Below are positions 1-64,000 of a stretch of 64,000 nt of DNA, piece by piece; positions within the stretch are counted from its first letter, which is position 1; every line of letters starts with the position of its first letter. Origin of the DNA: Marchantia polymorpha subsp. ruderalis (Eukaryota; Streptophyta; Marchantiopsida; Marchantiales; Marchantiaceae); NCBI GenBank assembly GCA_037833965.1, contig AP031355.1, positions 12,859,501 through 12,923,500 on the forward strand. The letters are read 5' to 3'. The notes beneath the pieces were generated by a model. The model saw nothing but the letters and a program-made list of their open reading frames with translations, did no database searches and was not told where the DNA came from. The translations under genes were made by a program, and so were the position numbers.

Positions 1-389
1 GTACCTTGTTGCAGAGATTGCAATATCTTTACGTCATATTATTGCCAGGCATAGAACAGGATCTCATAGGCTTGGAATTGAGAAAGGACGTTGGTTGAAT
101 ATTGTAAATGGTAAATGGTAAATGGGTTGTAAATGGTAAATGGTAAATAGATCAAGCCCGTGGGACCCAAAGGGATAGGAGTGAACGGATTTGTAGGCTA
201 TGTGATGGGAGAAATGTTGAGGATGAAGAGCATGTGTTTATTACTTGTACTAGTTATATAGAGATTCGAGTGGCGCATAAAGTTGATGTCGAGAATTTCT
301 TTTCTCTGCTTCAACTCGAGCCTTATGATTTAGGTTGTTACATTAGAGATATTATTAGTTACCGTTCTAGTGCTTTGGGCACTAGCTAG
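1..389 (+). pseudogene. LN-C ORF2, C-terminal fragment (copy C0)
   Basis: This is the last part of an LN-C ORF2, entering from the left edge and ending at TAG 387-389. The reading matches the end of the intact LN-C frame at 37459-40113: the SLRHIIARHRTGSH stretch, the CRLCDGR...EEHVF zinc-knuckle block (CX2CX9HX4C) and the terminal SYRSSALGTS. A reversed 3'-end micro-insertion at 105-174 breaks the frame. The zinc knuckle is presumed to help bind RNA or DNA during target-primed reverse transcription, as in related LINEs. The fragment cannot encode a working protein, because the endonuclease and RT parts lie outside the window or were never copied. Confidence 0.85.
105..174 (-). mobile_element. 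Micro-insertion: LINE 3' hairpin and tail only
   Basis: About 70 bp split the C0 reading between ...GAATATTG and ATAGGAG, which are adjacent in other copies (about 9725-9735). On the minus strand the insert is the last part of an LN-A/C 3' UTR (GACCCAAAGGG hairpin arm, then GATCTA) followed by two blocks of TTTACCA repeats separated by a short spacer. There is no clear target-site duplication beyond one base. This is an extreme 5' truncation. Confidence 0.85.
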
Positions 390-502
390 GGGGTTCTTTT
401 GGTTCTCTCCTAGTTTGGGGTTGGTTGTTTGTATTGTGTTTTTTAGCCTTTTGACCCTTTGGGTCTTACGGGCTTGATCTATTTACCATTTACCATTTAC
501 CA
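390..502 (+). other. LN-C 3' UTR and TTTACCA tail (C0)
   Basis: Short 3' UTR following the ORF2 stop. It ends with the conserved AGCC...GACCC-TTT-GGGTC...GGCT fold (one mismatch here, GGGTCTTACGGGCT) and three TTTACCA units. The next base belongs to an LN-A ORF2, so the C0 copy is inserted in plus orientation near the start of that ORF2. Confidence 0.85.
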
Positions 503-1773
503 TAAGAGGCCTATCTACAACTAAGTATGTGAGTGCACATCCGATTTGGAAGATGGCGGACATCCTCAACATTGTTGAGACTTGGGAGCATGAAAGTAAT
601 GTTATTGGAGAGATACAAGGGTTTACTCTGGTGGGATCTACTTGGAACCATAGAACTCGACGAGCAGGAAGAGGCTTTAGAGGCTTTGCTACTTTCATCA
701 GATCTGAACTTCTTCCTATGATACATTTGGAAAGCCAAGATATTGGGAAACAATATCATTGGCTTCGTCTTGGATCGATTGGAGGATCTTACAGTTATTT
801 GGCAGTTTGTTACTTTGCACCATTATCCATGCAGATCTACTCCACAAGCACTTGCAATCGAAGTCAACCATTCCATCGGCTCATAGGAGATGTTCTCAAA
901 TATCAAGACAAAGGTGAAGTTTTTCTTGTTGGAGACTTCAATGCCCGCATACGTTCCGCTCAATTTACACAATTTGATAGTTCCTTGTCTTCTCACTCTT
1001 TTGAAGAAAGTAGAGATAGTTTGTGGTCTAGAGTCTCTTGTGATCCTTGTACAAATGATTTGACTGAGCATTTCTTGACTTTTGGAGCCACTTGTAATCT
1101 GAAAGTTCTCAATGGTGTTTCTTTCTTTCCCAACTCTCACTCCAATACATGTTTTTCCTCTACTGGTGTTAGCACTATAGATTATCTTTTGTCCTCTGCC
1201 ACTAATAGTTCATTTATCTCAGCGTTTGATATTCTAGAGCCTCAACCAGAATCAGATCATACACCTCTTTTATTTACTCTTTTGCTGCCAACGTCAATCC
1301 CTCTCCCTACATACTATGTTTCTACTTCCCCCAAGTTTTGTTTAGATGCTAGTTAAAAGCAACTTTATAGTGAACATTTCCAAGACCTCTTGACTTGTAC
1401 AACTTGGAGCCTTGATCCACATTCATCTAGTTTGCAACTAACTTAGTTGCTCCAAAACTCTGCTTCTAAGTTCTTTTTGAGACATAAGACCAGGAGAGCT
1501 AGAGGTCTTCCTTGCAATGGATGGTTTGACTTTGATTGCAAGCAAGCGAGGGCGAGATCACTTGATAAATCCTTGGATCTTCACAATCGGTTGATTATGA
1601 CAAGACTTTACAAAGACTTGGTGAAGTCCAAGAAACAAGCATTTTTGAGGCAGAAGCAAGAGTGCTTGACAAAGGAGCTCTTGGAGAATCCCAAATCCTT
1701 TTGGAGGCGGTTGGCAGTACGATCTTCTAAACCTACTCTTGATCCCAAGTCTTTGATTTCTTTTGCTGAAAAG
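503..1773 (+). pseudogene. LN-A ORF2, N-terminal fragment (copy A0)
   Basis: This covers the endonuclease domain and the linker before the RT, matching the intact copy at 34161-37358 from about codon 4 to codon 425. Endonuclease signatures are visible: VETWEHE (catalytic Glu), GDFNAR and PESDH (catalytic Asp-His pair). Two in-frame nonsense codons kill it: TAA 1354-1356 (a Lys codon elsewhere) and TAG 1444-1446 (a Glu codon elsewhere). It begins directly after the C0 tail and ends inside the FAEK codons, where a 17-bp inverted repeat joins it to the 5' UTR of A1. The rest of this ORF2 is not found on the far side of A1, so the original insertion site cannot be reconstructed. Confidence 0.85.
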
Positions 1774-1788
1774 CAAAAGAAATCAAAG
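1751..1788. repeat. Perfect 17-bp inverted repeat at 5' junction of A1
   Basis: Arms 1751-1767 and 1772-1788 are exact reverse complements around a 4-base loop (GAAA). The left arm is ordinary LN-A ORF2 sequence. The right arm has no counterpart in other copies at this place and directly precedes the A1 5' UTR. This looks like a snap-back of the flanking strand during 5'-end joining. Confidence 0.9.
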
Positions 1789-2347
1789 AAGCTGTCAAGA
1801 AGTTGTCATTTCGAATCTTTGAGTTTAGGGATTTGAGCATGAATCTTGCGGGGGCCATATCTTCTTGCTGGAGTGTCAACAGGAGCTGAGATTTGGTGGG
1901 CTTGTTCACGACGGCTGGGCGCACATACCTGCGAATTTTCAACCCCAACGGAGCTGCTGTCAAGAAGTTGTCATTTCGAATCTTTGAGTTTAGGGATTTG
2001 AGCATGAATCTTGCGGGGGCCATATCTTCTTGCTGGAGTGTCAACAGGAGTTGAGATTTGGTAGGCTTGTTCACGACGGCCGATGGTACATACCTGCGAA
2101 TTTTCAGCCCCAACGGAGCTGCTGTCAAGAAGTTGTCATTTCGAATCTTTGAGTTTAGGGATTTGAGCATGAATCTTGCGGGGGCCATATCTTCTTGCTG
2201 GAGTGTCAACAGGAGCTGAGATTTGGTGGGCTTGTTCACGACGGCCGGGCGCATATACCTGCGAATTGTCAGCCCCAACGAAGCTGCTGTCAAGAAGTTT
2301 TCATTTCGAAACTTTGAGCTTGTGTAACATCTTGCAAAGTTGGGTTC
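1789..2347 (+). repeat. LN-A 5' UTR: 165-bp monomer array
   Basis: The string GCTGTCAAGAAG recurs at 1791, 1956, 2121 and 2286, exactly 165 bp apart, giving about 3.4 monomers ending at the ORF1 start. Each monomer carries the GAATTTTCAGCCCCAACG and GACGGC(C/T)GGGCGCA blocks. Tandem monomers upstream of ORF1 resemble the promoter monomers of mouse L1, so a promoter role is inferred by position only. Confidence 0.85.
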
Positions 2348-3073
2348 ATGATGGATTTTGAAAACAAACTTCTCAATCTTGTGCAAACGGTTTTGGAGGA
2401 ATTGAAAGTGCTACGCCAAGAATTCAAGGCACAAAATGTTGCCTTGGCTGCTGCAAAGAATGAAATAAGGGAGTTGAAGATTTCTCACAAAAGTTTTGAG
2501 AAGATCATGCTCCAAATCTCTGGATCTGTTGAGGACATTCAAGACAAGGTTGGTTCTCAAGCTTCTACTGTTACTACTCCTGCTTTGCATGAAGTGGTTG
2601 AAACTCTAGAAGTGAAAATGAAGTCCTATGCTGAAGCTACCAAGTCTGCTCATATCTCTTTCTGTCAAGAGCAAGAGATTGAAAAGGCTAATCAATTTGC
2701 TCGTATGAAGAATGTGAGGATTTCGGGTCTACCTGAATCTGAGAAGGAAGAGGTGAAGAGTATGGTCACCAAGTTTTTGACTGAAACACTTGATGTTCCT
2801 AATCCGGATTTGGCTCATGCTTATCGTATTGGCAACAAAGGCACACAACCTCGTGCCATTATAGTTAAGTTTGTGGATCAAGCTCAACGTGATATGGCTT
2901 TAGCTAACAAGGCCATTCTCAAGGGACGGAGGATTTGGTTAGATCCAGATCTTACACCTCTTCAAGTTGAAGCAAGAAGGAAGGAGCTTGCAAAAGTCAA
3001 AGAAGCTCAAGATGCAGGTTTTGTAGCTTATCTACGTGATAGTCAAGCTATTATCACCAAGAGGAGGAGATAA
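2348..3073 (+). CDS. LN-A ORF1 protein (A1), slightly shortened
   Basis: A 241-aa ORF1 protein that by family analogy binds LINE RNA and forms the ribonucleoprotein. ATGATG at 2348 is the first start after the monomers. Residues of about 8-65 and 85-113 form a Leu/Glu/Lys-rich coiled coil. About residue 122 onward (VRISGLPES, then AYRIG, then PRAIIVKF) resembles the RRM and C-terminal domain of L1 ORF1p, and no CCHC knuckle is seen. A CAA-to-TAA change at 3071-3073 ends the protein four codons before the usual TAG (3083-3085). That makes readthrough into ORF2 in this copy even less likely. Confidence 0.85.
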   Translation: MMDFENKLLNLVQTVLEELKVLRQEFKAQNVALAAAKNEIRELKISHKSFEKIMLQISGSVEDIQDKVGSQASTVTTPALHEVVETLEVKMKSYAEATKSAHISFCQEQEIEKANQFARMKNVRISGLPESEKEEVKSMVTKFLTETLDVPNPDLAHAYRIGNKGTQPRAIIVKFVDQAQRDMALANKAILKGRRIWLDPDLTPLQVEARRKELAKVKEAQDAGFVAYLRDSQAIITKRRR

Positions 3074-3109
3074 TCATCAACCTAGCAATCCAAGAGATTG
3101 AGGGTGTTG

Positions 3110-6100
3110 ATGTGGAACATAAGAGGCCTATCTACAACTAAGTATGTGAGTGCACATCCGATTTGGAAGATGGCGGACATCCTCAACATTGTTGAGACTT
3201 GGGAGCATGAAAGTAATGTTATTGGAGAGATACAAGGTTTTACTCTGGTGGGATCTACTTGGAACCATAGAAATCGACGAGCAGGAAGAGGCTTTGGAGG
3301 CATTGCTACTTTCATCAGATCTGAACTTCTTCCTATGATACATTTGGAAAGCCAAGATATTGGGAAACAATATCATTGGCTTCGTCTTGGATCAATTGGA
3401 GGATCTTACAGTTATTTGGCAGTTTGTTACTTTGCACCATTATCCATGCAGATCTACTCCACAAGTACTTGCAATCGAAGTCAACCATTCCATCGGCTCA
3501 TTGGAGATGTTCTCAAATATCAAGACAAAGGTGAAGTTTTTCTTGTTGGAGACTTCAATGCCCGCATACGTACCACTCAATTTACACAATTTGATAGTTC
3601 CTTGTCTTCCCACTCTTTTGAAGAAAGTAGAGATAGTTTGTGGTCTAGAGTCTCTTGTGATACTTTCACAAATGATTTGACTGAGCATTTCTTGACTTTT
3701 GGAGCCACTTGTAATCTGAAAGTTCTCAATGGTGTTTCTTTTTTTCCCAACTCTCACTCCAATACATGTTTTTCCTCTACTGGTGTTAGCACTATAGATT
3801 ATCTTTTGTCCTCTGCCACTAATAGTTCATTTATCTCAACGTTTGATATTCTAGAGCCTCAACCAGAATCAGATCATACACCTCTTTTATTTACTCTTTT
3901 GTTGTCAACGTCAATCCCTCTCACTACATGTCACTTTGTTTCTACTTCCCCCAAGTTTTGTTTAGATGCTAGTAAGAAGCAACTTTATAGTGAACATTTC
4001 CAAGACCTCTTGACTTGTACTACTTGGAGCCTTGATCCACATACATCTAGTTTGCAACTAACTGAGTTGCTCCAAAACTCTGCTTCCAAGTTCTTTTTGA
4101 GACATAAGACCAGGAGAGCTAGAGGTCTTCCTTGCAATGGATGGTTTGACTTTGATTGCAAGCAAGCGAGGGCGAGATCACTTGATAAATCCTTGGATCT
4201 TCACAATCGGTTGATTATGACAAGACTTTACAAAGACTTGGTGAAGTCCAAGAAACGAGCATTTTTGAGGCAGAAGCATGAGTGCTTGACAAAGGAGCTC
4301 TTGGAGAATCCCAAATCCTTTTGGAGGCGGTTGGCAGTACGATCTTCTAAACCTACTCTTGATGCCAAGTCTTTGATTTCTTTTGCTGAAAAGCTTTATT
4401 TCTTTCCCAATGTTGCATCTATGCCACATTGTGAAGGAAATCCAGGCTTATTTTCAGAAGTTGAAGTGATGACTCAACTCAGACAATTGGCAAATGGTAA
4501 ATGTGAGGATTTGGATGGGCTTTCCATTGAACTTCTCAAGTGGGGAGGAGATGCTATTGGGCCTATACTCACAAAAGTGTTAGAGGATGCTGCTATTCAT
4601 GGCTTTCCTTCATCTTGGTCTCTACGGAAGATTGTTCCTATTCACAAATCTGGGACCAAGGCCTTGGTGACAAACTATCGCACTATCATGGTGGGTAGTA
4701 TTTTTGCCAAGTTATTTGGCAAATTGGTGGAGTCAAAGTTGAGCACATGGGCTGAATCTTGTCAGAAAAGAGCACAGTTCCAAGCTGGTTTTCGTCCTAC
4801 ATTCAACACTATAGACCATATCTTGGTTTTACGTGTTCTATGGGAGAAATCCAAGGGTAATGGAAAAGCTTTGTTTTGTGCCTTCATTGATTTCAAGAAA
4901 GCTTTTGACACAGTACCTCGTTAGCTTTTATGGCAAAGATTGCAAACCATTGGAGTACCATCAGATCTCTTGGCAGCGGTGGCTGCATTATACCACTCAG
5001 TTCGGGCCAAGATCAACACTTCTCAGACCGAAGAGATTATCAGCACCATTGGAGTCATTCAAGGTTGTCCTCTCTCTCCCACTCTCTTTGGAGTTTTCAT
5101 AGATGATATAGAAAGGTGGTTGGAGGATTGTGATAGCGAAGGTGTTAAACTTGGAGGCTTTGTCATCAAAGCTCTTTTGTATGCAGATGATGTCATATTA
5201 CTAGCACGTGATGCCACTAGTTTACAGAAACACCTCGACACTTTGGCTAGCTTTTGTACTCAAAATCAGATGGAAGTCAATTTGGAGAAGTCCAAAGTCA
5301 TTCTTGTGGGCACTAGATCCAAGCTCTCTTTCTGTTACAAAGGATTAGAGTTGGAACAAGTGAAAAGTTACAAATATTTGGGCATTGATTTCTCATCTGA
5401 TTATAGTTGGGCACTTTGTGTGCAAAAGAGGGTAGAAGCTAGTTTCAAAGCTCTATATTCATTGCTAAATAGATGTAGAGGAGCTCATCTAGTGTCTTGG
5501 AGTCTTAGGAAATTCTTATTCAGGAGCTTAGTGTTTCCCGTTATCTTATATGGAACACAAGTGTGGGGTCCTGGTTGTAAGAAGACAGGTTGGCAGCGTT
5601 TGGAGAGGGTGCAAAAGATCTTCTTACAAGAAGAATTGGGTGTGAGGACCCAAACTTCTTATGCAATTCTTCTTGCGGAAACAGGTTGTCTACCTCTTGA
5701 GGCTGAAGCTCTCTTTTTGACTATCACTTACGTCAAAAGAGTGAGATCTCTTGATGCTTCTCGACTTCCTCTTGAAGCTTTGCGTGCCACACGTCCCAAG
5801 GGTTGGTTTGCAGATGTGGTGACTTGGTCTTTGAGGTGGAATGTGACGGAACTCGATTGGAATTTGCAACCTATTGCCCTACGCGAGCGTATTAAGGAGG
5901 AATTTCTCAGCATCATGTGGAGCAGACGAGGCACCAAGATGCAGTTTTATCAATTTCATGTGAATCCTATGCTTGTTTATTGTGAGCAAGGATACTTACT
6001 TGCAGAGATATCTACTTCTTTACGTCATATTATTGCTAGACATAGAACTGGATCCCATAGTCTTGGGATTGAAGAAGGGCGTTGGTTGAACATTGATAGG

Positions 6101-6310
6101 AGTGAACGTATTTGTAGGCTATGTGATGGAAGAAAAGTTGAGGATGAAGAGCATGTATTTCTTACTTGTTCTAGGTATGTAAAGATTCGAGTGGCGCATA
6201 AAGTTGATGTAGAGAATTTCTTTTCTCTGCTTCAACTCGAGCCTTATGATTTAGGTTGTTACATTAGAGATATTATTAGTTACCGTTTTAGTGCTTTGGG
6301 CACTAGCTAG
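3110..6310 (+). pseudogene. LN-A ORF2 (endonuclease-RT) with one nonsense codon
   Basis: A nearly intact ORF2 running from the MWNIRG start to TAG 6308-6310. Order: APE-type endonuclease (VETWEHE, GDFNAR, PESDH), RT (motif A FIDFKKAFD, motif B GVIQGCPLSP, motif C LLYADD), then C-terminal CX2CX9HX4C. It is broken only by TAG 4922-4924, where other copies have GAG just after the motif A block (TVPRE). The frame is continuous on both sides. The loss falls between RT motifs A and B, so the upstream product would hold the endonuclease but no working polymerase. No RNase H domain is apparent. Confidence 0.9.
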
Positions 6311-6423
6311 GGGGTTCTTTTGGTTCTCTCCTAGTTTGGAGTTGGATTGTTTGTATTGTGTTTTTTAGCCTTTTGACCCTTTGGGTCCCACGGGCTTGAT
6401 CTATTTACCATTTACCATTTACC
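6311..6423 (+). other. LN-A 3' UTR, hairpin and tail (A1)
   Basis: About 95 bp of 3' UTR end in AGCC-TTTT-GACCC-TTT-GGGTC-CCACG-GGCT, a nested stem-loop, then GATCTA and about 2.5 TTTACCA units. The next bases are minus-strand LN-C ORF2. Confidence 0.85.
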
Positions 6424-7167
6424 TCAATTCCAAGCCTATGAGATCCTGTTCTATGCCTGGCAATAATATGACGTAAAGATGTAGCAATCTCTGCAACAAG
6501 GTACCCTTGCTCACAATAAATAAGCATAGGATTCACATGAAGTTGATAAAACTGCATTTTAGTGCCTCCTCTCCTCCAAATGATGTTGAGAAACTCCTCC
6601 TTAATACGCTCGCGAAGGGCCATAGGTTGCAGATCCCAATCCAATTCCGTCACATTCCACCTCAAAGACCAAGTCATCACATCTGCAAACCATCCCTTGG
6701 AACGTGTGGCACGCAAAGCATGAAGAGGAAGTCGAGAAGCATCAAGAGATCTCACCCTTCTAATATAAGTGATGGTCAAGTAGAGAGCTTCAGTTTCAAG
6801 AGGTAGACAACCGGTTTCCGCAAGAAGAATAGCATAAGGAGTTTGGTTCCTTACACCTAACTCTTCTTGTAAGAAGATCTTTTGCACCCTCTCCACACGC
6901 TCCCAACTTGTCTTCTTACTGCCAGGACCCCACACTTGTGTCCCATATAGAACCACCGGCAACACTAAACTCCTAAATAAAAATTTCCTAAGACTCCAAG
7001 ATACTAAATGAGCTCTTCTACATCAATTTAACAATGAATATAGAGCTTTTTAACCAGCTTCTACTCTCTTTTGTACACAAAGTGCCCAACTATAATTCTG
7101 AGAAAAATCAATGCCTAAATATTTGTAACTCTTCACTTGTTCCAATTCTAGTCCCTTGTAAAAGAGA

Positions 7168-7189
7168 TAGTAAAATGGTAAATGGTAAA
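7168..7189 (-). mobile_element. Tail-only micro-insertion (TGGTAAA units)
   Basis: 22 bp (TAGTAAAATGG...) sit between AAAAGAGA and GAGAACTTGG, which are adjacent in intact LN-C copies (reverse complement near 39125). The insert is almost only tail heptamers read on the opposite strand. There is no loss of target, and at most a GA/GAGA duplication that cannot be told from the local repeat. Confidence 0.8.
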
Positions 7190-9030
7190 GAGAACTTGGA
7201 TCTAGTGCCCACAAGAATGATCTTTGATTTTTCCAGATTGACCTCCATCTGATTTCGAGTACAAAAGCTAGCCAAAGTATCAAGATGTTTCTGTAAACTA
7301 ATTGCATCACGTGCTAGTAATATGATATCATCTGCATACAAAAGAGCTTTGATCACAAAGTCTCCAAGTTTGACTCCTTCACTCTCACAATCATCCAACC
7401 ACCTTTCTATATCATCTATGAATATTCCGAATAGAGTAGGAGAGAGAGGACAACCTTGGTGCTCGAGATCTCTTGAGGCTAAGAGGCATCAATCTTAGCT
7501 CAAACTGAAGTGTATAAAGTGGCCACAGCTCCGAGTAGATTAGCCGGTACTCCAATGTCTTGTAGTCTTTTCCATAAAAGCTTTCGAGGAACAGTATCAA
7601 AAGCTTTCTTCAAATCGATGAAGGCACAAAATAAAGCTTTCCCATTGCCCTTGGATTTCTCCCATAAAACACGTAAGGCCAAAATATGGTCAATAGTGTT
7701 GTATGTAGGACGAAAACCGGCTTGGGTTTTTGCTCTCTTCTGAAAATCCTCTGTCCATGTGCTCAACTTCGATTCTACCAACTTCCCAAACAACTTGGCA
7801 AAAACACTACCAACCATGATGGTGCGATAGTTTGTCACCACGTCCTCCCTTCCTGATTTATGAATAGGAACAATCTTCCGCATGGACCAAGTTGATGGAA
7901 AACCATGAACCATAGCATCTTCCAAAAGCTTAGTGAGAACCGGTCCAATACAATCTCTTCCCCACTTGATAAGTTCAATGGACAAGCCATCTAAATCCTC
8001 ACATTTGCCATTTGCTAATTTTCGGAGAATAGTCATCACCTCTCCTTCCGAAAATAATCCAGGTGTTGCTTCGCAATATGGCATAGATGTGGCTTCTGGA
8101 AAGAAATAGAGCTTTTCGGCAAAAGCTACCAAAGACTCGGAATCAAGAGAAGGTTTTGACGGTGGTGTAGCTAATCGTCTCCAAAAGGACTTGGGATCCT
8201 TCATCAGGTCCTTTGTCAAGGATTCTTGCTTTCTTCTTAAGAAAGCTCGTTTCTTAGACTTCACCAAGTCTTTGTATATCCTTGTCAAAAAAAGCCGACT
8301 TTGAATATCCAAAGACCTATCAACAGACCTTGCCCTTGCTAGCTTGCATTCGGAGTCAAACCATCCATTGCAAGGTAGCCCCTTAGCAATCCTAGTACTA
8401 TGCCTCAAAAAGAACTTCGATGCAGAAGTTTTGAGCAATTCTATGAGCTGTAAACTAGCGGTATGCGAATCTGGACTCCATATGGTGTGAGTCAAAAGAT
8501 CTTGTAGATGTTCTGCATAAAGGTCTCTTTTACAAGGATCTAAGCAAAACTTGGGAGAAGCTAAAAGAGATTGGCAAGGTGAAGTAGAGATTGAATATGA
8601 CATTGAAAGTGTGAACAAAAGAGGTGCATGATCTGATTCAGGTTGAGGATCCAAAACATCAAAATTGGAGATCAGAGAGGTACTAACCAAGGAAGACAAG
8701 AGAAAATCTATTGTGCTAGCACCGGTAGGGGAAAAACAAGTATTGGACTGAGAGTTGGGAAAGCGAGAGGTTCCATTGAGAACATTCAAGTTACAAGTGG
8801 CTCCAAATGTCAAAAAGTGCTCTGTCAAAGAGTTTGTGGAAGGATCAAAAGAGGTTCTAGACCACAAGCTATCGTAAATTTCTTCAAACATAGAAGAAGC
8901 CAAGGGATCACTAAATTGAGTAAATTGAGCACAACGTATACGAGCATTGAAATCTCCAGCAAGAAAGACATTTCCTTTACTTTGGAATCTAAGAACATCT
9001 TCAATAAGCCGATGGAATGGTTCACTTCGG

Positions 9031-9049
9031 TTGCAAAAGCGTGTTGAGT
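9031..9049. repeat. Target-site duplication, left copy (19 bp)
   Basis: TTGCAAAAGCGTGTTGAGT flanks the chimeric insertion and is repeated exactly at 10061-10079. The first one or two bases may belong to the tail. Confidence 0.9.
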
Positions 9050-10060
9050 GTCTGAATGTCTGAATATTTTTGTGACCACATGAACACCCGAAACAAAAAG
9101 TTGAAACTCCAAATGAGTTGTTACTTCTTACTCAAGCGTCTGATTCCCTTCAAACTTTTTATGCTACTGCCGAAAATTTATTTCCAAGGCTCAAAAATTT
9201 TCAGCCTCATTTCATGCTTCGTCCCAAAGATAAAAATGTTTGAACATTTTTGTGACCACGTGAAACACTCGCAATTGACACTCTTTTTTCAGGTCGAACG
9301 GAGTTTCAGAGTCACACTGCGTCCAATTTTGAGTTTCGAGCTTTGAGTTTCAAGATTTGAGGGCAAGAGATTCTTACGGGAGCTGTATCTTCTACGTTCG
9401 GAGTGATCTGGAGCTGAAATTTGGTGGAACGCTGGAGTAGGGTTTGCAGATGTGATGACTTGGTCTTTGAGGTGGAATGTGACGGAATTGGATTGGGATC
9501 TGCAACCTATGGCCCTTCGCGAGCGTATTAAGGAGGAGTTTCTCAACATCATTTGGAGGAGAGGAGGCACTAAAATGCAGTTTTATCAACTTCATGTGAA
9601 TCCTATGCTTATTTATTGTGAGCAAGGGTACCTTGTTGCAGAGATTGCTACATCTTTACGTCATATTATTGCGAGGCATAGAACAGGATCTCATAGGCTT
9701 GGAATTGAGGAAGGACGTTGGTTGAATATTGATAGGAGTGAACGGATTTGTAGGCTATGTGATGGGAGAAATGTTGAGGATGAAGAGCATGTGTTTATTA
9801 CTTGTACTAGATATATAGAGATTCGAGTGGCGCATAAAGTTGATGTCGAGAATTTCTTTTCTCTGCTTCAACTCGAGCCTTATGATTTAGGTTGTTACAT
9901 TAGAGATATTATTAGTTACCGTTCTAGTGCTTTGGGCACTAGCTAGGGGGTTCTTTTGGTTCTCTCCTAGTTTGGAGTTGGATTGTTTGTATTGTGTTTT
10001 TTAGCCTTTTGACCCTTTGGGTCCCACGGGCTTGATCTATTTACCATTTACCATTTACCA
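9050..10060 (+). mobile_element. Chimeric three-donor LINE insertion
   Basis: The insertion interrupts C1 ORF2 and is bounded by a 17-19 bp target-site duplication, so all of it arrived in one event. It holds three joined segments. 9050-9283 is LN-C 5' UTR type-1 monomer sequence in antisense. 9284-9441 is LN-B 5' UTR in sense (AGGTCGAACGGAG to GGAGTAGGG). 9442-10060 is the 3' end of LN-C ORF2 in sense, with stop at 9944-9946, 3' UTR and tail. The simplest reading is that the reverse transcriptase began at the LN-C tail, then jumped to an LN-B RNA and then to an antisense LN-C template before the 5' end was joined. Confidence 0.85.
9442..9946 (+). pseudogene. LN-C ORF2, C-terminal part of the chimera
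   Basis: About 165 codons of LN-C ORF2 starting at FADVMTWSLRWNVTE and ending SSALGTS with TAG. The frame is open, and the zinc knuckle CRLCDGR...EEHVF is intact. It lacks endonuclease and RT, so it is a passive 3' remnant. The upstream bases belong to an LN-B 5' UTR. Confidence 0.85.
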
Positions 10061-10079
10061 TTGCAAAAGCGTGTTGAGT
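10061..10079. repeat. Target-site duplication, right copy (19 bp)
   Basis: Exact repeat of 9031-9049, directly following the TTTACCA tail of the chimeric insertion. Confidence 0.9.
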
Positions 10080-10431
10080 AGATACCCATGGACAATGGTG
10101 CAAAATAACAAATTGCCAAATAGCAATAAGATCCTCCAACCACCCCGAGACGTAGCCAATGATACTGTCCACCAACATCTTGAGCTTCTAGATGTATGAG
10201 AGGTAGAAGATGAGACCTGATGAAAGTAGCAATACCTCCTTGACCCCTTCCCGCATGTTGTCTTCTCTGGTTCCATGTCGACCCCACCAAGGTAAACCCT
10301 TCCAACTCAGCAATAGTATTGCTTTCATGTTCCCAAGTCTCCACAATGTTGATGACGTCAGCCATCTTCCAAATCGGAGCAGCACTCACATACTTTGTTG
10401 TTGAAAGTCCTCGGATATTCCACACCAACAC

Positions 10432-10523
10432 CCTTATCTTCTCGGATTGCTATGTTGACGACACCCTCCTCCTCTTAGTAACGATTGCTCTCCCATCGTG
10501 TAAATAAGCAACAAAACCCGATT
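10432..10523 (-). pseudogene. LN-C ORF1, last codons (C1)
   Basis: The final 20-odd codons of ORF1 (SGFVAYLHDGRAIV, then the Lys/Arg-rich end), stopping at TAG 10450-10452, followed by CAA TCC and the ORF2 frame. At about 10523 the sequence jumps to the 3' part of another LN-C ORF2, so the rest of ORF1 and the 5' UTR are missing. The junction shows a few bases of shared sequence only. Confidence 0.8.
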
Positions 10524-11307
10524 GCTCTAATGTAACAACCTAAATCATAAGGCTCGAGTTGAAGCAGAGAAAAGAAATTCTCGACATCAACTTTATGCGC
10601 TACTCGAATTTCTATTTCATCAACATTTCTCCCATCACATAGCCTACAAATCCGTTCACTCCTATCAATATTCAACCAACGTCCTTCCTCAATTCCAAGC
10701 CTATGAGATCCTGTTCTATGCCTGGCAATAATATGACGTAAAGATGTAGCAATCTCTGCAACAAGGTACCCTTGCTCACAATAAATAAGCATAAGATTCA
10801 CATGAAGTTGATAAAACTGCATTTTAGTGCCTACTCTCCTCCAAATGATGTTGAGAAACTCCTCCTTAATACGCTCGCGAAGGGCCATAGGTTGCAGATC
10901 CCAATCCAATTCCGTCACATTCCACCTCAAAGACCAAGTCATCACATCTGCAAACCATCCCTTGGAACGTGTGGCACGCAAAGCATGAAGAGGAAGTCGA
11001 GAAGCATCAAGAGATCTCACCCTTCTAATATAAGTGATGGTCAAGTAGAGAGCTTCAGCCTCAAGAGGTAGACAACCGGTTTCTGAAAGAAGAATAGCAT
11101 AAGGAGTTTGGTTCCTTACACCTAACTCTTCTTGTAAGAAGATCTTTTGCACCCTCTCCACACGCTCCCAACTTGTCTTCTTACTGCCAGGGCCCCACAC
11201 TTGTGTCCCATATAGAACCACCGGCAACACTAAACTCCTAAATAAAAATTTCCTAAGACTCCAAGATACTATATGAGCTCTTCTACATCAATTTAACAAT
11301 GAATATA
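10524..11307 (-). pseudogene. LN-C ORF2 C-terminal piece, 3'-truncated
   Basis: Minus-strand LN-C ORF2 from about YSLLNRCRR (11307) to GCYIRD (10524). It lacks the last codons, the 3' UTR and the tail. A piece cut at its 3' end cannot be a simple LINE insertion, so a DNA-level deletion or recombination has joined it to C1 ORF1. The zinc-knuckle region carries a small deletion (CDGRNV then EIEIRV). At 11308 it is interrupted by the B1 tail. It may be the continuation of C2 beyond B1, with about 1 kb lost. Confidence 0.75.
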
Positions 11308-11424
11308 AATGGTAAATGGTAAATGGTAATAGATCAAGCCCGGGGGACCCAAAGGGTCAAAAGGCTGAAAAACACAATACAAGCGACAGCCACAAACAAG
11401 GGAAAAGACCCCAAAGGCCAAACC
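11308..11424 (-). other. LN-B 3' UTR, hairpin and tail (B1)
   Basis: LN-B has its own 3' UTR (GGTTTGGCC...TGTGGCTGTCGC), but it ends in the same GACCC-TTT-GGGTC hairpin, with CCCCGGGCT instead of CCACGGGCT, then TTTACCA units. The stem is thus conserved while the rest differs. Confidence 0.85.
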
Positions 11425-14400
11425 CTAGCTAGTGCCAAGAGCACTAGAACGATAACTAATAATGTCCCTAATATAACAACCTAAATCAAAAGGAACTAAC
11501 TGTAACAAAGAATAAAAATTCTCTACATTTATATTATGAGTCACTCTAATCTCTGCATATCTAGTACAAGTAAGAAATACATGCTCTTCATCCTCAACTT
11601 CTCTTCCATCACATAGCCTACAAATACGTTGACTCCTATCAATATTAAGCCAACGTCCTTCCTCAATTCCTAGCCTATGAGATCCAGTTCTATGCCTAGC
11701 AATAATATGACGTAAGGACGTAGAGATTCCTGCAAGTAGGTAATCCTGTTCACAATAAACAAGCATAGGATTCACATGAAGTTGATAAAACTGCATCTTG
11801 GTGCCGCGCTTGCTCCAAATAATGTTCAGAAACTCCTCCTTTAGACGTTCACGTAGTGCTATAGGTTGTAAGTCCCAATCGCGTTCCGTCACATTCCACC
11901 TCAAAGACCAAGTTATCACATCCGCTAACCATCCTTTGGCACGTGTGGCACTCAAAGCTTGAGGAGGAAGGCGAGAAGCATCAAGAGATCTCACCCTTGT
12001 GATGTAAGTGATGGTCAAGTATAGAGCTTCAGCCTCTAGAGGTAAACAACCTGTTTCCGCAAGAAGAATAGCATATGAGGTTTGGTTTCTCACACCCAAT
12101 TCTTCTTGTAGAAATATCTTATGCACCCTCTTCACACGCTCCCATCCTGTCTTCTTACAACCAGGACCCCACACTTGGGTTCCATACAATACTACCGGCA
12201 ACACTAAGCTTCTAAATAAAAATTTCCTAAGATTCCAAGACACAAGATGAGCCCTTCTACATCGATTTAGCAATGAATATAGAGCTTTGTAACCACCTTC
12301 TACTCTCTTTTGCACACAAAGTGCCCAACTATAATCATTAGAAAAATCAATGCCTAGATATTTATAACTCTTCACCTCTTCTAATTGTAGATCCTGGTAA
12401 TAGAAGGAAAACTTGGATCTAGTGCCCACTATCATGACTTTGGACTTCTCTATATTTACCTCCATCTGATTCTGGGTACAAAAGCTAGCCAAAGTGTATA
12501 GGTGTTTCTGTAAACGAATTGCATCACGTGCTAGTAATATGATATCATCTGCATACAAGAGAGCTTTGATAACAAAGTTTCCAAGCTTGACACCTTCACT
12601 ATCACATGCCTCCAACCACTCTTCGATATCATCTATAAAAACTCCAAATAGAGTAGGAGAGAGAGGACAACCTTGAATCACTCCAATGGTACTCAAAACC
12701 TCTTCAGTTTGAGAAGTGTTGATCTTGGCTCGAACAGATTGGTAAAGCGTGGCCACAGCTGCTAGAAGATCTGATGGTACTCCAATGACTTGCAGCCTTT
12801 CCCATAATAACTCACGAGGTACGGTGTCAAAAGCTTTCTTAAAATCAATGAAGGCGCAAAACAAAGCTTTGCCATTGCCCTTTGATTTCTCCCATAAAAC
12901 ACGCAAAGCCAAGATATGGTCAATGGTGTTGTATGTGGGGCAAAAGCCTGCTTGAAACCGCGCTCTCTTTCGGTGAGATTCAGTCCATGTGCTCAACTTT
13001 GACTCCACCAATTTGCCAAACAACTTGGCAAAAACACTACCCACCATGATAGTGCGATAGTTTGTCACCAAGTCCTTCCTTCCTGACTTGTGAATAGGCA
13101 CAATCTTCCGTAATGACCAAGCTGAAGGAAAACCATACATAGCTGCATTCTCTAACGCTTTGGTGAGTCTCGGTCCAATAAGATCTCCTCCCCACTTCAA
13201 AAGTTCAATAGAGAGACCATCCAAATCCTCCGATTTACCATTTGCTAATTTTCTAACTTGAGTCATCACCTCTGATTCAGAAAATAAGCCTGATGTTCCT
13301 TCACAACAAGGCATTGATGCAGCGTTGGGAAAGAAATAAAGCTTTTCAGCAAAGTCAATCAAACTCTTGGGATCAAGAGTAGGTTTTGAAGACCTTACAG
13401 CTAACCGTCTCCAAAAGGATTTGGGATTCTCCATCAACTCCTTTGTCAAGGATTCCTGCTTCGTCCTCAAAAAAGCTCTTTTTTTAGACTTCACCAAGTC
13501 TTTGTAAAGCCTTGTCAAGGTAAGCCGACTTTGGAAATCCAAAGACTTGTCAACTGATCTCATCCTCGCTTGCTTACAATCCAAGTCAAACCATCCATTG
13601 CAAGGAAGCCCCCTAGCTCTTCAATCCTTGTGCCGCAAAAAGAACTTAGAAGCAGTGTCTTTCAGCAACTCTATTAATTGCCCACTCGCTGTATGTGGAT
13701 CAAGGCTCCATGAAGTGTGAGTCAAAAGGTTTTGAAAATGTAACATGTACAACTCTTTCTTACTAGGATCTAAACGAAACTTGGGAGAAGCTAAAACAGA
13801 ATGGCATGGAGAGAGAGGGATTGTTTTTGATAACAAGAGAGTAAATAAGAGAGGTGCATGATCTGACTCTGGCTGAGGTTCTAGAATATCAAATTTCGAA
13901 ATAAAAGAGCTATGAGTGGCTGAAGATAGAAGATAATCAATGGTGCTAACACCTGTAGGAGAAAAGCACGTATTGGAAAGGGAGTTGGGAAAGAGAGAGA
14001 TACTGTTAAGAACTTTCAAATTACATGTGGCTCCAAAGGTTAGAAAGTGTTATGTCAAAGGATTTGTATAAATATCAGAAGACTTTCTACACCACATACT
14101 ATCTTCAAGTTCTTCAAAGGAGGAAGAACTCAAGAGATCACCAACTTGAGTAAATTGTGCACAACCTATTCGAGCATTGAAATCTCCAACCAGAAAAACT
14201 TCACCTTTGCTCTGATAATTGAGAACATCTCCTATAAGTCGATGGAATGGTTGACTCCGATTGCAAGTGCGTGTGGAGTAGATAGGCATGGACAATGGTG
14301 CAAAGTAACAAACAGCCAAATAACTATAAGATCCTCCAACCAAACCAAGACGAAGCCAATGATATTGACCTCCAATATCCTGACCTTCTAAATGTATCAA

Positions 14401-14631
14401 AGGTAGAAATTGAGATCTGATGAAAGTAGCAATACCGCCATAGCCTCTTCCAGCTCGTTGACTTCTCTGATTCCAAGTGGATCCCACCAAAGTAAACCCT
14501 GGTATCTCTCCAATAGTGTTGCTCTCATGTTCCCACGTCTCCACAATGTTGATGATGTCCGCCATCTTCCAAATCGGATTAGCACTCACATACTTGGTTG
14601 TAGAAAGACCTCTAATATTCCACATTAACAT
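11425..14631 (-). pseudogene. LN-B ORF2 (B1), two nonsense codons
   Basis: A complete-length ORF2 of about 1068 codons. Endonuclease part: VETWEHES, GDFNARI, PESDH. RT part: FIDFKKAFD, GVIQGCPLSP, LLYADDIILLARD. C-terminal CX2CX9HX4C: CRLCDGREVEDEEHVFLTC. It is broken by TAA 14050-14052 (GAA elsewhere, in the LTEHF block) and TGA 13621-13623 (CGA elsewhere). The TAA is shared with the B3 copy (41057-41059); the TGA is not. From 13584 down to 11425 the frame is open for 719 codons, covering the whole RT. Confidence 0.9.
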
Positions 14632-14649
14632 CCTCAAGCTCTTGGATTG

Positions 14650-15387
14650 CTATGTGGATGATTGTCTCTTCCTTTAAGTGACAATTGCTTGTCCATCACG
14701 AAGATAAACAAAAAATCCAGCATCTTGAGCTTCTTTGACTTTTGCAAGCTCCTTTCTCCTTGCCTCTACTTGTAGAGGTGTGAGATCGGGATCTAATCAA
14801 ATTCTACGTCCTTTGAGTACAGCTTTGTTGGCTAAAGCTGTATCACGTTGAGTTTGGTCATTGAACTTAACTATGATGGCTCGAGGTTGAGTTCCTATGG
14901 TTCCAATGCGAAAAGCTTGAGCCACATCCGCATTAGGAACATCAAGTGTTTCAGCTAAAAACTTGGTGACAACACTCTTCACCTCTTCCTTCTCAGATTC
15001 AGGTAGACCAGAAATTCTTACATTCTTTCTACGAGCAAATTGATTAGTCTTTTCAATCTCTTGCTCTTGACAGAAAGAGATATGAGCAGACTTGGTGGCT
15101 TCTGCATAAGATTTCATCTTCACCTCTAGACTTTCAACCACTTCATGCAATCTAGGAGTAGCAGCAGTGGAAGCTTGAGAACCAACTTTCTCCTGGATAT
15201 CCTCTACGTGTTTTGAAATATCAACCATAATCTTCTCGAAACTCTTTTGAGAGAGCTTCAACTCTCTAATTTCATATTGAGCTGCAATTAAAGTAGAGCT
15301 CTGTACCTTGAACTCTGCACGTAGTACTTTCAACTCTTCCAAAACCGTTTGCATCAGATTGAGTATGAAATTGTCTTGAGACGCCAT
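14650..15387 (-). pseudogene. LN-B ORF1 (B1), two nonsense codons
   Basis: ORF1 begins MASQDNFILNL at 15387, has the coiled-coil and RRM-like order of the family, and ends at TAG 14650-14652. TGA at 14797-14799 replaces the Trp of GRRIWLDPD, and TAA at 14674-14676 replaces a Gln near the end. Both lesions are found again in the B3 fragment at 41804-41806 and 41681-41683. The frame stays open for 35 codons upstream of the ATG into the 5' UTR, but MASQD is the start shared with LN-C. Confidence 0.85.
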
Positions 15388-16656
15388 CGAAAAGCTCAGA
15401 ACTCCAAGACACGTCAACTTCTCGCTCCGAATGGCTTTCTGCTTGAAATTTTGCAGGCGGATGCGTCCTGCCCTACTCCAGCGTTCCACCAAATTTCAGC
15501 TCTAGATCACTCCGAACGTAGAAGATACAGCTCACGTAAGAATCTCTTGCTCTCAAATCTTGAAACTCAAAGCTCGAAACTCAAAATTGGACTCACTGTG
15601 ACGCTGAAACTCCGTTCGACCTGAAAATTGACAGGCTTGAGCGCTCTACCCAACGTCACAACGCCACAAAATTTCAGCCCCCGTTCACACTCGAGACCAA
15701 AGTTACGGCCCCCGCAAGATTCGGCCCTCCCCTCTCAAAAAGCTCAGACCTCCAAGACACGTCAACTTCTCGCTCCGAATGGCGTTCTGCTTGAAATTTT
15801 GCAGGCGGATGCGCCCTGCCCTATTCTAGCGTTCCACCAAATTTCAGCTCCAGATCACTCCGAACGTAGAAGATACAGCTCCCGTAAGAATCTCTTGCCT
15901 TAAAATCTTGAAACTCAAAGCTCGAAACTCAAAATTGGACGCACTGTGACGCTGAAACTCCGTTCGACCTGAAAATTGACAGGCTTGAGCGCTCTACCCA
16001 ACGTCACAACGCCACAAAATTTCAGCCCCCGTTCACACTTGAGCCCAAAGTTACGGCCCCCGCAAGATTCGGCCCTCCCCTCTCAAAAAGCTCAGACCTC
16101 CAAGACACGTCAACTTCTCGCTCCGAATGGCGTTCTGCTTGAAATTTTGCAGGCGGATGCGCCCTGCCCTGCTCCAGCGTTCCACCAAATTTCAGCTCCA
16201 GATCACTCCGATTGTAGAAGATACAGCTCCCGTAAGAATCTCTTGCCCTCAAATCTTGAAACTCAAAGCTCGAAACTCAAAATTGGACGCACTGTGACTC
16301 TGAAACTCCGTTTGACCTGAAAATTGACACGCTTGAGCGCTCTACCCAACGTCACAACGCCACAAAATTTCAGCCCCCGTTCACACTTGAGCTCAAAGTT
16401 ACGGCCCCCGCAAGATTCGGCCCTCCCCTCTTAAAAAGCTCAGACCTCCAAGACACGTCAACTTCTCGCTATGAATGGCGTTCTGCTTGAAATTTTGCAG
16501 GCGGATGCGCCCTGCCCTACTCCAGCGTTCCACCAAATTTCAGCTCCAGATCACTCCGAACGTAGAAGATACAGCTCCCGTAAGAATCTCTTGCCTTAAA
16601 ATCTTGAAACTCAAAGCTCGAAACTCAAAATTGGACGCACTGTGACTCTGAAACTC
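15388..16656 (-). repeat. LN-B 5' UTR: 348-bp monomer array (B1)
   Basis: The GTTCGACCTGAAAATTGACA block recurs at about 15613, 15961 and 16309, a 348-bp step, giving about 3.6 monomers. Each contains several related A/T cores (CTGAAATTT, CTGCAAAATTTCA, CAATTTTCAG) roughly 65-100 bp apart. Position upstream of ORF1 suggests a promoter array; this is inferred. Confidence 0.85.
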
Positions 16657-16690
16657 CAAAAGAAGCCGTCAAAGCCGCTTCTTTTTGTCA
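16657..16690. repeat. Filler with direct and inverted flank copies at B1 5' junction
   Basis: AAAAGAAGCCG at 16657-16667 repeats the flank AAAAGAAGCCG that resumes at about 16690. Between them, TCAAAGCCGCTTCTTTT is a near-inverted copy of the same flank. This again looks like a snap-back during 5' joining. Confidence 0.7.
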
Positions 16691-17804
16691 AAAGAAGCCG
16701 ACTTTGAATATCCAAAGACCTATCAACAGACCTTGCCCTTGCTAGCTTGCATTCGGAGTCAAACCATCCATTGCAAGGTAGCCCCTTAGCAATCCTAGTA
16801 CTATGCCTCAAAAAGAACTTCGATGCAGAAGTTTTGAGCAATTCTATGAGCTGTAAACTAGCGGTATGCGAATCTGGACTCCATATGGTGTGAGTCAAAA
16901 GATCTTGTAGATGTTCTGCATAAAGGTCTCTTTTACAAGGATCTAAGCGAAACTTGGGAGAAGGTAAAAGAGATTGGCAAGGTGAAGTAGAGATTGATTT
17001 TTACATTGAAAGTGTGAACAAAAGAGGTGCATGATCTGATTCAGGTTGAGGATCCAAAACATCAAAATTGGAGATCAGAGAGGTACTAACCAAGGAAGAC
17101 AAGAGAAAATCTATTGTGCTAGCACCGGTAGGGGAAAAACAAGTATTGGACTGAGAGTTGGGAAAGCGAGAGGTTCCATTGAGAACCTTCAAGTTACAAG
17201 TGGCTCCAAATGTCAAAAAGTGCTCTGTCAAAGAGTTTGTGGAAGGATCAAAAGAGGTTCTAGACCACAAACTATCGTAAATTTCTTCAAACATAGAAGA
17301 AGCCAAGGGATCACTAAATTGAGTAAATTGAGCACAACGTATACGAGCATTGAAATCTCCAACAAGAAAGACATCCCCTTTACTTTGGAATCTAAGAACA
17401 TCTTCAATAAGCCGATGGAATGGTTCACTTCGGTTGCAAAAGCGTGTTGAGTAGATACCCATGGACAATGGTGCAAAATAACAAATTGCCAAATAGCAAT
17501 AAGATCCTCCAACCACCCCGAGACGTAGCCAATGATACTGTCCACCAACATCTTGAGCTTCTAGATGTATGAGAGGTAGAAGATGAGACCTGATGAAAGT
17601 AGCAATACCTCCTTGACCCCTTCCCGCATGTTGTCTTCTCTGGTTCCATGTCGACCCCACCAAGGTAAACCCTTCCAACTCAGCAATAGTATTGCTTTCA
17701 TGTTCCCAAGTCTCCACAATGTTGATGACGTCAGCCATCTTCCAAATCGGAGCAGCACTCACATACTTTGTTGTTGAAAGTCCTCGGATATTCCACACCA
17801 ACAC
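16680..17804 (-). pseudogene. LN-C ORF2, endonuclease part (C2)
   Basis: Minus-strand LN-C ORF2 from the GTG codon at 17804 through the endonuclease (VETWEHES, GDFNARIRC, PESDH) to about residue 370 (QSRLLLT), where B1 begins. TAA 17001-17003 replaces a Ser codon after PESDHAPLLFTLSM. As in other LN-C copies there is no ATG at the start: the codons are GTG TTG GTG TGG, preceded in frame by TAG CAA TCC GAG from ORF1. Confidence 0.85.
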
Positions 17805-17822
17805 CCTTATCTTCTCGGATTG

Positions 17823-18578
17823 CTATGTTGACGACACCCTCCTCCTCTTAGTAACGATTGCTCTCCCATCGTGTAAATAAGCAACAAAACCCGATTCTTG
17901 AGCCTCTTTTACCTTCGCAAGCTCCTTTCTCCTAACTTCCACTTGTAGAGGAGTCAGATCAGGATCCAACCATATTCTACGTCCCTTTAACATAGCCTTA
18001 TTAGCCAAGGCAACATCACGTTGAGTTTGATTGACAAACTTCACTATAATACCACGAGGTTGAGCTCCCTTGTTTCCAATACGAAAAGCTTGAGCCAATT
18101 CCGCATTGGACACCTGAAGTGTTTCATCCAAAAACTTGGTGACAACACTCTTGCCATCTTCATTCTCTATTTCAGGTAAACCTGAAATTCTCACATTCTT
18201 CTTACGTGCAAGGTGGTTGGACTTTTCAATCTCTTGTTCTTGACAAAAAGAGATTTGAGCAGCCTTTGTAGCTTCAGCGTAGGATTTGATCTTCAAATCT
18301 AAGCTTTCGACCACCTCATGCAATCTAGGACTATCCGCACTTGTCATCTGAGAGCATACCTTCCCTTGGATGTCATCCACAGATTTAGATACATCCCACA
18401 TCACACCCACACTATCCTTGAACACCTTCTCCACGTTCTTCTGTGATCCCTTCAACTCTCGAATTTGATTATGTGTGAGAGTTAAAGCAGCCTGTTGCAT
18501 CTTGAAATCATGTCAAAGTTCCTTCAATTCTTCAAAAATTGTTTGCAGAAGCTGAAAAATATCGTCTTGAGAAGCCAT
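17823..18578 (-). pseudogene. LN-C ORF1 (C2), one nonsense codon
   Basis: Starts MASQDDIFQLLQ at 18578 and ends at TAG 17823-17825, the usual 251-codon length. A coiled coil precedes the RRM-like VRISGLPE...AFRIGNKG...PRGIIVKF region. CGA-to-TGA in the ELRHEF block, near codon 25, truncates it. An internal ATG (MQQAAL, 18500) would still give 225 residues with most of the coiled coil, so a shortened product is conceivable. Confidence 0.85.
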
Positions 18579-20784
18579 ATTGTATCAACTTCCGTATCAA
18601 CCGAAACAATCTAAATTCTAGGCCGAAACACCAAAAAATATCGTAACTTCTCACTCAAGCGTCCATGCACCTTCAAACTTGATGAGCTTCTGTCAAATAT
18701 CAATCCCCAAGTCCTCAAAAATTTTCAGCCTCAGATCATGCTTTGTCAAAAAGATAAAAATGTCTGAACATTTTTGTGACCACCTGAACACTCTAGATAA
18801 AAAGTCGAAACTCAAAATGGTCTGTTACTTCTGACTCAAGCGTCCGTTCACCTTCAAACTTTTTATGCTACTGCCGAATATTGATCTCCAAGTCTTCAAA
18901 AATTTTCAGCGTCAGATCATACTTCGTCAAAAAGATAAAAATGTCTGACCATTTTTGTGACCCCCGGAACACTCGAAACAAAAAGTCGAAACTCCAAATG
19001 GGCTGTTACTTCTGACTCAAGCGTCAGTTCACCTTCAAACTTTTATGCTACTGCCGAATATTGATCTCCAAGTCCCCAAAAATTTTAAGCCTCAGATCAT
19101 GCTTCGTCAAAAAGATAAAAATGTCTGAACATTTTTGTGACCACCGGAACACTCGAAACAAAAAGTCGAAACTCCAAATGGGCTGTAACTTCTGACTCAA
19201 GCGTCCGTTCACCTTCAAACTTTTTATGCAACTGCCAAATATTAATCTCCAAGTCCCCAAAAATTTTAAGCCTCAGATCATGCTTCTTTAAACAGACAAA
19301 AATGTCTGAACATTTTTGTGACCACCGGATCACTCGAAACAAAAAGTTGAAACTCCAAATGGGCTGTAACTTCTGACTCAAGCGTACGTTTCCCTTCAAA
19401 CTTTTTATGCTACTGCCGAAAATTTATTTCCAAGCGCTCAAAAATTTTCAACCTCATTTCATGCTTCCTCCCAAAGATAAAAATGTTTGAACATTTTTGT
19501 GACCACGTGAAACACTCGCAATTGACACTCTTCGCTGAAGAAATTCGTGAACTTCGGCGTCCCAACTCCAAAATGCGTGAAATTTTGCAGGCTGGAGCGC
19601 GCTACCCAACTCCACGCCCTGCAAATTTTCAGCTTCCATCGACACTCAGACGCGAAGAAACGAACTCTATAAGAAACGATCTTGACCCCAATACTCGAAA
19701 ACTCCAACTCGAAACTTGAGAAATCCGTGAACTTCGGCGTCCCAACTCCAAAATGCGTGAAATTTTGCAGGCTGGAGCGCGCAACCCAACTCCACGCCCC
19801 TGCAAATTTTCAGCTTCCGTGGACACTCAAACGCGAAAAAACGATCTCTGCAAGAAACGATCTCGACCCCAACACTCGAAAACTCCAACTCGAAACTTGG
19901 TAAATGGTAAATGGTAAATAGATCAAGCCCGTGGGACCCAAAGGGTCAAAAGGCTAAAAAACACAATACAAACAATCCAACTCCAAACTAGGAGAGAACG
20001 AAAAGAACCCCCTAGCTAGTGCCCAAAGCACTAGAACGGTAACTAATAATATCTCTAATGTAACAACCTAAATCATAAGGCTCGAGTTGAAGCAGAGAAA
20101 AGAAATTCTCGACATCAACTTTATGCGCTACTCGAATCTCTATATATCTAGTACAAGTAATAAAAAAATCTTGACTTGAGTACTTGAGAAATCCGTGAAC
20201 TTCGGCGTCTCAACTCCAAAATGCGTGAAATTTTGCACGCTGGAGCGCGCTACCCAACTCCACGCGCCTGCAAATTTTCAGCTTCCGTGGACACTCAGAC
20301 GCGAAGAAACAATCTCGACCCCAACACTCGAAAACTCCAACTCGAAACTTGAGAAATCCGTGAACTTCGGCTTCCCAACTCCAAAATGCGTGAAATTTTG
20401 CAGGCTGGAGCGCGCTACCCAACTCCACGCGCCTGCAAATTTTCAGTTTCCGTGGACACTCAGACGCGAAGAAACGATCTCTGCAAGAAACGATCTCGAC
20501 CCCAACACTCGAAAACTCCTACTCGAAACTTGAGAAATCCGTGAACTTCGGCGTCCCAACTCCAAAATGCGTGAAATTTTGCACGCTGGAGCGCGCTACC
20601 CAACTTCACGCGCCTGCAAATTTTCAGCTTCTGTGGACACTCAGACGCGAAGAAACAATCTCTGCAAGAAACGATCTCGACCCCAACACTCGAAAACTCC
20701 AACTCGAAACTTGAGAAATCCGTGAACTTCGGCGTCCCAACTCCAAAATGCGTGAAATTTTGCACGCTGGAGCGCGCTACCCTA
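18579..20784 (-). repeat. LN-C 5' UTR: type-1 and type-2 monomers (C2)
   Basis: Next to ORF1 lie about five type-1 monomers (the TGTCTGAACATTTTTGTGACC block at 18761, 18942, 19122, 19303 and 19485; step 180-182 bp). Farther upstream lie type-2 monomers (GTGAACTTCGGCGTCCCAAC, then TGCGTGAAATTTTGCA), step about 165-190 bp. The type-2 array is interrupted by a reversed LINE 3' end (19900-20181). At 20784 the array meets an LN-A ORF2 fragment. The same LN-A/type-2 junction and the same 3'-end insertion recur in the plus-strand region 43267-44977. Confidence 0.85.
19900..20181 (-). mobile_element. 5'-truncated LN-C 3' end inserted in type-2 array
   Basis: Contains tail, 3' UTR, the ORF2 stop and about 50 ORF2 codons (to the TRYIEIRV region), then about 17 bp of filler (AAAATCTTGACTTGAGT). 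A 5-bp duplication ACTTG is seen at 19895-19899 and 20182-20186. An identical insertion with the same filler lies in reverse at 44556-44837, so the two loci share ancestry. Confidence 0.85.
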
Positions 20785-21438
20785 TAATCAGATGAGAAAT
20801 CAATGCCCAAATATTTGTAACTTTTCACTTGTTCCAACTCTAATCCTTTGTAACAGAAAGAGAGCTTGGATCTAGTGCCCACAAGAATGACTTTGGACTT
20901 CTCCAAATTGACTTCCATCTGATTTTGATATTGATAGGCCCAATAGCATCTCCTCCCCACTTGAGAAGTTCAATGGAAATCCCATCCAAATCCTCACATT
21001 TACCATTTGCCAATTGTCTGAGTTGAGTCATCACTTCAACTTCTGAAAATAAGCCTGAATTTCCTTCACAATGTGGCATAGATGCAACATTGGGAAAAAA
21101 ATAAAGCTTTTCAGCAAAAGAAATCAAATACTTGGGATCAAGAGTAGGTTTAGAAGATCGTACTGCCAACCGCCTCCAAAAGGATTTGGGATTCTCCAAG
21201 AGCTCCTTTGTCAAGCACTCTTGCTTCTACCTCAAAAATGCTCGTTTCTTGGACTTCACCAAGTCTTTGTAAAGTCTTGTCATAATCAACCCATTGTGAA
21301 GATCCAAGGATTTATCAAGTGATCTCGCCCTCGCTTGCTTGCAATCAAAGTCAAACCATCCATTGCAAGGAAGACCTCTAGCTCCCCTGGTCTTATGTCT
21401 CAAAAAGAACTTAGAAGCAGAGTTTTGGAGCAACTCAG
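20785..21438 (-). pseudogene. LN-A ORF2 fragment with internal deletion
   Basis: Minus-strand LN-A ORF2 from LTELLQNSASK (21438) to GGDAIGPI. It then jumps at about 20930 to the QNQMEVNLEKSKV block in another frame and continues to YLGIDFSSDY (20785), so RT motifs A to C are deleted. A CAG-to-TAG change lies near 21228. Every feature except that stop is repeated in the plus-strand copy at 43267-43941. The 5' end is joined to LN-B ORF2 (VLYGTQ codons). Confidence 0.85.
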
Positions 21439-21900
21439 TTAGTTGGGTTCCATACAGTACTACCGGCAACACTAAGCTTTTGAATAAAAATTTCCTAAGA
21501 CTCCAAGACACAAGATGAGCACTTCTACACCGATTAAGCAATGAATATAGAGCTTTGTAACCACCTTCTACTCTCCTTTTGACCCTTTGGGTCCCCCGGG
21601 CTTGATCTATTACCATTTACCATTTACCATTATCTCTTTTGCACACAAAGTGCCCAACTATAATCATTAGAAAAATCAACGCCTAGATATTTATAACTCT
21701 TCACCTCTTCTAATTGTAGATCCTGGTAATAGAAGGAAAACTTGGATCTAGTGCCCACTATCATGACTTTGGACTTCTTTATATTTACCTCCATCTGATT
21801 CTGGGTACAAAAGCTAGCCAAAGTGTATAGGTGTTTCTGTAAACTAATTGCATCACGTGCTAGTAATATGATATCATCTGCATACAAGAGAGCTTTGATA
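21439..21900 (-). pseudogene. LN-B ORF2 fragment (host copy B3, part 1)
   Basis: Minus-strand LN-B ORF2 from LLYADDIILLARD (21900) to VLPVVLYGTQ (21439). A 57-bp hairpin-tail micro-insertion lies inside (21576-21632). The reading continues upstream at 28814-29467 after removal of the B2 insertion, with ATA repeated on both sides (21898-21900 and 28814-28816). Confidence 0.85.
21576..21632 (+). mobile_element. Micro-insertion: LN-B hairpin and tail only
   Basis: 57 bp beginning CTTTTGACCCTTTGGGTC with CCCCGGG (the LN-B form) and ending in TTTACCA units. It is flanked by TCTC at 21572-21575 and 21633-21636. Only the terminal hairpin plus tail was copied. Confidence 0.85.
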
Positions 21901-22805
21901 GTGCGTCCAATTTTGAGTTTCGAGCTTTGAGTTTCAAGATTTGAGGGCAAGAGATTCTTACGGGAGCTGTATCTTCTACGTTCGGAGTGATCTGGAGCTG
22001 AAATTTGGTGGAACGCTGGAGGAGGGCAGGGCGCATCAGCCTGCAAAATTTCAAGCAGAACGCCATTCGGAGCGAGAAGTTGACGTGTCTTGGAGGTCTG
22101 AGCTTTTTGAGAGGGGATGGCCGAATCTTGCAGGGGCCGTAACTTTGGCCTTGAGTGTGAACGGGGGCTGAAATTTTGTGGCGTTGTGAGGTTTGGTAGA
22201 GCGCTCAAGCCTGTCAATTTTCAGGTCGAACGGAGTTTCAGAGTCACAGTGCGTCCAATTTTGAGTTTCGAGCTTTGAGTTTCAAGATTTGAGGGCAAGA
22301 GATTCTTACGGGAGCTGTATCTTCTACGTTCGGCGTGATCTGGAGCTAAAATTTGGTGGAACGCTGGAGTAGGGCAGGGCGCATCAGCTTGCAAAATTTC
22401 AAGCAGAACGCCATTCGGAGCGAGAAGTTGACGTGTCTTGGAGGTCTGAGCTTTTTGAGAGGGGAGGGCCGAATCTTGCAGGGGACGTAACTTTGGCCTC
22501 GAGTGTGAACGGGGGCTGAAATTTTGTGGCGTTGTGACGTTGGGTAGAGCGCTCAAGGCTGTCAATTTTCAGGTCGAACGGAGTTTCAGAGTCACAGTGC
22601 GTCCAATTTTGAGTTTCGAGCTTTGAGTTTCAAGATTTGAGGGCAAGAGATTCTTACGGGAGCTGTATCTTCTACGTTCGGAGTGATCTGGAGCTGAAAT
22701 TTGTTTGAACGCTGGAATAGGGCAGGGCGCATCAGCCTGCAAAATTTCAAGCAGAACGCCATTCGGAGCGAGAAGTTGACGTGTCTTGGAGTTCTGAGCT
22801 TTTCG
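21901..22805 (+). repeat. LN-B 5' UTR: 348-bp monomer array (B2)
   Basis: About 2.6 monomers; the CAGGTCGAACGGAG block is at 22222 and 22570 (348 bp). The array starts GTGCGTCCAATTTTGAG directly at the target junction without filler. Confidence 0.85.
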
Positions 22806-23543
22806 ATGGCGTCTCAAGACAATTTCATACTCAATCTGTTGCAAACGGTTTTGGAAGAGTTGAAAGTACTACGTGCAGAATTCAAGGTACAGAGCTCTAC
22901 TTTAATTGCAGCTCAATATGAAATTAGAGAGTTGAAGCTCTCTCAAAAGAGTTTCGAGAAGATTATGGTTGATATTTCAAAACACGTAGAGGATATCCAG
23001 GAGAAAGTTGGTTCTCAAGCTTCCACTGCTGCTACTCCTAGATTGCATGAAGTGGTTGAAAGTCTAGAGGTGAAGATGAAATCTTATGTAGAAGCCACTA
23101 AGTCTGCTCATATCTCTTTCTGTCAAGAGCAAGAGATTGAAAAGACTAATCAATTTGCTCGTAGAAAGAATGTGAGAATTTCTGGTCTACGTGAATCTGA
23201 GAAGGAAGAGGTGAAGAGTGTTGTCACCAAGTTTTTAGCTGAAACACTTGATGTTCCTAATGCGGATGTGGCTCAAGCTTTTCGCATTGGAACCATAGGA
23301 ATTCAACCTCGAGCCATCATAGTTAAGTTCAATGACCAAACTCAACGTGATACAGCTTTAGCCAACAAAGCTATACTCAAAGGACGTAGAATTTGGTTAG
23401 ATCCCGATCTCACACCTCTACAAGTAGAGGCAAGGAGAAAGGAGCTTGCAAAAGTCAAAGAAGCTCAAGATGCTGGATTTTTTGCTTATCTTCGTGATGG
23501 ACAAGCAATTGTCACTCAAAGGAAGAGACAATCATCCACATAG
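22806..23543 (+). CDS. LN-B ORF1 protein (B2), intact
   Basis: A 245-aa ORF1 starting MASQDNFILNLLQ and ending at TAG 23541-23543 (245 codons plus stop). An N-terminal coiled coil (LEELKVLRAEFK..., IRELKLSQ) is followed by a second amphipathic stretch and the RRM-like core (VRISGL, then AFRIGTIG, then PRAIIVKF). The C-terminal RRKELAKVKEAQDAGF block corresponds to the L1 ORF1p C-terminal domain. One oddity is GLRES instead of GLPES. The TAG is followed in frame by CAA TCC AAG AGC TTG AGG and the ORF2 frame. Presumed RNA-binding component of the LINE particle. Confidence 0.88.
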   Translation: MASQDNFILNLLQTVLEELKVLRAEFKVQSSTLIAAQYEIRELKLSQKSFEKIMVDISKHVEDIQEKVGSQASTAATPRLHEVVESLEVKMKSYVEATKSAHISFCQEQEIEKTNQFARRKNVRISGLRESEKEEVKSVVTKFLAETLDVPNADVAQAFRIGTIGIQPRAIIVKFNDQTQRDTALANKAILKGRRIWLDPDLTPLQVEARRKELAKVKEAQDAGFFAYLRDGQAIVTQRKRQSST

Positions 23544-24749
23544 CAATCCAAGAGCTTGAGGATGTTAATGTGGAATATTAGAGGTCTTTCTACAACCAAG
23601 TATGTGAGTGCTAATCCGATTTGGAAGATGGCGGACATCATCAACATTGTGGAGACGTGGGAACATGAGAGCAACACTATTGGAGAGATACCAGGGTTTA
23701 CTTTGGTGGGATCCACTTGGAATCAGAGAAGTCAACGAGCTGGAAGAGGCTATGGCGGTATTGCTACTTTCATCAGATCTCAATTTCTACCTTTGATACA
23801 TTTAGAAGGTCAGGATATTGGAGGTCAATATCATTGGCTTTGTCTTGGTTTGGTTGGAGGATCTTATAGTTATTAGGCTATTTGTTACTTTGCACCATTG
23901 TCCATGTCTATCTACTCCACACGCACTTGCAATCGGAGTCAACCATTCCATCAACTTATAGGAGATGTTCTCAATTATCAGAGCAAAGGTGAAGTTTTTC
24001 TGGTTGGAGATTTCAATGCTCGAATAGGTTGTGCACAATTTACTCAAGTTGGTGATCTCTTGAGTTCTCCCTCCTTTGAAGAACTTGAAGATAGTATGTG
24101 GTGTAGAAAGTCTTCTGATATTTGTACAAATCCTTTGACAGAACACTTTCTAACCTTTGGAGCCACATGTAATTTGAAAGTTCTCAACGGTATCTCTCTC
24201 TTTCCCAACTCCCTTTCCAATACGTGCTTTTCTCCTACAGGTGTTAGCACCATTGATTATCTTCTATCTTCAGCCACTCATAGCTCTTTTATTTCGAAAT
24301 TTGATATTCTAGAACCTCAGCCAGAGTCAGATCATGCACCTCTCTTATTTACTCTCTTGTTATCAAAAACAATCTCTCTCTCTCCATGCCATTCTGTTTT
24401 AGCTTCTCCCAAGTTTCGTTTAGATCCTAGTAAGAAAGAGTTGTACATGTTACATTTTCAAAACCTTTTGACTCACACTTCATGGAGCCTTGATCCACAT
24501 ACAGCGAGTGGGCAATTAATAGAGTTGCTCAAAGACACTGCTTCTAAGTTCTTTTTGCGGCACAAGGATCGAAGAGCTAGGGGGCTTCCTTGCAATGGAT
24601 GGTTTGACTTGGATTGTAAGCAAGCAAGGATGAGATCAGTTGACAAGTCTTTGGATTTCCAAAGTCGGCTTACCTTGACAAGGCTTTACAAAGACTTGGT
24701 GAAGTCTAAAAAAAGAGCTTTTTTGAGGACGAAGCAGGAATCCTTGACA

Positions 24750-26654
24750 TGGGCTTTCCATTGAACTTCTCAAGTGGGGAGGAGATGCTATTGGGCCTAT
24801 ACTCACGAAAGTGTTAGAGGATGCTGCTATTCATGGCTTTCCTTCATCTTGGTCTCTACGGAAGATTGTTCATATTCACAAATCTGGGAGCAAGGCCTTG
24901 GTGACAAACTATCGCACTATCATGGTGGGTAGTATTTTTGCCAAGTTATTTGGCAAATTGGTGGAGTCAAAGTTGAGCACATGGGCTGAATCTTGTCAGA
25001 AGAGAGCGCGGTTCCAAGCTGGTTTTCGTCCTACATTCAACACTATAGACCATATCTTGGTTTTACGTGTTCTATGGGAGAAATCCAAGGGCAATGGAAA
25101 AGCTTTGTTTTGTGCCTTCATTGATTTCAAGAAAGCTTTTGACACAGTACCTCGTGAGCTTTTATGGCAAAGATTGCAAACCATTGGAGTACCATCAGAT
25201 CTCTTGGCAGCGGTGGCTGCATTATACCACTCAGTTCGGGCCAAGATCAACACTTCTCAAACCGAAGAGATTATCAGCACCATTGGAGTCATTCAAGGTT
25301 GTCCTCTCTCTCCCACTCTCTTTGGAGTTTTCATAGATGATATAGAAAGATGGTTGGAGGATTGTGATAGCGAAGGTGTTAAACTTGGAGGCTTTGTCAT
25401 CAAAGCTCTTTTGTATGCAGATGATGTCATATTACTAGCACGTGATGCCACTAGTTTACAGAAACACCTCGACACTTTGGCTAGCTTTTGTACTCAAAAT
25501 CAGATGGAAGTCAATTTGGAGAAGTCCAAAGTCATTCTTGTGGGCACTAGATCCAAGTTCTCTTTCTGTTACAAAGGATTAGAGTTGGAACAAGTGAAAA
25601 GTTACAAATATTTGGGCATTGATTTCTCATCTGATTATAGTTGGGCACTTTGTGTGCAAAAGAGGGTAGAAGCTGGTTTCAAAGCTCTATATTCATTGCT
25701 AAATAGATGTAGAGGAGCTCATCTAGTGTCTTGGAGTCTTAGGAAATTCTTATTCAGGAGCTTAGTGTTTCCCGTTATCTTATATGGAACACAAGTGTGG
25801 GGTCCTGGTTGTAAGAAGACAGGTTGGCAGCGTTTGGAGAGGGTGCAAAAGATCTTCTTACAAGAAGAATTGGGTGTGAGGACCCAAACTTCTTATGCAA
25901 TTCTTCTTGCGGAAACAGGTTGTCTACCTCTTGAGGCTGAAGCTCTCCTTTTGACTATCACTTACGTCAAAAGAGTGAGGTCTCTTGATGCTTCTCGACT
26001 TCCTCTTGAAGCTTTGCGTGCCACACGTGCCAAGGGTTGGTTTGCAGATGTGGTGACTTGGTCTTTGAGGTGGAATGTGACGGAACTCGATTGGAATTTG
26101 CAACCTATTGCCCTACGCGAGCGTATTAAGGAGGAATTTCTCAGCATTATGTGGAGCACACGAGGCACCAAGATGCAGTTTTATCAACTTCATGTGAATC
26201 CTATGCTTGTTTATTGTGAGCAAGGATATTTACTTGCAGAGATATCTACTTCTTTACGTCATATTATTGCTAGACATAGAACAAGATCTCATAGTCTTGG
26301 GATTGAAGAAGGGCGTTGGTTGAACATTGATAGGAGTGAACGTATTTGTAGACTATGTGATGGAAGAAAAGTTGAGGATGAAGAGCATGTATTTCTTACT
26401 TGTTCTAGGTATGTAGAGATTCGAGTGGCCCATAAAGTTGATGTCGAGAATTTCTTTTCTCTGCTTCAACTCGAGCCTTATGATTTAGGTTGTTACATTA
26501 GGGATATTATTAGTTACCGTTCTAGTGCTTTGGGCACTAGCTAGGGGGTTCTTTTGGTTCTCTCCTAGTTTGGAGTTGGATTGTTTGTATTGTGTTTTTT
26601 AGCCTTTTGACCCTTTGGGTCCCACGGGCTTGATCTTTTTACCATTTACCATTT
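24750..26654 (+). mobile_element. 5'-truncated LN-A LINE (copy A2)
   Basis: Begins at the GLSIELLKW codons of LN-A ORF2 and ends after the 3' UTR and about 2.5 tail units. It is flanked by ACA at 24747-24749 and 26655-26657, and the LN-B reading CCTTGACA/AAGGAG resumes exactly. Confidence 0.9.
24811..26544 (+). pseudogene. LN-A ORF2, RT to C-terminus (A2)
   Basis: 577 open codons from MLEDAAIHGF through the whole RT (FIDFKKAFD, GVIQGCPLSP, LLYADD) to the zinc knuckle and SSALGTS. The frame is intact, but the copy lacks the endonuclease and any promoter, so it is a truncated remnant. The lack of stops indicates recent insertion. It is nearly identical to A3 over this span. Confidence 0.88.
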
Positions 26655-27116
26655 ACAAAGGAGTTGATGGAGAATCCCAAATTCTTTTGGAGACGGTTAG
26701 CTGTAAGGTCTTCAAAACCTACTCTTGATCCCAAGAGTTTGATTGACTTTGCTGAAAAGCTTTATTTCTTTCCCAACGCTGCATCAATGCCTTGTTGTGA
26801 AGGAACATCAGGCTTATTTTCTGAATCAGAGGTGATGACTCAAGTTAGAAACTTAGCAAATGGTAAATCGGAGGATTTGGATGGTCTCTCTATTGAACTT
26901 TTGAAGTGGGGAGGAGATCTTATTGGACCGAGACTCACCAAAGCGTTAGAGAATGCAGCTATGTATGATTTTCCTTCAGCTTGGTCATTACGGAAGATTG
27001 TGCCTATTCACAAGTCAGGAAGGAAAGACTTGGTGACAAACTATCGCACTATCATGGTGGGTAGTGTTTTTGCCAAGTTGTTTGGCAAATTGGTGGAGTC
27101 AAAGTTGAGCACATGG

Positions 27117-27142
27117 TAATGGTAAATGGTAAATGGTAATGG
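27117..27142 (-). mobile_element. Tail-only micro-insertion
   Basis: 26 bp of TGGTAAA-type repeats between GAGCACATGG and ACTGAATCTC, which are contiguous in B5 (about 56358). ATGG is repeated on both sides. No 3' UTR sequence is present. Confidence 0.8.
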
Positions 27143-28701
27143 ACTGAATCTCATCGAAAGAGAGCGCGGTTTCAAGCAGGCTTTCGCCCCACATACAACA
27201 CCATTGACCATATCTTGGCTTTGCGTGTTTTATGGGAGAAGTCGAAGGGCAATGGCAAAGCTTTGTTTTGCGCCTTCATTGATTTTAAGAAAGCTTTTGA
27301 CACCGTACCTCGTGAGCTATTATGGGAAAGGCTGCAAGTCATTGGAGTACCATCAGATCTTCTAGCAGCTGTGGCCACGCTTTACCAATCTGTTCGAGCC
27401 AAGATCAACACTTCTCAAACTGAAGAGGTTTTGAGCACCATTGGAGTGATTCAAGGTTGTACTCTCTCTCCTACTCTATTTGGAGTTTTTATAGATGATA
27501 TCAAAGAGTGGTTGGAGGCATGTGATAGTGAAGGTGTCAAGCTTGGAAACTTTGTTATCAAAGCTCTCTTGTATGCAGATGATATCATATTACTAGCACG
27601 TGATGCAATTAGTTTACAGAAACACCTATACACTTTGGCTAGCTTTTGTACCCAGAATCAGATGGAGGTAAATATAGTGAAGTCCAAAGTCATGATAGTG
27701 GGCACTAGATCCAAGTTTTACTTCTATTACCAGGATCTACAATTAGAAGAGGTGAAGAGTTATAAATATCTAGGCATTGATTTTTCTAATGATTATAGTT
27801 GGGCACTTTGTGTGCAAAAGAGAGTAGAAGGTGGTTACAAAGCTCTATATTCATTGCTAAATCGGTGTAGAAGGGCTCATCTTGTGTCTTGGTGTCTTAG
27901 GAAATTTTTATTCAGAAGCTTAGTGTTGCCGGTAGTATTGTATGGAGCCCAAGTGTGGGGTCCTGGTTGTAAGAAGACAAGATGGGAGCGTGTGAAGAGG
28001 GTGCAGAAGATATTTCTACAAGAAGAATTGGGTGTGAGAAACCAAACCTCATATGCTATTCTTCTTGCGGAAACAGGTTGTTTACCTCTAGAGGCTGAAG
28101 CTCTATACTTGACCATCACTTACATCACAAGGGTGAGATCTCTTGATGCTTCTCGCCTTCCTCCTCAGGCTTTGAGTGCCACACGTGCCAAAGGATGGTT
28201 AGCGGATGTGATAACTTGGTCTTTGAGGTGGAATGTGACGGAACGCGATTGGGACCTACAACTTATAGCACTACGTGAACGTCTAAAGGAGGAGTTTCTG
28301 AACATTATTTGGAGCAAGCGCGGCACCAAGATGCAGTTTTATTAACTTCATGTGAATCCTATGCTTGTTTATTGTGAACAGGATTACCTACTTGCAGGAA
28401 TCTCTACGTCCTTACGTCATCTTATTGCTAGGCATAGAACTGGATCTCATAGGCTAGGAATTGAGGAAGGACGTTGGCTTAATATTGATAGGAGTCAACG
28501 TATTTGTAGGCTATGTGATGGAAGAGAAGTTGAGGATGAAGAGCATGTATTTCTTACTTGTACTAGATATGCAGAGATTAGAGTGACCCATAATATAGAT
28601 GTAGAGAATTTTTATTCTTTGTTACAGTTAGCTCTTTTGATTTAGGTTGTTATATTAGGGACATTATTAGTTATCGTTCTAGTGCTCTTGGCACTAGCTA
28701 G

Positions 28702-28813
28702 GGTTTGGCCTTTGGGGTCTTTTCCCTTGTTTGTGGCTGTCGCTTGTATTGTGTTTTTCAGCCTTTTGACCCTTTGGGTCCCCCGGGCTTGATCTATTAC
28801 CATTACCATTACC
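28702..28813 (+). other. LN-B 3' UTR, hairpin and tail (B2)
   Basis: The LN-B form of the terminal hairpin (GACCC-TTT-GGGTC-CCCCGGGCT), then ATTACC repeats. The tail units here are six bases (ATTACC) rather than seven, showing slippage variation. Confidence 0.8.
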
Positions 28814-29467
28814 ATAACAAAGTTTCCAAGCTTGACACCTTCACTATCACATGCCTCCAACCACTCTTCGATATCATCTATAAAAACTCCAAATAGAGTA
28901 GGAGAGAGAGGACAACCTTGAATCACTCCAATGGTACTCAAAACCTCTTCAGTTTGAGAAGTGTTGATCTTGGCTCGAACAGATTGGTAAAGCGTGGCCA
29001 CATCTGCTAGAAGATCTGATGGTACTCCAATGACTTGGAGCCTTTCCCATAATAGCTCATGAGGTACGGTGTCAAAAGCTTTCTTAAAATCAATGAAGGC
29101 GCAAAACAAAGCTTTGCCATTGCCCTTCGACTTCTCCCATAAAACACGCAAAGCCAAGATATGGTCAATGGTGTTGTATGTGGGGCGAAAGCCTGCTTGA
29201 AACCGCGCTCTCTTTCGATGAGATTCAGTCCATGTGCTCAACTTTGACTCCACCAATTTGCCAAACAACTTGGCAAACACACTACCCACCATGATAGTGC
29301 GATAGTTTGTCACCAAGTCCTTCCTTCCTGACTTGTGAATAGGCACAATCTTCCGTAATGACCAAGCTGAAGGAAAACCATACACAACTGCATTCTCTAA
29401 CGCTTTGGTGAGTCTCGGTCCAATAAGATCTTCTCCCCACTTCAAAAGTTCAATAGAGAGACCATCC
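28814..29467 (-). pseudogene. LN-B ORF2 fragment (B3, part 2)
   Basis: Minus-strand continuation of B3 from GVKLGNFV (28814) through GVIQGCPLSP, FIDFKKAFD and NYRTIMVGS to LDGLSIELLK (29467). It covers RT motifs A and B. It is cut by the LN-C element C3, with ATCC repeated at 29464-29467 and 40226-40229. The frame is open over the fragment. Confidence 0.88.
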
Positions 29468-31225
29468 ACGGAAGCTGAAAATTTGCAGGGGCGTGGTGTT
29501 GGGTAGCGCGCTCGAGCTTGCAAAATTTCACGCATTTTGGAGTTGAGACGCCAAAGTTCACGGATTTCTCAAGTTTTGAGTTGGAGTTTTCGAGTGTTGG
29601 GGTCGAGATTGTTTCTTCGCGTCTGAGTGTCCACGGAAGCTGAAAATTTGCACGGGCGTGGATTTGGTTAGCGCGCTCCAGCCTGCAAAATTTCACGCAT
29701 TTTGGAGTTGGGACGCCGAAGTTCACGGATTTCTCAAGTTTCGAGTTGGAGTTTTCGAGTGTTGGGGTCGAGATCGTTTCTTGCAGAGATTGTTTCTTCG
29801 CGTCTGAGTGTCCACGGAAGCTGAAAATTTGCAGGGGCGTGGAGTTGGGTAGCGCGCTCCAGCCTGCAAAATTTCACGCATTTTGGAGTTGGGACGCCGA
29901 AGTTCACGGATTTCTCAAGTTTCGAGTTGGAGTTTTCGAGTGTTGGGGTCGAGATCGTTTCTTGCAGAGATTGTTTCTTCGCGTCTTAGTGTCCACGGAA
30001 GCTGAAAATTTGCAGGAGCGTGGAGTTGGGTAGCCCGCTCCAGCGTGCAAAATTTCACGCATTTTGGAGTTGGGACGCCGAAGTTCACGGATTTCTCAAG
30101 TTTCGAGTTGGAGTTTTCGAGTGTTGGGGTCGAGATCGTTTCTTCGCGTCTGAGTGTCCACGGAAGCTGAAAATTTGCAGGGGCGTGGAGTTGGGTAGCG
30201 CGCTCAAGCCTGCAAAATTTCACGCATTTTGGAGTTGAGACGCCGAAGTTCACGGATTTCTCAAGTTTCGAGTTAGAGTTTTCGAGTGTTGGGGTCGAGA
30301 TCGTTTCTTGCAGAGATCGTTTCTTCGCGTTTGAGTGTCCACCGAAGCTGAAAATTTGCAGGGGCGTGGATTTGGGTAGCGCGCTCAAGCCCGCAAAATT
30401 TCACGCATTTTGGAGTTGGGACGCCGAAGTTCACGGATTTCTCAAGTTTCGAGTTGGAGTTTTCGAGTGTTGGGGTCGAGATCGTTTTTTGCAGAGATCG
30501 TTTCTTCGCGTCCGAGTGTCCACGGAAGCTGAAAATTTGCAGGGGCGTGGAGTTGGGTAGCGCGCTCCAGCCTGCAAAATTTCACGCATTTTGGAATTGG
30601 GACGCCGAAGTTCACGGATTTCTCAAGTTTCGAGTTGGAGTTTTCGAGTGTTGGGTCGACATTGTTTCTTGCAGAGATCGTTTCTTGCAGAGATCGTTTC
30701 TTCGCGTCTGAGTGTCCACCGAAGCTGAAAATTTGCAGGGGCGTGGAGTTGGGTAGCGCGCTCAAGCCTGCAAAATTTCACGCATTTTGGAGTTGGGACG
30801 CCGAAGTTCACGGGTTTCTCAAGTTTCGAGTTGGAGTTTTCGAGTGTTGGGGTCAAGATCGTTTCTTGCAGAGATCGTTTCTTCGCGTCTAAGTGTCCAC
30901 GGAAGCTGAAAATTTGCAGGGGCGTGGAGTTGGGTAGCGCGCTCCAGCGTGCAAAATTTCACGCATTTTGGAGTTGGAAGGCCAAAGTTCACGAATTTCT
31001 TCAGCGAAGAGTGTCAATTGCGAGTGTTTCACGTGGTCACAAAAATGTTCAGACATTTTTATCTTTTCGACGAAACATGATCTGAGGCTGAAAATTTTTG
31101 GGGACTTGGGGATTGATATTCGGCAGAAGCTCATCAAGTTTGAAGGTGCATGGACGCTTGAGTGAGAAGTTACGATATTTTTTGGTGTTTCGACCTAGAA
31201 TTTAGAGTGTTTCGGTTGATACGAC
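29468..31225 (+). repeat. LN-C 5' UTR: type-2 then type-1 monomers (C3)
   Basis: The CACGGATTTCTCAAG block recurs with steps of 165, 181, 181, 165, 181, 181, 196 and 181 bp (about 29561 to 30992). The step changes by 15-16 bp because a short unit (GAGATCGTTTCTTGCA) is present one, two or three times per monomer. A single type-1 unit (GTGGTCACAAAAATGTTCAG) follows before ORF1. Confidence 0.88.
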
Positions 31226-31973
31226 ATGGCTTCTCAAGACGATATTTTTCAGCTTCTGCAAACAATTTTCGAAGAATTGAAGGAACTTCGACATGAATTC
31301 AAGATGCAACAAGCTGCTTTAACTCTCGCACATAATCAAATTCGAGAGTTGAAGGGATCACAGAAGAACGTGGAGAAGGTGTTCAAGGATAGTGTGGGTG
31401 TGATGTGGGATGTATCTAAATCTGTGGATGACATCCAAGGGAAGGTATGCTCTCAGATGACAAGTGCGGATAGTCCTAGATCGCATGAGGTGGTCGAAAG
31501 CTTAGATTTGAAGATCAAATCCTACGCTGAAGCTACAAAGGCTGCTCAAATCTCTTTTTGTCAAGAACAAGAGATTGAAAAGTCCAACCAGCTTGCACGT
31601 ATGAAGAATGTGAGAATTTCAGGTTTACCTGAAATAGAGAATGAAGATGTCAAGAGTGTTGTCACCAAGTTTTTGGATGAAACACTTCAGGTTTCCAATG
31701 CGGAATTGGCTCAAGCTTTTCGTATTGGAAACAAGGGAGCTCAACCTCGTGGTATTATAGTGAAGTTTGTCAATCAAACTCAACGTGATGTTGCCTTGGC
31801 TAATAAGGCTATGTTAAAGGGACGTAGAATATCCTGATCTGACTCCTCTACAAGTGGAAGTTAGGAGAAAGGAGCTTGCGAAGGTAAAAGAGGCTCAAGA
31901 ATCGGGTTTTGTTGCTTATTTACACGATGGGAGAGCAATCGTTACTAAGAGGAGGAGGGTGTCGTCAACATAG
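31226..31973 (+). pseudogene. LN-C ORF1 (C3), 8-bp deletion
   Basis: Starts MASQDDIFQLLQ; the coiled coil and RRM-like core are intact to GRRI. Then an 8-bp deletion (GAATATCCTGATC instead of GAATATGGTTGGATCCTGATC) shifts frame, giving a 203-aa product lacking the C-terminal domain. The usual end TAG 31971-31973 with CAA TCC is still present. Confidence 0.88.
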
Positions 31974-31991
31974 CAATCCGAGAAGATAAGG

Positions 31992-32646
31992 GTGTTGGTG
32001 TGGAATATCCGAGGACTTTCAACAACAAAGTATGTGAGTGCTGCTCCGATTTGGAAGATGGCTGACGTCATCAACATTGTGGAGACTTGGGAACATGAAA
32101 GCAATACTATTGCTGAGTTGGAAGGGTTTACCTTGGTGGGGTCGACATGGAACCAGAGAAGACAACATGCGGGAAGGGGTCAAGGAGGTATTGCTACTTT
32201 CATCAGGTCTCATCTTCTACCTCTCATACATCTAGAAGCTCAAGATGTTGGTGGACAGTATCATTGGAGTTTGGAGTTGGATTGTTTGTATTGTGTCTTT
32301 TAGCCTTTTGACCCTTTGGGTCCCACGGGCTTGATCTATTTACCATTTACCATTTACCATTGGCTACGTCTCGGGGTGGTTGGAGGATCTTATTGCTATT
32401 TGGCAATTTGTTATTTTGCACCATTGTCCATGGGTATCTACTCAACACGCTTTTGCAACCGAAGTGAACCATTCCATCGGCTTATTGAAGATGTTCTTAG
32501 ATTCCAAAGTAAAGGGGATGTCTTTCTTGCTGGAGATTTCAATGCTCGTATACGTTGTGCTCAATTTACTCAATTTAGTGATCCCTTGGCTTCTTCTATG
32601 TTTGAAGAAATTTACGATAGTTTGTGGTCTAGAACCTCTTTTGATC
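31992..32646 (+). pseudogene. LN-C ORF2, first part (C3)
   Basis: GTG-TTG-GTG-TGG start at 31992 (no ATG) and the endonuclease through VETWEHES, GDFNARIRC and SLWSRTSFD. It is interrupted by the 80-bp micro-insertion at 32278 and then by A3 after TTTGATC (32640-32646). It continues at 37459. Confidence 0.85.
32278..32357 (+). mobile_element. Micro-insertion: last 60 bp of LN-A/C 3' UTR plus tail
   Basis: Starts AGTTTGGAGTTGG in the 3' UTR and ends in TTTACCA units. It is flanked by CATTGG at 32272-32277 and 32358-32363. The target motif overlaps the tail sequence (ACCATT), suggesting annealing of the tail to the nick. Confidence 0.85.
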
Positions 32647-32817
32647 AAAGCTCTTTTGATCAAAGCTCTTTCGATCAAAGCTCTTTTGTATGCAGATGAT
32701 ATCATATTACTAGCACGTGATGCAATTAGTTTACAGAAACACCTTGATACTTTGGCTAGCTTTTGTACTTTAGTGCGTCCAATTTTGAGTTTCGAGCTTT
32801 GAGTTTGAACCCTTTGG
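32647..32817. other. Patchwork filler at A3 5' junction
   Basis: Three donors in order. First, a 15-bp unit AAAGCTCTTTTGATC (32647-32661, 32662-32676 with one change, then a partial) that runs on into ORF2 sequence around the LLYADDIILLARD codons (to about 32769). Second, about 35 bp of LN-B 5' UTR (GTGCGTCCAATTTTGAG). Third, about 11 bp not placed. The target TTTTGATC and the ORF2 string GATCAAAGCTCTTTTG share the bases used for the jump. Confidence 0.85.
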
Positions 32818-33398
32818 CAAATTTGCAGCTCCAACGGAGCTGCTGTCAAGAAGTTGTCATTTCGATACTTTGAGTTTAGGGATTTGAGCATGAATCTTGC
32901 GGAGCCCATATCTTCTTGCTGGAATGTCAACAGGAGCTGAGATTTGGTAGGCTTGTTCACAACGGCCGGGCGCACATACCTGCAAATTTTCAGCCCCAAC
33001 GGAGCTGCTGTCAAGAAGTTGTCATTTCGAAACTTTAAGTTTAGGGATTTGAGCATGAATCTTGCGGAGGCCATATCTTCTTGCTGGAGTGTCAACAGGA
33101 GCTGAGATTTGGTAAGCTTGTTCACGACGGCTGGGCGCACATACCTGCAAAGTTTCAGCCCCAACGGAGCTGCTGTCAAGAAGTTGTCATTTCGAAACTT
33201 TGAGTTTAGGGATTTGAGCATGAATCTTGCGAAGGCCATATCTTCTTGCTGGAGTGTCAACAGGAGCTGAGATTTAGTGGGCTTGTTCACGACGGCCGGG
33301 CGCACATACCTGCAAATTTTCAGTCCCAACGAAGCTGCTGTCAAGAAGTTTTCATTTCGAAACTTTGAGCTTGTGTAACATCTTGCAAAGTTGGGTTC
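32818..33398 (+). repeat. LN-A 5' UTR: 165-bp monomer array (A3)
   Basis: GCTGTCAAGAAG at 32842, 33007, 33172 and 33337. The first unit starts AAATTTGCAGCTCCAACGG, a variant of the internal AAATTTTCAGCCCCAACGG, and the same variant starts copy A5 (49750). A fixed 5' end, and hence a defined transcription start, is inferred. Confidence 0.85.
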
Positions 33399-34136
33399 AT
33401 GATGGATTCTGAAAACAAACTTCTCAATCTTGTGCAAACGGTTTTGGAGGAATTGAAAGTGCTACGCCAAGAATTCAAGGCACAAAATGTTGCTTTGGCT
33501 GCTGCAAAGAATGAAATCAGGGAGTTGAAGATTTCTCACAAAAGTTTTGAGAAGATCATGCTCCAAATCTCTGGATCTGTTGAGGACATTCAAGACAAGG
33601 TTGGTTCTCAACCTTCTACTGTTACTACTCCTGCTTTGCATGAAGTGGTTGAAACTCTTGAGGTGAAAATGAAGTCCTATGCTGAAGCTACCAAGTCTGC
33701 TCATATCTCTTTCTGTCAAGAGCAAGAGATTGAAAAGGCTAGTCAATTTCCTCGTATGAAGAATGTGAGGATTTCGGGTCTACCTGAATCTGAGAAGGAA
33801 GAGGTGAAGAGTGTGGTCACCAAGTTTTTGACTGAAACACTTGATGTTTCTAATCCGGATTTGGCTCATGCTTATCGTATTGGCAACAAAGGCACACAAC
33901 CTCGTGCCATTATTGTTAAGTTTGTAGATCAAGCTCAACGTGATATGGCTTTAGCTAACAAGGCCATTCTCAAGGGACGGAGGATTTGGTTAGATCCAGA
34001 TCTTACACCTCTTCAAGTTGAAGCAAGGAGGAAGGAGCTTGCAAAAGTCAAAGAAGCTCAAGATGCAGGTTTTGTAGCTTATCTACGTGATAGTCAAGCT
34101 ATTATCACCAAGAGGAGGAGACAATCATCAACCTAG
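33399..34136 (+). CDS. LN-A ORF1 protein (A3), intact
   Basis: 245 aa. Residues 8-65 and about 85-113 are Leu/Glu/Lys-rich with heptad spacing (coiled coil). Residues 122-195 hold the RRM-like core (VRISGLPES, AYRIGNKG, PRAIIVKF, LKGRRIWLD). Residues 196-245 are basic and match the L1 ORF1p C-terminal domain. No zinc knuckle is present. By family knowledge it should trimerise, coat the LINE RNA and assist strand exchange. The start is MMDSEN just after the monomers. It ends at TAG 34134-34136, and the same frame continues without a stop into ORF2. Confidence 0.9.
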   Translation: MMDSENKLLNLVQTVLEELKVLRQEFKAQNVALAAAKNEIRELKISHKSFEKIMLQISGSVEDIQDKVGSQPSTVTTPALHEVVETLEVKMKSYAEATKSAHISFCQEQEIEKASQFPRMKNVRISGLPESEKEEVKSVVTKFLTETLDVSNPDLAHAYRIGNKGTQPRAIIVKFVDQAQRDMALANKAILKGRRIWLDPDLTPLQVEARRKELAKVKEAQDAGFVAYLRDSQAIITKRRRQSST

Positions 34137-34142
34137 CAATCC
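34134..34142 (+). promoter_or_regulatory. Candidate readthrough stop UAG CAA UCC (A3)
   Basis: The ORF1 stop TAG is followed by CAA TCC, and the frame stays open through AAG AAA TTG AGG GTG TTG ATG TGG into ORF2. Plant-virus readthrough sites use UAG CAR YYA; this site matches except for the last base. The same TAG CAA TCC is present at every ORF1-ORF2 junction read here in all three families. Readthrough is inferred, not shown. Confidence 0.6.
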
Positions 34143-34160
34143 AAGAAATTGAGGGTGTTG

Positions 34161-37100
34161 ATGTGGAACATAAGAGGCCTATCTACAACTAAGTATGTGA
34201 GTGCACATCCGATTTGGAAGATGGCGGACATCCTCAACATTGTTGAGACTTGGGAGCATGAAAGTAATGTTATTGGAGAGATACAAGGGTTTACTCTGGT
34301 GGGATCTACTTGGAACCATAGAACTCGACGAGCAGGAAGAGGCTTTGGAGGCATTGCTTCTTTCATCAGATCTGAACTTCTTCCTATGATACATTTGGAA
34401 AGCCAAGATATTGGGAAACAATATCATTGGCTTCGTCTTGGATCGATTGGAGGATCTTACAGTTATTTGGCAGTTTGTTACTTTGCACCATTATCCATGC
34501 AGATCTACTCCACAAGCACTTGCAATCGAAGTCAACCATTCCATCGGCTCATAGGAGATGTTCTCAAATATCAAGACAAAGGTGAAGTTTTTCTTGTTGG
34601 AGACTTCAATGCCCGCATACGTTCCGCTCAATTTACACAATTTGATAGTTCCTTGTCTTCTCACTCTTTTGAAGAAAGTAGAGATAGTTTGTGGTCTAGA
34701 GTCTCTTGTGATCCTTGTTCAAATGATTTGACTGAGCATTTCTTGACTTTTGGAGCCACTTGTAATCTGAAAGTTCTCAATGGTGTTTCTTTCTTTCCCA
34801 ACTCTCACTCCAATACATGTTTTTCCTCTACTGGTGTTAGCACTATAGATTATCTTTTGTCCTCTGCCACTAATAGTTCATTTATCTCAGCGTTTGATAT
34901 TCTAGAGCCTCAACCAGAATCAGATCATACACCTCTTTTATTTACTCTTTTGCTGCCAACGTCAATCCCTCTCCCTACATACTATGTTTCTACTTCCCCC
35001 AAGTTTTGTTTAGATGCTAGTAAAAAGCAACTTTATAGTGAACATTTCCAAGACCTCTTGACTTGTACAACTTGGAGCCTTGATCCACATACATCTAGTT
35101 TGCAACTAACAGAGTTGCTCCAAAACTCTGCTTCTAAGTTCTTTTTGAGACATAAGACCAGGAGAGCTAGAGGTCTTCCTTGCAATGGATGGTTTGACTT
35201 TGATTGCAAGCAAGCGAGGGCGAGATCACTTGATAAATCCTTGGATCTTCACAATCGGTTGATTATGACAAGACTTTACAAAGACTTGGTGAAGTCCAAG
35301 AAACGAGCATTTTTGAGGCAGAAGCAAGAGTGCTTGACAAAGGAGCACTTGGAGAATCCCAAATCCTTTTGGAGGCGGTTGGCAGTACGATCTTCTAAAC
35401 CTACTCTTGATCCCAAGTCTTTGATTTCTTTTGCTGAAAAGCTTTATTTTTTTCCCAATGTTGCATCTATGCCACATTGTGAAGGAAATCCAGGCTTATT
35501 TTCAGAAGTTGAAGTGATGACTCAACTCAGACAATTGGCAAATGGTAAATGTGAGGATTTGGATGGGCTTTCCATTGAACTTCTCAAGTGGGGAGGAGAT
35601 GCTATTGGGCCTATACTCACGAAAGCGTTAGAGGATGCTGCTATTCATGGCTTTCCTTCATCTTGGTCTCTACGGAAGATTGTTCCTATTCACAAATCTG
35701 GGAGCAAGGCCTTGGTGACAAACTATCGCACTATCATGGTGGGTAGTATTTTTGCCAAGTTATTTGGCAAATTGGTGGAGTCAAAGTTGAGCACATGGGC
35801 TGAATCTTGTCAAAAGAGAGCGCGGTTCCAAGCTGGTTTTCGTCCTACATTCAACACTATAGACCATATCTTGGTTTTACGTGTTCTATGGGAGAAATCC
35901 AAGGGTAATGGAAAAGCTTTGTTTTGTGCCTTCATTGATTTCAAGAAAGCTTTTGACACAGTACCTCGTGAGCTTTTATGGCAAAGATTGCAAACCATTG
36001 GAGTACCATCAGATCTCTTGGCAGCGGTGTCTGCATTATACCACTCAGTTCGGGCCAAGATCAACACTTCTCAAACCGAAGAGATTATCAGCACCATTGG
36101 AGTCATTCAAGGTTGTCCTCTCTCTCCCACTCTCTTTGGAGTTTTCATAGATGATATAGAAAGGTGGTTGGAGGATTGTGATAGCGAAGGTGTTAAACTT
36201 GGAGGCTTTGTCATCAAAGCTCTTTTGTATGCAGATGATGTCATATTACTAGCACGTGATGCCACTAGTTTACAGAAACACCTCGACACTTTGGCTAGCT
36301 TTTGTACTCAAAATCAGATGGAAGTCAATTTGGAGAAGTCCAAAGTCATTCTTGTGGGCACTAGATCCAAGCTCTCTTTCTGTTACAAAGGATTAGAGTT
36401 GGAACAAGTGAAAAGTTACAAATATTTGGGCATTGATTTCTCATCTGATTATAGTTGGGCACTTTGTGTGCAAAAGAGGGTAGAAGCTGGTTTCAAAGCT
36501 CTATATTCATTGCTAAATAGATGTAGAGGAGCTCATCTAGTGTCTTGGAGTCTTAGGAAATTCTTATTCAGGAGCTTAGTGTTTCCCGTTATCTTATATG
36601 GAACACAAGTGTGGGGTCCTGGTTGTAAGAAGACAGGTTGGCAGCGTTTGGAGAGGGTGCAAAAGATCTTCTTACAAGAAGAATTGGGTGTGAGGACCCA
36701 AACTTCTTATGCAATTCTTCTTGCGGAAACAGGTTGTCTACCTCTTGAGGCTGAAGCTCTCTTTTTGACTATCACTTACGTCAAAAGAGTGAGATCTCTT
36801 GATGCTTCTCGACTTCCTCTTGAAGCTCTGCATGCCACACGTCCCAAGGGTTGGTTTGCAGATGTGGTGACTTGGTCTTTGAGGTGGAATGTGACGGAAC
36901 TCGATTGGAATTTGCAACCTATTGCCCTACGCGAGCGTATTAGGGAGGAATTTCTCAGCATTATGTGGAGCACACGAGGCACCAAGATGCAGTTTTATCA
37001 ACTTCATGTGAATCCTATGCTTGTTTATTGTGAGCAAGGATACTTACTTGCAGAGATATCTACTTCTTTACGTCATATTATTGCTAGACATAGAACTGGA

Positions 37101-37358
37101 TCTCATAGTCTTGGGATTGAAGAAGGGCGTTGGTTGAACATTGATAGGAGTGAACGTATTTGTAGGCTATGTGATGGAAGAAAAGTTGAGGATGAAGAGC
37201 ATGTATTTCTTACTTGTTCTAGGTATGTAGAGATTCGAGTGGCGCATAAAGTTGATGTCGAGAATTTCTTTTCTCTGCTTCAACTCGAGCCTTATGATTT
37301 AGGTTGTTACATTAGAGATATTATTAGTTACCGTTCTAGTGCTTTGGGCACTAGCTAG
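34161..37358 (+). CDS. LN-A ORF2 protein (endonuclease and reverse transcriptase), intact
   Basis: 1065 aa counted from the first ATG. It nicks target DNA and copies LINE RNA from the nick (target-primed reverse transcription). Endonuclease of APE type: Glu29 in VETWEHE, Asp148/Asn150 in GDFNAR, and Asp255-His256 in PESDH. RT: Asp593 in FIDFKKAFD, GVIQGCPLSP, and Tyr690-Ala-Asp-Asp693 in LLYADDVILL, followed by YKYLGIDFS. C-terminal knuckle: Cys1001, Cys1004, His1014 and Cys1019. No RNase H domain is recognised. The first endonuclease strand (LRVLMWN) is partly encoded upstream of this ATG, in frame with ORF1, which favours a fused product. Placement in the L1-like group rests on the ORF1 type and domain order only. 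Confidence 0.92.
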   Translation: MWNIRGLSTTKYVSAHPIWKMADILNIVETWEHESNVIGEIQGFTLVGSTWNHRTRRAGRGFGGIASFIRSELLPMIHLESQDIGKQYHWLRLGSIGGSYSYLAVCYFAPLSMQIYSTSTCNRSQPFHRLIGDVLKYQDKGEVFLVGDFNARIRSAQFTQFDSSLSSHSFEESRDSLWSRVSCDPCSNDLTEHFLTFGATCNLKVLNGVSFFPNSHSNTCFSSTGVSTIDYLLSSATNSSFISAFDILEPQPESDHTPLLFTLLLPTSIPLPTYYVSTSPKFCLDASKKQLYSEHFQDLLTCTTWSLDPHTSSLQLTELLQNSASKFFLRHKTRRARGLPCNGWFDFDCKQARARSLDKSLDLHNRLIMTRLYKDLVKSKKRAFLRQKQECLTKEHLENPKSFWRRLAVRSSKPTLDPKSLISFAEKLYFFPNVASMPHCEGNPGLFSEVEVMTQLRQLANGKCEDLDGLSIELLKWGGDAIGPILTKALEDAAIHGFPSSWSLRKIVPIHKSGSKALVTNYRTIMVGSIFAKLFGKLVESKLSTWAESCQKRARFQAGFRPTFNTIDHILVLRVLWEKSKGNGKALFCAFIDFKKAFDTVPRELLWQRLQTIGVPSDLLAAVSALYHSVRAKINTSQTEEIISTIGVIQGCPLSPTLFGVFIDDIERWLEDCDSEGVKLGGFVIKALLYADDVILLARDATSLQKHLDTLASFCTQNQMEVNLEKSKVILVGTRSKLSFCYKGLELEQVKSYKYLGIDFSSDYSWALCVQKRVEAGFKALYSLLNRCRGAHLVSWSLRKFLFRSLVFPVILYGTQVWGPGCKKTGWQRLERVQKIFLQEELGVRTQTSYAILLAETGCLPLEAEALFLTITYVKRVRSLDASRLPLEALHATRPKGWFADVVTWSLRWNVTELDWNLQPIALRERIREEFLSIMWSTRGTKMQFYQLHVNPMLVYCEQGYLLAEISTSLRHIIARHRTGSHSLGIEEGRWLNIDRSERICRLCDGRKVEDEEHVFLTCSRYVEIRVAHKVDVENFFSLLQLEPYDLGCYIRDIISYRSSALGTS

Positions 37359-37458
37359 GGGGTTCTTTTGGTTCTCTCCTAGTTTGGAGTTGAATTGTTT
37401 GTATTGTGTTTTTTAGCCTTTTGACCCTTTGGGTCCCACGGGCTTGATCTATTTACCA
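37359..37458 (+). other. LN-A 3' UTR, hairpin and tail (A3)
   Basis: Holds AGCC-TTTT-GACCC-TTT-GGGTC-CCACG-GGCT, then GATCT and about one TTTACCA unit, directly followed by the TTTGATC target duplication. Confidence 0.85.
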
Positions 37459-40113
37459 TTTGATCCTTCCACAAACTCTTTGACAGAGCACTTTTTGACA
37501 TTTGGAGCCACTTGTAACTTGAAGGTTCTCAATGGAACCTCTCGCTTTCCCAACTCTCAGTCCAATACTTGTTTTTCCCCTACCGGTGCTAGCACAATAG
37601 ATTTTCTCTTGTCTTCCTTGGTTAGTACCTCTCTGATCTCCAATTTTGATGTTTTGGATCCTCAACCTGAATCAGATCATGCACCTCTTTTGTTCACACT
37701 TTCAATGTCAAAATCAATCTCTACTTCACCTTGCCAATCTCTTTTAGCTTCTCCCAAGTTTCGCTTAGATCCTTGTAAAAGAGACCTTTATGCAGAACAT
37801 CTACAAGATCTTTTGACTCACACCATATGGAGTCCAGATTCGCATACCGCTAGTTTACAGCTCATAGAATTGCTCAAAACTTCTGCATCGAAGTTCTTTT
37901 TGAGGCATAGTACTAGGATTGCTAAGGGGCTACCTTGCAATGGATGGTTTGACTCCGAATGCAAGCTAGCAAGGGCAAGGTCTGTTGATAGGTCTTTGGA
38001 TATTCAAAGTCGGCTTCTTTTGACAAGGATATACAAAGACTTGGTGAAGTCTAAGAAACGAGCTTTCTTGAGAAGAAAGCAAGAATCCTTGACAAAGGAC
38101 CTGATGAAGGATCCCAAGTCCTTTTGGAGACGATTAGCTACGTCACCGTCAAAACCTTCTCTTGATTCCGAGTCTTTGGTAGCTTTTGCCGAAAAGCTCT
38201 ATTTCTTTCCAGAAGCCACATCTATGCCATATTGCGAAGCAACACCTGGATTATTTTCGGAAGGAGAGGTGATGACTATTCTCCGAAAATTAGCAAATGG
38301 CAAATGTGAGGATTTAGATGGCTTGTCCATTGAACTTATCAAGTGGGGAGGAGATTGTATTGGACCGGTTCTCACTAAGCTTTTGGAAGATGCTATGGTT
38401 CATGGTTTTCCATCAACTTGGTCCATGCGAAAGATTGTTCCTATCCATAAATCAGGAAGGAAGGACGTGGTGACAAACTATCGCACCATCATGGTTGGTA
38501 GTGTTTTTGCCAAGTTGTTTGGGAAGTTGGTAGAATCGAAGTTGAGCACATGGACAGAGGATTTTCAGAAGAGAGCAAAGGCCCAAGCCGGTTTTCGTCC
38601 TACATACAACACTATTGACCATATTTTGGCCTTACGTGTTTTATGGGAGAAATCCAAGGGCAATGGGAAAGCTTTATTTTGTGCCTTCATCGATTTGAAG
38701 AAAGCTTTTGATACTGTTCCTCGAAAGCTTTTATGGGAAAGACTACAAGACATTGGAGTACCGGCTAATCTACTCGGAGCTGTGGCCACTTTATACACTT
38801 CAGTTCGAGCTAAGATTGATGCCTCTCAGCCTGAAGAGATCTCGAGCACCATTGGAGTTATTCAAGGTTGTCCTCTCTCTCCTACTCTATTCGGAATATT
38901 TATAGATGATATAGAAAGGTGGTTGGATGATTGTGAGAGTGAAGGAGTCAAACTTGGAGACTTTGTGATCAAAGCTCTTTTGTATGCAGATGATATCATA
39001 TTACTAGCACGTGATGCAATTAGTTTACAGAAACACCTTGATACTTTGGCAAGCTTTTGTACTCGAAATCAGATGGAGGTCAATCTGGAAAAATCAAAGA
39101 TCATTCTTGTGGGCACTAGATCCAAGTTCTCTCTCTTTTACAAGGGACTAGAATTGGAACAAGTGAAGAGTTACAAATATTTAGGCATTGATTTTTCTCA
39201 GAATTATAGTTGGGCACTTTGTGTACAAAAGAGAGTAGAAGCTGGTTACAAAGCTCTATATTCATTGTTAAATCGATGTAGAAGAGCTCATCTAGTATCT
39301 TGGAGTCTTAGGAAATTTTTATTTAGGAGTTTAGTGTTGCCGGTGGTTCTATATGGGACACAAGTGTGGGGTCCTGGTAGTAAGAAGACAAGTTGGGAGC
39401 GTGTGGAGAGGGTGCAAAAGATCTTCTTACAAGAAGAGTTAGGTGTAAGGAACCAAACTCCTTATGCTATTCTTCTTGCGGAAACCGGTTGTCTACCTCT
39501 TGAGGCTGAAGCTCTCTACTTGACCATCACTTATATTAGAAGGGTGAGATCTCTTGATGCTTCTCGACTTCCTCTTCATGCTTTGCGTGCCACACGTTCC
39601 AAGGGATGGTTTGCAGATGTGATAACTTGGTCTTTAAGGTGGAATGTGACGGAATTGGATTGGGATCTGCAACCTATGGCCCTTCGCGAGCGTATTAAGG
39701 AGGAGTTTCTCAACATCATTTGGAGGAGAGGAGGCACTAAAATGCAGTTTTATCAACTTCATGAGAATCCTATGCTTATTTATTGTGAGCAAGGGTACCT
39801 TGTTGCAGAGATTGCTACATCTTTACGTCATATTATTGCTAGGCATAGAACAGGATCTCATAGGCTTGGAATTGAGGAAGGACGTTGGTTGAATATTGAT
39901 AGGAGTGAACGGATTTGTAGGCTATGTGATGGGAGAAATGTTGAGGATGAAGAGCATGTGTTTATTACTTGTACTAGATATATAGAAATTCGAGTGGCGC
40001 ATAAAGTTGATGTCGAGAATTTCTTTTCTCTGCTTCAACTCGAGCCTTATGATTTAGGTTGTTACATTAGAGATATTATTAGTTACCGTTCTAGTGCTTT
40101 GGGCACTAGCTAG
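37459..40113 (+). pseudogene. LN-C ORF2, main part (C3)
   Basis: The open LN-C reading resumes at FDPSTNSLTEHF and runs unbroken to TAG 40111-40113. It includes PESDH, RT motifs FIDLKKAFD, GVIQGCPLSP and LLYADDIILL, and the knuckle CRLCDGRNVEDEEHVFITC. Apart from the two insertions, no stop is seen in the C3 ORF2, so it was coding-competent when A3 landed. Its start lies at 31992. It is the best reference here for the LN-C protein. Confidence 0.9.
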
Positions 40114-40225
40114 GAGGTTCTTTTGGTTCTCTCCTTGTTTGGAGTTGGATTGTTTGTATTGTGTTTTTTAGCCTTTTGACCCTTTGGGTCCCACGGGCTT
40201 GATCTATTTACCATTTACCACATTT
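40114..40225 (+). other. LN-C 3' UTR, hairpin and tail (C3)
   Basis: Nearly the same 3' UTR as LN-A with the conserved hairpin; it ends in TTTACCA units and CACATTT before the ATCC target duplication. Confidence 0.8.
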
Positions 40226-41632
40226 ATCCAAATCCTCCGATTTATCATTTGCTAATTTTCTAACTTGAGTCATCACCTCTGATTCAGAAAATAAGCCTGA
40301 TGTTCCTTCACAACAAGGCATTGATGCAGCGTTGGGAAAGAAATAAAGCTTTTCAGCAAAGTCAATCAAACTCTTGGGATCAAGAGTAGGTTTTGAAGAC
40401 CTTACAGCTAACCGTCTCCAAAAGGATTTGGGATTCTCCATCAACTCCTTTGTCAAGGATTCCTGCTTCGTCCTCAAAAAAGCTCTTTTTTAAGACTTCA
40501 CCAAGTCTTTGTAAAGCCTTGTCAAGGTAAGCCGACTCTAGAAATCCAAAGACTTGTCAACTGATCTCATCCTCGCTTGCTTACAATCCAAGTCAAACCA
40601 TCCATTGCAAGGAAGCCCCCTAGCTCCTCGATCCTTGTGCCGCAAAAAGAACTTAGAAGCAGTGTCTTTGAGCAACTCTATTAATTGCCCACTCGCTGTA
40701 TGTGGATCAAGGCTCCATGAAGTATGAGTCAAAAGGTTTTGAAAATGTAACATGTACAACTCTTTCTTACTAAGATCTAAACGAAACTTGGGAGAAGCTA
40801 AAACAGAATGGCATGGAGAGAGAGGGATTGTTTTTGATAACAAGAGAGTAAATAAGAGAGGTGCATGATCTGACTCTGGCTGAGGTTCTAGAATATCAAA
40901 TTTCGAAATAAAAGAGTTATGAGTGGCTGAGGATAGAAGATAATCAATGGTGCTAACACCTGTAGGAGAAAAGCACGTATTGGAAAGAGAGTTGGGAAAG
41001 AGAGAGATACCGTTGAGAACTTTCAAATTACATGTGGCTCCAAAGGTTAGAAAGTGTTATGTCAAAGGATTTGTACAAATATCAGAAGACTTTCTACACC
41101 ACATACTATCTTCAAGTTCTTCAAAGGAGGGAGAACTCAAGAGATCACCAACTTGGGTAAATTGTGCACAACCTATTCGAGCATTGAAATCTCCAACCAG
41201 AAAAACTTCACCTTTGCTCTGATAATTGAGAACATCTCCTATAAGTCGATGGAATGGTTGACTCCGATTGCAAGTGCGTGTGGAGTAGATAGGCATGGAC
41301 AATGGTGCAAAGTAACAAACAGCCAAATAACTATAAGATCCTCCAACCAAACCAAGACAAAGCCAATGATATTGACCTCCAATATCTTGACCTTCTAAAT
41401 GTATCAAAGGTAGAAATTGAGATCTGATGAAAGTAGCAATACCGCCATAGCCTCTTCCAGCTCGTTGACTTCTCTGATTCCAAGTGGATCCCACCAAAGT
41501 AAACCCTGGTATCTCTCCAATAGTGTTGCTCTCATGTTCCCACGTCTCCACAATGTTGATGATGTCCGCCATCTTCCAAATCGGATTAGCACTCACATAC
41601 TTGGTTGTAGAAAGACCTCTAATATTCCACAT
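40226..41632 (-). pseudogene. LN-B ORF2, N-terminal part (B3, part 3)
   Basis: Minus-strand LN-B ORF2 from the MWNIRG start (41632) through the endonuclease (VETWEHES, GDFNARIG, PESDH) to KSEDLD next to the C3 insertion. Nonsense codons: TAA 41057-41059 (shared with B1), TAG near 40542 (Gln elsewhere) and TAA near 40492 (Lys elsewhere). It is joined in reading to 28814-29467. Confidence 0.88.
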
Positions 41633-41656
41633 TAACACCCTCAAGCTCTTGGATTG

Positions 41657-41886
41657 CTATGTGGATGATTGTCTCTTCCTTTAAGTGACAATTGCTTGTC
41701 CATCACGAAGATAAGCAAAAAATCCAGCATCTTGAGCTTCTTTGAATTTTGCAAGCTCCTTTCTCCTTGCCTCTACTTGTAGAGGTGTGAGATCGGGATC
41801 TAATCAAATTCTACGTCCTTTGAGTACAGCTTTGTTGGCTAAAGCTGTATCACGTTGAGTTTGGTCATTGAACTTAACTATGATGG
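41657..41886 (-). pseudogene. LN-B ORF1, C-terminal part (B3)
   Basis: The last 76 codons of ORF1, ending at TAG 41657-41659 with CAA TCC following. TGA 41804-41806 (Trp elsewhere) and TAA 41681-41683 (Gln elsewhere) are identical to the lesions in B1. At 41886 it meets a plus-strand LN-A ORF1 fragment without filler. Confidence 0.85.
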
Positions 41887-42306
41887 CAAGAACAAGAGAT
41901 TGAAAAGGCTAATCAATTTTATCGTATGAAGAATGTGAGGATTTCGGGTCTACCTGAATCTGAGAAGGAAGAGGTGAAGAGTGTGATCACCAAGTTTTTG
42001 ACTGAAACACTTGATGTTCCTAATCCGGATTTGACTCATGCTTATCGTATTGGCAACAAAGGCACACAACCTCGTGCCATTATTGTTAAGTTTGTAGATC
42101 AAGCTCAACGTGATATGGCTTTAGCTAACAAGGCCATTCTCAAGGGACGGAGGATTTGGTTAGATCCAGATCTTACACCTCTTCAAGTTGAAGCAAGGAA
42201 GAAGGAGCTTGCAAAAGTCAAAGAAGCTCAAGATGCAGGTTTTGTAGCTTATATACGTGATAGTCAAGCTATTATCACCAAGAGGAGGAGAGAATCATCA
42301 ACCTAG
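41887..42306 (+). pseudogene. LN-A ORF1, C-terminal half (A4)
   Basis: Begins at the QEQEIEKANQF codons, covers the RRM-like core and C-terminal domain, and ends at TAG 42304-42306 followed by CAA TCC. The coiled coil and promoter are missing, so this copy is 5'-truncated. The remaining frame is open. Confidence 0.85.
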
Positions 42307-42330
42307 CAATCCAAGAAATTGAGGGTGTTG

Positions 42331-43941
42331 ATGTGGAACATAAGAAGCCTATCTACAACTAAGTATGTGAGTGCACATCCGATTTGGAAGATGGCGGACA
42401 TCCTCAACATTGTTGAGACTTGGGAGCATGAAAGTAATGTTATTGGAGAGATACAAGGTTTTACTCTGGTGGGATCTACTTGGAACCATAGAAATCGACG
42501 AGCAGGAAGAGGCTTTGGAGGCATTGCTACTTTCATCAGATCTGAACTTCTTCCTATGATACATTTGGAAAGCCAAGATATTGGGAAACAATATTATTGT
42601 CTTCGTCTTGGATCGATTGGAGGATCTTACAGTTATTTGGCAGTTTGTTACTTTGCATCATTATCCATGCAGATCTACTACACAAGCACTTGCAATCGAA
42701 GTCAACCATTCCATCGGCTCATAGGGGATGTTCTCAAATATCAAGACAAAGGTGAAGTTTTTCTTGTTGGAGACTTCAATGCCCGCATACGTTCGGCTCA
42801 ATTTACACAATTTGATAGTTCCTTGTCTTCTCACTCTTTTGAAGAAAGTAGAGATAGTTTGTGGTCTAGAGTCTCTTGTGATTCTTGTACAAATGATTTA
42901 ACTGAGCATTTCTTGACTTTTGGAGCCACTTGTAATCTGAAAGTTCTTAATGGTGTTTCTTTCTTTCCCAACTCTCACTCCAATACATGTTTTTCCTCTA
43001 CTGGTGTTAGCACTATAGATTATCTCTTGTCCTCAACCACTAATAGTTCATTTATCTCAGCGTTTGATATTCTAGAGCCTCAACCAGAATCAGATCATAC
43101 ACCTCTTTTATTTACTCTTTTGTTGTCAACGTCAATCCCTCTCCCTACATGTCACTATGTTTCTACTTCCCCCAAGTTTTGTTTAGATGCTAGTAAGAAG
43201 CAACTTTATAGTGAACATTTCCAAGACCTCTTGACTTGTACTACTTGGAGCCTTGATCCACATACATCTAGTTTGCAACTAACAGAGTTGCTCCAAAACT
43301 CTGCTTCTAAGTTCTTTTTGAGACATAAGACCAGGGGAGCTAGAGGTCTTCCTTGCAATGGATGGTTTGACTTTGATTGCAAGCAAGCGAGGGCGAGATC
43401 ACTTGATAAATCCTTGGATCTTCACAATGGGTTGATTATGACAAGACTTTACAAAGACTTGGTGAAGTCCAAGAAACGAGCATTTTTGAGGCAGAAGCAA
43501 GAGTGCTTGACAAAGGAGCTCTTGGAGAATCCCAAATCCTTTTGGAGGCGGTTGGCAGTACGATCTTCTAAACCTACTCTTGATCCCAAGTATTTGATTT
43601 CTTTTGCTGAAAAGCTTTATTTTTTTCCCAATGTTGCATCTATGCCACATTGTGAAGGAAATTCAGGCTTATTTTCAGAAGTTGAAGTGATGACTCAACT
43701 TAGACAATTGGCAAATGGTAAATGTGAGGATTTGGATGGGATTTCCATTGAACTTCTCAAGTGGGGAGGAGATGCTATTGGGCCTATCAATATCAAAATC
43801 AGATGGAAGTCAATTTGGAGAAGTCCAAAGTCATTCTTGTGGGCACTAGATCCAAGCTCTCTTTCTGTTACAAAGGATTAGAGTTGGAACAAGTGAAAAG
43901 TTACAAATATTTGGGCATTGATTTCTCATCTGATTATAGGG
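42331..43941 (+). pseudogene. LN-A ORF2 (A4) with internal deletion
   Basis: The endonuclease is complete and open (VETWEHE, GDFNAR, PESDH). The reading continues to WGGDAIGPI (about 43788), where it jumps by a short ATCAATATCAAAATC junction to the NQMEVNLEKSKV block in another frame, removing RT motifs A-C. It ends at SSDY next to LN-C type-2 monomers. The stretch from 43267 on is repeated in reverse at 20785-21438, including this deletion. Confidence 0.88.
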
Positions 43942-44555
43942 TAGCGCGCTCCAGCGTGCAAAATTTCACGCATTTTGGAGTTGGGACGCCGAAGTTCACG
44001 GATTTCTCAAGTTTCGAGTTGGAGTTTTCGAGTGTTGGGGTCGAGATCGTTTCTTGCAGAGATTGTTTCTTCGCGTCTGAGTGTCCACAGAAGCTGAAAA
44101 TTTGCAGGCGCGTGGAGTTGGGTAGCGCGCTCCAGCGTGCAAAATTTCACGCATTTTGGAGTTGGGACGCCGAAGTTCACGGATTTCTCAAGTTTCGAGT
44201 AGGAGTTTTCGAGTGTTGGGGTCGAGATCGTTTCTTGCAGAGATCGTTTCTTCGCGTCTGAGTGTCCACGGAAACTGAAAATTTGCAGGCGCGTGGAGTT
44301 GGGTAGCGCGCTCCAGCCTGCAAAATTTCACGCATTTTGGAGTTGGGAAGCCGAAGTTCACGGATTTCTCAAGTTTCGAGTTGGAGTTTTCGAGTGTTGG
44401 GGTCGAGATCGTTTCTTGCAGAGATCGTTTCTTCGCGTCTGAGTGTCCACGGAAGCTGAAAATTTGCAGGCGCGTGGAGTTGGGTAGCGCGCTCCAGCGT
44501 GCAAAATTTCACGCATTTTGGAGTTGAGACGCCGAAGTTCACGGATTTCTCAAGT

Positions 44556-44837
44556 ACTCAAGTCAAGATTTTTTTATTACTTGTACTAGATATATAGAGA
44601 TTCGAGTAGCGCATAAAGTTGATGTCGAGAATTTCTTTTCTCTGCTTCAACTCGAGCCTTATGATTTAGGTTGTTACATTAGAGATATTATTAGTTACCG
44701 TTCTAGTGCTTTGGGCACTAGCTAGGGGGTTCTTTCCGTTCTCTCCTAGTTTGGAGTTGGATTGTTTGTATTGTGTTTTTTAGCCTTTTGACCCTTTGGG
44801 TCCCACGGGCTTGATCTATTTACCATTTACCATTTAC
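44556..44837 (+). mobile_element. 5'-truncated LN-C 3' end (mirror of 19900-20181)
   Basis: Starts with filler ACTCAAGTCAAGATTTT, then the last ORF2 codons (CTRYIEIRVAHK...), the stop, 3' UTR and tail. It is flanked by CAAGT at 44551-44555 and 44838-44842. The insert, its filler and its target are the same as at 19900-20181 on the other strand. Confidence 0.88.
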
Positions 44838-44977
44838 CAAGTTTCGAGTTGGAGTTTTCGAGTGTTGGGGTCGAGATCGTTTCTTGCAGAGATCGTTTTT
44901 TCGCGTTTGAGTGTCCACGGAAGCTGAAAATTTGCAGGCGCGTGGAGTTGGGTAGCGCACTCCAGCCTGCAAAATTT

Positions 44978-45505
44978 CAAGCAAGCGCGGCACCAAGATG
45001 CAGTTTTATCAACTTCATGTGAATCCTATGCTTGTTTATTGTGAACAGGATTACCTACTTGCAGGAATCTCTACGTCCTTACGTCATATTATTGCTAGGC
45101 ATAGAACTGGATCTCATAGGCTAGGAATTGAGGAAGGACGTTGGCTTAATATTGATAAGAGTCAACGTATTTGTAGGCTATGTGATGGAAGAGAAGTTGA
45201 GGATGAAGAGCATGTATTTCTTACTTGTACTAGATATGTAGAGATTAGAGTGACTCATAATAGTTCTCCAAATTGACTTCCATCTGATTTTGAGTACAAA
45301 AGCTAGCCAAAGTGTCAAGGTGTTTCTGTAAACTAGTGGCATCACGTGCTACTAATATGACATCATCTGCATACAAAAGAGCTTTGATGACAAAGCCTCC
45401 AAGTTTAACACCTTCACTATCACAATCCATGTATTTCTAGAACAAGTAACAAACAGCCAAATAACTATAAGATACTCCAACCAAACCAAGACGAAGCCAA
45501 TGATA
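44978..45505. other. Patchwork of four LINE fragments without a tail
   Basis: In order: LN-B ORF2 C-terminal codons on the plus strand (about 44985-45258, SKRGTKMQFYQ to RVTHN); LN-A ORF2 on the minus strand (about 45262-45430, the LLYADDVIL region); a short minus LN-A bit (TAGAACAAGTAA); and LN-B ORF2 N-terminal codons on the minus strand (about 45445-45505, the YSYLAVCY region). It replaces about 40 bp of a type-2 monomer. No hairpin, tail or target duplication is present. Confidence 0.85.
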
Positions 45506-47538
45506 AGTTTTGAGTTGGAGTTTTCGAGTGTTGGGGTCGAGATCGTTTCTTGCAGAGATCGTTTCTTCGCGTCTGAGTGTCCACGGAAGCTGAAAATTTT
45601 CAGGGGCGTGGAGTTGGGTAGCGCGCTCCAGCTTGCAAAATTTCACGCATTTTGGAGTTGGGACGCCGAAGTTCACGGATTTCTCAAGTTTCGAGTAGGA
45701 GTTTTCGAGTGTTGGGGTCGAGATCGTTTCTTGCAGAGATCGTTTCTTCGCGTCTGAGTGTCCACGAAAACTGAAAATTTGCAGCCGCGTGAAGTTGGGT
45801 AGCGCGCTCCAGCGTGCAAAATTTCACGCATTTTGGAGTTGGGATGCTGAAGTTCACGGATTTCTCAAGTTTCGAGTTGGAGTTTTTGAGTGTTGGGGTT
45901 GAGATCGTTTCTTGCAAAGATCGTTTCTTCGCGTCTAGGTGTCCACGGAAGCTGAAAATTTGCAGGCGCGTGGAGATGGGTAGCGCGCTCCAGCCTGCAA
46001 AATTTCACGCATTTTGGAGTTGGGACGCCGAAGTTCACGGATTTCTCAAGTTTCGAGTTGGAGTTTTCGAGTGTTGGGGTCGAGATCGTTTCTTGCAGAG
46101 ATCGTTTCTTCGCGTCTGAGTGTCCACGGAAGCTGAAAATTTGCAGGCGCGTGGAGTTGGGTAGCGCGCTCCAGCCTGCAAAATTTCACGCATTTTAGAG
46201 TTGGGACGCCAAAGTTCACGGATTTCTCAAGTTTCTAGTTGGAGTTTTCGAGTGTTGGGGTTGAGATCGTTTCTTGCAGAGATCGTTTCTTCGCGTCTAG
46301 GTGTCCACGGAAACTGAAAATTTGCAGGCGCGTGGAGTTGGGTAGCGCGCTGCAGCCTGCAAAATTTCACGCATTTTGGAGTTGGGACGCCGAAGTTCAC
46401 GGATTTCTCAAGTTTCGAGTAGTAATTTTCAAGTGTTGGGGTCGAGATCGTTTCTTGCAGAGATCGTTTCTTCGCGTCTGAGTGTCCACGGAAGCTGAAA
46501 ATTTCCAGGCGCGTGGAGTTGGGTAGCGCGCTCCAGCTTGCAAAATTTCACGCATTTTGGAGTTGGGACGCCGAAGTTCACGAATTTCTTCAGCGAAGAG
46601 TGTCAATTGGGAGTGTTTCACGTGGTCACAAAAATGTTCAGAAATTTTTATCTTTTTGGCGAAGTATGATCTGAGGCTGAAAATGTTTTGAGACTTGGAG
46701 AATAATATTCGGCAGTAGCATAAAAAGTTTGAAGGTGAATGGACGCTTGATTCAGAAGTTACAGCCCATTTGGAGTTTTGACTTTTTGTTTCGAGTGTTC
46801 CGGTGGTCACAAAAATGTTCAGACATTTTTATCTTTTTCACGAAGCATGATCTGACGCTGAAAATTTTTGAGGACTTGGAGATCAATATTTGGCAGTAGC
46901 GTAAAAAGTTTGAAGTTGAACGGACGCTTAAGTCAGAAGTTACAGCCCATTTGGAGTTTCGACTTTTTGTTTCGAGTGTTCCGGTGGTCACAAAAATGTT
47001 CAGACATTTTTATCTTTTTGACGAAGCATGATCTGAGGCTGAAAATTTTTTGAGACTTGGAGATCAATATTTGGCAGTAGCGTAAAAAGTTTGAAGGTGA
47101 ACGGACGCTTGAGTCAGAAGTTACAGCCCATTTGGAGTTTCGACTTTTTGTTTCGAGTGTTCCGGTGGTCTCAAAAATGTTCAGACATTTTTATCTTTTT
47201 GACGAAGCGTGACCTGAGGCTGAAAATTTTTGGGGACTTGGAGATCAATATTTGGCAGTAGCATAAAAAGTTTGAAGGTGAACGGACGCTTGAGTCAAAA
47301 GTTACAGACCATTTTGAGTTTCGACTTTTTATCTAGAGTGCTCAAGTGGTCACAAAAATGTTCAGACATTTTTATCTTTTCGACAAAGCATGATCTGAGG
47401 CTGAAAAGTTTTGAGGACTTGGGGATTGATATTCGGCAGAAGCTCATCAAGTTTGAAGGTGCATGGACGCTTGAGTGAGAAGTTACGATATTTTTTGGTG
47501 TTTTGACCTAGAATTTAGAGTGTTTTGGTTGATACGAC

Positions 47539-48294
47539 ATGGCTTCTCAAGACGATATTTTTCAGCTTCTGCAAACAATTTTCGAAGAATTGAAGAAACA
47601 TCGACATGAATTCAAGATGCAACAGGCTGCTTTAACTCTCGCACATAATCAAATTCGAGAGTTGAAGGGATCACAGAAGAACGTGGAGAAAGTGTTCAAG
47701 GATAGTGTGGGTGTGATGTGGGATGTATCTAAATCTGTGGATGACATCCAAAGGAAGGTATGCTCTCAGCTGACAAGTGCGGATAGTCCTAGATTGCATG
47801 AGGTGGTCGAAAGCTTAGATTTGAAGATCAAATCCTACGCTGAAGCTACAAAGGCTGCTCAAATCTCTTTTTGTCAAGAACAAGAAATTGAAAAGTCCAA
47901 CCAGCTTGCACGTAGGAAGAATGTGAGAATTTCAGGTTTACCTGAAATAGAGAATGAAGATGTCAAGAGTGTTGTCACCAAGTTTTTGGATGAAACACTT
48001 CAGGTGTCCAATGCGGAATTGGCTCAAGCTTTTCGTATTGGAAACAAGGGAGCTCAACCTCGTGGTATTATAGTGAAGTTTGTCAATCAAACTCAACGTG
48101 ATGTTGCCTTGGCTAATAAGGCTATGTTAAAGGGACGTAGAATATGGTTGGATCCTGATCTGACTCCTCTACAAGTGGAAGTTAGGAGAAAGGAGCTTGC
48201 GAAGGTAAAAGAGGCTCAAGAATCGGGTTTTGTTGCTTATTTACACGATGGGAGAGCAATCGTTACTAAGAGGAGGAGGGTGTCGTCAACATAG
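47539..48294 (+). CDS. LN-C ORF1 protein (C4), intact
   Basis: 251 aa, starting MASQDDIFQLLQT. The coiled coil (FEELKKHRHEFKMQQ, IRELKGSQKNVEKVF) is followed by the RRM-like core VRISGLPE, AFRIGNKG, PRGIIVKF and GRRIWLDPD, and a basic C-terminus ending RRRVSST. It is about six residues longer than LN-A ORF1, in the region after the first coiled coil. It ends at TAG 48292-48294; CAA TCC GAG AAG ATA AGG GTG TTG GTG TGG then leads in frame into ORF2. Presumed RNA-binding and particle-forming protein. Confidence 0.9.
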   Translation: MASQDDIFQLLQTIFEELKKHRHEFKMQQAALTLAHNQIRELKGSQKNVEKVFKDSVGVMWDVSKSVDDIQRKVCSQLTSADSPRLHEVVESLDLKIKSYAEATKAAQISFCQEQEIEKSNQLARRKNVRISGLPEIENEDVKSVVTKFLDETLQVSNAELAQAFRIGNKGAQPRGIIVKFVNQTQRDVALANKAMLKGRRIWLDPDLTPLQVEVRRKELAKVKEAQESGFVAYLHDGRAIVTKRRRVSST

Positions 48295-48300
48295 CAATCC
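48292..48300 (+). promoter_or_regulatory. Candidate readthrough stop UAG CAA UCC (C4)
   Basis: The ORF1 stop lies in the same frame as ORF2, with no other stop between. LN-C lacks any ATG at the ORF2 start, so continuing past this UAG (or non-AUG initiation) is needed to make the whole endonuclease. Confidence 0.6.
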
Positions 48301-48312
48301 GAGAAGATAAGG

Positions 48313-49604
48313 GTGTTGGTGTGGAATATCCGAGGACTTTCAACAACAAAGTATGTGAGTGCTGCTCCGATTTGGAAGATGGCTGACGTCATCAACATTG
48401 TGGAGACTTGGGAACATGAAAGCAATACTATTGCTGAGTTGGAAGGGTTTACCTTGGTGGGGTCGACATGGAACCAGAGAAGACAACATGCGGGAAGGGG
48501 TCAAGGAGGTATTGCTACTTTCATCAGGTCTCATCTTCTACCTCTCATACATCTAGAAGCTCAAGATGTTGGTGGACAGTATCATTGGCTACGTCTCGGG
48601 GTGGTTGGAGGATCTTATTGCTATTTGGCAATTTGTTATTTTGCACCATTGTCCATGGGTATCTACTCAACACGCTTTTGCAACCGAAGTGAACCATTCC
48701 ATCGGCTTATTGAAGATGTTCTTAGATTCCAAAGTAAAGGGGATGTCTTTCTTGCTGGAGATTTCAATGCTCGTATACGTTGTGCTCAATTTACTCAATT
48801 TATTGATCCCTTGGCTTCTTCTATGTTTGAAGAAATTTACGATAGTTTGTGGTCTAGAACCTCTTTTGATCCTTCCACAAACTCTTTGACAGAGCACTTT
48901 TTGACATTTGGAGCCACTTGTAACTTGAAGGTTCTCAATGGAACCTCTCGCTTTCCCAACTCTCAGTCCAATACTTGTTTTTCCCCTACCGGTGCTAGCA
49001 CAATAGATTTTCTCTTGTCTTCCTTGGTTAGTACCTCTCTGATCTCCAATTTTGATGTTTTGGATCCTCAACCTGAATCAGATCATGCACCTCTTTTGTT
49101 CACACTTTCAATGTCAAAATCAATCTCTACTTCACCTTGCCAATCTCTTTTAGCTTCTCCCAAGTTTCGCTTAGATCCTTGTAAAAGAGACCTTTATGCA
49201 GAACATCTACAAGATCTTTTGACTCACACCATATGGAGTCCAGATGGAGAGCCTTTTGACCCTTTGGGTCCCACGGGCTTGATCTATTTACCATTTACCA
49301 TTTACCATTTACCAGATTCACATACCGCTAGTTTACAGCTCATAGAATTGCTCAAAACTTCTGCATCTAAGTTCTTTTTGAGGCATAGTACTAGGATTGC
49401 TAAGGGGCTACCTTGCAATGGATGGTTTGACTCCGAATGCAAGCTAGCAAGGGCAAGGTCTGTTGATAGGTCTTTGGATATTCAAAGTCGGCTTCTTTTG
49501 ACAAGGATATACAAAGACTTGGTGAAGTCTAAGAAACGAACTTTCTTAAGACGAAAGCAAGAATCCTTGACAAAGGAACTGATGAAGGATCCCAAGTCCT
49601 TTTA
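48313..49604 (+). pseudogene. LN-C ORF2, endonuclease part (C4)
   Basis: The open frame runs from GTG 48313 through VETWEHES, GDFNARIRC and PESDH to LMKDPKSF. A 66-bp hairpin-tail insertion plus a 6-bp duplication (24 codons in all) keeps the frame open. At 49604 the reading jumps to YLGIDFSQNYS codons, deleting the RT core, and runs to RRAHLVS at 49725, where LN-A copy A5 begins. Residues 1-290 would form a complete endonuclease, but no RT is left. Confidence 0.85.
49246..49311 (+). mobile_element. Micro-insertion: LINE hairpin and tail in frame
   Basis: 66 bp starting GGAGAGCCTTTTGACCC and ending in TTTACC units, flanked by CCAGAT at 49240-49245 and 49312-49317. Insert plus duplication is 72 bp, so the ORF2 frame continues with 24 extra codons. 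Confidence 0.88.
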
Positions 49605-49725
49605 TATTTAGGCATTGATTTTTCTCAGAATTATAGTTGGGCACTTTGTGTACAAAAGAGAGTAGAAGCTGGTTACAAAGCTCTATATTCATTGTTAAAT
49701 CGATGTAGAAGAGCTCATCTAGTAT
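49605..49725 (+). pseudogene. LN-C ORF2 piece after deletion (C4)
   Basis: About 40 codons (YLGIDFSQNYSWALC to RRAHLVS) joined directly to PKSF at 49604. The RT core between them is missing. It ends where the A5 5' junction starts. Confidence 0.8.
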
Positions 49726-49759
49726 CTGCAAATTTATCATCATACCTGTAAATTTGCAG
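49726..49759. repeat. 11-bp inverted repeat at 5' junction of A5
   Basis: CTGCAAATTTA (49726-49736) and TAAATTTGCAG (49749-49759) are exact reverse complements with a 12-base loop. The right arm lies in the first LN-A monomer. The left arm is filler that matches neither the LN-C flank nor an upstream monomer. Confidence 0.85.
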
Positions 49760-50329
49760 CTCCAACGGAGCTGCTGTCAAGAAGTTGTCATTTCGAAACT
49801 TTGAGTTTAGGGATTTGAGCATGAATCTTGCGGAGGCCATATCTTCTTGCTGGAGTGTCAAAAGGAGCTGAGATTTGGTAAGCTTGTTCACAACGGCCGG
49901 GCGCACATACCTGCAAATTTTCAGCCCCAACGGAGCTGCTGTCAAGAAGTTGTCATTTCGAAACTTTAAGTTTAGGGATTTGAGCATGAATCTTGCGGAG
50001 GCTATATCTTCTTGCTGGAGTGTCAACAGGAGCCGAGATTTGGTGGGCTTGTTCACGACGGCTGGGCGCACATACGTACAAATTTTCAGCCCCAACGGAG
50101 CTGCTGTCAAGAAGTTGTCATTTCGAAACTTTGAGTTTAGGGATTTGAGCATGAATCTTGCGGAGGCCATATCTTCTTGCTGGAGTGTCAACAGGAGCTG
50201 AGATTTGATGGGCTTGTTCACGACGGCCGGGCGCACATACTTGCAAATTTTCAGTCCCAACGGAGCTGCTGTCTAGAAGTTTTCATTTCGAAACTTTGAG
50301 CTTGTGTAACATCTTGCAAAGTTGGGTTC
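49749..50329 (+). repeat. LN-A 5' UTR: 165-bp monomer array (A5)
   Basis: GCTGTCAAGAAG at 49773, 49938 and 50103, with a GCTGTCTAGAAG variant at 50268, 165 bp apart. It starts with the same AAATTTGCAGCTCCAACGG variant as A3. Confidence 0.85.
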
Positions 50330-51070
50330 ATGATGGATTCTGAAAACAAACTTCTCAATCTTGTGCAAACGGTTTTGGAGGAATTGAAAGTGCTACGCCA
50401 AGAATTCAGGGCACAAAATGTTGCTTTGGCTGCTGCAAAGAATGAAATCAGGGAGTTGAAGATTTCTCACAAAAGTTTTGAGAAGATCATGCTCCAAATC
50501 TCTGGATCTGTTGAGGACATTCAAGACAAGGTTGGTTCTCAAGCTTCTACTGTTACTACTCCTGCTTTGCATGAAGTGGTTGAAACTCTTGAGGTGAAAA
50601 TGAAGTCCTATGATGAAGCTACCAAGTCTGCTCATATCTCTTTCTGTCAAGAGCAAGAGATTGAAAAGGCTAGTCAATTTCCTCGTATGAAGAATGTGAG
50701 GATTTCGGGTCTACCTGAATTTGTTGAGAAGGAAGAGGTGAAGAGTGTGGTCACCAAGTTTTTGACTGAAACACTTGATGTTTCTAATCCGGATTTGGCT
50801 CATGCTTATCGTATTGGCAACAAAGGCACACAACCTCGTGCCATTATTGTTAAGTTTGTAGATCAAGCTCAACGTGATATGGCTTTAGCTAACAAGGCCA
50901 TTCTCAAGGGACGGAGGATTTGGTTAGATCCAGATCTTACACCTCTTCAAGTTGAAGCAAGGAGGAAGGAGCTTGCAAAAGTCAAAGAAGCTCAAGATGC
51001 AGGTTTTGTAGCTTATCTACGTGATAGTCAAGCTATTATCACCAAGAGGAGGAGACAATCATCAACCTAG
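50330..51070 (+). CDS. LN-A ORF1 protein (A5), intact
   Basis: 246 aa, one residue longer than A3 because of a codon insertion in the GLPES/EKEE region (GLPEFVEKEE). The coiled coil, RRM-like core and basic C-terminal domain are all present. The stop TAG 51068-51070 is followed by CAA TCC AAG in frame with ORF2. ORF1 could still be made, but the ORF2 of this copy is interrupted 12 codons after its start by the B4 insertion. Confidence 0.88.
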   Translation: MMDSENKLLNLVQTVLEELKVLRQEFRAQNVALAAAKNEIRELKISHKSFEKIMLQISGSVEDIQDKVGSQASTVTTPALHEVVETLEVKMKSYDEATKSAHISFCQEQEIEKASQFPRMKNVRISGLPEFVEKEEVKSVVTKFLTETLDVSNPDLAHAYRIGNKGTQPRAIIVKFVDQAQRDMALANKAILKGRRIWLDPDLTPLQVEARRKELAKVKEAQDAGFVAYLRDSQAIITKRRRQSST

Positions 51071-51093
51071 CAATCCAAGAGATTAAGGGTGTT

Positions 51094-51128
51094 GATGTGG
51101 AACATAAGAGGCCTATCTACAACTAAGT
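51094..51128 (+). pseudogene. LN-A ORF2, first codons (A5)
   Basis: MWNIRGLSTTK is followed by the LINE B4 insertion at 51129. The rest of ORF2 resumes at 62920. TAAGT is duplicated at 51124-51128 and 62920-62924. Confidence 0.88.
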
Positions 51129-51239
51129 AAATGGTAAATGGTAATAGATCAAGCCCGGGGGACCCAAAGGGTCAAAAGGCTGAAAAACACAATACAAGCG
51201 ACAGCCACAAACAAGGGAAAAGACCCCAAAGGCCAAACC

Positions 51240-52145
51240 CTAGCTAGTGCCAAGAGCACTAGAACGATAACTAATAATGTCCCTAATATAACAACCTAAA
51301 TCAAAAGGAACTAACTGTAACAAAGAATAAAAATTCTCTACATCTATATTATGGGTCACTCTAATCTCTGCATATCTAGTACAAGTAAGAAATACATGCT
51401 CTTCATCCTCAACTTCTCTTCCATCACATAGCCTACAAGTACGTTGACTCCTATCAATATTAAGCCAACGTCCTTCCTCAATTCCTAGCCTATGAGATCC
51501 AGTTCTATGCCTAGCAATAAGATGACGTAAGGACGTAGAGATTCCTGCAAGTAGGTAATCCTGTTCACAATAAACAAGCATAGGATTCACATGAAGTTGA
51601 TAAAACTGCATCTTGGTGCCGCGCTTGCTCCAAATAATGTTCAGAAACTCCTCCTTTAGACGTTCACGCAGTGCTATAGGTTGTAGGTCCCAATCGCGTT
51701 CCGTCACATTCCACCTCAAAGACCAAGTTATCACATCCGCTAACCATCCTTTGGCACGTGTGGCACTCAAAGCTTGAGGAGGAAGGCGAGAAGCATCAAG
51801 AGATCTCACCCTTGTGATGTAAGTGATGATCAAGTATAGAGCTTCAGCCTCTAGAGGTAAACAACCTGTTTCCGCAAGAAGAATAGCATATGAGGTTTGG
51901 TTTCTCACACCCAATTCTTCTTGTAGAAATATCTTCTGCACCCTCTCCACACGCTCCCATCCTGTCTTCTTACAACCAGGACCCCACACTTGGGTTCCAT
52001 ACAATACTACCGGCAACACTAAGCTTCTGAATAAAAATTTCCTAAGACTCCAAGACACAAGATGAGCCCTTCTACACCGATTTAGCAATGAATATAGAGC
52101 TTTGTAACCACCTTCTACTCTCTTTTGCACACAAAGTGCCCAACT
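51240..52145 (-). pseudogene. LN-B ORF2, C-terminal part (B4)
   Basis: Open LN-B frame from CSWALCVQKRVEGG (52145) to SSALGTS with TAG at 51240-51242, including the CX2CX9HX4C knuckle (RTCRLCDGREVEDEEHVFLTC). The upstream codons lie at 58045-58099 and 62870-62919. It has no RT catalytic motif. The frame is unbroken apart from insertions, so truncation happened at integration and decay is slight. Confidence 0.88.
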
Positions 52146-53963
52146 GCAAACAGCCTGCAAAATTTCAAGCAGAACGCCATTCGGAGCGAGAAGTTGACGT
52201 GTCTTGGAGGTCTGAGCTTTTTGAGAGGGGAGGGCCGAATCTTGCAGGGACCGTAACTTTGGGCTCGAGTGTGAACGGGGGCTGAAATTTTGTGGCGTTG
52301 TGACGTTGGGTAGAGCGCTTAAGCCTGTCAATTTTCAGATTGAACGGAGTTTCTAAGTCACAGTGCGTCCAATTTTGAGTTTCGAGCTTTGAGTTTCAAG
52401 ATTTGAGGGCAAGAGATTCTTACGGGAGCTGTATCTTCTACGTTCGGAGTGATCTGGAGCTGAAATTTAGTGAAACGCTGAAGTAGGGCAGGGCGCATCA
52501 GCCTGCAAAATTTCAAGCAGAACGCCATTCGGAGCGAGAAGTTGACGTGTCTTGGAGGTCTGAGATTTTTGAGAGGGGTGGGCCGAATCTTGCAGGGGCC
52601 GTAACTTTGAGCTCAAGTGTGAACGGGGGCTGAAATTTTGTGGCGTTGTGACGTTGGGTAGAGCGCTCAAGCCTGTCAATTTTCAGATCGAACGGAGTTT
52701 TTGAGTCACAGTGCGTTTAATTTTGAGTTTCAAGCTTTGAGTTTCAAGATTTGAGGGCAAGAGATTCTTACGGGAGCTGTATCTTCTACGTTCGGAGTGA
52801 TCTGGAGCTGAAATTTGATGGAACGCTGGAGTAGGGCAGGGCGCATCAGCCTGCAAAATTTCAAGCAGAACGCCATTCGGAGCGAGAAGTTGACGTGTCT
52901 TGGAGGTCTGAGCTTTTTGAGAGGGGAGGGCCGAATCTTGCAGGGGCCGTAACTTTGGGCTTCAGTGTGAACGGGGGCTGAAATTTTGTGGCGTTGTGGC
53001 GTTGGGTAGAGCGCTCAAGCCTGTCAATTTTCAGATCGAACGGAGTTTTTGAGTCACAGTGCGTCCAATTTTGAGTTTCAAGCTTTGAGTTTCAAGATTT
53101 GAGGGCAAGAGATTCTTACGGGAGCTGTATCTTTTACGTTCGGAGTGATCTGGAGCTGAAATTTGATGGAACGCTGGAGTAGGGCAGGGCGCATCAGCCT
53201 GCAAAATTTCAAGCAGAACGCCATTCGGAGCGAGAAGTTGACGTGTCTTGGAGGTCTGAGCTTTTTGAGAGGGGAGGGCCGAATCTTGCAGGGGCCGTAA
53301 CTTTGGGCTTCAGTGTGAACGGGGGCTGAAATTTTGTGGCGTTGTGACGTTGGGTAGAGCGCTCAAGCCTGTCAATTTTCAGATCGAACAGAGTTTCTGA
53401 GTCACAGTGCGTCCAATTTTGAGTTTCGAGCTTTGAGTTTCAAGATTTGAGGGCAAGAGATTCTTACGGGAGCTGTATCTTTTACGTTCGGAGTGATCTG
53501 GAGCTGAAATTTGGTGGAACGCTGGAGTAGGGCAGGGCGCATCAGCCTGCAAAATTTCAAGCAGAACGCCATTCAGAGCGAGAATTTGACGTGTCTTGGA
53601 GGTCTGAGCTTTTTGAGAGGGGAGGGCCGAATCTTGCAGGGGCCGTAACTTTGGGCTCGAGTGTGAATGGGGGCTGAAATTTTGTGGCATTGTGACGTTG
53701 GGTAGAGCGCTCAAGCCTGTCAATTTTCAGATCGAACGGAGTTTCTGATTCACAGTGCGTTCAATTTTGAGTTTCAAGCTTTGAGTTTCAAGATTTGAGG
53801 GCAAAAGATTCTTACGGGAGCTGTATCCTCTACGTTCGGAGTGATCTGGAGCTGAAATTTGGTGGAACGCTGGAGTAGGGCAGGGCGCATCAGCCTGCAA
53901 AATTTCAAGCAGAACGCCATTCGGAGCAAGAAGTTGACGTGCCTTGGAGTTCTGAGCTTTTCG
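52146..53963 (+). repeat. LN-B 5' UTR: 348-bp monomer array (B5)
   Basis: The CAATTTTCAGAT(C/T)GAAC block recurs near 52337, 52685, 53033, 53381 and 53729, a 348-bp step. About 5.2 copies, the longest LN-B array here. Monomers differ by scattered point changes only. Confidence 0.88.
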
Positions 53964-54701
53964 ATGGCGTCTCAAGACAATTTCATACTCAATCTGTTGC
54001 AAACGGTTTTGGAAGAGTTGAAAGTACTACGTGCAGAGTTCAAGGTACAGAGCTCTACTTTAATTGCAGCTCAATATGAAATTAGAGAGTTGAAGCTCTC
54101 TCAAAAGAGTTTCGAGAAGATTATGGTTAATATTTCAGAACACGTAGACGATATCTAGGAGAAAGTTGGTTCTCAAGCTTCCACTGCTGCTACTCCTAGA
54201 TTGCATGAAGTGGTTGAAAGTCTAGAGGTGAAGATGAAATCTTATGCAGAAGCCACTAAGTCTGCTCATATCTCTTTCTGTCAAGAGCAAGAGATTGAAA
54301 AGACTAATCAATTTGCTCGTAGAAAGAATGTGAGAATTTCTGGTCTACCTGAATCTGAGAAGGAAGAGGTGAAGAGTGTTGTCACCAAGTTTTTAGCTGA
54401 AACACTTGATGTTCCTAATGCGGATGTGGCTCAAGCTTTTCGCATTGGAACCATAGGAACTCAACCTCGAGCCATCATAGTTAAGTTCAATGACCAAACT
54501 CAACGTGATACAGCTTTAGCCAACAAAGCTGTACTCAAAGGACGTAGGATTTGGTTAGATCCCGATCTCACACCTCTACAAGTAGAGGCAAGGAGAAAGG
54601 AGCTTGCAAAAGTCAAAGAAGCTCAAGATGCTGGATTTTTTGCTTATCTTCGTGATGGACAAGCAATTGTCACTCAAAGGAAGAGACAATCATCCACATA
54701 G
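53964..54701 (+). pseudogene. LN-B ORF1 (B5), one nonsense codon
   Basis: MASQDNFILNLLQ start; CAG-to-TAG at 54156-54158 in the DIQEKVG block stops it after 64 residues. From 54201 the rest is open to TAG 54699-54701, followed by CAA TCC AAG. An internal ATG (MHEVVESL) would give a 166-aa piece with the RRM-like core but without the first coiled coil. Confidence 0.87.
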
Positions 54702-54725
54702 CAATCCAAGAGCTTGAGGGTGTTA

Positions 54726-57700
54726 ATGTGGAATATTAGAGGTCTTTCTACAACCAAGTATGTGAGTGCTAATCCGATTTGGAAGATGGCGGACATCATC
54801 AACATTGTGGAGACGTGGGAACATGAGAGCAACACTATTGGAGAGATACCAGGGTTTACTTTGGTGTGATCCACTTGGAATCAGAGAAGTCAACGAGCGG
54901 GAAGAGGCTATGGCGGTATTGCTACTTTCATCAGATCTCAATTTCTACCTTTGATACATTTAGAAGGTCAGGATATTGGAGGTCAATATCATTGGCTTCG
55001 TCTTGGTTTGGTTGGAGGATCTTATAGTTATTTGGCTGTTTGTTACTTTGCACCATTGTCCATGCCTATCTACTCCACACGCACTTGCAATTGGAGTCAA
55101 CCATTCCATCGACTTATAGGAGATGTTCTCAATTATCAGAGCAAAGGTGAAGTTTTTCTGGTTGGAGATTTCAATGCTCGAATAGGTTGTGCACAATTTA
55201 TCCAAGTTGGTGATCTCTTGAGTTCTCCCTCCTTTCAAGAACTTGAAGATAGTATGTGGTGTAGAAAGTCTTCTGATATTTGTACAAATCCTTTGACAGA
55301 ACACTTTCTAACCTTTGGAGCCACATGTAATTTGAAAGTTCTCAACGGTATCTCTCTCTTTCCCAACTCCCTTTCCAATACGTGCTTTTCTCCTACAGGT
55401 GTTAGCACCATTGATTACCTTCTATCTTCAGCCACTCATAGCTCTTTTATTTCGAAATTTGATATTCTAGAACCTCAGCCAGAGTCAGATCATGCACCTC
55501 TCTTATTTACTCTCTTGTTATCAAAAACAATCTCTCTCTCCCCATGCCATTCTGTTTTAGCTTCTCCCAAGTTTCGTTTAGATCCTAGTAAGAAAGAGTT
55601 GTACATGTTACATTTTCAAAACCTTTTGACTCACACTTCATGGAGCCTTGATCCACATACAGCGAGTGGGCAATTAATAGAGTTGCTCAAAGACACTGCT
55701 TCTAAGTTCTTTTTGCGGCACAAGGATCGAAGAGCTAGGGGGCTTCCTTGTAATGGATGGTTTGACTTGGATTGTAAGCAAGCGAGGATGAGATCTGTTG
55801 ACAAGTCTTTGGATTTCCAAAGTCGGCTTACCTTGACAAGGCTTTACAAAGACTTGGTGAAGTCTAAAAAAAGAGCTTTTTTGAGGACGAAGCAGGAATC
55901 CTTGACAAAGGAGTTGATGGAGAATCCCAAATCCTTTTGGAGACGGTTAGCTGTAAGGTCTTCAAAACCTACTCTTGATCCCAAGAGTTTGATTGACTTT
56001 GCTGAAAAGCTTTATTTCTTTCCCAACGCTGCATCAATGCCTTGTTGTGAAGGAACATCAGGCTTATTTTCTGAATCAGAGGTGATGACTCAAGTTAGAA
56101 AATTAGCAAATGGTAAATCGGAGGATTTGGATGGTCTCTCTATTGAACTTTTGAAGTGGGGAGGAGATCTTATTGGACCGAGACTCACCAAAGCGTTAGA
56201 GAATGCAGCTATGTATGGTTTTCCTTCAGCTTGGTCATTACGGAAGATTGTGCCTATTCACAAGTCAGGAAGGAAGGACTTGGTGACAAACTATCGCACT
56301 ATCATGGTGGGTAGTGTTTTTGCCAAGTTGTTTGGCAAATTGGTGGAGTCAAAGTTGAGCACATGGACTGAATCTCATCGAAAGAGAGCGCGGTTTCAAG
56401 CAGGCTTTCGCCCCACATACAACACCATTGACCATATCTTGGCTTTGCGTGTTTTATGGGAGAAATCAAAGGGCAATGGCAAAGCTTTGTTTTGCGCCTT
56501 CATTGATTTTAAGAAAGCTTTTGACACCGTACCTCGTGAGCTATTATGGGAAAGGCTGCAAGTCATTGGAGTACCATCAGATCTTCTAGCAGCTGTGGCC
56601 ACGCTTTACCAATCTGTTCGAGCCAAGATCAACACTTCTCAAACTGAAGAGGTTTTGAGTACCATTGGAGTGATTCAAGGTTGTCCTCTCTCTCCTACTC
56701 TTTTTGGAGTTTTTATAGATGATATCGAAGAGTGGTTGGAGGCATGTGATAGTGAAGGTGTCAAGCTTGGAAACTTTGTTATCAAAGCTCTCTTGTATGC
56801 AGATGATATCATATTACTGGCACGTGATGCAATTAGTTTACAGAAACACCTATACACCTTGGCTAGCTTTTGTACCCAGAATCAGATGGAGGTAAATATA
56901 GAGAAGTCCAAAGTCATGATAGTGGGCACTAGATCCAAGTTTTCCTTCTATTACCAGGATCTACAATTAGAAGAGGTGAAGAGTTATAAATATCTAGGCA
57001 TTGATTTTTCTAATGATTATAGTTGGGCACTTTGTGTGCAAAAGAGAGTAGAAGGTGGTTACAAAGCTCTATATTCATTGCTAAATCGGTGTAGAAGGGC
57101 TCATCTTGTGTCTTGGAGTCTTAGGAAATTTTTATTCAGAAGCTTAGTGTTGCCGGTAGTATTGTATGGAACCCAAGTGTGGGGTCCTGGTTGTAAGAAG
57201 ACAAGATGGGAGCGTGTGGAGAGGGTGCAGAAGATATTTCTACAAGAAGAATTGGGTGTGAGAAACCAAACCTCATATGCTATTCTTCTTGCGGAAACAG
57301 GTTGTTTACCTCTAGAGGCTGAAGCTCTATACTTGACCATCACTTACATCACAAGGGTGAGATCTCTTGATGCTTCTCGCCTTCCTCCTCAAGCTTTGAG
57401 TGCCACACGTGCCAAAGGATGGTTAGCGGATGTGATAACTTGGTCTTTGAGGTGGAATGTGACAGAACGCGATTGGGACCTACAACCTATAGCACTACGT
57501 GAACGTCTAAAGGAGGAGTTTCTGAACATTATTTGGAGCAAGCGCGGCACCAAGATGTAGTTTTATCAACTTCATGTGAATCCTATGCTTGTTTATTGTG
57601 AACAGGATTACCTACTTGCAGGAATCTCTACGTCCTTACGTCATATTATTGCTAGGCATAGAACTGGATTTCATAGGCTAGGAATTGAGGAAGGACGTTG

Positions 57701-57926
57701 GCTTAATATTGATAGGAGTCAACGTATTTGTAGGATATGTGATGGAAGAGAAGTTGAGGATGAAGAGCATGTATTTCTTACCTGTACTAGATATGCAGAG
57801 ATTAGAGTGACTCATAATATAGATGTAGAGAATTTTCATTCTTTGTTACAGTTAGTTCCTTTTGATTTAGGTTGTTATATTAGGGACATTATTAGTTATC
57901 GTTCTAGTGCTCTTGGCACTAGCTAG
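54726..57926 (+). pseudogene. LN-B ORF2 (B5), two nonsense codons
   Basis: The frame extends from MWNIRG to TAG 57924-57926. TGA 54867-54869 (Gly elsewhere) lies in the endonuclease and TAG 57558-57560 (Gln elsewhere) lies before the knuckle. Between them 869 codons are open, covering GDFNARIG, PESDH, FIDFKKAFD, GVIQGCPLSP and LLYADDIILL. It is close to the reference LN-B protein but not functional as it stands. Confidence 0.9.
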
Positions 57927-58044
57927 GGTTTGGCCTTTGGGGTCTTTTCCCTTGTTTGTGGCTGTCGCTTGTATTGTGTTTTTCAGCCTTTTGACCCTTT
58001 GGGTCCCCCGGGCTTGATCTATTACCATTTACCATTTACCATTT
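57927..58044 (+). other. LN-B 3' UTR, hairpin and tail (B5)
   Basis: LN-B type UTR with GACCC-TTT-GGGTC-CCCCGGGCT, then TTTACCA units, followed by B4 ORF2 codons (minus strand). Confidence 0.85.
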
Positions 58045-58205
58045 ATAATCATTAGAAAAATCAATGCCTAGATATTTATAACTCTTCACCTCTTCTAATG
58101 GTAAATGGTAAATAGATCAAGCCCGTGGGACCCAAAGGGTCAAAAGGCTAAAAAACACAATACAAACAATCCAACTCCAAACTAGGAGAGAACCAAAAGA
58201 ACCCA

Positions 58206-61200
58206 CTAGCTAGTGCCCAAAGCACTAGAACGGTAACTAATAATATCTCTAATGTAACAACCTAAATCATAAGGCTCGAGTTGAAGCAGAGAAAAGAAAT
58301 TCTCGACATCAACTTTATGCGCCACTCGAATCTCTACATACCTAGAACAAGTAAGAAATATATGCTCTTCATCCTCAACTTTTCTTCCATCACATAGCCT
58401 ACAAATACGTTCACTCCTATCAATGTTCAACCAACGCCCTTCTTCAATCCCAAGACTATGGGATCCAGTTCTATGTCTAGCAATAATATGACGTAAAGAA
58501 GTAGATATCTCTGCAAGTAAGTATCCTTGCCCACAATAAACAAGCATAGGATTCACATGAAATTGATAAAACTGCATCTTGGTGCCTCGTCTGCTCCACA
58601 TAATGCTGAGAAATTCCTCCTTAATACGCTCGCGTAGGGCAATAGGTTGCAAATTCCAATCGAGTTCCGTCACATTCCACCTCAAAGACCAAGTCACCAT
58701 ATCTGCAAACCAACCCTTGGGACGTGTGGCACGCAAAGCTTCAAGAGGAAGTCGAGAAGCATCAAGAGATCTCACTCTTTTGACGTAAGTGATAGTCAAA
58801 AAGAGAGCTTCAGCCTCAAGAGGTAGACAACCTGTTTCCGCAAGAAGAATTGCATAAGAAGTTTGGGTCCTCACACCCAATTCTTCTTGTAAAAAGATCT
58901 TTTGCACCCTCTCCAAACGCTGCCAACCTGTCTTCTTACAACCAGGACCCCACACTTGTGTTCCATATAAGATAACGGGAAACACTAAGCTCCTGAATAA
59001 GAATTTCCTAAGACTCCAAGACACTAGATGAGCTCCTCTACATCTATTTAGCAATGAATATAGAGCTTTGAAACCAGCTTCTACCCTCTTTTGCACACAA
59101 AGTGCCCAACTATAATCAGATGAGAAATCAATGCCCAAATATTTGTAACTTTTCACTTGTTCCAACTCTTATCCTTTGTAACAGAAAGAGAGCTTGGATC
59201 TAGTGCCCACAAGAATGACTTTGGACTTCTCCAAATTGACTTCCATCTGATTTTGAGTACAAAAGCTAGCCAAAGTGTCGAGGTGTTTCTGTAAACTAGT
59301 GGCATCACGTGCTAGTAATATGACATCATCTGCATACAAAAGAGCTTTGATGACAAAGCCTCCAAGTTTAACACCTTCGCTATCACAATCCTCCAACCAC
59401 CTTTCTATATCATCTATGAAAACTCCAAAGAGAGTGGGAGAGAGAGGACAACCTTGAATGACTCCAATGGTGCTGATAATCTCTTCGGTCTGAGAAGTGT
59501 TGATCTTGGCCCGAACTGAGTGGTATAATGCAGCCACCGCTGCCAAGAGATCTGATGGTACTCCAATGGTTTGCAATCTTTGCCATAAAAGCTCACGAGG
59601 TACTGTGTCAAAAGCTTTCTTGAAATCAATGAAGGCACAAAACAAAGCTTTTCCATTACCCTTGGATTTCTCCCATAGAACACGTAAAACCAAGATATGG
59701 TCTATAGTGTTGAATGTAGGACGAAAACCAGCTTGGAACTGTGCTCTTTTCTGACAAGATTCAGCCCATGTGCTCAACTTTGACTCCACCAATTTGCCAA
59801 ATAACTTGGCAAAAATACTACCCACCATGATAGTGCGATAGTTTGTCACCAAGGCCTTGCTCCCAGATTTGTGAATAGGAACAATCTTCCGTAGAGACCA
59901 AGATGAAGGAAAGCCATGAATAGCAGCATCCTCTAACACTTTTGTGAGTATAGGCCCAATAGCATCTCCTCCCCACTTGAGAAGTTCAATGGAAAGCCCA
60001 TCCAAATCCTCACATTTACCATTTGCCAATTGTCTGAGTTGAGTCATCACTTCAACTTCTGAAAATAAGCCTGGATTTCCTTCACAATGTGGCATAGATG
60101 CAACATTGGGAAAGAAATAAAGCTTTTCAGCAAAAGAAATCAAAGACTTGGCATCAAGAGTAGGTTTAGAAGATCGTACTGCCAACCGCCTCCAAAAGGA
60201 TTTGGGATTCTCCAAGAGCTCCTTTGTCAAGCACTCTTGCTTCTGCCTCAAAAATGCTCGTTTCTTGGACTTCACCAAGTCTTTGTAAAGTCTTGTCATA
60301 ATCAACCGATTGTGAAGATCCAAGGATTTATCAAGTGATCTCGCCCTCGCTTGCTTGCAATCAAAGTCAAACCATCCATTGCAAGGAAGACCTCTAGCTC
60401 TCCTGGTCTTATGTCTCAAAAAGAACTTGGAAGCAGAGTTTTGGAGCAACTCTGTTAGTTGCAAACTAGATGTATGTGGATCAAGGCTCCAAGTAGTACA
60501 AGTCAAGAGGTCTTGGAAATGTTCACTATAAAGTTGCTTCTTACTAGCATCTAAACAAAACTTGGGGGAAGTAGAAACAAAGTGACATGTAGTGAGAGGG
60601 ATTGACGTTGACAACAAAAGAGTGAATAAAAGAGGTGTATGATCTGATTCTGGTTGAGGCTCTAGAATATCAAACGTTGAGATAAATGAACTATTAGTGG
60701 CAGAGGACAAAAGATAATCTATAGTGCTAACACCAGTAGAAGAAAAACATGTATTGGAGTGAGAGTTGGGAAAGAAAGAAACACCATTGAGAACTTTCAG
60801 ATTACAAGTGGCTCCAAAAGTCAAGAAATGCTCAGTCAAATCATTTGTGAAAGTATCACAAGAGACTCTAGACCACAAACTATCTCTACTTTCTTCAAAA
60901 GAGTGGGAAGACAAGGAACTATCAAATTGTGTAAATTGAGTGGAACGTATGCGGGCATTGAAGTCTCCAACAAGAAAAACTTCACCTTTGTCTTGATATT
61001 TGAGAACATCTCCAATGAGCCGATGGAATGGTTGACTTCGATTGCAAGTACTTGTGGAGTAGATCTGCATGGATAATGGTGCAAAGTAACAAACTGCCAA
61101 ATAACTGTAAGATCCTCCAATTGATCCAAGACGAAGCCAATGATATTGTTTCCCAATATCTTGGCTTTCCAAATGTATCATAGGAAGAAGTTCAGATCTG

Positions 61201-61406
61201 ATGAAAGTAGCAATGCCTCCAAAACCTCTTCCTGCTCGTCGATTTCTATGGTTCCAAGTAGATCCCACCAGAGTAAAACCTTGTATCTCTCCAATAACAT
61301 TACTTTCATGCTCCCAAGTCTCAACAATGTTGAGGATGTCCGCCATCTTCCAAATCGGATGTGCACTCACATACTTAGTTGTAGATAGGCCTCTTATGTT
61401 CCACAT
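58206..61406 (-). pseudogene. LN-A ORF2 (A6), one nonsense codon
   Basis: A complete-length LN-A ORF2 (about 1066 codons) with endonuclease, RT and knuckle in place. A single TTA-to-TAA change at 59169-59171, in the YKGLELEQ block after the YADD motif, interrupts it. The upstream part therefore keeps the endonuclease and RT motifs A-C. It differs from A1 mainly by lacking the A1 TAG and having this TAA, so the two nonsense changes arose independently after copying. Confidence 0.9.
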
Positions 61407-61430
61407 CAACACCCTCAATCTCTTGGATTG

Positions 61431-62168
61431 CTAGGTTGATGATTGTCTCCTCCTCTTGGTGATAATAGCTTGACTATCACGTAGATAAGCAACAAAACCT
61501 GCATCTTGAGCTTCTTTGACTTTTGCAAGCTCCTTACTTCTTGCTTCAACTTGAAGAGGTGTAAGATCTGGATCTAACCAAATCCTCCGTCCCTTGAGAA
61601 TGGCCTTGTTAGCTAAAGCCATATCACGTTGAGCTTGATCCACAAACTTAACTATAATGGCACGAGGTTGTGTGCCTTTGTTGCCAATACGATAAGCATG
61701 AGCCAAATCCGGATTAGGAACATCAAGTGTTTCAGTCAAAAACTTGGTGACCATACTCTTCACCTCTTCCTTCTCAGATTCAGGTAGACCCGAAATCCTC
61801 ACATTCTTCATACGAGCAAATTGATTAGCCTTTTCAATCTCTTGCTCTTGACAGAAAGAGATATGAGCAGACTTGGTAGCTTGAGCATAGGACTTCATTT
61901 TCACTTCTAGAGTTTCAACCACTTCATGCAAAGCAGGAGTAGTAACAGTAGAAGCTTGAGAACCAACCTTGTCTTGAATGTCCTCAACAGATCCAGAGAT
62001 TTGGAGCATGATCTTCTCAAAACTTTTGTGAGAAATCTTCAACTCCCTGATTTCATTCTTTGCAGCAGCCAAGGCAACATTTTGTGCCTTGAATTCTTGG
62101 CGTAGCACTTTCAATTCCTCCAAAACCGTTTGCACAAGATTGAGAAGTTTGTTTTCAGAATCCATCAT
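61431..62168 (-). CDS. LN-A ORF1 protein (A6), intact
   Basis: 245 aa with start MMDSEN at 62168 and stop TAG at 61431-61433, followed by CAA TCC AAG. Coiled coil, RRM-like core (VRISGLPES, AYRIGNKG, PRAIIVKF) and basic C-terminus are all present. Small differences from A3 include QATKSAH for EATKSAH and ARSKELAK for ARRKELAK. It could supply ORF1 protein if transcribed. Confidence 0.9.
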   Translation of the reverse strand: MMDSENKLLNLVQTVLEELKVLRQEFKAQNVALAAAKNEIRELKISHKSFEKIMLQISGSVEDIQDKVGSQASTVTTPALHEVVETLEVKMKSYAQATKSAHISFCQEQEIEKANQFARMKNVRISGLPESEKEEVKSMVTKFLTETLDVPNPDLAHAYRIGNKGTQPRAIIVKFVDQAQRDMALANKAILKGRRIWLDPDLTPLQVEARSKELAKVKEAQDAGFVAYLRDSQAIITKRRRQSST

Positions 62169-62869
62169 GAACCCAACTTTGCAAGATGTTACACAAGCTC
62201 AAAGTTTCGAAATGAAAACTTCTTGACAGCAGCTTCGTTGGGGCTGAAAATTCGCAGGTATGTGCGCCCGGCCGTCGTGAACAAGCCCACTAAATCTCAG
62301 CTCCTGTTGACACTCCAGCAAGAAGATATGGCCCCCGCAAGATTCATGCTCAAATCCCTAAACTCAAAGATTCGAAATGACAACTTCTTGACAGCAGCTC
62401 CGTTGGGGCTGAAAATTCGCAGGTATGTACGCCCGGCCGTCGTGAACAAGCCTACCAAATCTCAACTCCTGTTGACACTCCAGCAAGAAGATATGGCCCC
62501 CGCAAGATTCATGCTCAAATCCCTAAACTCAAAGATTCGAAATGACAACTTCTTGACAGCAGCTCCGTTGGGGTTGACAATTCGCGGGTATGTGCGCCCA
62601 GCCGTCGTGAACAAGCTCACCAAATCTCAGCTCCTGTTGACACTCCAGCAAGAAGATATGGCCCCCGCAAGATTCATGCTCAAATCCCTAAACTCAAAGA
62701 TTCGAAATGACAACTTCTTGACAGCAGCTCCGTTGGGGCTGAAAAATTCGCAGGTATGTACGCCCGGCCGTCGTGAACAAGCCTACCAAATCTCAACTCC
62801 TGTTGACACTCCAGCAAGAAGATATGGCCCCCGCAAGATTCATGCTCAAATCCCTAAACTCAAAGATTG
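62169..62869 (-). repeat. LN-A 5' UTR: 165-bp monomer array (A6)
   Basis: About 4.2 monomers with the CTTCTTGACAGCAGC block repeated every 165 bp (one unit has a 1-bp insertion, GAAAAATTCG near 62740). It ends at the 5' target junction without filler. Confidence 0.87.
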
Positions 62870-62919
62870 TAATTGTAGATCCTGGTAATAGAAGGAAAAC
62901 TTGGATCTAGTGCCCACTA

Positions 62920-64000
62920 TAAGTATGTGAGTGCACATCCGATTTGGAAGATGGCGGACATCCTCAACATTGTTGAGACTTGGGAGCATGAAAGTAATGT
63001 TATTGGAGAGATACAAGGGTTTACTCTGGTGGGATCTACTTGGAACCATAGAACTCGACGAGCAGGAAGAGGCTTTGGAGGCATTGCTACTTTCATCAGA
63101 TCTGAACTTCTTCCTATGATACATTTGGAAAGCCAAGATATTGGGAAACAATATCATTGGCTTTGTCTTGGATCGATTAGAGGATCTTACAGTTATTTGG
63201 CAGTTTGTTACTTTGCACCATTATCCATGCAGATCTACTCCACAAGCACTTGCAATCGAAGTCAACCATTCCATCGGCTCATAGGAGATGTTCTCAAATA
63301 TCAAGACAAAGGTGAAGTTTTTCTTGTTGGAGACTTCAATGCCCGCATACGTTCCGCTCAATTTACACAATTTGATAGTTCCTTGTCTTCTCACTCTTTT
63401 GAAGAAAGTAGAGATAGTTTGTGGTCTAGAGTCTCTTGTGATCCTTGTACAAATGATTTGACTGAGCATTTCTTGACTTTTGGAGCCACTTGTAATCTGA
63501 AAGTTCTCAATGGTGTTTCTTTCTTTCCCAACTCTCACTCCAATACATGTTTTTCCTCTACTGGTGTTAGCACTATAGATTATCTTTTGTCCTCTGCCAC
63601 TAATAGTTCATTTATCTCAGCGTTTGATATTCTAGAGCCTCAACCAGAATTAGATCATACACCTCTTTTATTTACTCTTTTGCTGCCAACGTCAATCCCT
63701 CTCCCTACATACTATGTTTCTACTTCCCCCAAGTTTTGTTTAGATGCTAGTAAAAAGCAACTTTATAGTGAACATTTCCAAGACCTCTTGACTTGTACAA
63801 CTTGGAGCCTTGATCCACATACATCTAGTTTGCAACTAACAGAGTTGCTCCAAAACTCTGCTTCTAAGTTCTTTTTGAGACATAAGACCAGGAGAGCTAG
63901 AGGTCTTCCTTGCAATGAATGGTTTGACTTTGATTGCAAGCAAGCGAGGGCGAGATCACTTGATAAATCCTTGGATCTTCACAATCGGTTGATTATGACA
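62920..64000 (+). pseudogene. LN-A ORF2, endonuclease part (A5), running off the window
   Basis: The A5 ORF2 resumes after the B4 insertion at TKYVSAHPIW and continues open to the window edge (about residue 370). It includes VETWEHE and GDFNAR. PESDH is altered to PELDH at about 63650 (TCA to TTA), a change next to the catalytic Asp-His, and a Gly-to-Arg change lies near 63179 (SIRGSY for SIGGSY). The element is already interrupted, so these are neutral decay. Confidence 0.88.

Follow-up and report, generated by a model that had tools for sequence, protein, structure and literature searches.

An in-frame UAG between ORF1 and ORF2 of Marchantia L1-type LINEs as a candidate readthrough site

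How the RNA of a LINE with two open reading frames comes to yield little ORF2 protein is a long-standing question, for which the answers proposed so far are reinitiation in SART1 and unusual initiation in mammalian L1. A 64-kb window of Marchantia DNA (64,000 nucleotides, the whole stretch analysed here) raises this question anew, with LINE copies in which a single UAG separates two ORFs that share one frame. The original prediction was that these elements make a minor ORF1-ORF2 fusion by readthrough. The frame, the UAG CAA and the position of the predicted first endonuclease strand speak for this proposal, but the stop signal is weaker than was claimed; we consider UAG readthrough into a fusion the best explanation, and a moderately probable one.

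Architecture of the elements and their ORF1-ORF2 junction

The elements belong to the L1 type of LINE and come from a Marchantia liverwort; the features of the window, including those of the family A copy A3, are collected in Table 1. The 5' tandem monomers presumably resemble those of mouse L1. The ORF1 model of A3 (pLDDT 80) comprises helices at residues 2-68 and 79-118 followed by an alpha/beta domain, with the human LINE-1 ORF1p trimer as its top PDB match (E 2e-9); against Pfam, ORF1 gave zero matches above cut-off, and its full-length Marchantia polymorpha homologues (P0002-P0005) are 91-93% identical to it. ORF2 matches PF03372 and PF00078, an AP-like endonuclease followed by a reverse transcriptase, and the top PDB match of its model (pLDDT 78.7) is human LINE-1 ORF2p (E 3.9e-36), the endonuclease part matching 1vyb. 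DSSP applied to this model places the predicted first endonuclease strand at residues 3-11, directly past the stop. Separately, the eight loci inspected from an RVT_1 search of the genome were gypsy-like, and Riccia ORF1 as query returned no clearly new family among 150 scored matches.

The window contains 17 occurrences of the motif TAGCAATCC, compared with a mean of 0.39 and a maximum of 3 in 100 dinucleotide shuffles. Thirteen of these occurrences are the junctions listed in the original prediction, where minus-strand sites were given by the lower plus-strand coordinate of each TAG, and all 13 proved real and in frame; the remaining four (8384+, 16787+, 37924-, 49402-) match antisense to ORF2. 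At each of the 13 junctions SST are the last residues ahead of TAG and QSxxxR(V/M)L(M/V)WNIR follows it, with ORF1 and ORF2 in the same frame and at the same spacing. The linker had been said to differ between families while keeping frame; frame is indeed kept, but the stretch from SST through the stop and nine codons to W-N has a single length across all families. Nine of the 13 copies are clean over the junction stretch inspected, three (3083, 14650 and 41657) have an extra stop just upstream within ORF1, and the copy at 51068 loses the ORF2 frame after about 19 codons.

Table 1. Features of the LINE copies in the window
Feature	Position	Strand	Basis
Tandem 165-bp monomers 5' of ORF1, copy A3, putative 5' UTR/promoter	32817..33369	+	tandem repeat finder, 3.4 copies, 94% matches
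ORF1 of A3, 244 aa, coiled coil, RRM-like and C-terminal domains, ends at TAG	33402..34136	+	open frame, structure model
ORF2 of A3, 1073 codons, endonuclease and reverse transcriptase, own stop TAG at 37356	34137..37358	+	open frame, Pfam, model
Predicted first beta strand of endonuclease, ORF2 codons 3-11, to catalytic Asn codon; ATG 34161 is codon 9	34143..34169	+	DSSP on model
Family B ORF1 and its stop	47539..48294	+	open frame
Family B junction and AUG-less ORF2 start; codon 9 is GTG and codon 29, at 48379, the first in-frame ATG	48292..48381	+	codon reading
Junction, family A, ORF1 broken upstream	3083..3091	+	in-frame reading
Junction, family B	10444..10452	-	in-frame reading
Junction, family C, ORF1 broken upstream	14644..14652	-	in-frame reading
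Junction, family B	17817..17825	-	in-frame reading
Junction, family C	23541..23549	+	in-frame reading
Junction, family B	31971..31979	+	in-frame reading
Junction UAG CAA UCC, family A copy A3, stop 34134-34136	34134..34142	+	in frame with ORF2
Junction, family C, ORF1 broken upstream	41651..41659	-	in-frame reading
Junction, family A	42304..42312	+	in-frame reading
Junction, family B	48292..48300	+	in-frame reading
Junction, family A, ORF2 truncated	51068..51076	+	in-frame reading
Junction, family C	54699..54707	+	in-frame reading
Junction, family A	61425..61433	-	in-frame reading

Conservation of the junction and the start of ORF2

Genome-wide, 394 junctions fit the exact pattern, with TAG in 388, TAA in three and sense codons in three. 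Aligning genomic copies had been proposed as a check on both the linker frame and TAG CAA TCC; in 109 aligned junctions (101 distinct places) the linker frame is kept, with zero indels in the 43 positions around the stop. The indel deficit is not significant, and we dropped it as proof of frame selection because only about one indel is expected in the 27-nt linker at 0.024 indels per substitution and a roughly estimated tree length. TAG conservation was likewise dropped as proof of selection, since within each of families A, B and C the copies hardly differ at the junction, so that their agreement says little; these copies are also clustered. Departures among 90 A-C copies, a sample biased towards odd variants, number five at TAG, zero at CAA and seven at TCC, and the old, decayed family D keeps TAG in 7/9 and CAA in 7/9 copies. 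We also rejected strong synonymous constraint at the stop: no dip in the synonymous rate was seen at the junction across families, and low values at codons +20 to +35 are equalled by others elsewhere.

Selection on the protein is visible slightly further downstream. Over codons 10-28 there are 8 synonymous to 2 nonsynonymous changes between families A and B (P=0.0002), 5 to 2 between B and C (P=0.008) and 7 to 6 between B and D (P=0.014), the P values being uncorrected over 12 tests. Judged by these substitution counts, codons 10-28, which lie upstream of family B's first AUG, show purifying selection. Codons 1-9 have zero synonymous excess (0.5 synonymous to 4.5 nonsynonymous between B and D), and the B-C comparison over codons 1-28 does not reach significance (P=0.06).

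All family B copies (27/27) have their first in-frame AUG at codon 29, beyond the catalytic Asn, and the first ATG of any frame, at +61, is out of frame (ATG TGA in one copy inspected). Codon 9 is ATG in 47/48 family A copies (the first in-frame ATG in 46/48) and in 14/15 family C copies (the first in 11/15, codon 7 being ATG in 4/15). The first in-frame ATG of family D is codon 7 in 3/9 copies and codon 6 in 2/9, which rules out the idea that this family lacks an AUG as cleanly as B. Initiation at codon 9 would leave two residues before the catalytic Asn, and a start at Met9 of A3 would lose most of the predicted strand. The earlier claim that the first endonuclease strand is coded ahead of the first ATG is borne out for most of the strand, the first ATG (codon 9) lying inside it in most A and C copies, and it holds more strongly in family B.

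Residue 9 is Met in families A and C and Val in B and D; two Riccia endonuclease copies have Cys and Tyr there and retain I/L-R-V at residues 5-7. In an alignment of the query with 19 of 32 ORF2 matches, 16 reach the catalytic Asn column with at least six residues before it and three fall short of the column; the called ORFs of two distant relatives, P0020 and P0052, have their first Met beyond the catalytic Asn. Relatives outside Marchantia thus apparently also lack a usable AUG. Taken together, the absence of an AUG before codon 29 in family B, the purifying selection on codons 10-28 and these relatives argue that ORF2 is translated without an AUG, with family B supporting this and the relatives giving weaker hints.

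Routes to ORF2 and the context of the stop

If ORF2 is translated without an AUG, the simplest way to reach it is to read through the UAG and make an ORF1-ORF2 fusion. We infer that most ribosomes would terminate at the UAG, releasing the RNA-binding ORF1 protein that is presumably needed in bulk, and that a minority would decode it, the tRNA probably being tRNA-Tyr or tRNA-Gln on the model of tobamoviruses. Ribosomes past the UAG would keep frame into ORF2 and make a Gag-Pol-like fusion of ORF1, endonuclease and reverse transcriptase. The broader proposition, that a group of liverwort (possibly wider) L1-type LINEs does without a start codon for ORF2 and produces its reverse transcriptase as such a fusion via a relaxed UAG CAA YYC, seems to us evenly balanced between true and false.

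The base directly after UAG is C at 13/13 window junctions, and the plant type I context has UAG CAA as its core. A UAG CAR YYA-type signal had been claimed, of which the UAG CAA part is conserved, but families A, B and C read CAA UCC, with C rather than A as the last base, and the second codon after the stop varies in family D. Type I contexts in the table of PMC3542737 all have A at the final position, and each of the six bases after the stop mattered to readthrough in human cells, as stated in PMC4132726. In plants, according to PMC2754532, readthrough was lost on changing C to G directly after UAG and stood at 32% with the TMV context. As to the suggested analogy with gammaretroviral UAG readthrough, no stable 3' structure was found among nested, pseudoknot-free folds of 120 nt (z -1.47, -0.94 and -0.07 in three copies); with the 60-nt folds of these copies included, z spans -1.47 to 0.97. 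Neither UAG-G nor a purine octamer after the stop, the type III features, is present. The terminator of ORF2 is itself TAG at 13/13 recognisable ends, which rules out reassignment of UAG to sense and means that the identity of the junction stop as TAG is not special.

Ribosomes might instead end ORF1 at the UAG and restart within about 30 nt on the same RNA, at codon 9 (AUG in A/C, GUG in B/D) or at a near-cognate GUG 7 or UUG 5 or 8, a route that we hold to be unlikely. Reinitiation is the route published for non-LTR elements, and its calicivirus form tolerates non-AUG starts (passages of PMC5972666 and PMC5902531); it would fit the AUG at codon 9 of nearly all A and C copies, and protein-level selection on codons 1-9 is not measurable. 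Against it stand the 27 AUG-less copies of family B, the predicted strand that a start at codon 7 or 9 would cut, and residue 9, which is not conserved, whereas residues 5-7 are shared with the two Riccia copies; a UAAUG-type overlap and, among nested folds, a stable downstream hairpin are absent.

Improbable, in our estimate, are the other ways of reaching ORF2, namely internal entry followed by a non-AUG start, loss of the stop by alternative splicing, or RNA editing, even though an unusual initiation independent of AUG is the assumed mode for mammalian L1 ORF2 (as described in PMC5009743). By eye, the family A stop sits in an acceptor-like CCTAG, but a clear pyrimidine tract before it is absent. 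Spliced messages should have been copied back, and a genome search for CAATCC after a triplet not starting with T returned one match, a point-mutated AAG, and none with a foreign triplet; splicing was rejected on this test of triplets beginning with A, C or G. We know of no stop-removing RNA editing in plant nuclei. Finally, the shared frame could be an inherited accident, with ORF2 rarely or never made now and conservation reflecting recent copying from few masters, as the clustered, near-identical A-C copies and their few departures in the biased sample would allow. The families have nevertheless diverged at dS 0.58-1.32 with pN far below pS in ORF1 and ORF2 alike, which places both proteins under selection during that divergence, and we regard an accident as very improbable.

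Comparison with known systems

UAG readthrough is a strategy known from plant viruses, and we found no report of it in a LINE within extracts of the open-licence PMC literature. A LINE using a single in-frame UAG would keep the ORF1:ORF2 ratio constant and join the two proteins in cis, and leaky UAG contexts would extend beyond CARYYA; Marchantia is a transformable model plant, so readthrough is directly testable there.

The modelled folds of ORF1p (coiled coil-RRM-CTD) and ORF2p (endonuclease-RT) resemble human LINE-1, but mammalian L1 has a 63-nt spacer between its ORFs (according to PMC5972666) where Marchantia has a single in-frame stop. SART1 and mammalian L1, with their proposed reinitiation, share the two-ORF plan and an expected low ORF2 expression; the overlapping UAAUG of the SART1 type is absent, family A having UAG and eight codons before AUG and family B its first in-frame AUG at codon 29. 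Zorro3 of Candida albicans belongs to the L1 superfamily and also carries stops between ORF1 and ORF2, but these are multiple (as stated in PMC7175516), and mutating the first ATG of its ORF2 reduced retrotransposition to <5% (as reported in PMC1965478), so Zorro3 depends on that ATG. Rice gypsy-type elements are plant retrotransposons for which a leaky stop has been proposed, but they are LTR elements and the stop is described in PMC2754532 as lacking experimental verification. Gammaretroviral Gag-Pol (type III) likewise places UAG between RNA-packaging and polymerase parts in one frame, but with G as the next base where Marchantia has C; among nested, pseudoknot-free folds no stable 3' structure was found here. 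The type I UAG of tobamo-, beny- and pomoviruses differs in the sixth base, A in UAG CAR YYA and C in Marchantia, and in its host element, which here is a chromosomal LINE; it is similar in primary sequence, with UAG followed by CAA and, in families A-C, by two pyrimidines, and in the long in-frame region downstream.

LINE families and their junctions

The window contains a nest of LINE copies. All 13 junctions (TAG CAA TCC between ORF1 and ORF2) listed in the original prediction proved genuine when read in the window, with ORF1 and ORF2 in frame in 13/13, and they sort into three families, A, B and C (see table). Protein P0014 led to a fourth group, D, which is old and decayed; nine of its copies (L059-L067) were read, the last two or three being more distant. 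The Marchantia polymorpha proteins P0002-P0005 are full-length ORF1 homologues with 91-93% identity. ORF1 is preceded by tandem monomers of a different kind in each family, an arrangement resembling the monomeric promoters of mouse L1. Short repeats at meeting points of LINE copies are possibly the 3' tail of these LINEs, replacing poly(A), and one switch between ORF2 frames is a chimera or a nested deletion.

Features of the LINE copies in the window
Feature	Description	Window positions
Family A junction	peptide after stop QSKKLRVLMWN/QSKRLRVLMWN	
Family B junction	peptide after stop QSEKIRVLVWN	
Family C junction	peptide after stop QSKSLR(V/M)LMWN	
Family A monomer	tandem, ~165 bp	1791-2318, 32817-33369, 49741-50300, 62198-62868
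Family B monomer	tandem, ~181 bp	18643-19518, 29605-31000, 45505-46589, 46622-47486
Family C monomer	tandem, ~348 bp	15390-16657, 21900-22803, 52151-53961
Short repeats	seven-base ATTTACC (GTAAATG)	49286-49314, 104-148
ORF2 frame switch	family-C-like frame stops, family-A-like one starts, near 24750	23877-26544

In the model of ORF1 (244 aa; pLDDT 80, pTM 0.46), a long coiled coil precedes RRM-like and C-terminal domains, and the top solved-structure match is human LINE-1 ORF1p (E 2e-9). ORF2 (1073 aa; pLDDT 78.7) comprises endonuclease and reverse transcriptase domains, with human LINE-1 ORF2p as best structural match (E 3.9e-36) and a TM of 0.75, by target length, between its endonuclease and 1vyb. 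By predicted fold, the element is thus an L1-type LINE. Since the last ORF1 strand ends at residue 239/244 and the first endonuclease strand spans ORF2 residues 3-11, these models place the stop within a linker of ~8 residues joining two folded domains.

Across the genome searched (241,466,482 bases, 9 contigs), LINE copies concentrate in one short cluster per contig (C1-C9), and these clusters look centromeric. Counted by eye, 53/82 family-C junctions fall within eight windows on C2-C9 that make up ~1% of the genome. On C1, the same family-A junction group recurs every ~360 kb, near 2.599, 2.965 and 3.323 Mb, in keeping with the triplicated repeat described for the middle of chrU (PMC13078153). 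Many of the best 150 of 3990 RVT_1 candidates lie in 1157-codon frames with identical score, and the eight RVT_1 loci read (L001-L008) are gypsy-like.

Conservation of the stop codon and its context

With the stop codon left free, the exact junction pattern returned TAG in 388/394 matches genome-wide, the exceptions being three TAA and three sense codons (GAG, AAG and TTG); a looser pattern gave 555 matches, against 15 for a reversed control. In a fetched sample of 101 distinct places, at least 10 of them chosen as unusual, we found no indels near the stop, and CAA followed it in 97 of the 99 full-length contexts, both exceptions being D copies. Because the junctions hardly differ among copies of one family in A, B or C, the uniformity within these families seems mostly to reflect shared recent descent. 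Divergence between families is real (dS 0.58-1.32, pN 0.09-0.17), and TAG and CAA are kept across all three; in decayed D copies each is present in 7/9.

That the codon is TAG carries no special weight, because ORF2 itself terminates with TAG at 13/13 recognisable ends. A synonymous-rate scan showed patchy divergence between families and no dip at the stop. The missing linker indels provide no evidence, because only ~1 would be expected in 27 nt, given 0.024 indels per substitution between decayed copies (310 gap openings and 12,673 mismatches in 36 pairs) and a roughly estimated tree length of ~1.8.

Readthrough and reinitiation as possible routes to ORF2

Family B carries GTG where family A has ATG in 26/27 copies (CTG in the other). 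Counting all frames, its first ATG lies at +61 after the stop; this ATG does not share the ORF2 frame, and TGA follows it directly in the copy examined. Its first in-frame ATG is ORF2 codon 29 in 27/27 copies. A start there would drop the first strand together with the Asn at codon 11, the catalytic residue in the LINE-1 and AP endonuclease families. Codons 10-28 carry a synonymous excess over the site-count expectation in B compared with A (8 synonymous, 2 nonsynonymous, P=0.0002), C (5 and 2, P=0.008) and the D majority (7 and 6, P=0.014), with P=0.06 for B vs C over codons 1-28; these values come from 12 tests, uncorrected for number or shared ancestry. Translation of family B ORF2 therefore very probably began before codon 29.

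Readthrough at the UAG is, in our judgement, the probable route, favoured by a single in-frame UAG, a common frame, fixed spacing and a strand beginning two codons past the stop. Termination followed by reinitiation, at AUG or a non-AUG codon, seems rather unlikely. Speaking against readthrough, codon 7 is the first ATG in 4/15 C and 3/9 D copies, and codon 6 in two D copies. In families A and C both routes could be operating, as the ATG at codon 9 would still yield a shortened product. Marchantia shares residues 5-7 (I/L-R-V) with two endonuclease copies from Riccia sorocarpa, which sit within composite gene models and have the sequences IRVTCWN and LRVLYWN; residues 5-6 are kept although they precede codons 7 and 9, where translation might start. 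Codons 1-9 alone, where counts are few, reveal no selection (A-B, 1.5 synonymous and 3.5 nonsynonymous; B-D, 0.5 and 4.5). In two further relatives, P0020 (39% identical) and P0052 (35% identical; transcript ORF start at nucleotide 1058), the called ORF begins ~20 residues in, beyond the Asn, which in P0020 could stem from a truncated contig. Judged from these sequences, AUG appears not to be conserved in relatives.

The predicted leaky context is half right: UAG CAA and two pyrimidines are present in A-C, with C in place of the final A of CARYYA, the hexamer following UAG in type I readthrough contexts. No downstream RNA structure stands out (nested folds only). Our weighting of the two routes draws on this context and absence of standout structure, together with the frame, spacing and strand evidence. 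In published work, changing the C directly after UAG to G abolished readthrough in plant cells, where the TMV context gave 32% (PMC2754532), all six CARYYA bases mattered in human cells (PMC4132726), and tabulated type I sites end in A (PMC3542737).

Comparison with known systems

Strict membership of the CARYYA class is ruled out, a defining base having been tested and found absent. Our searches of open-licence PMC papers turned up no LINE described as using UAG readthrough. Non-LTR routes described in the literature include UAAUG reinitiation for SART1 and unusual initiation for mammalian L1 (PMC5972666, PMC5902531, PMC5009743), and in Zorro3 the first ORF2 ATG is needed (PMC1965478). If the readthrough reading holds, the junction would work in the same mode as plant-virus and gammaretroviral readthrough, here in an element that is L1-type by fold.
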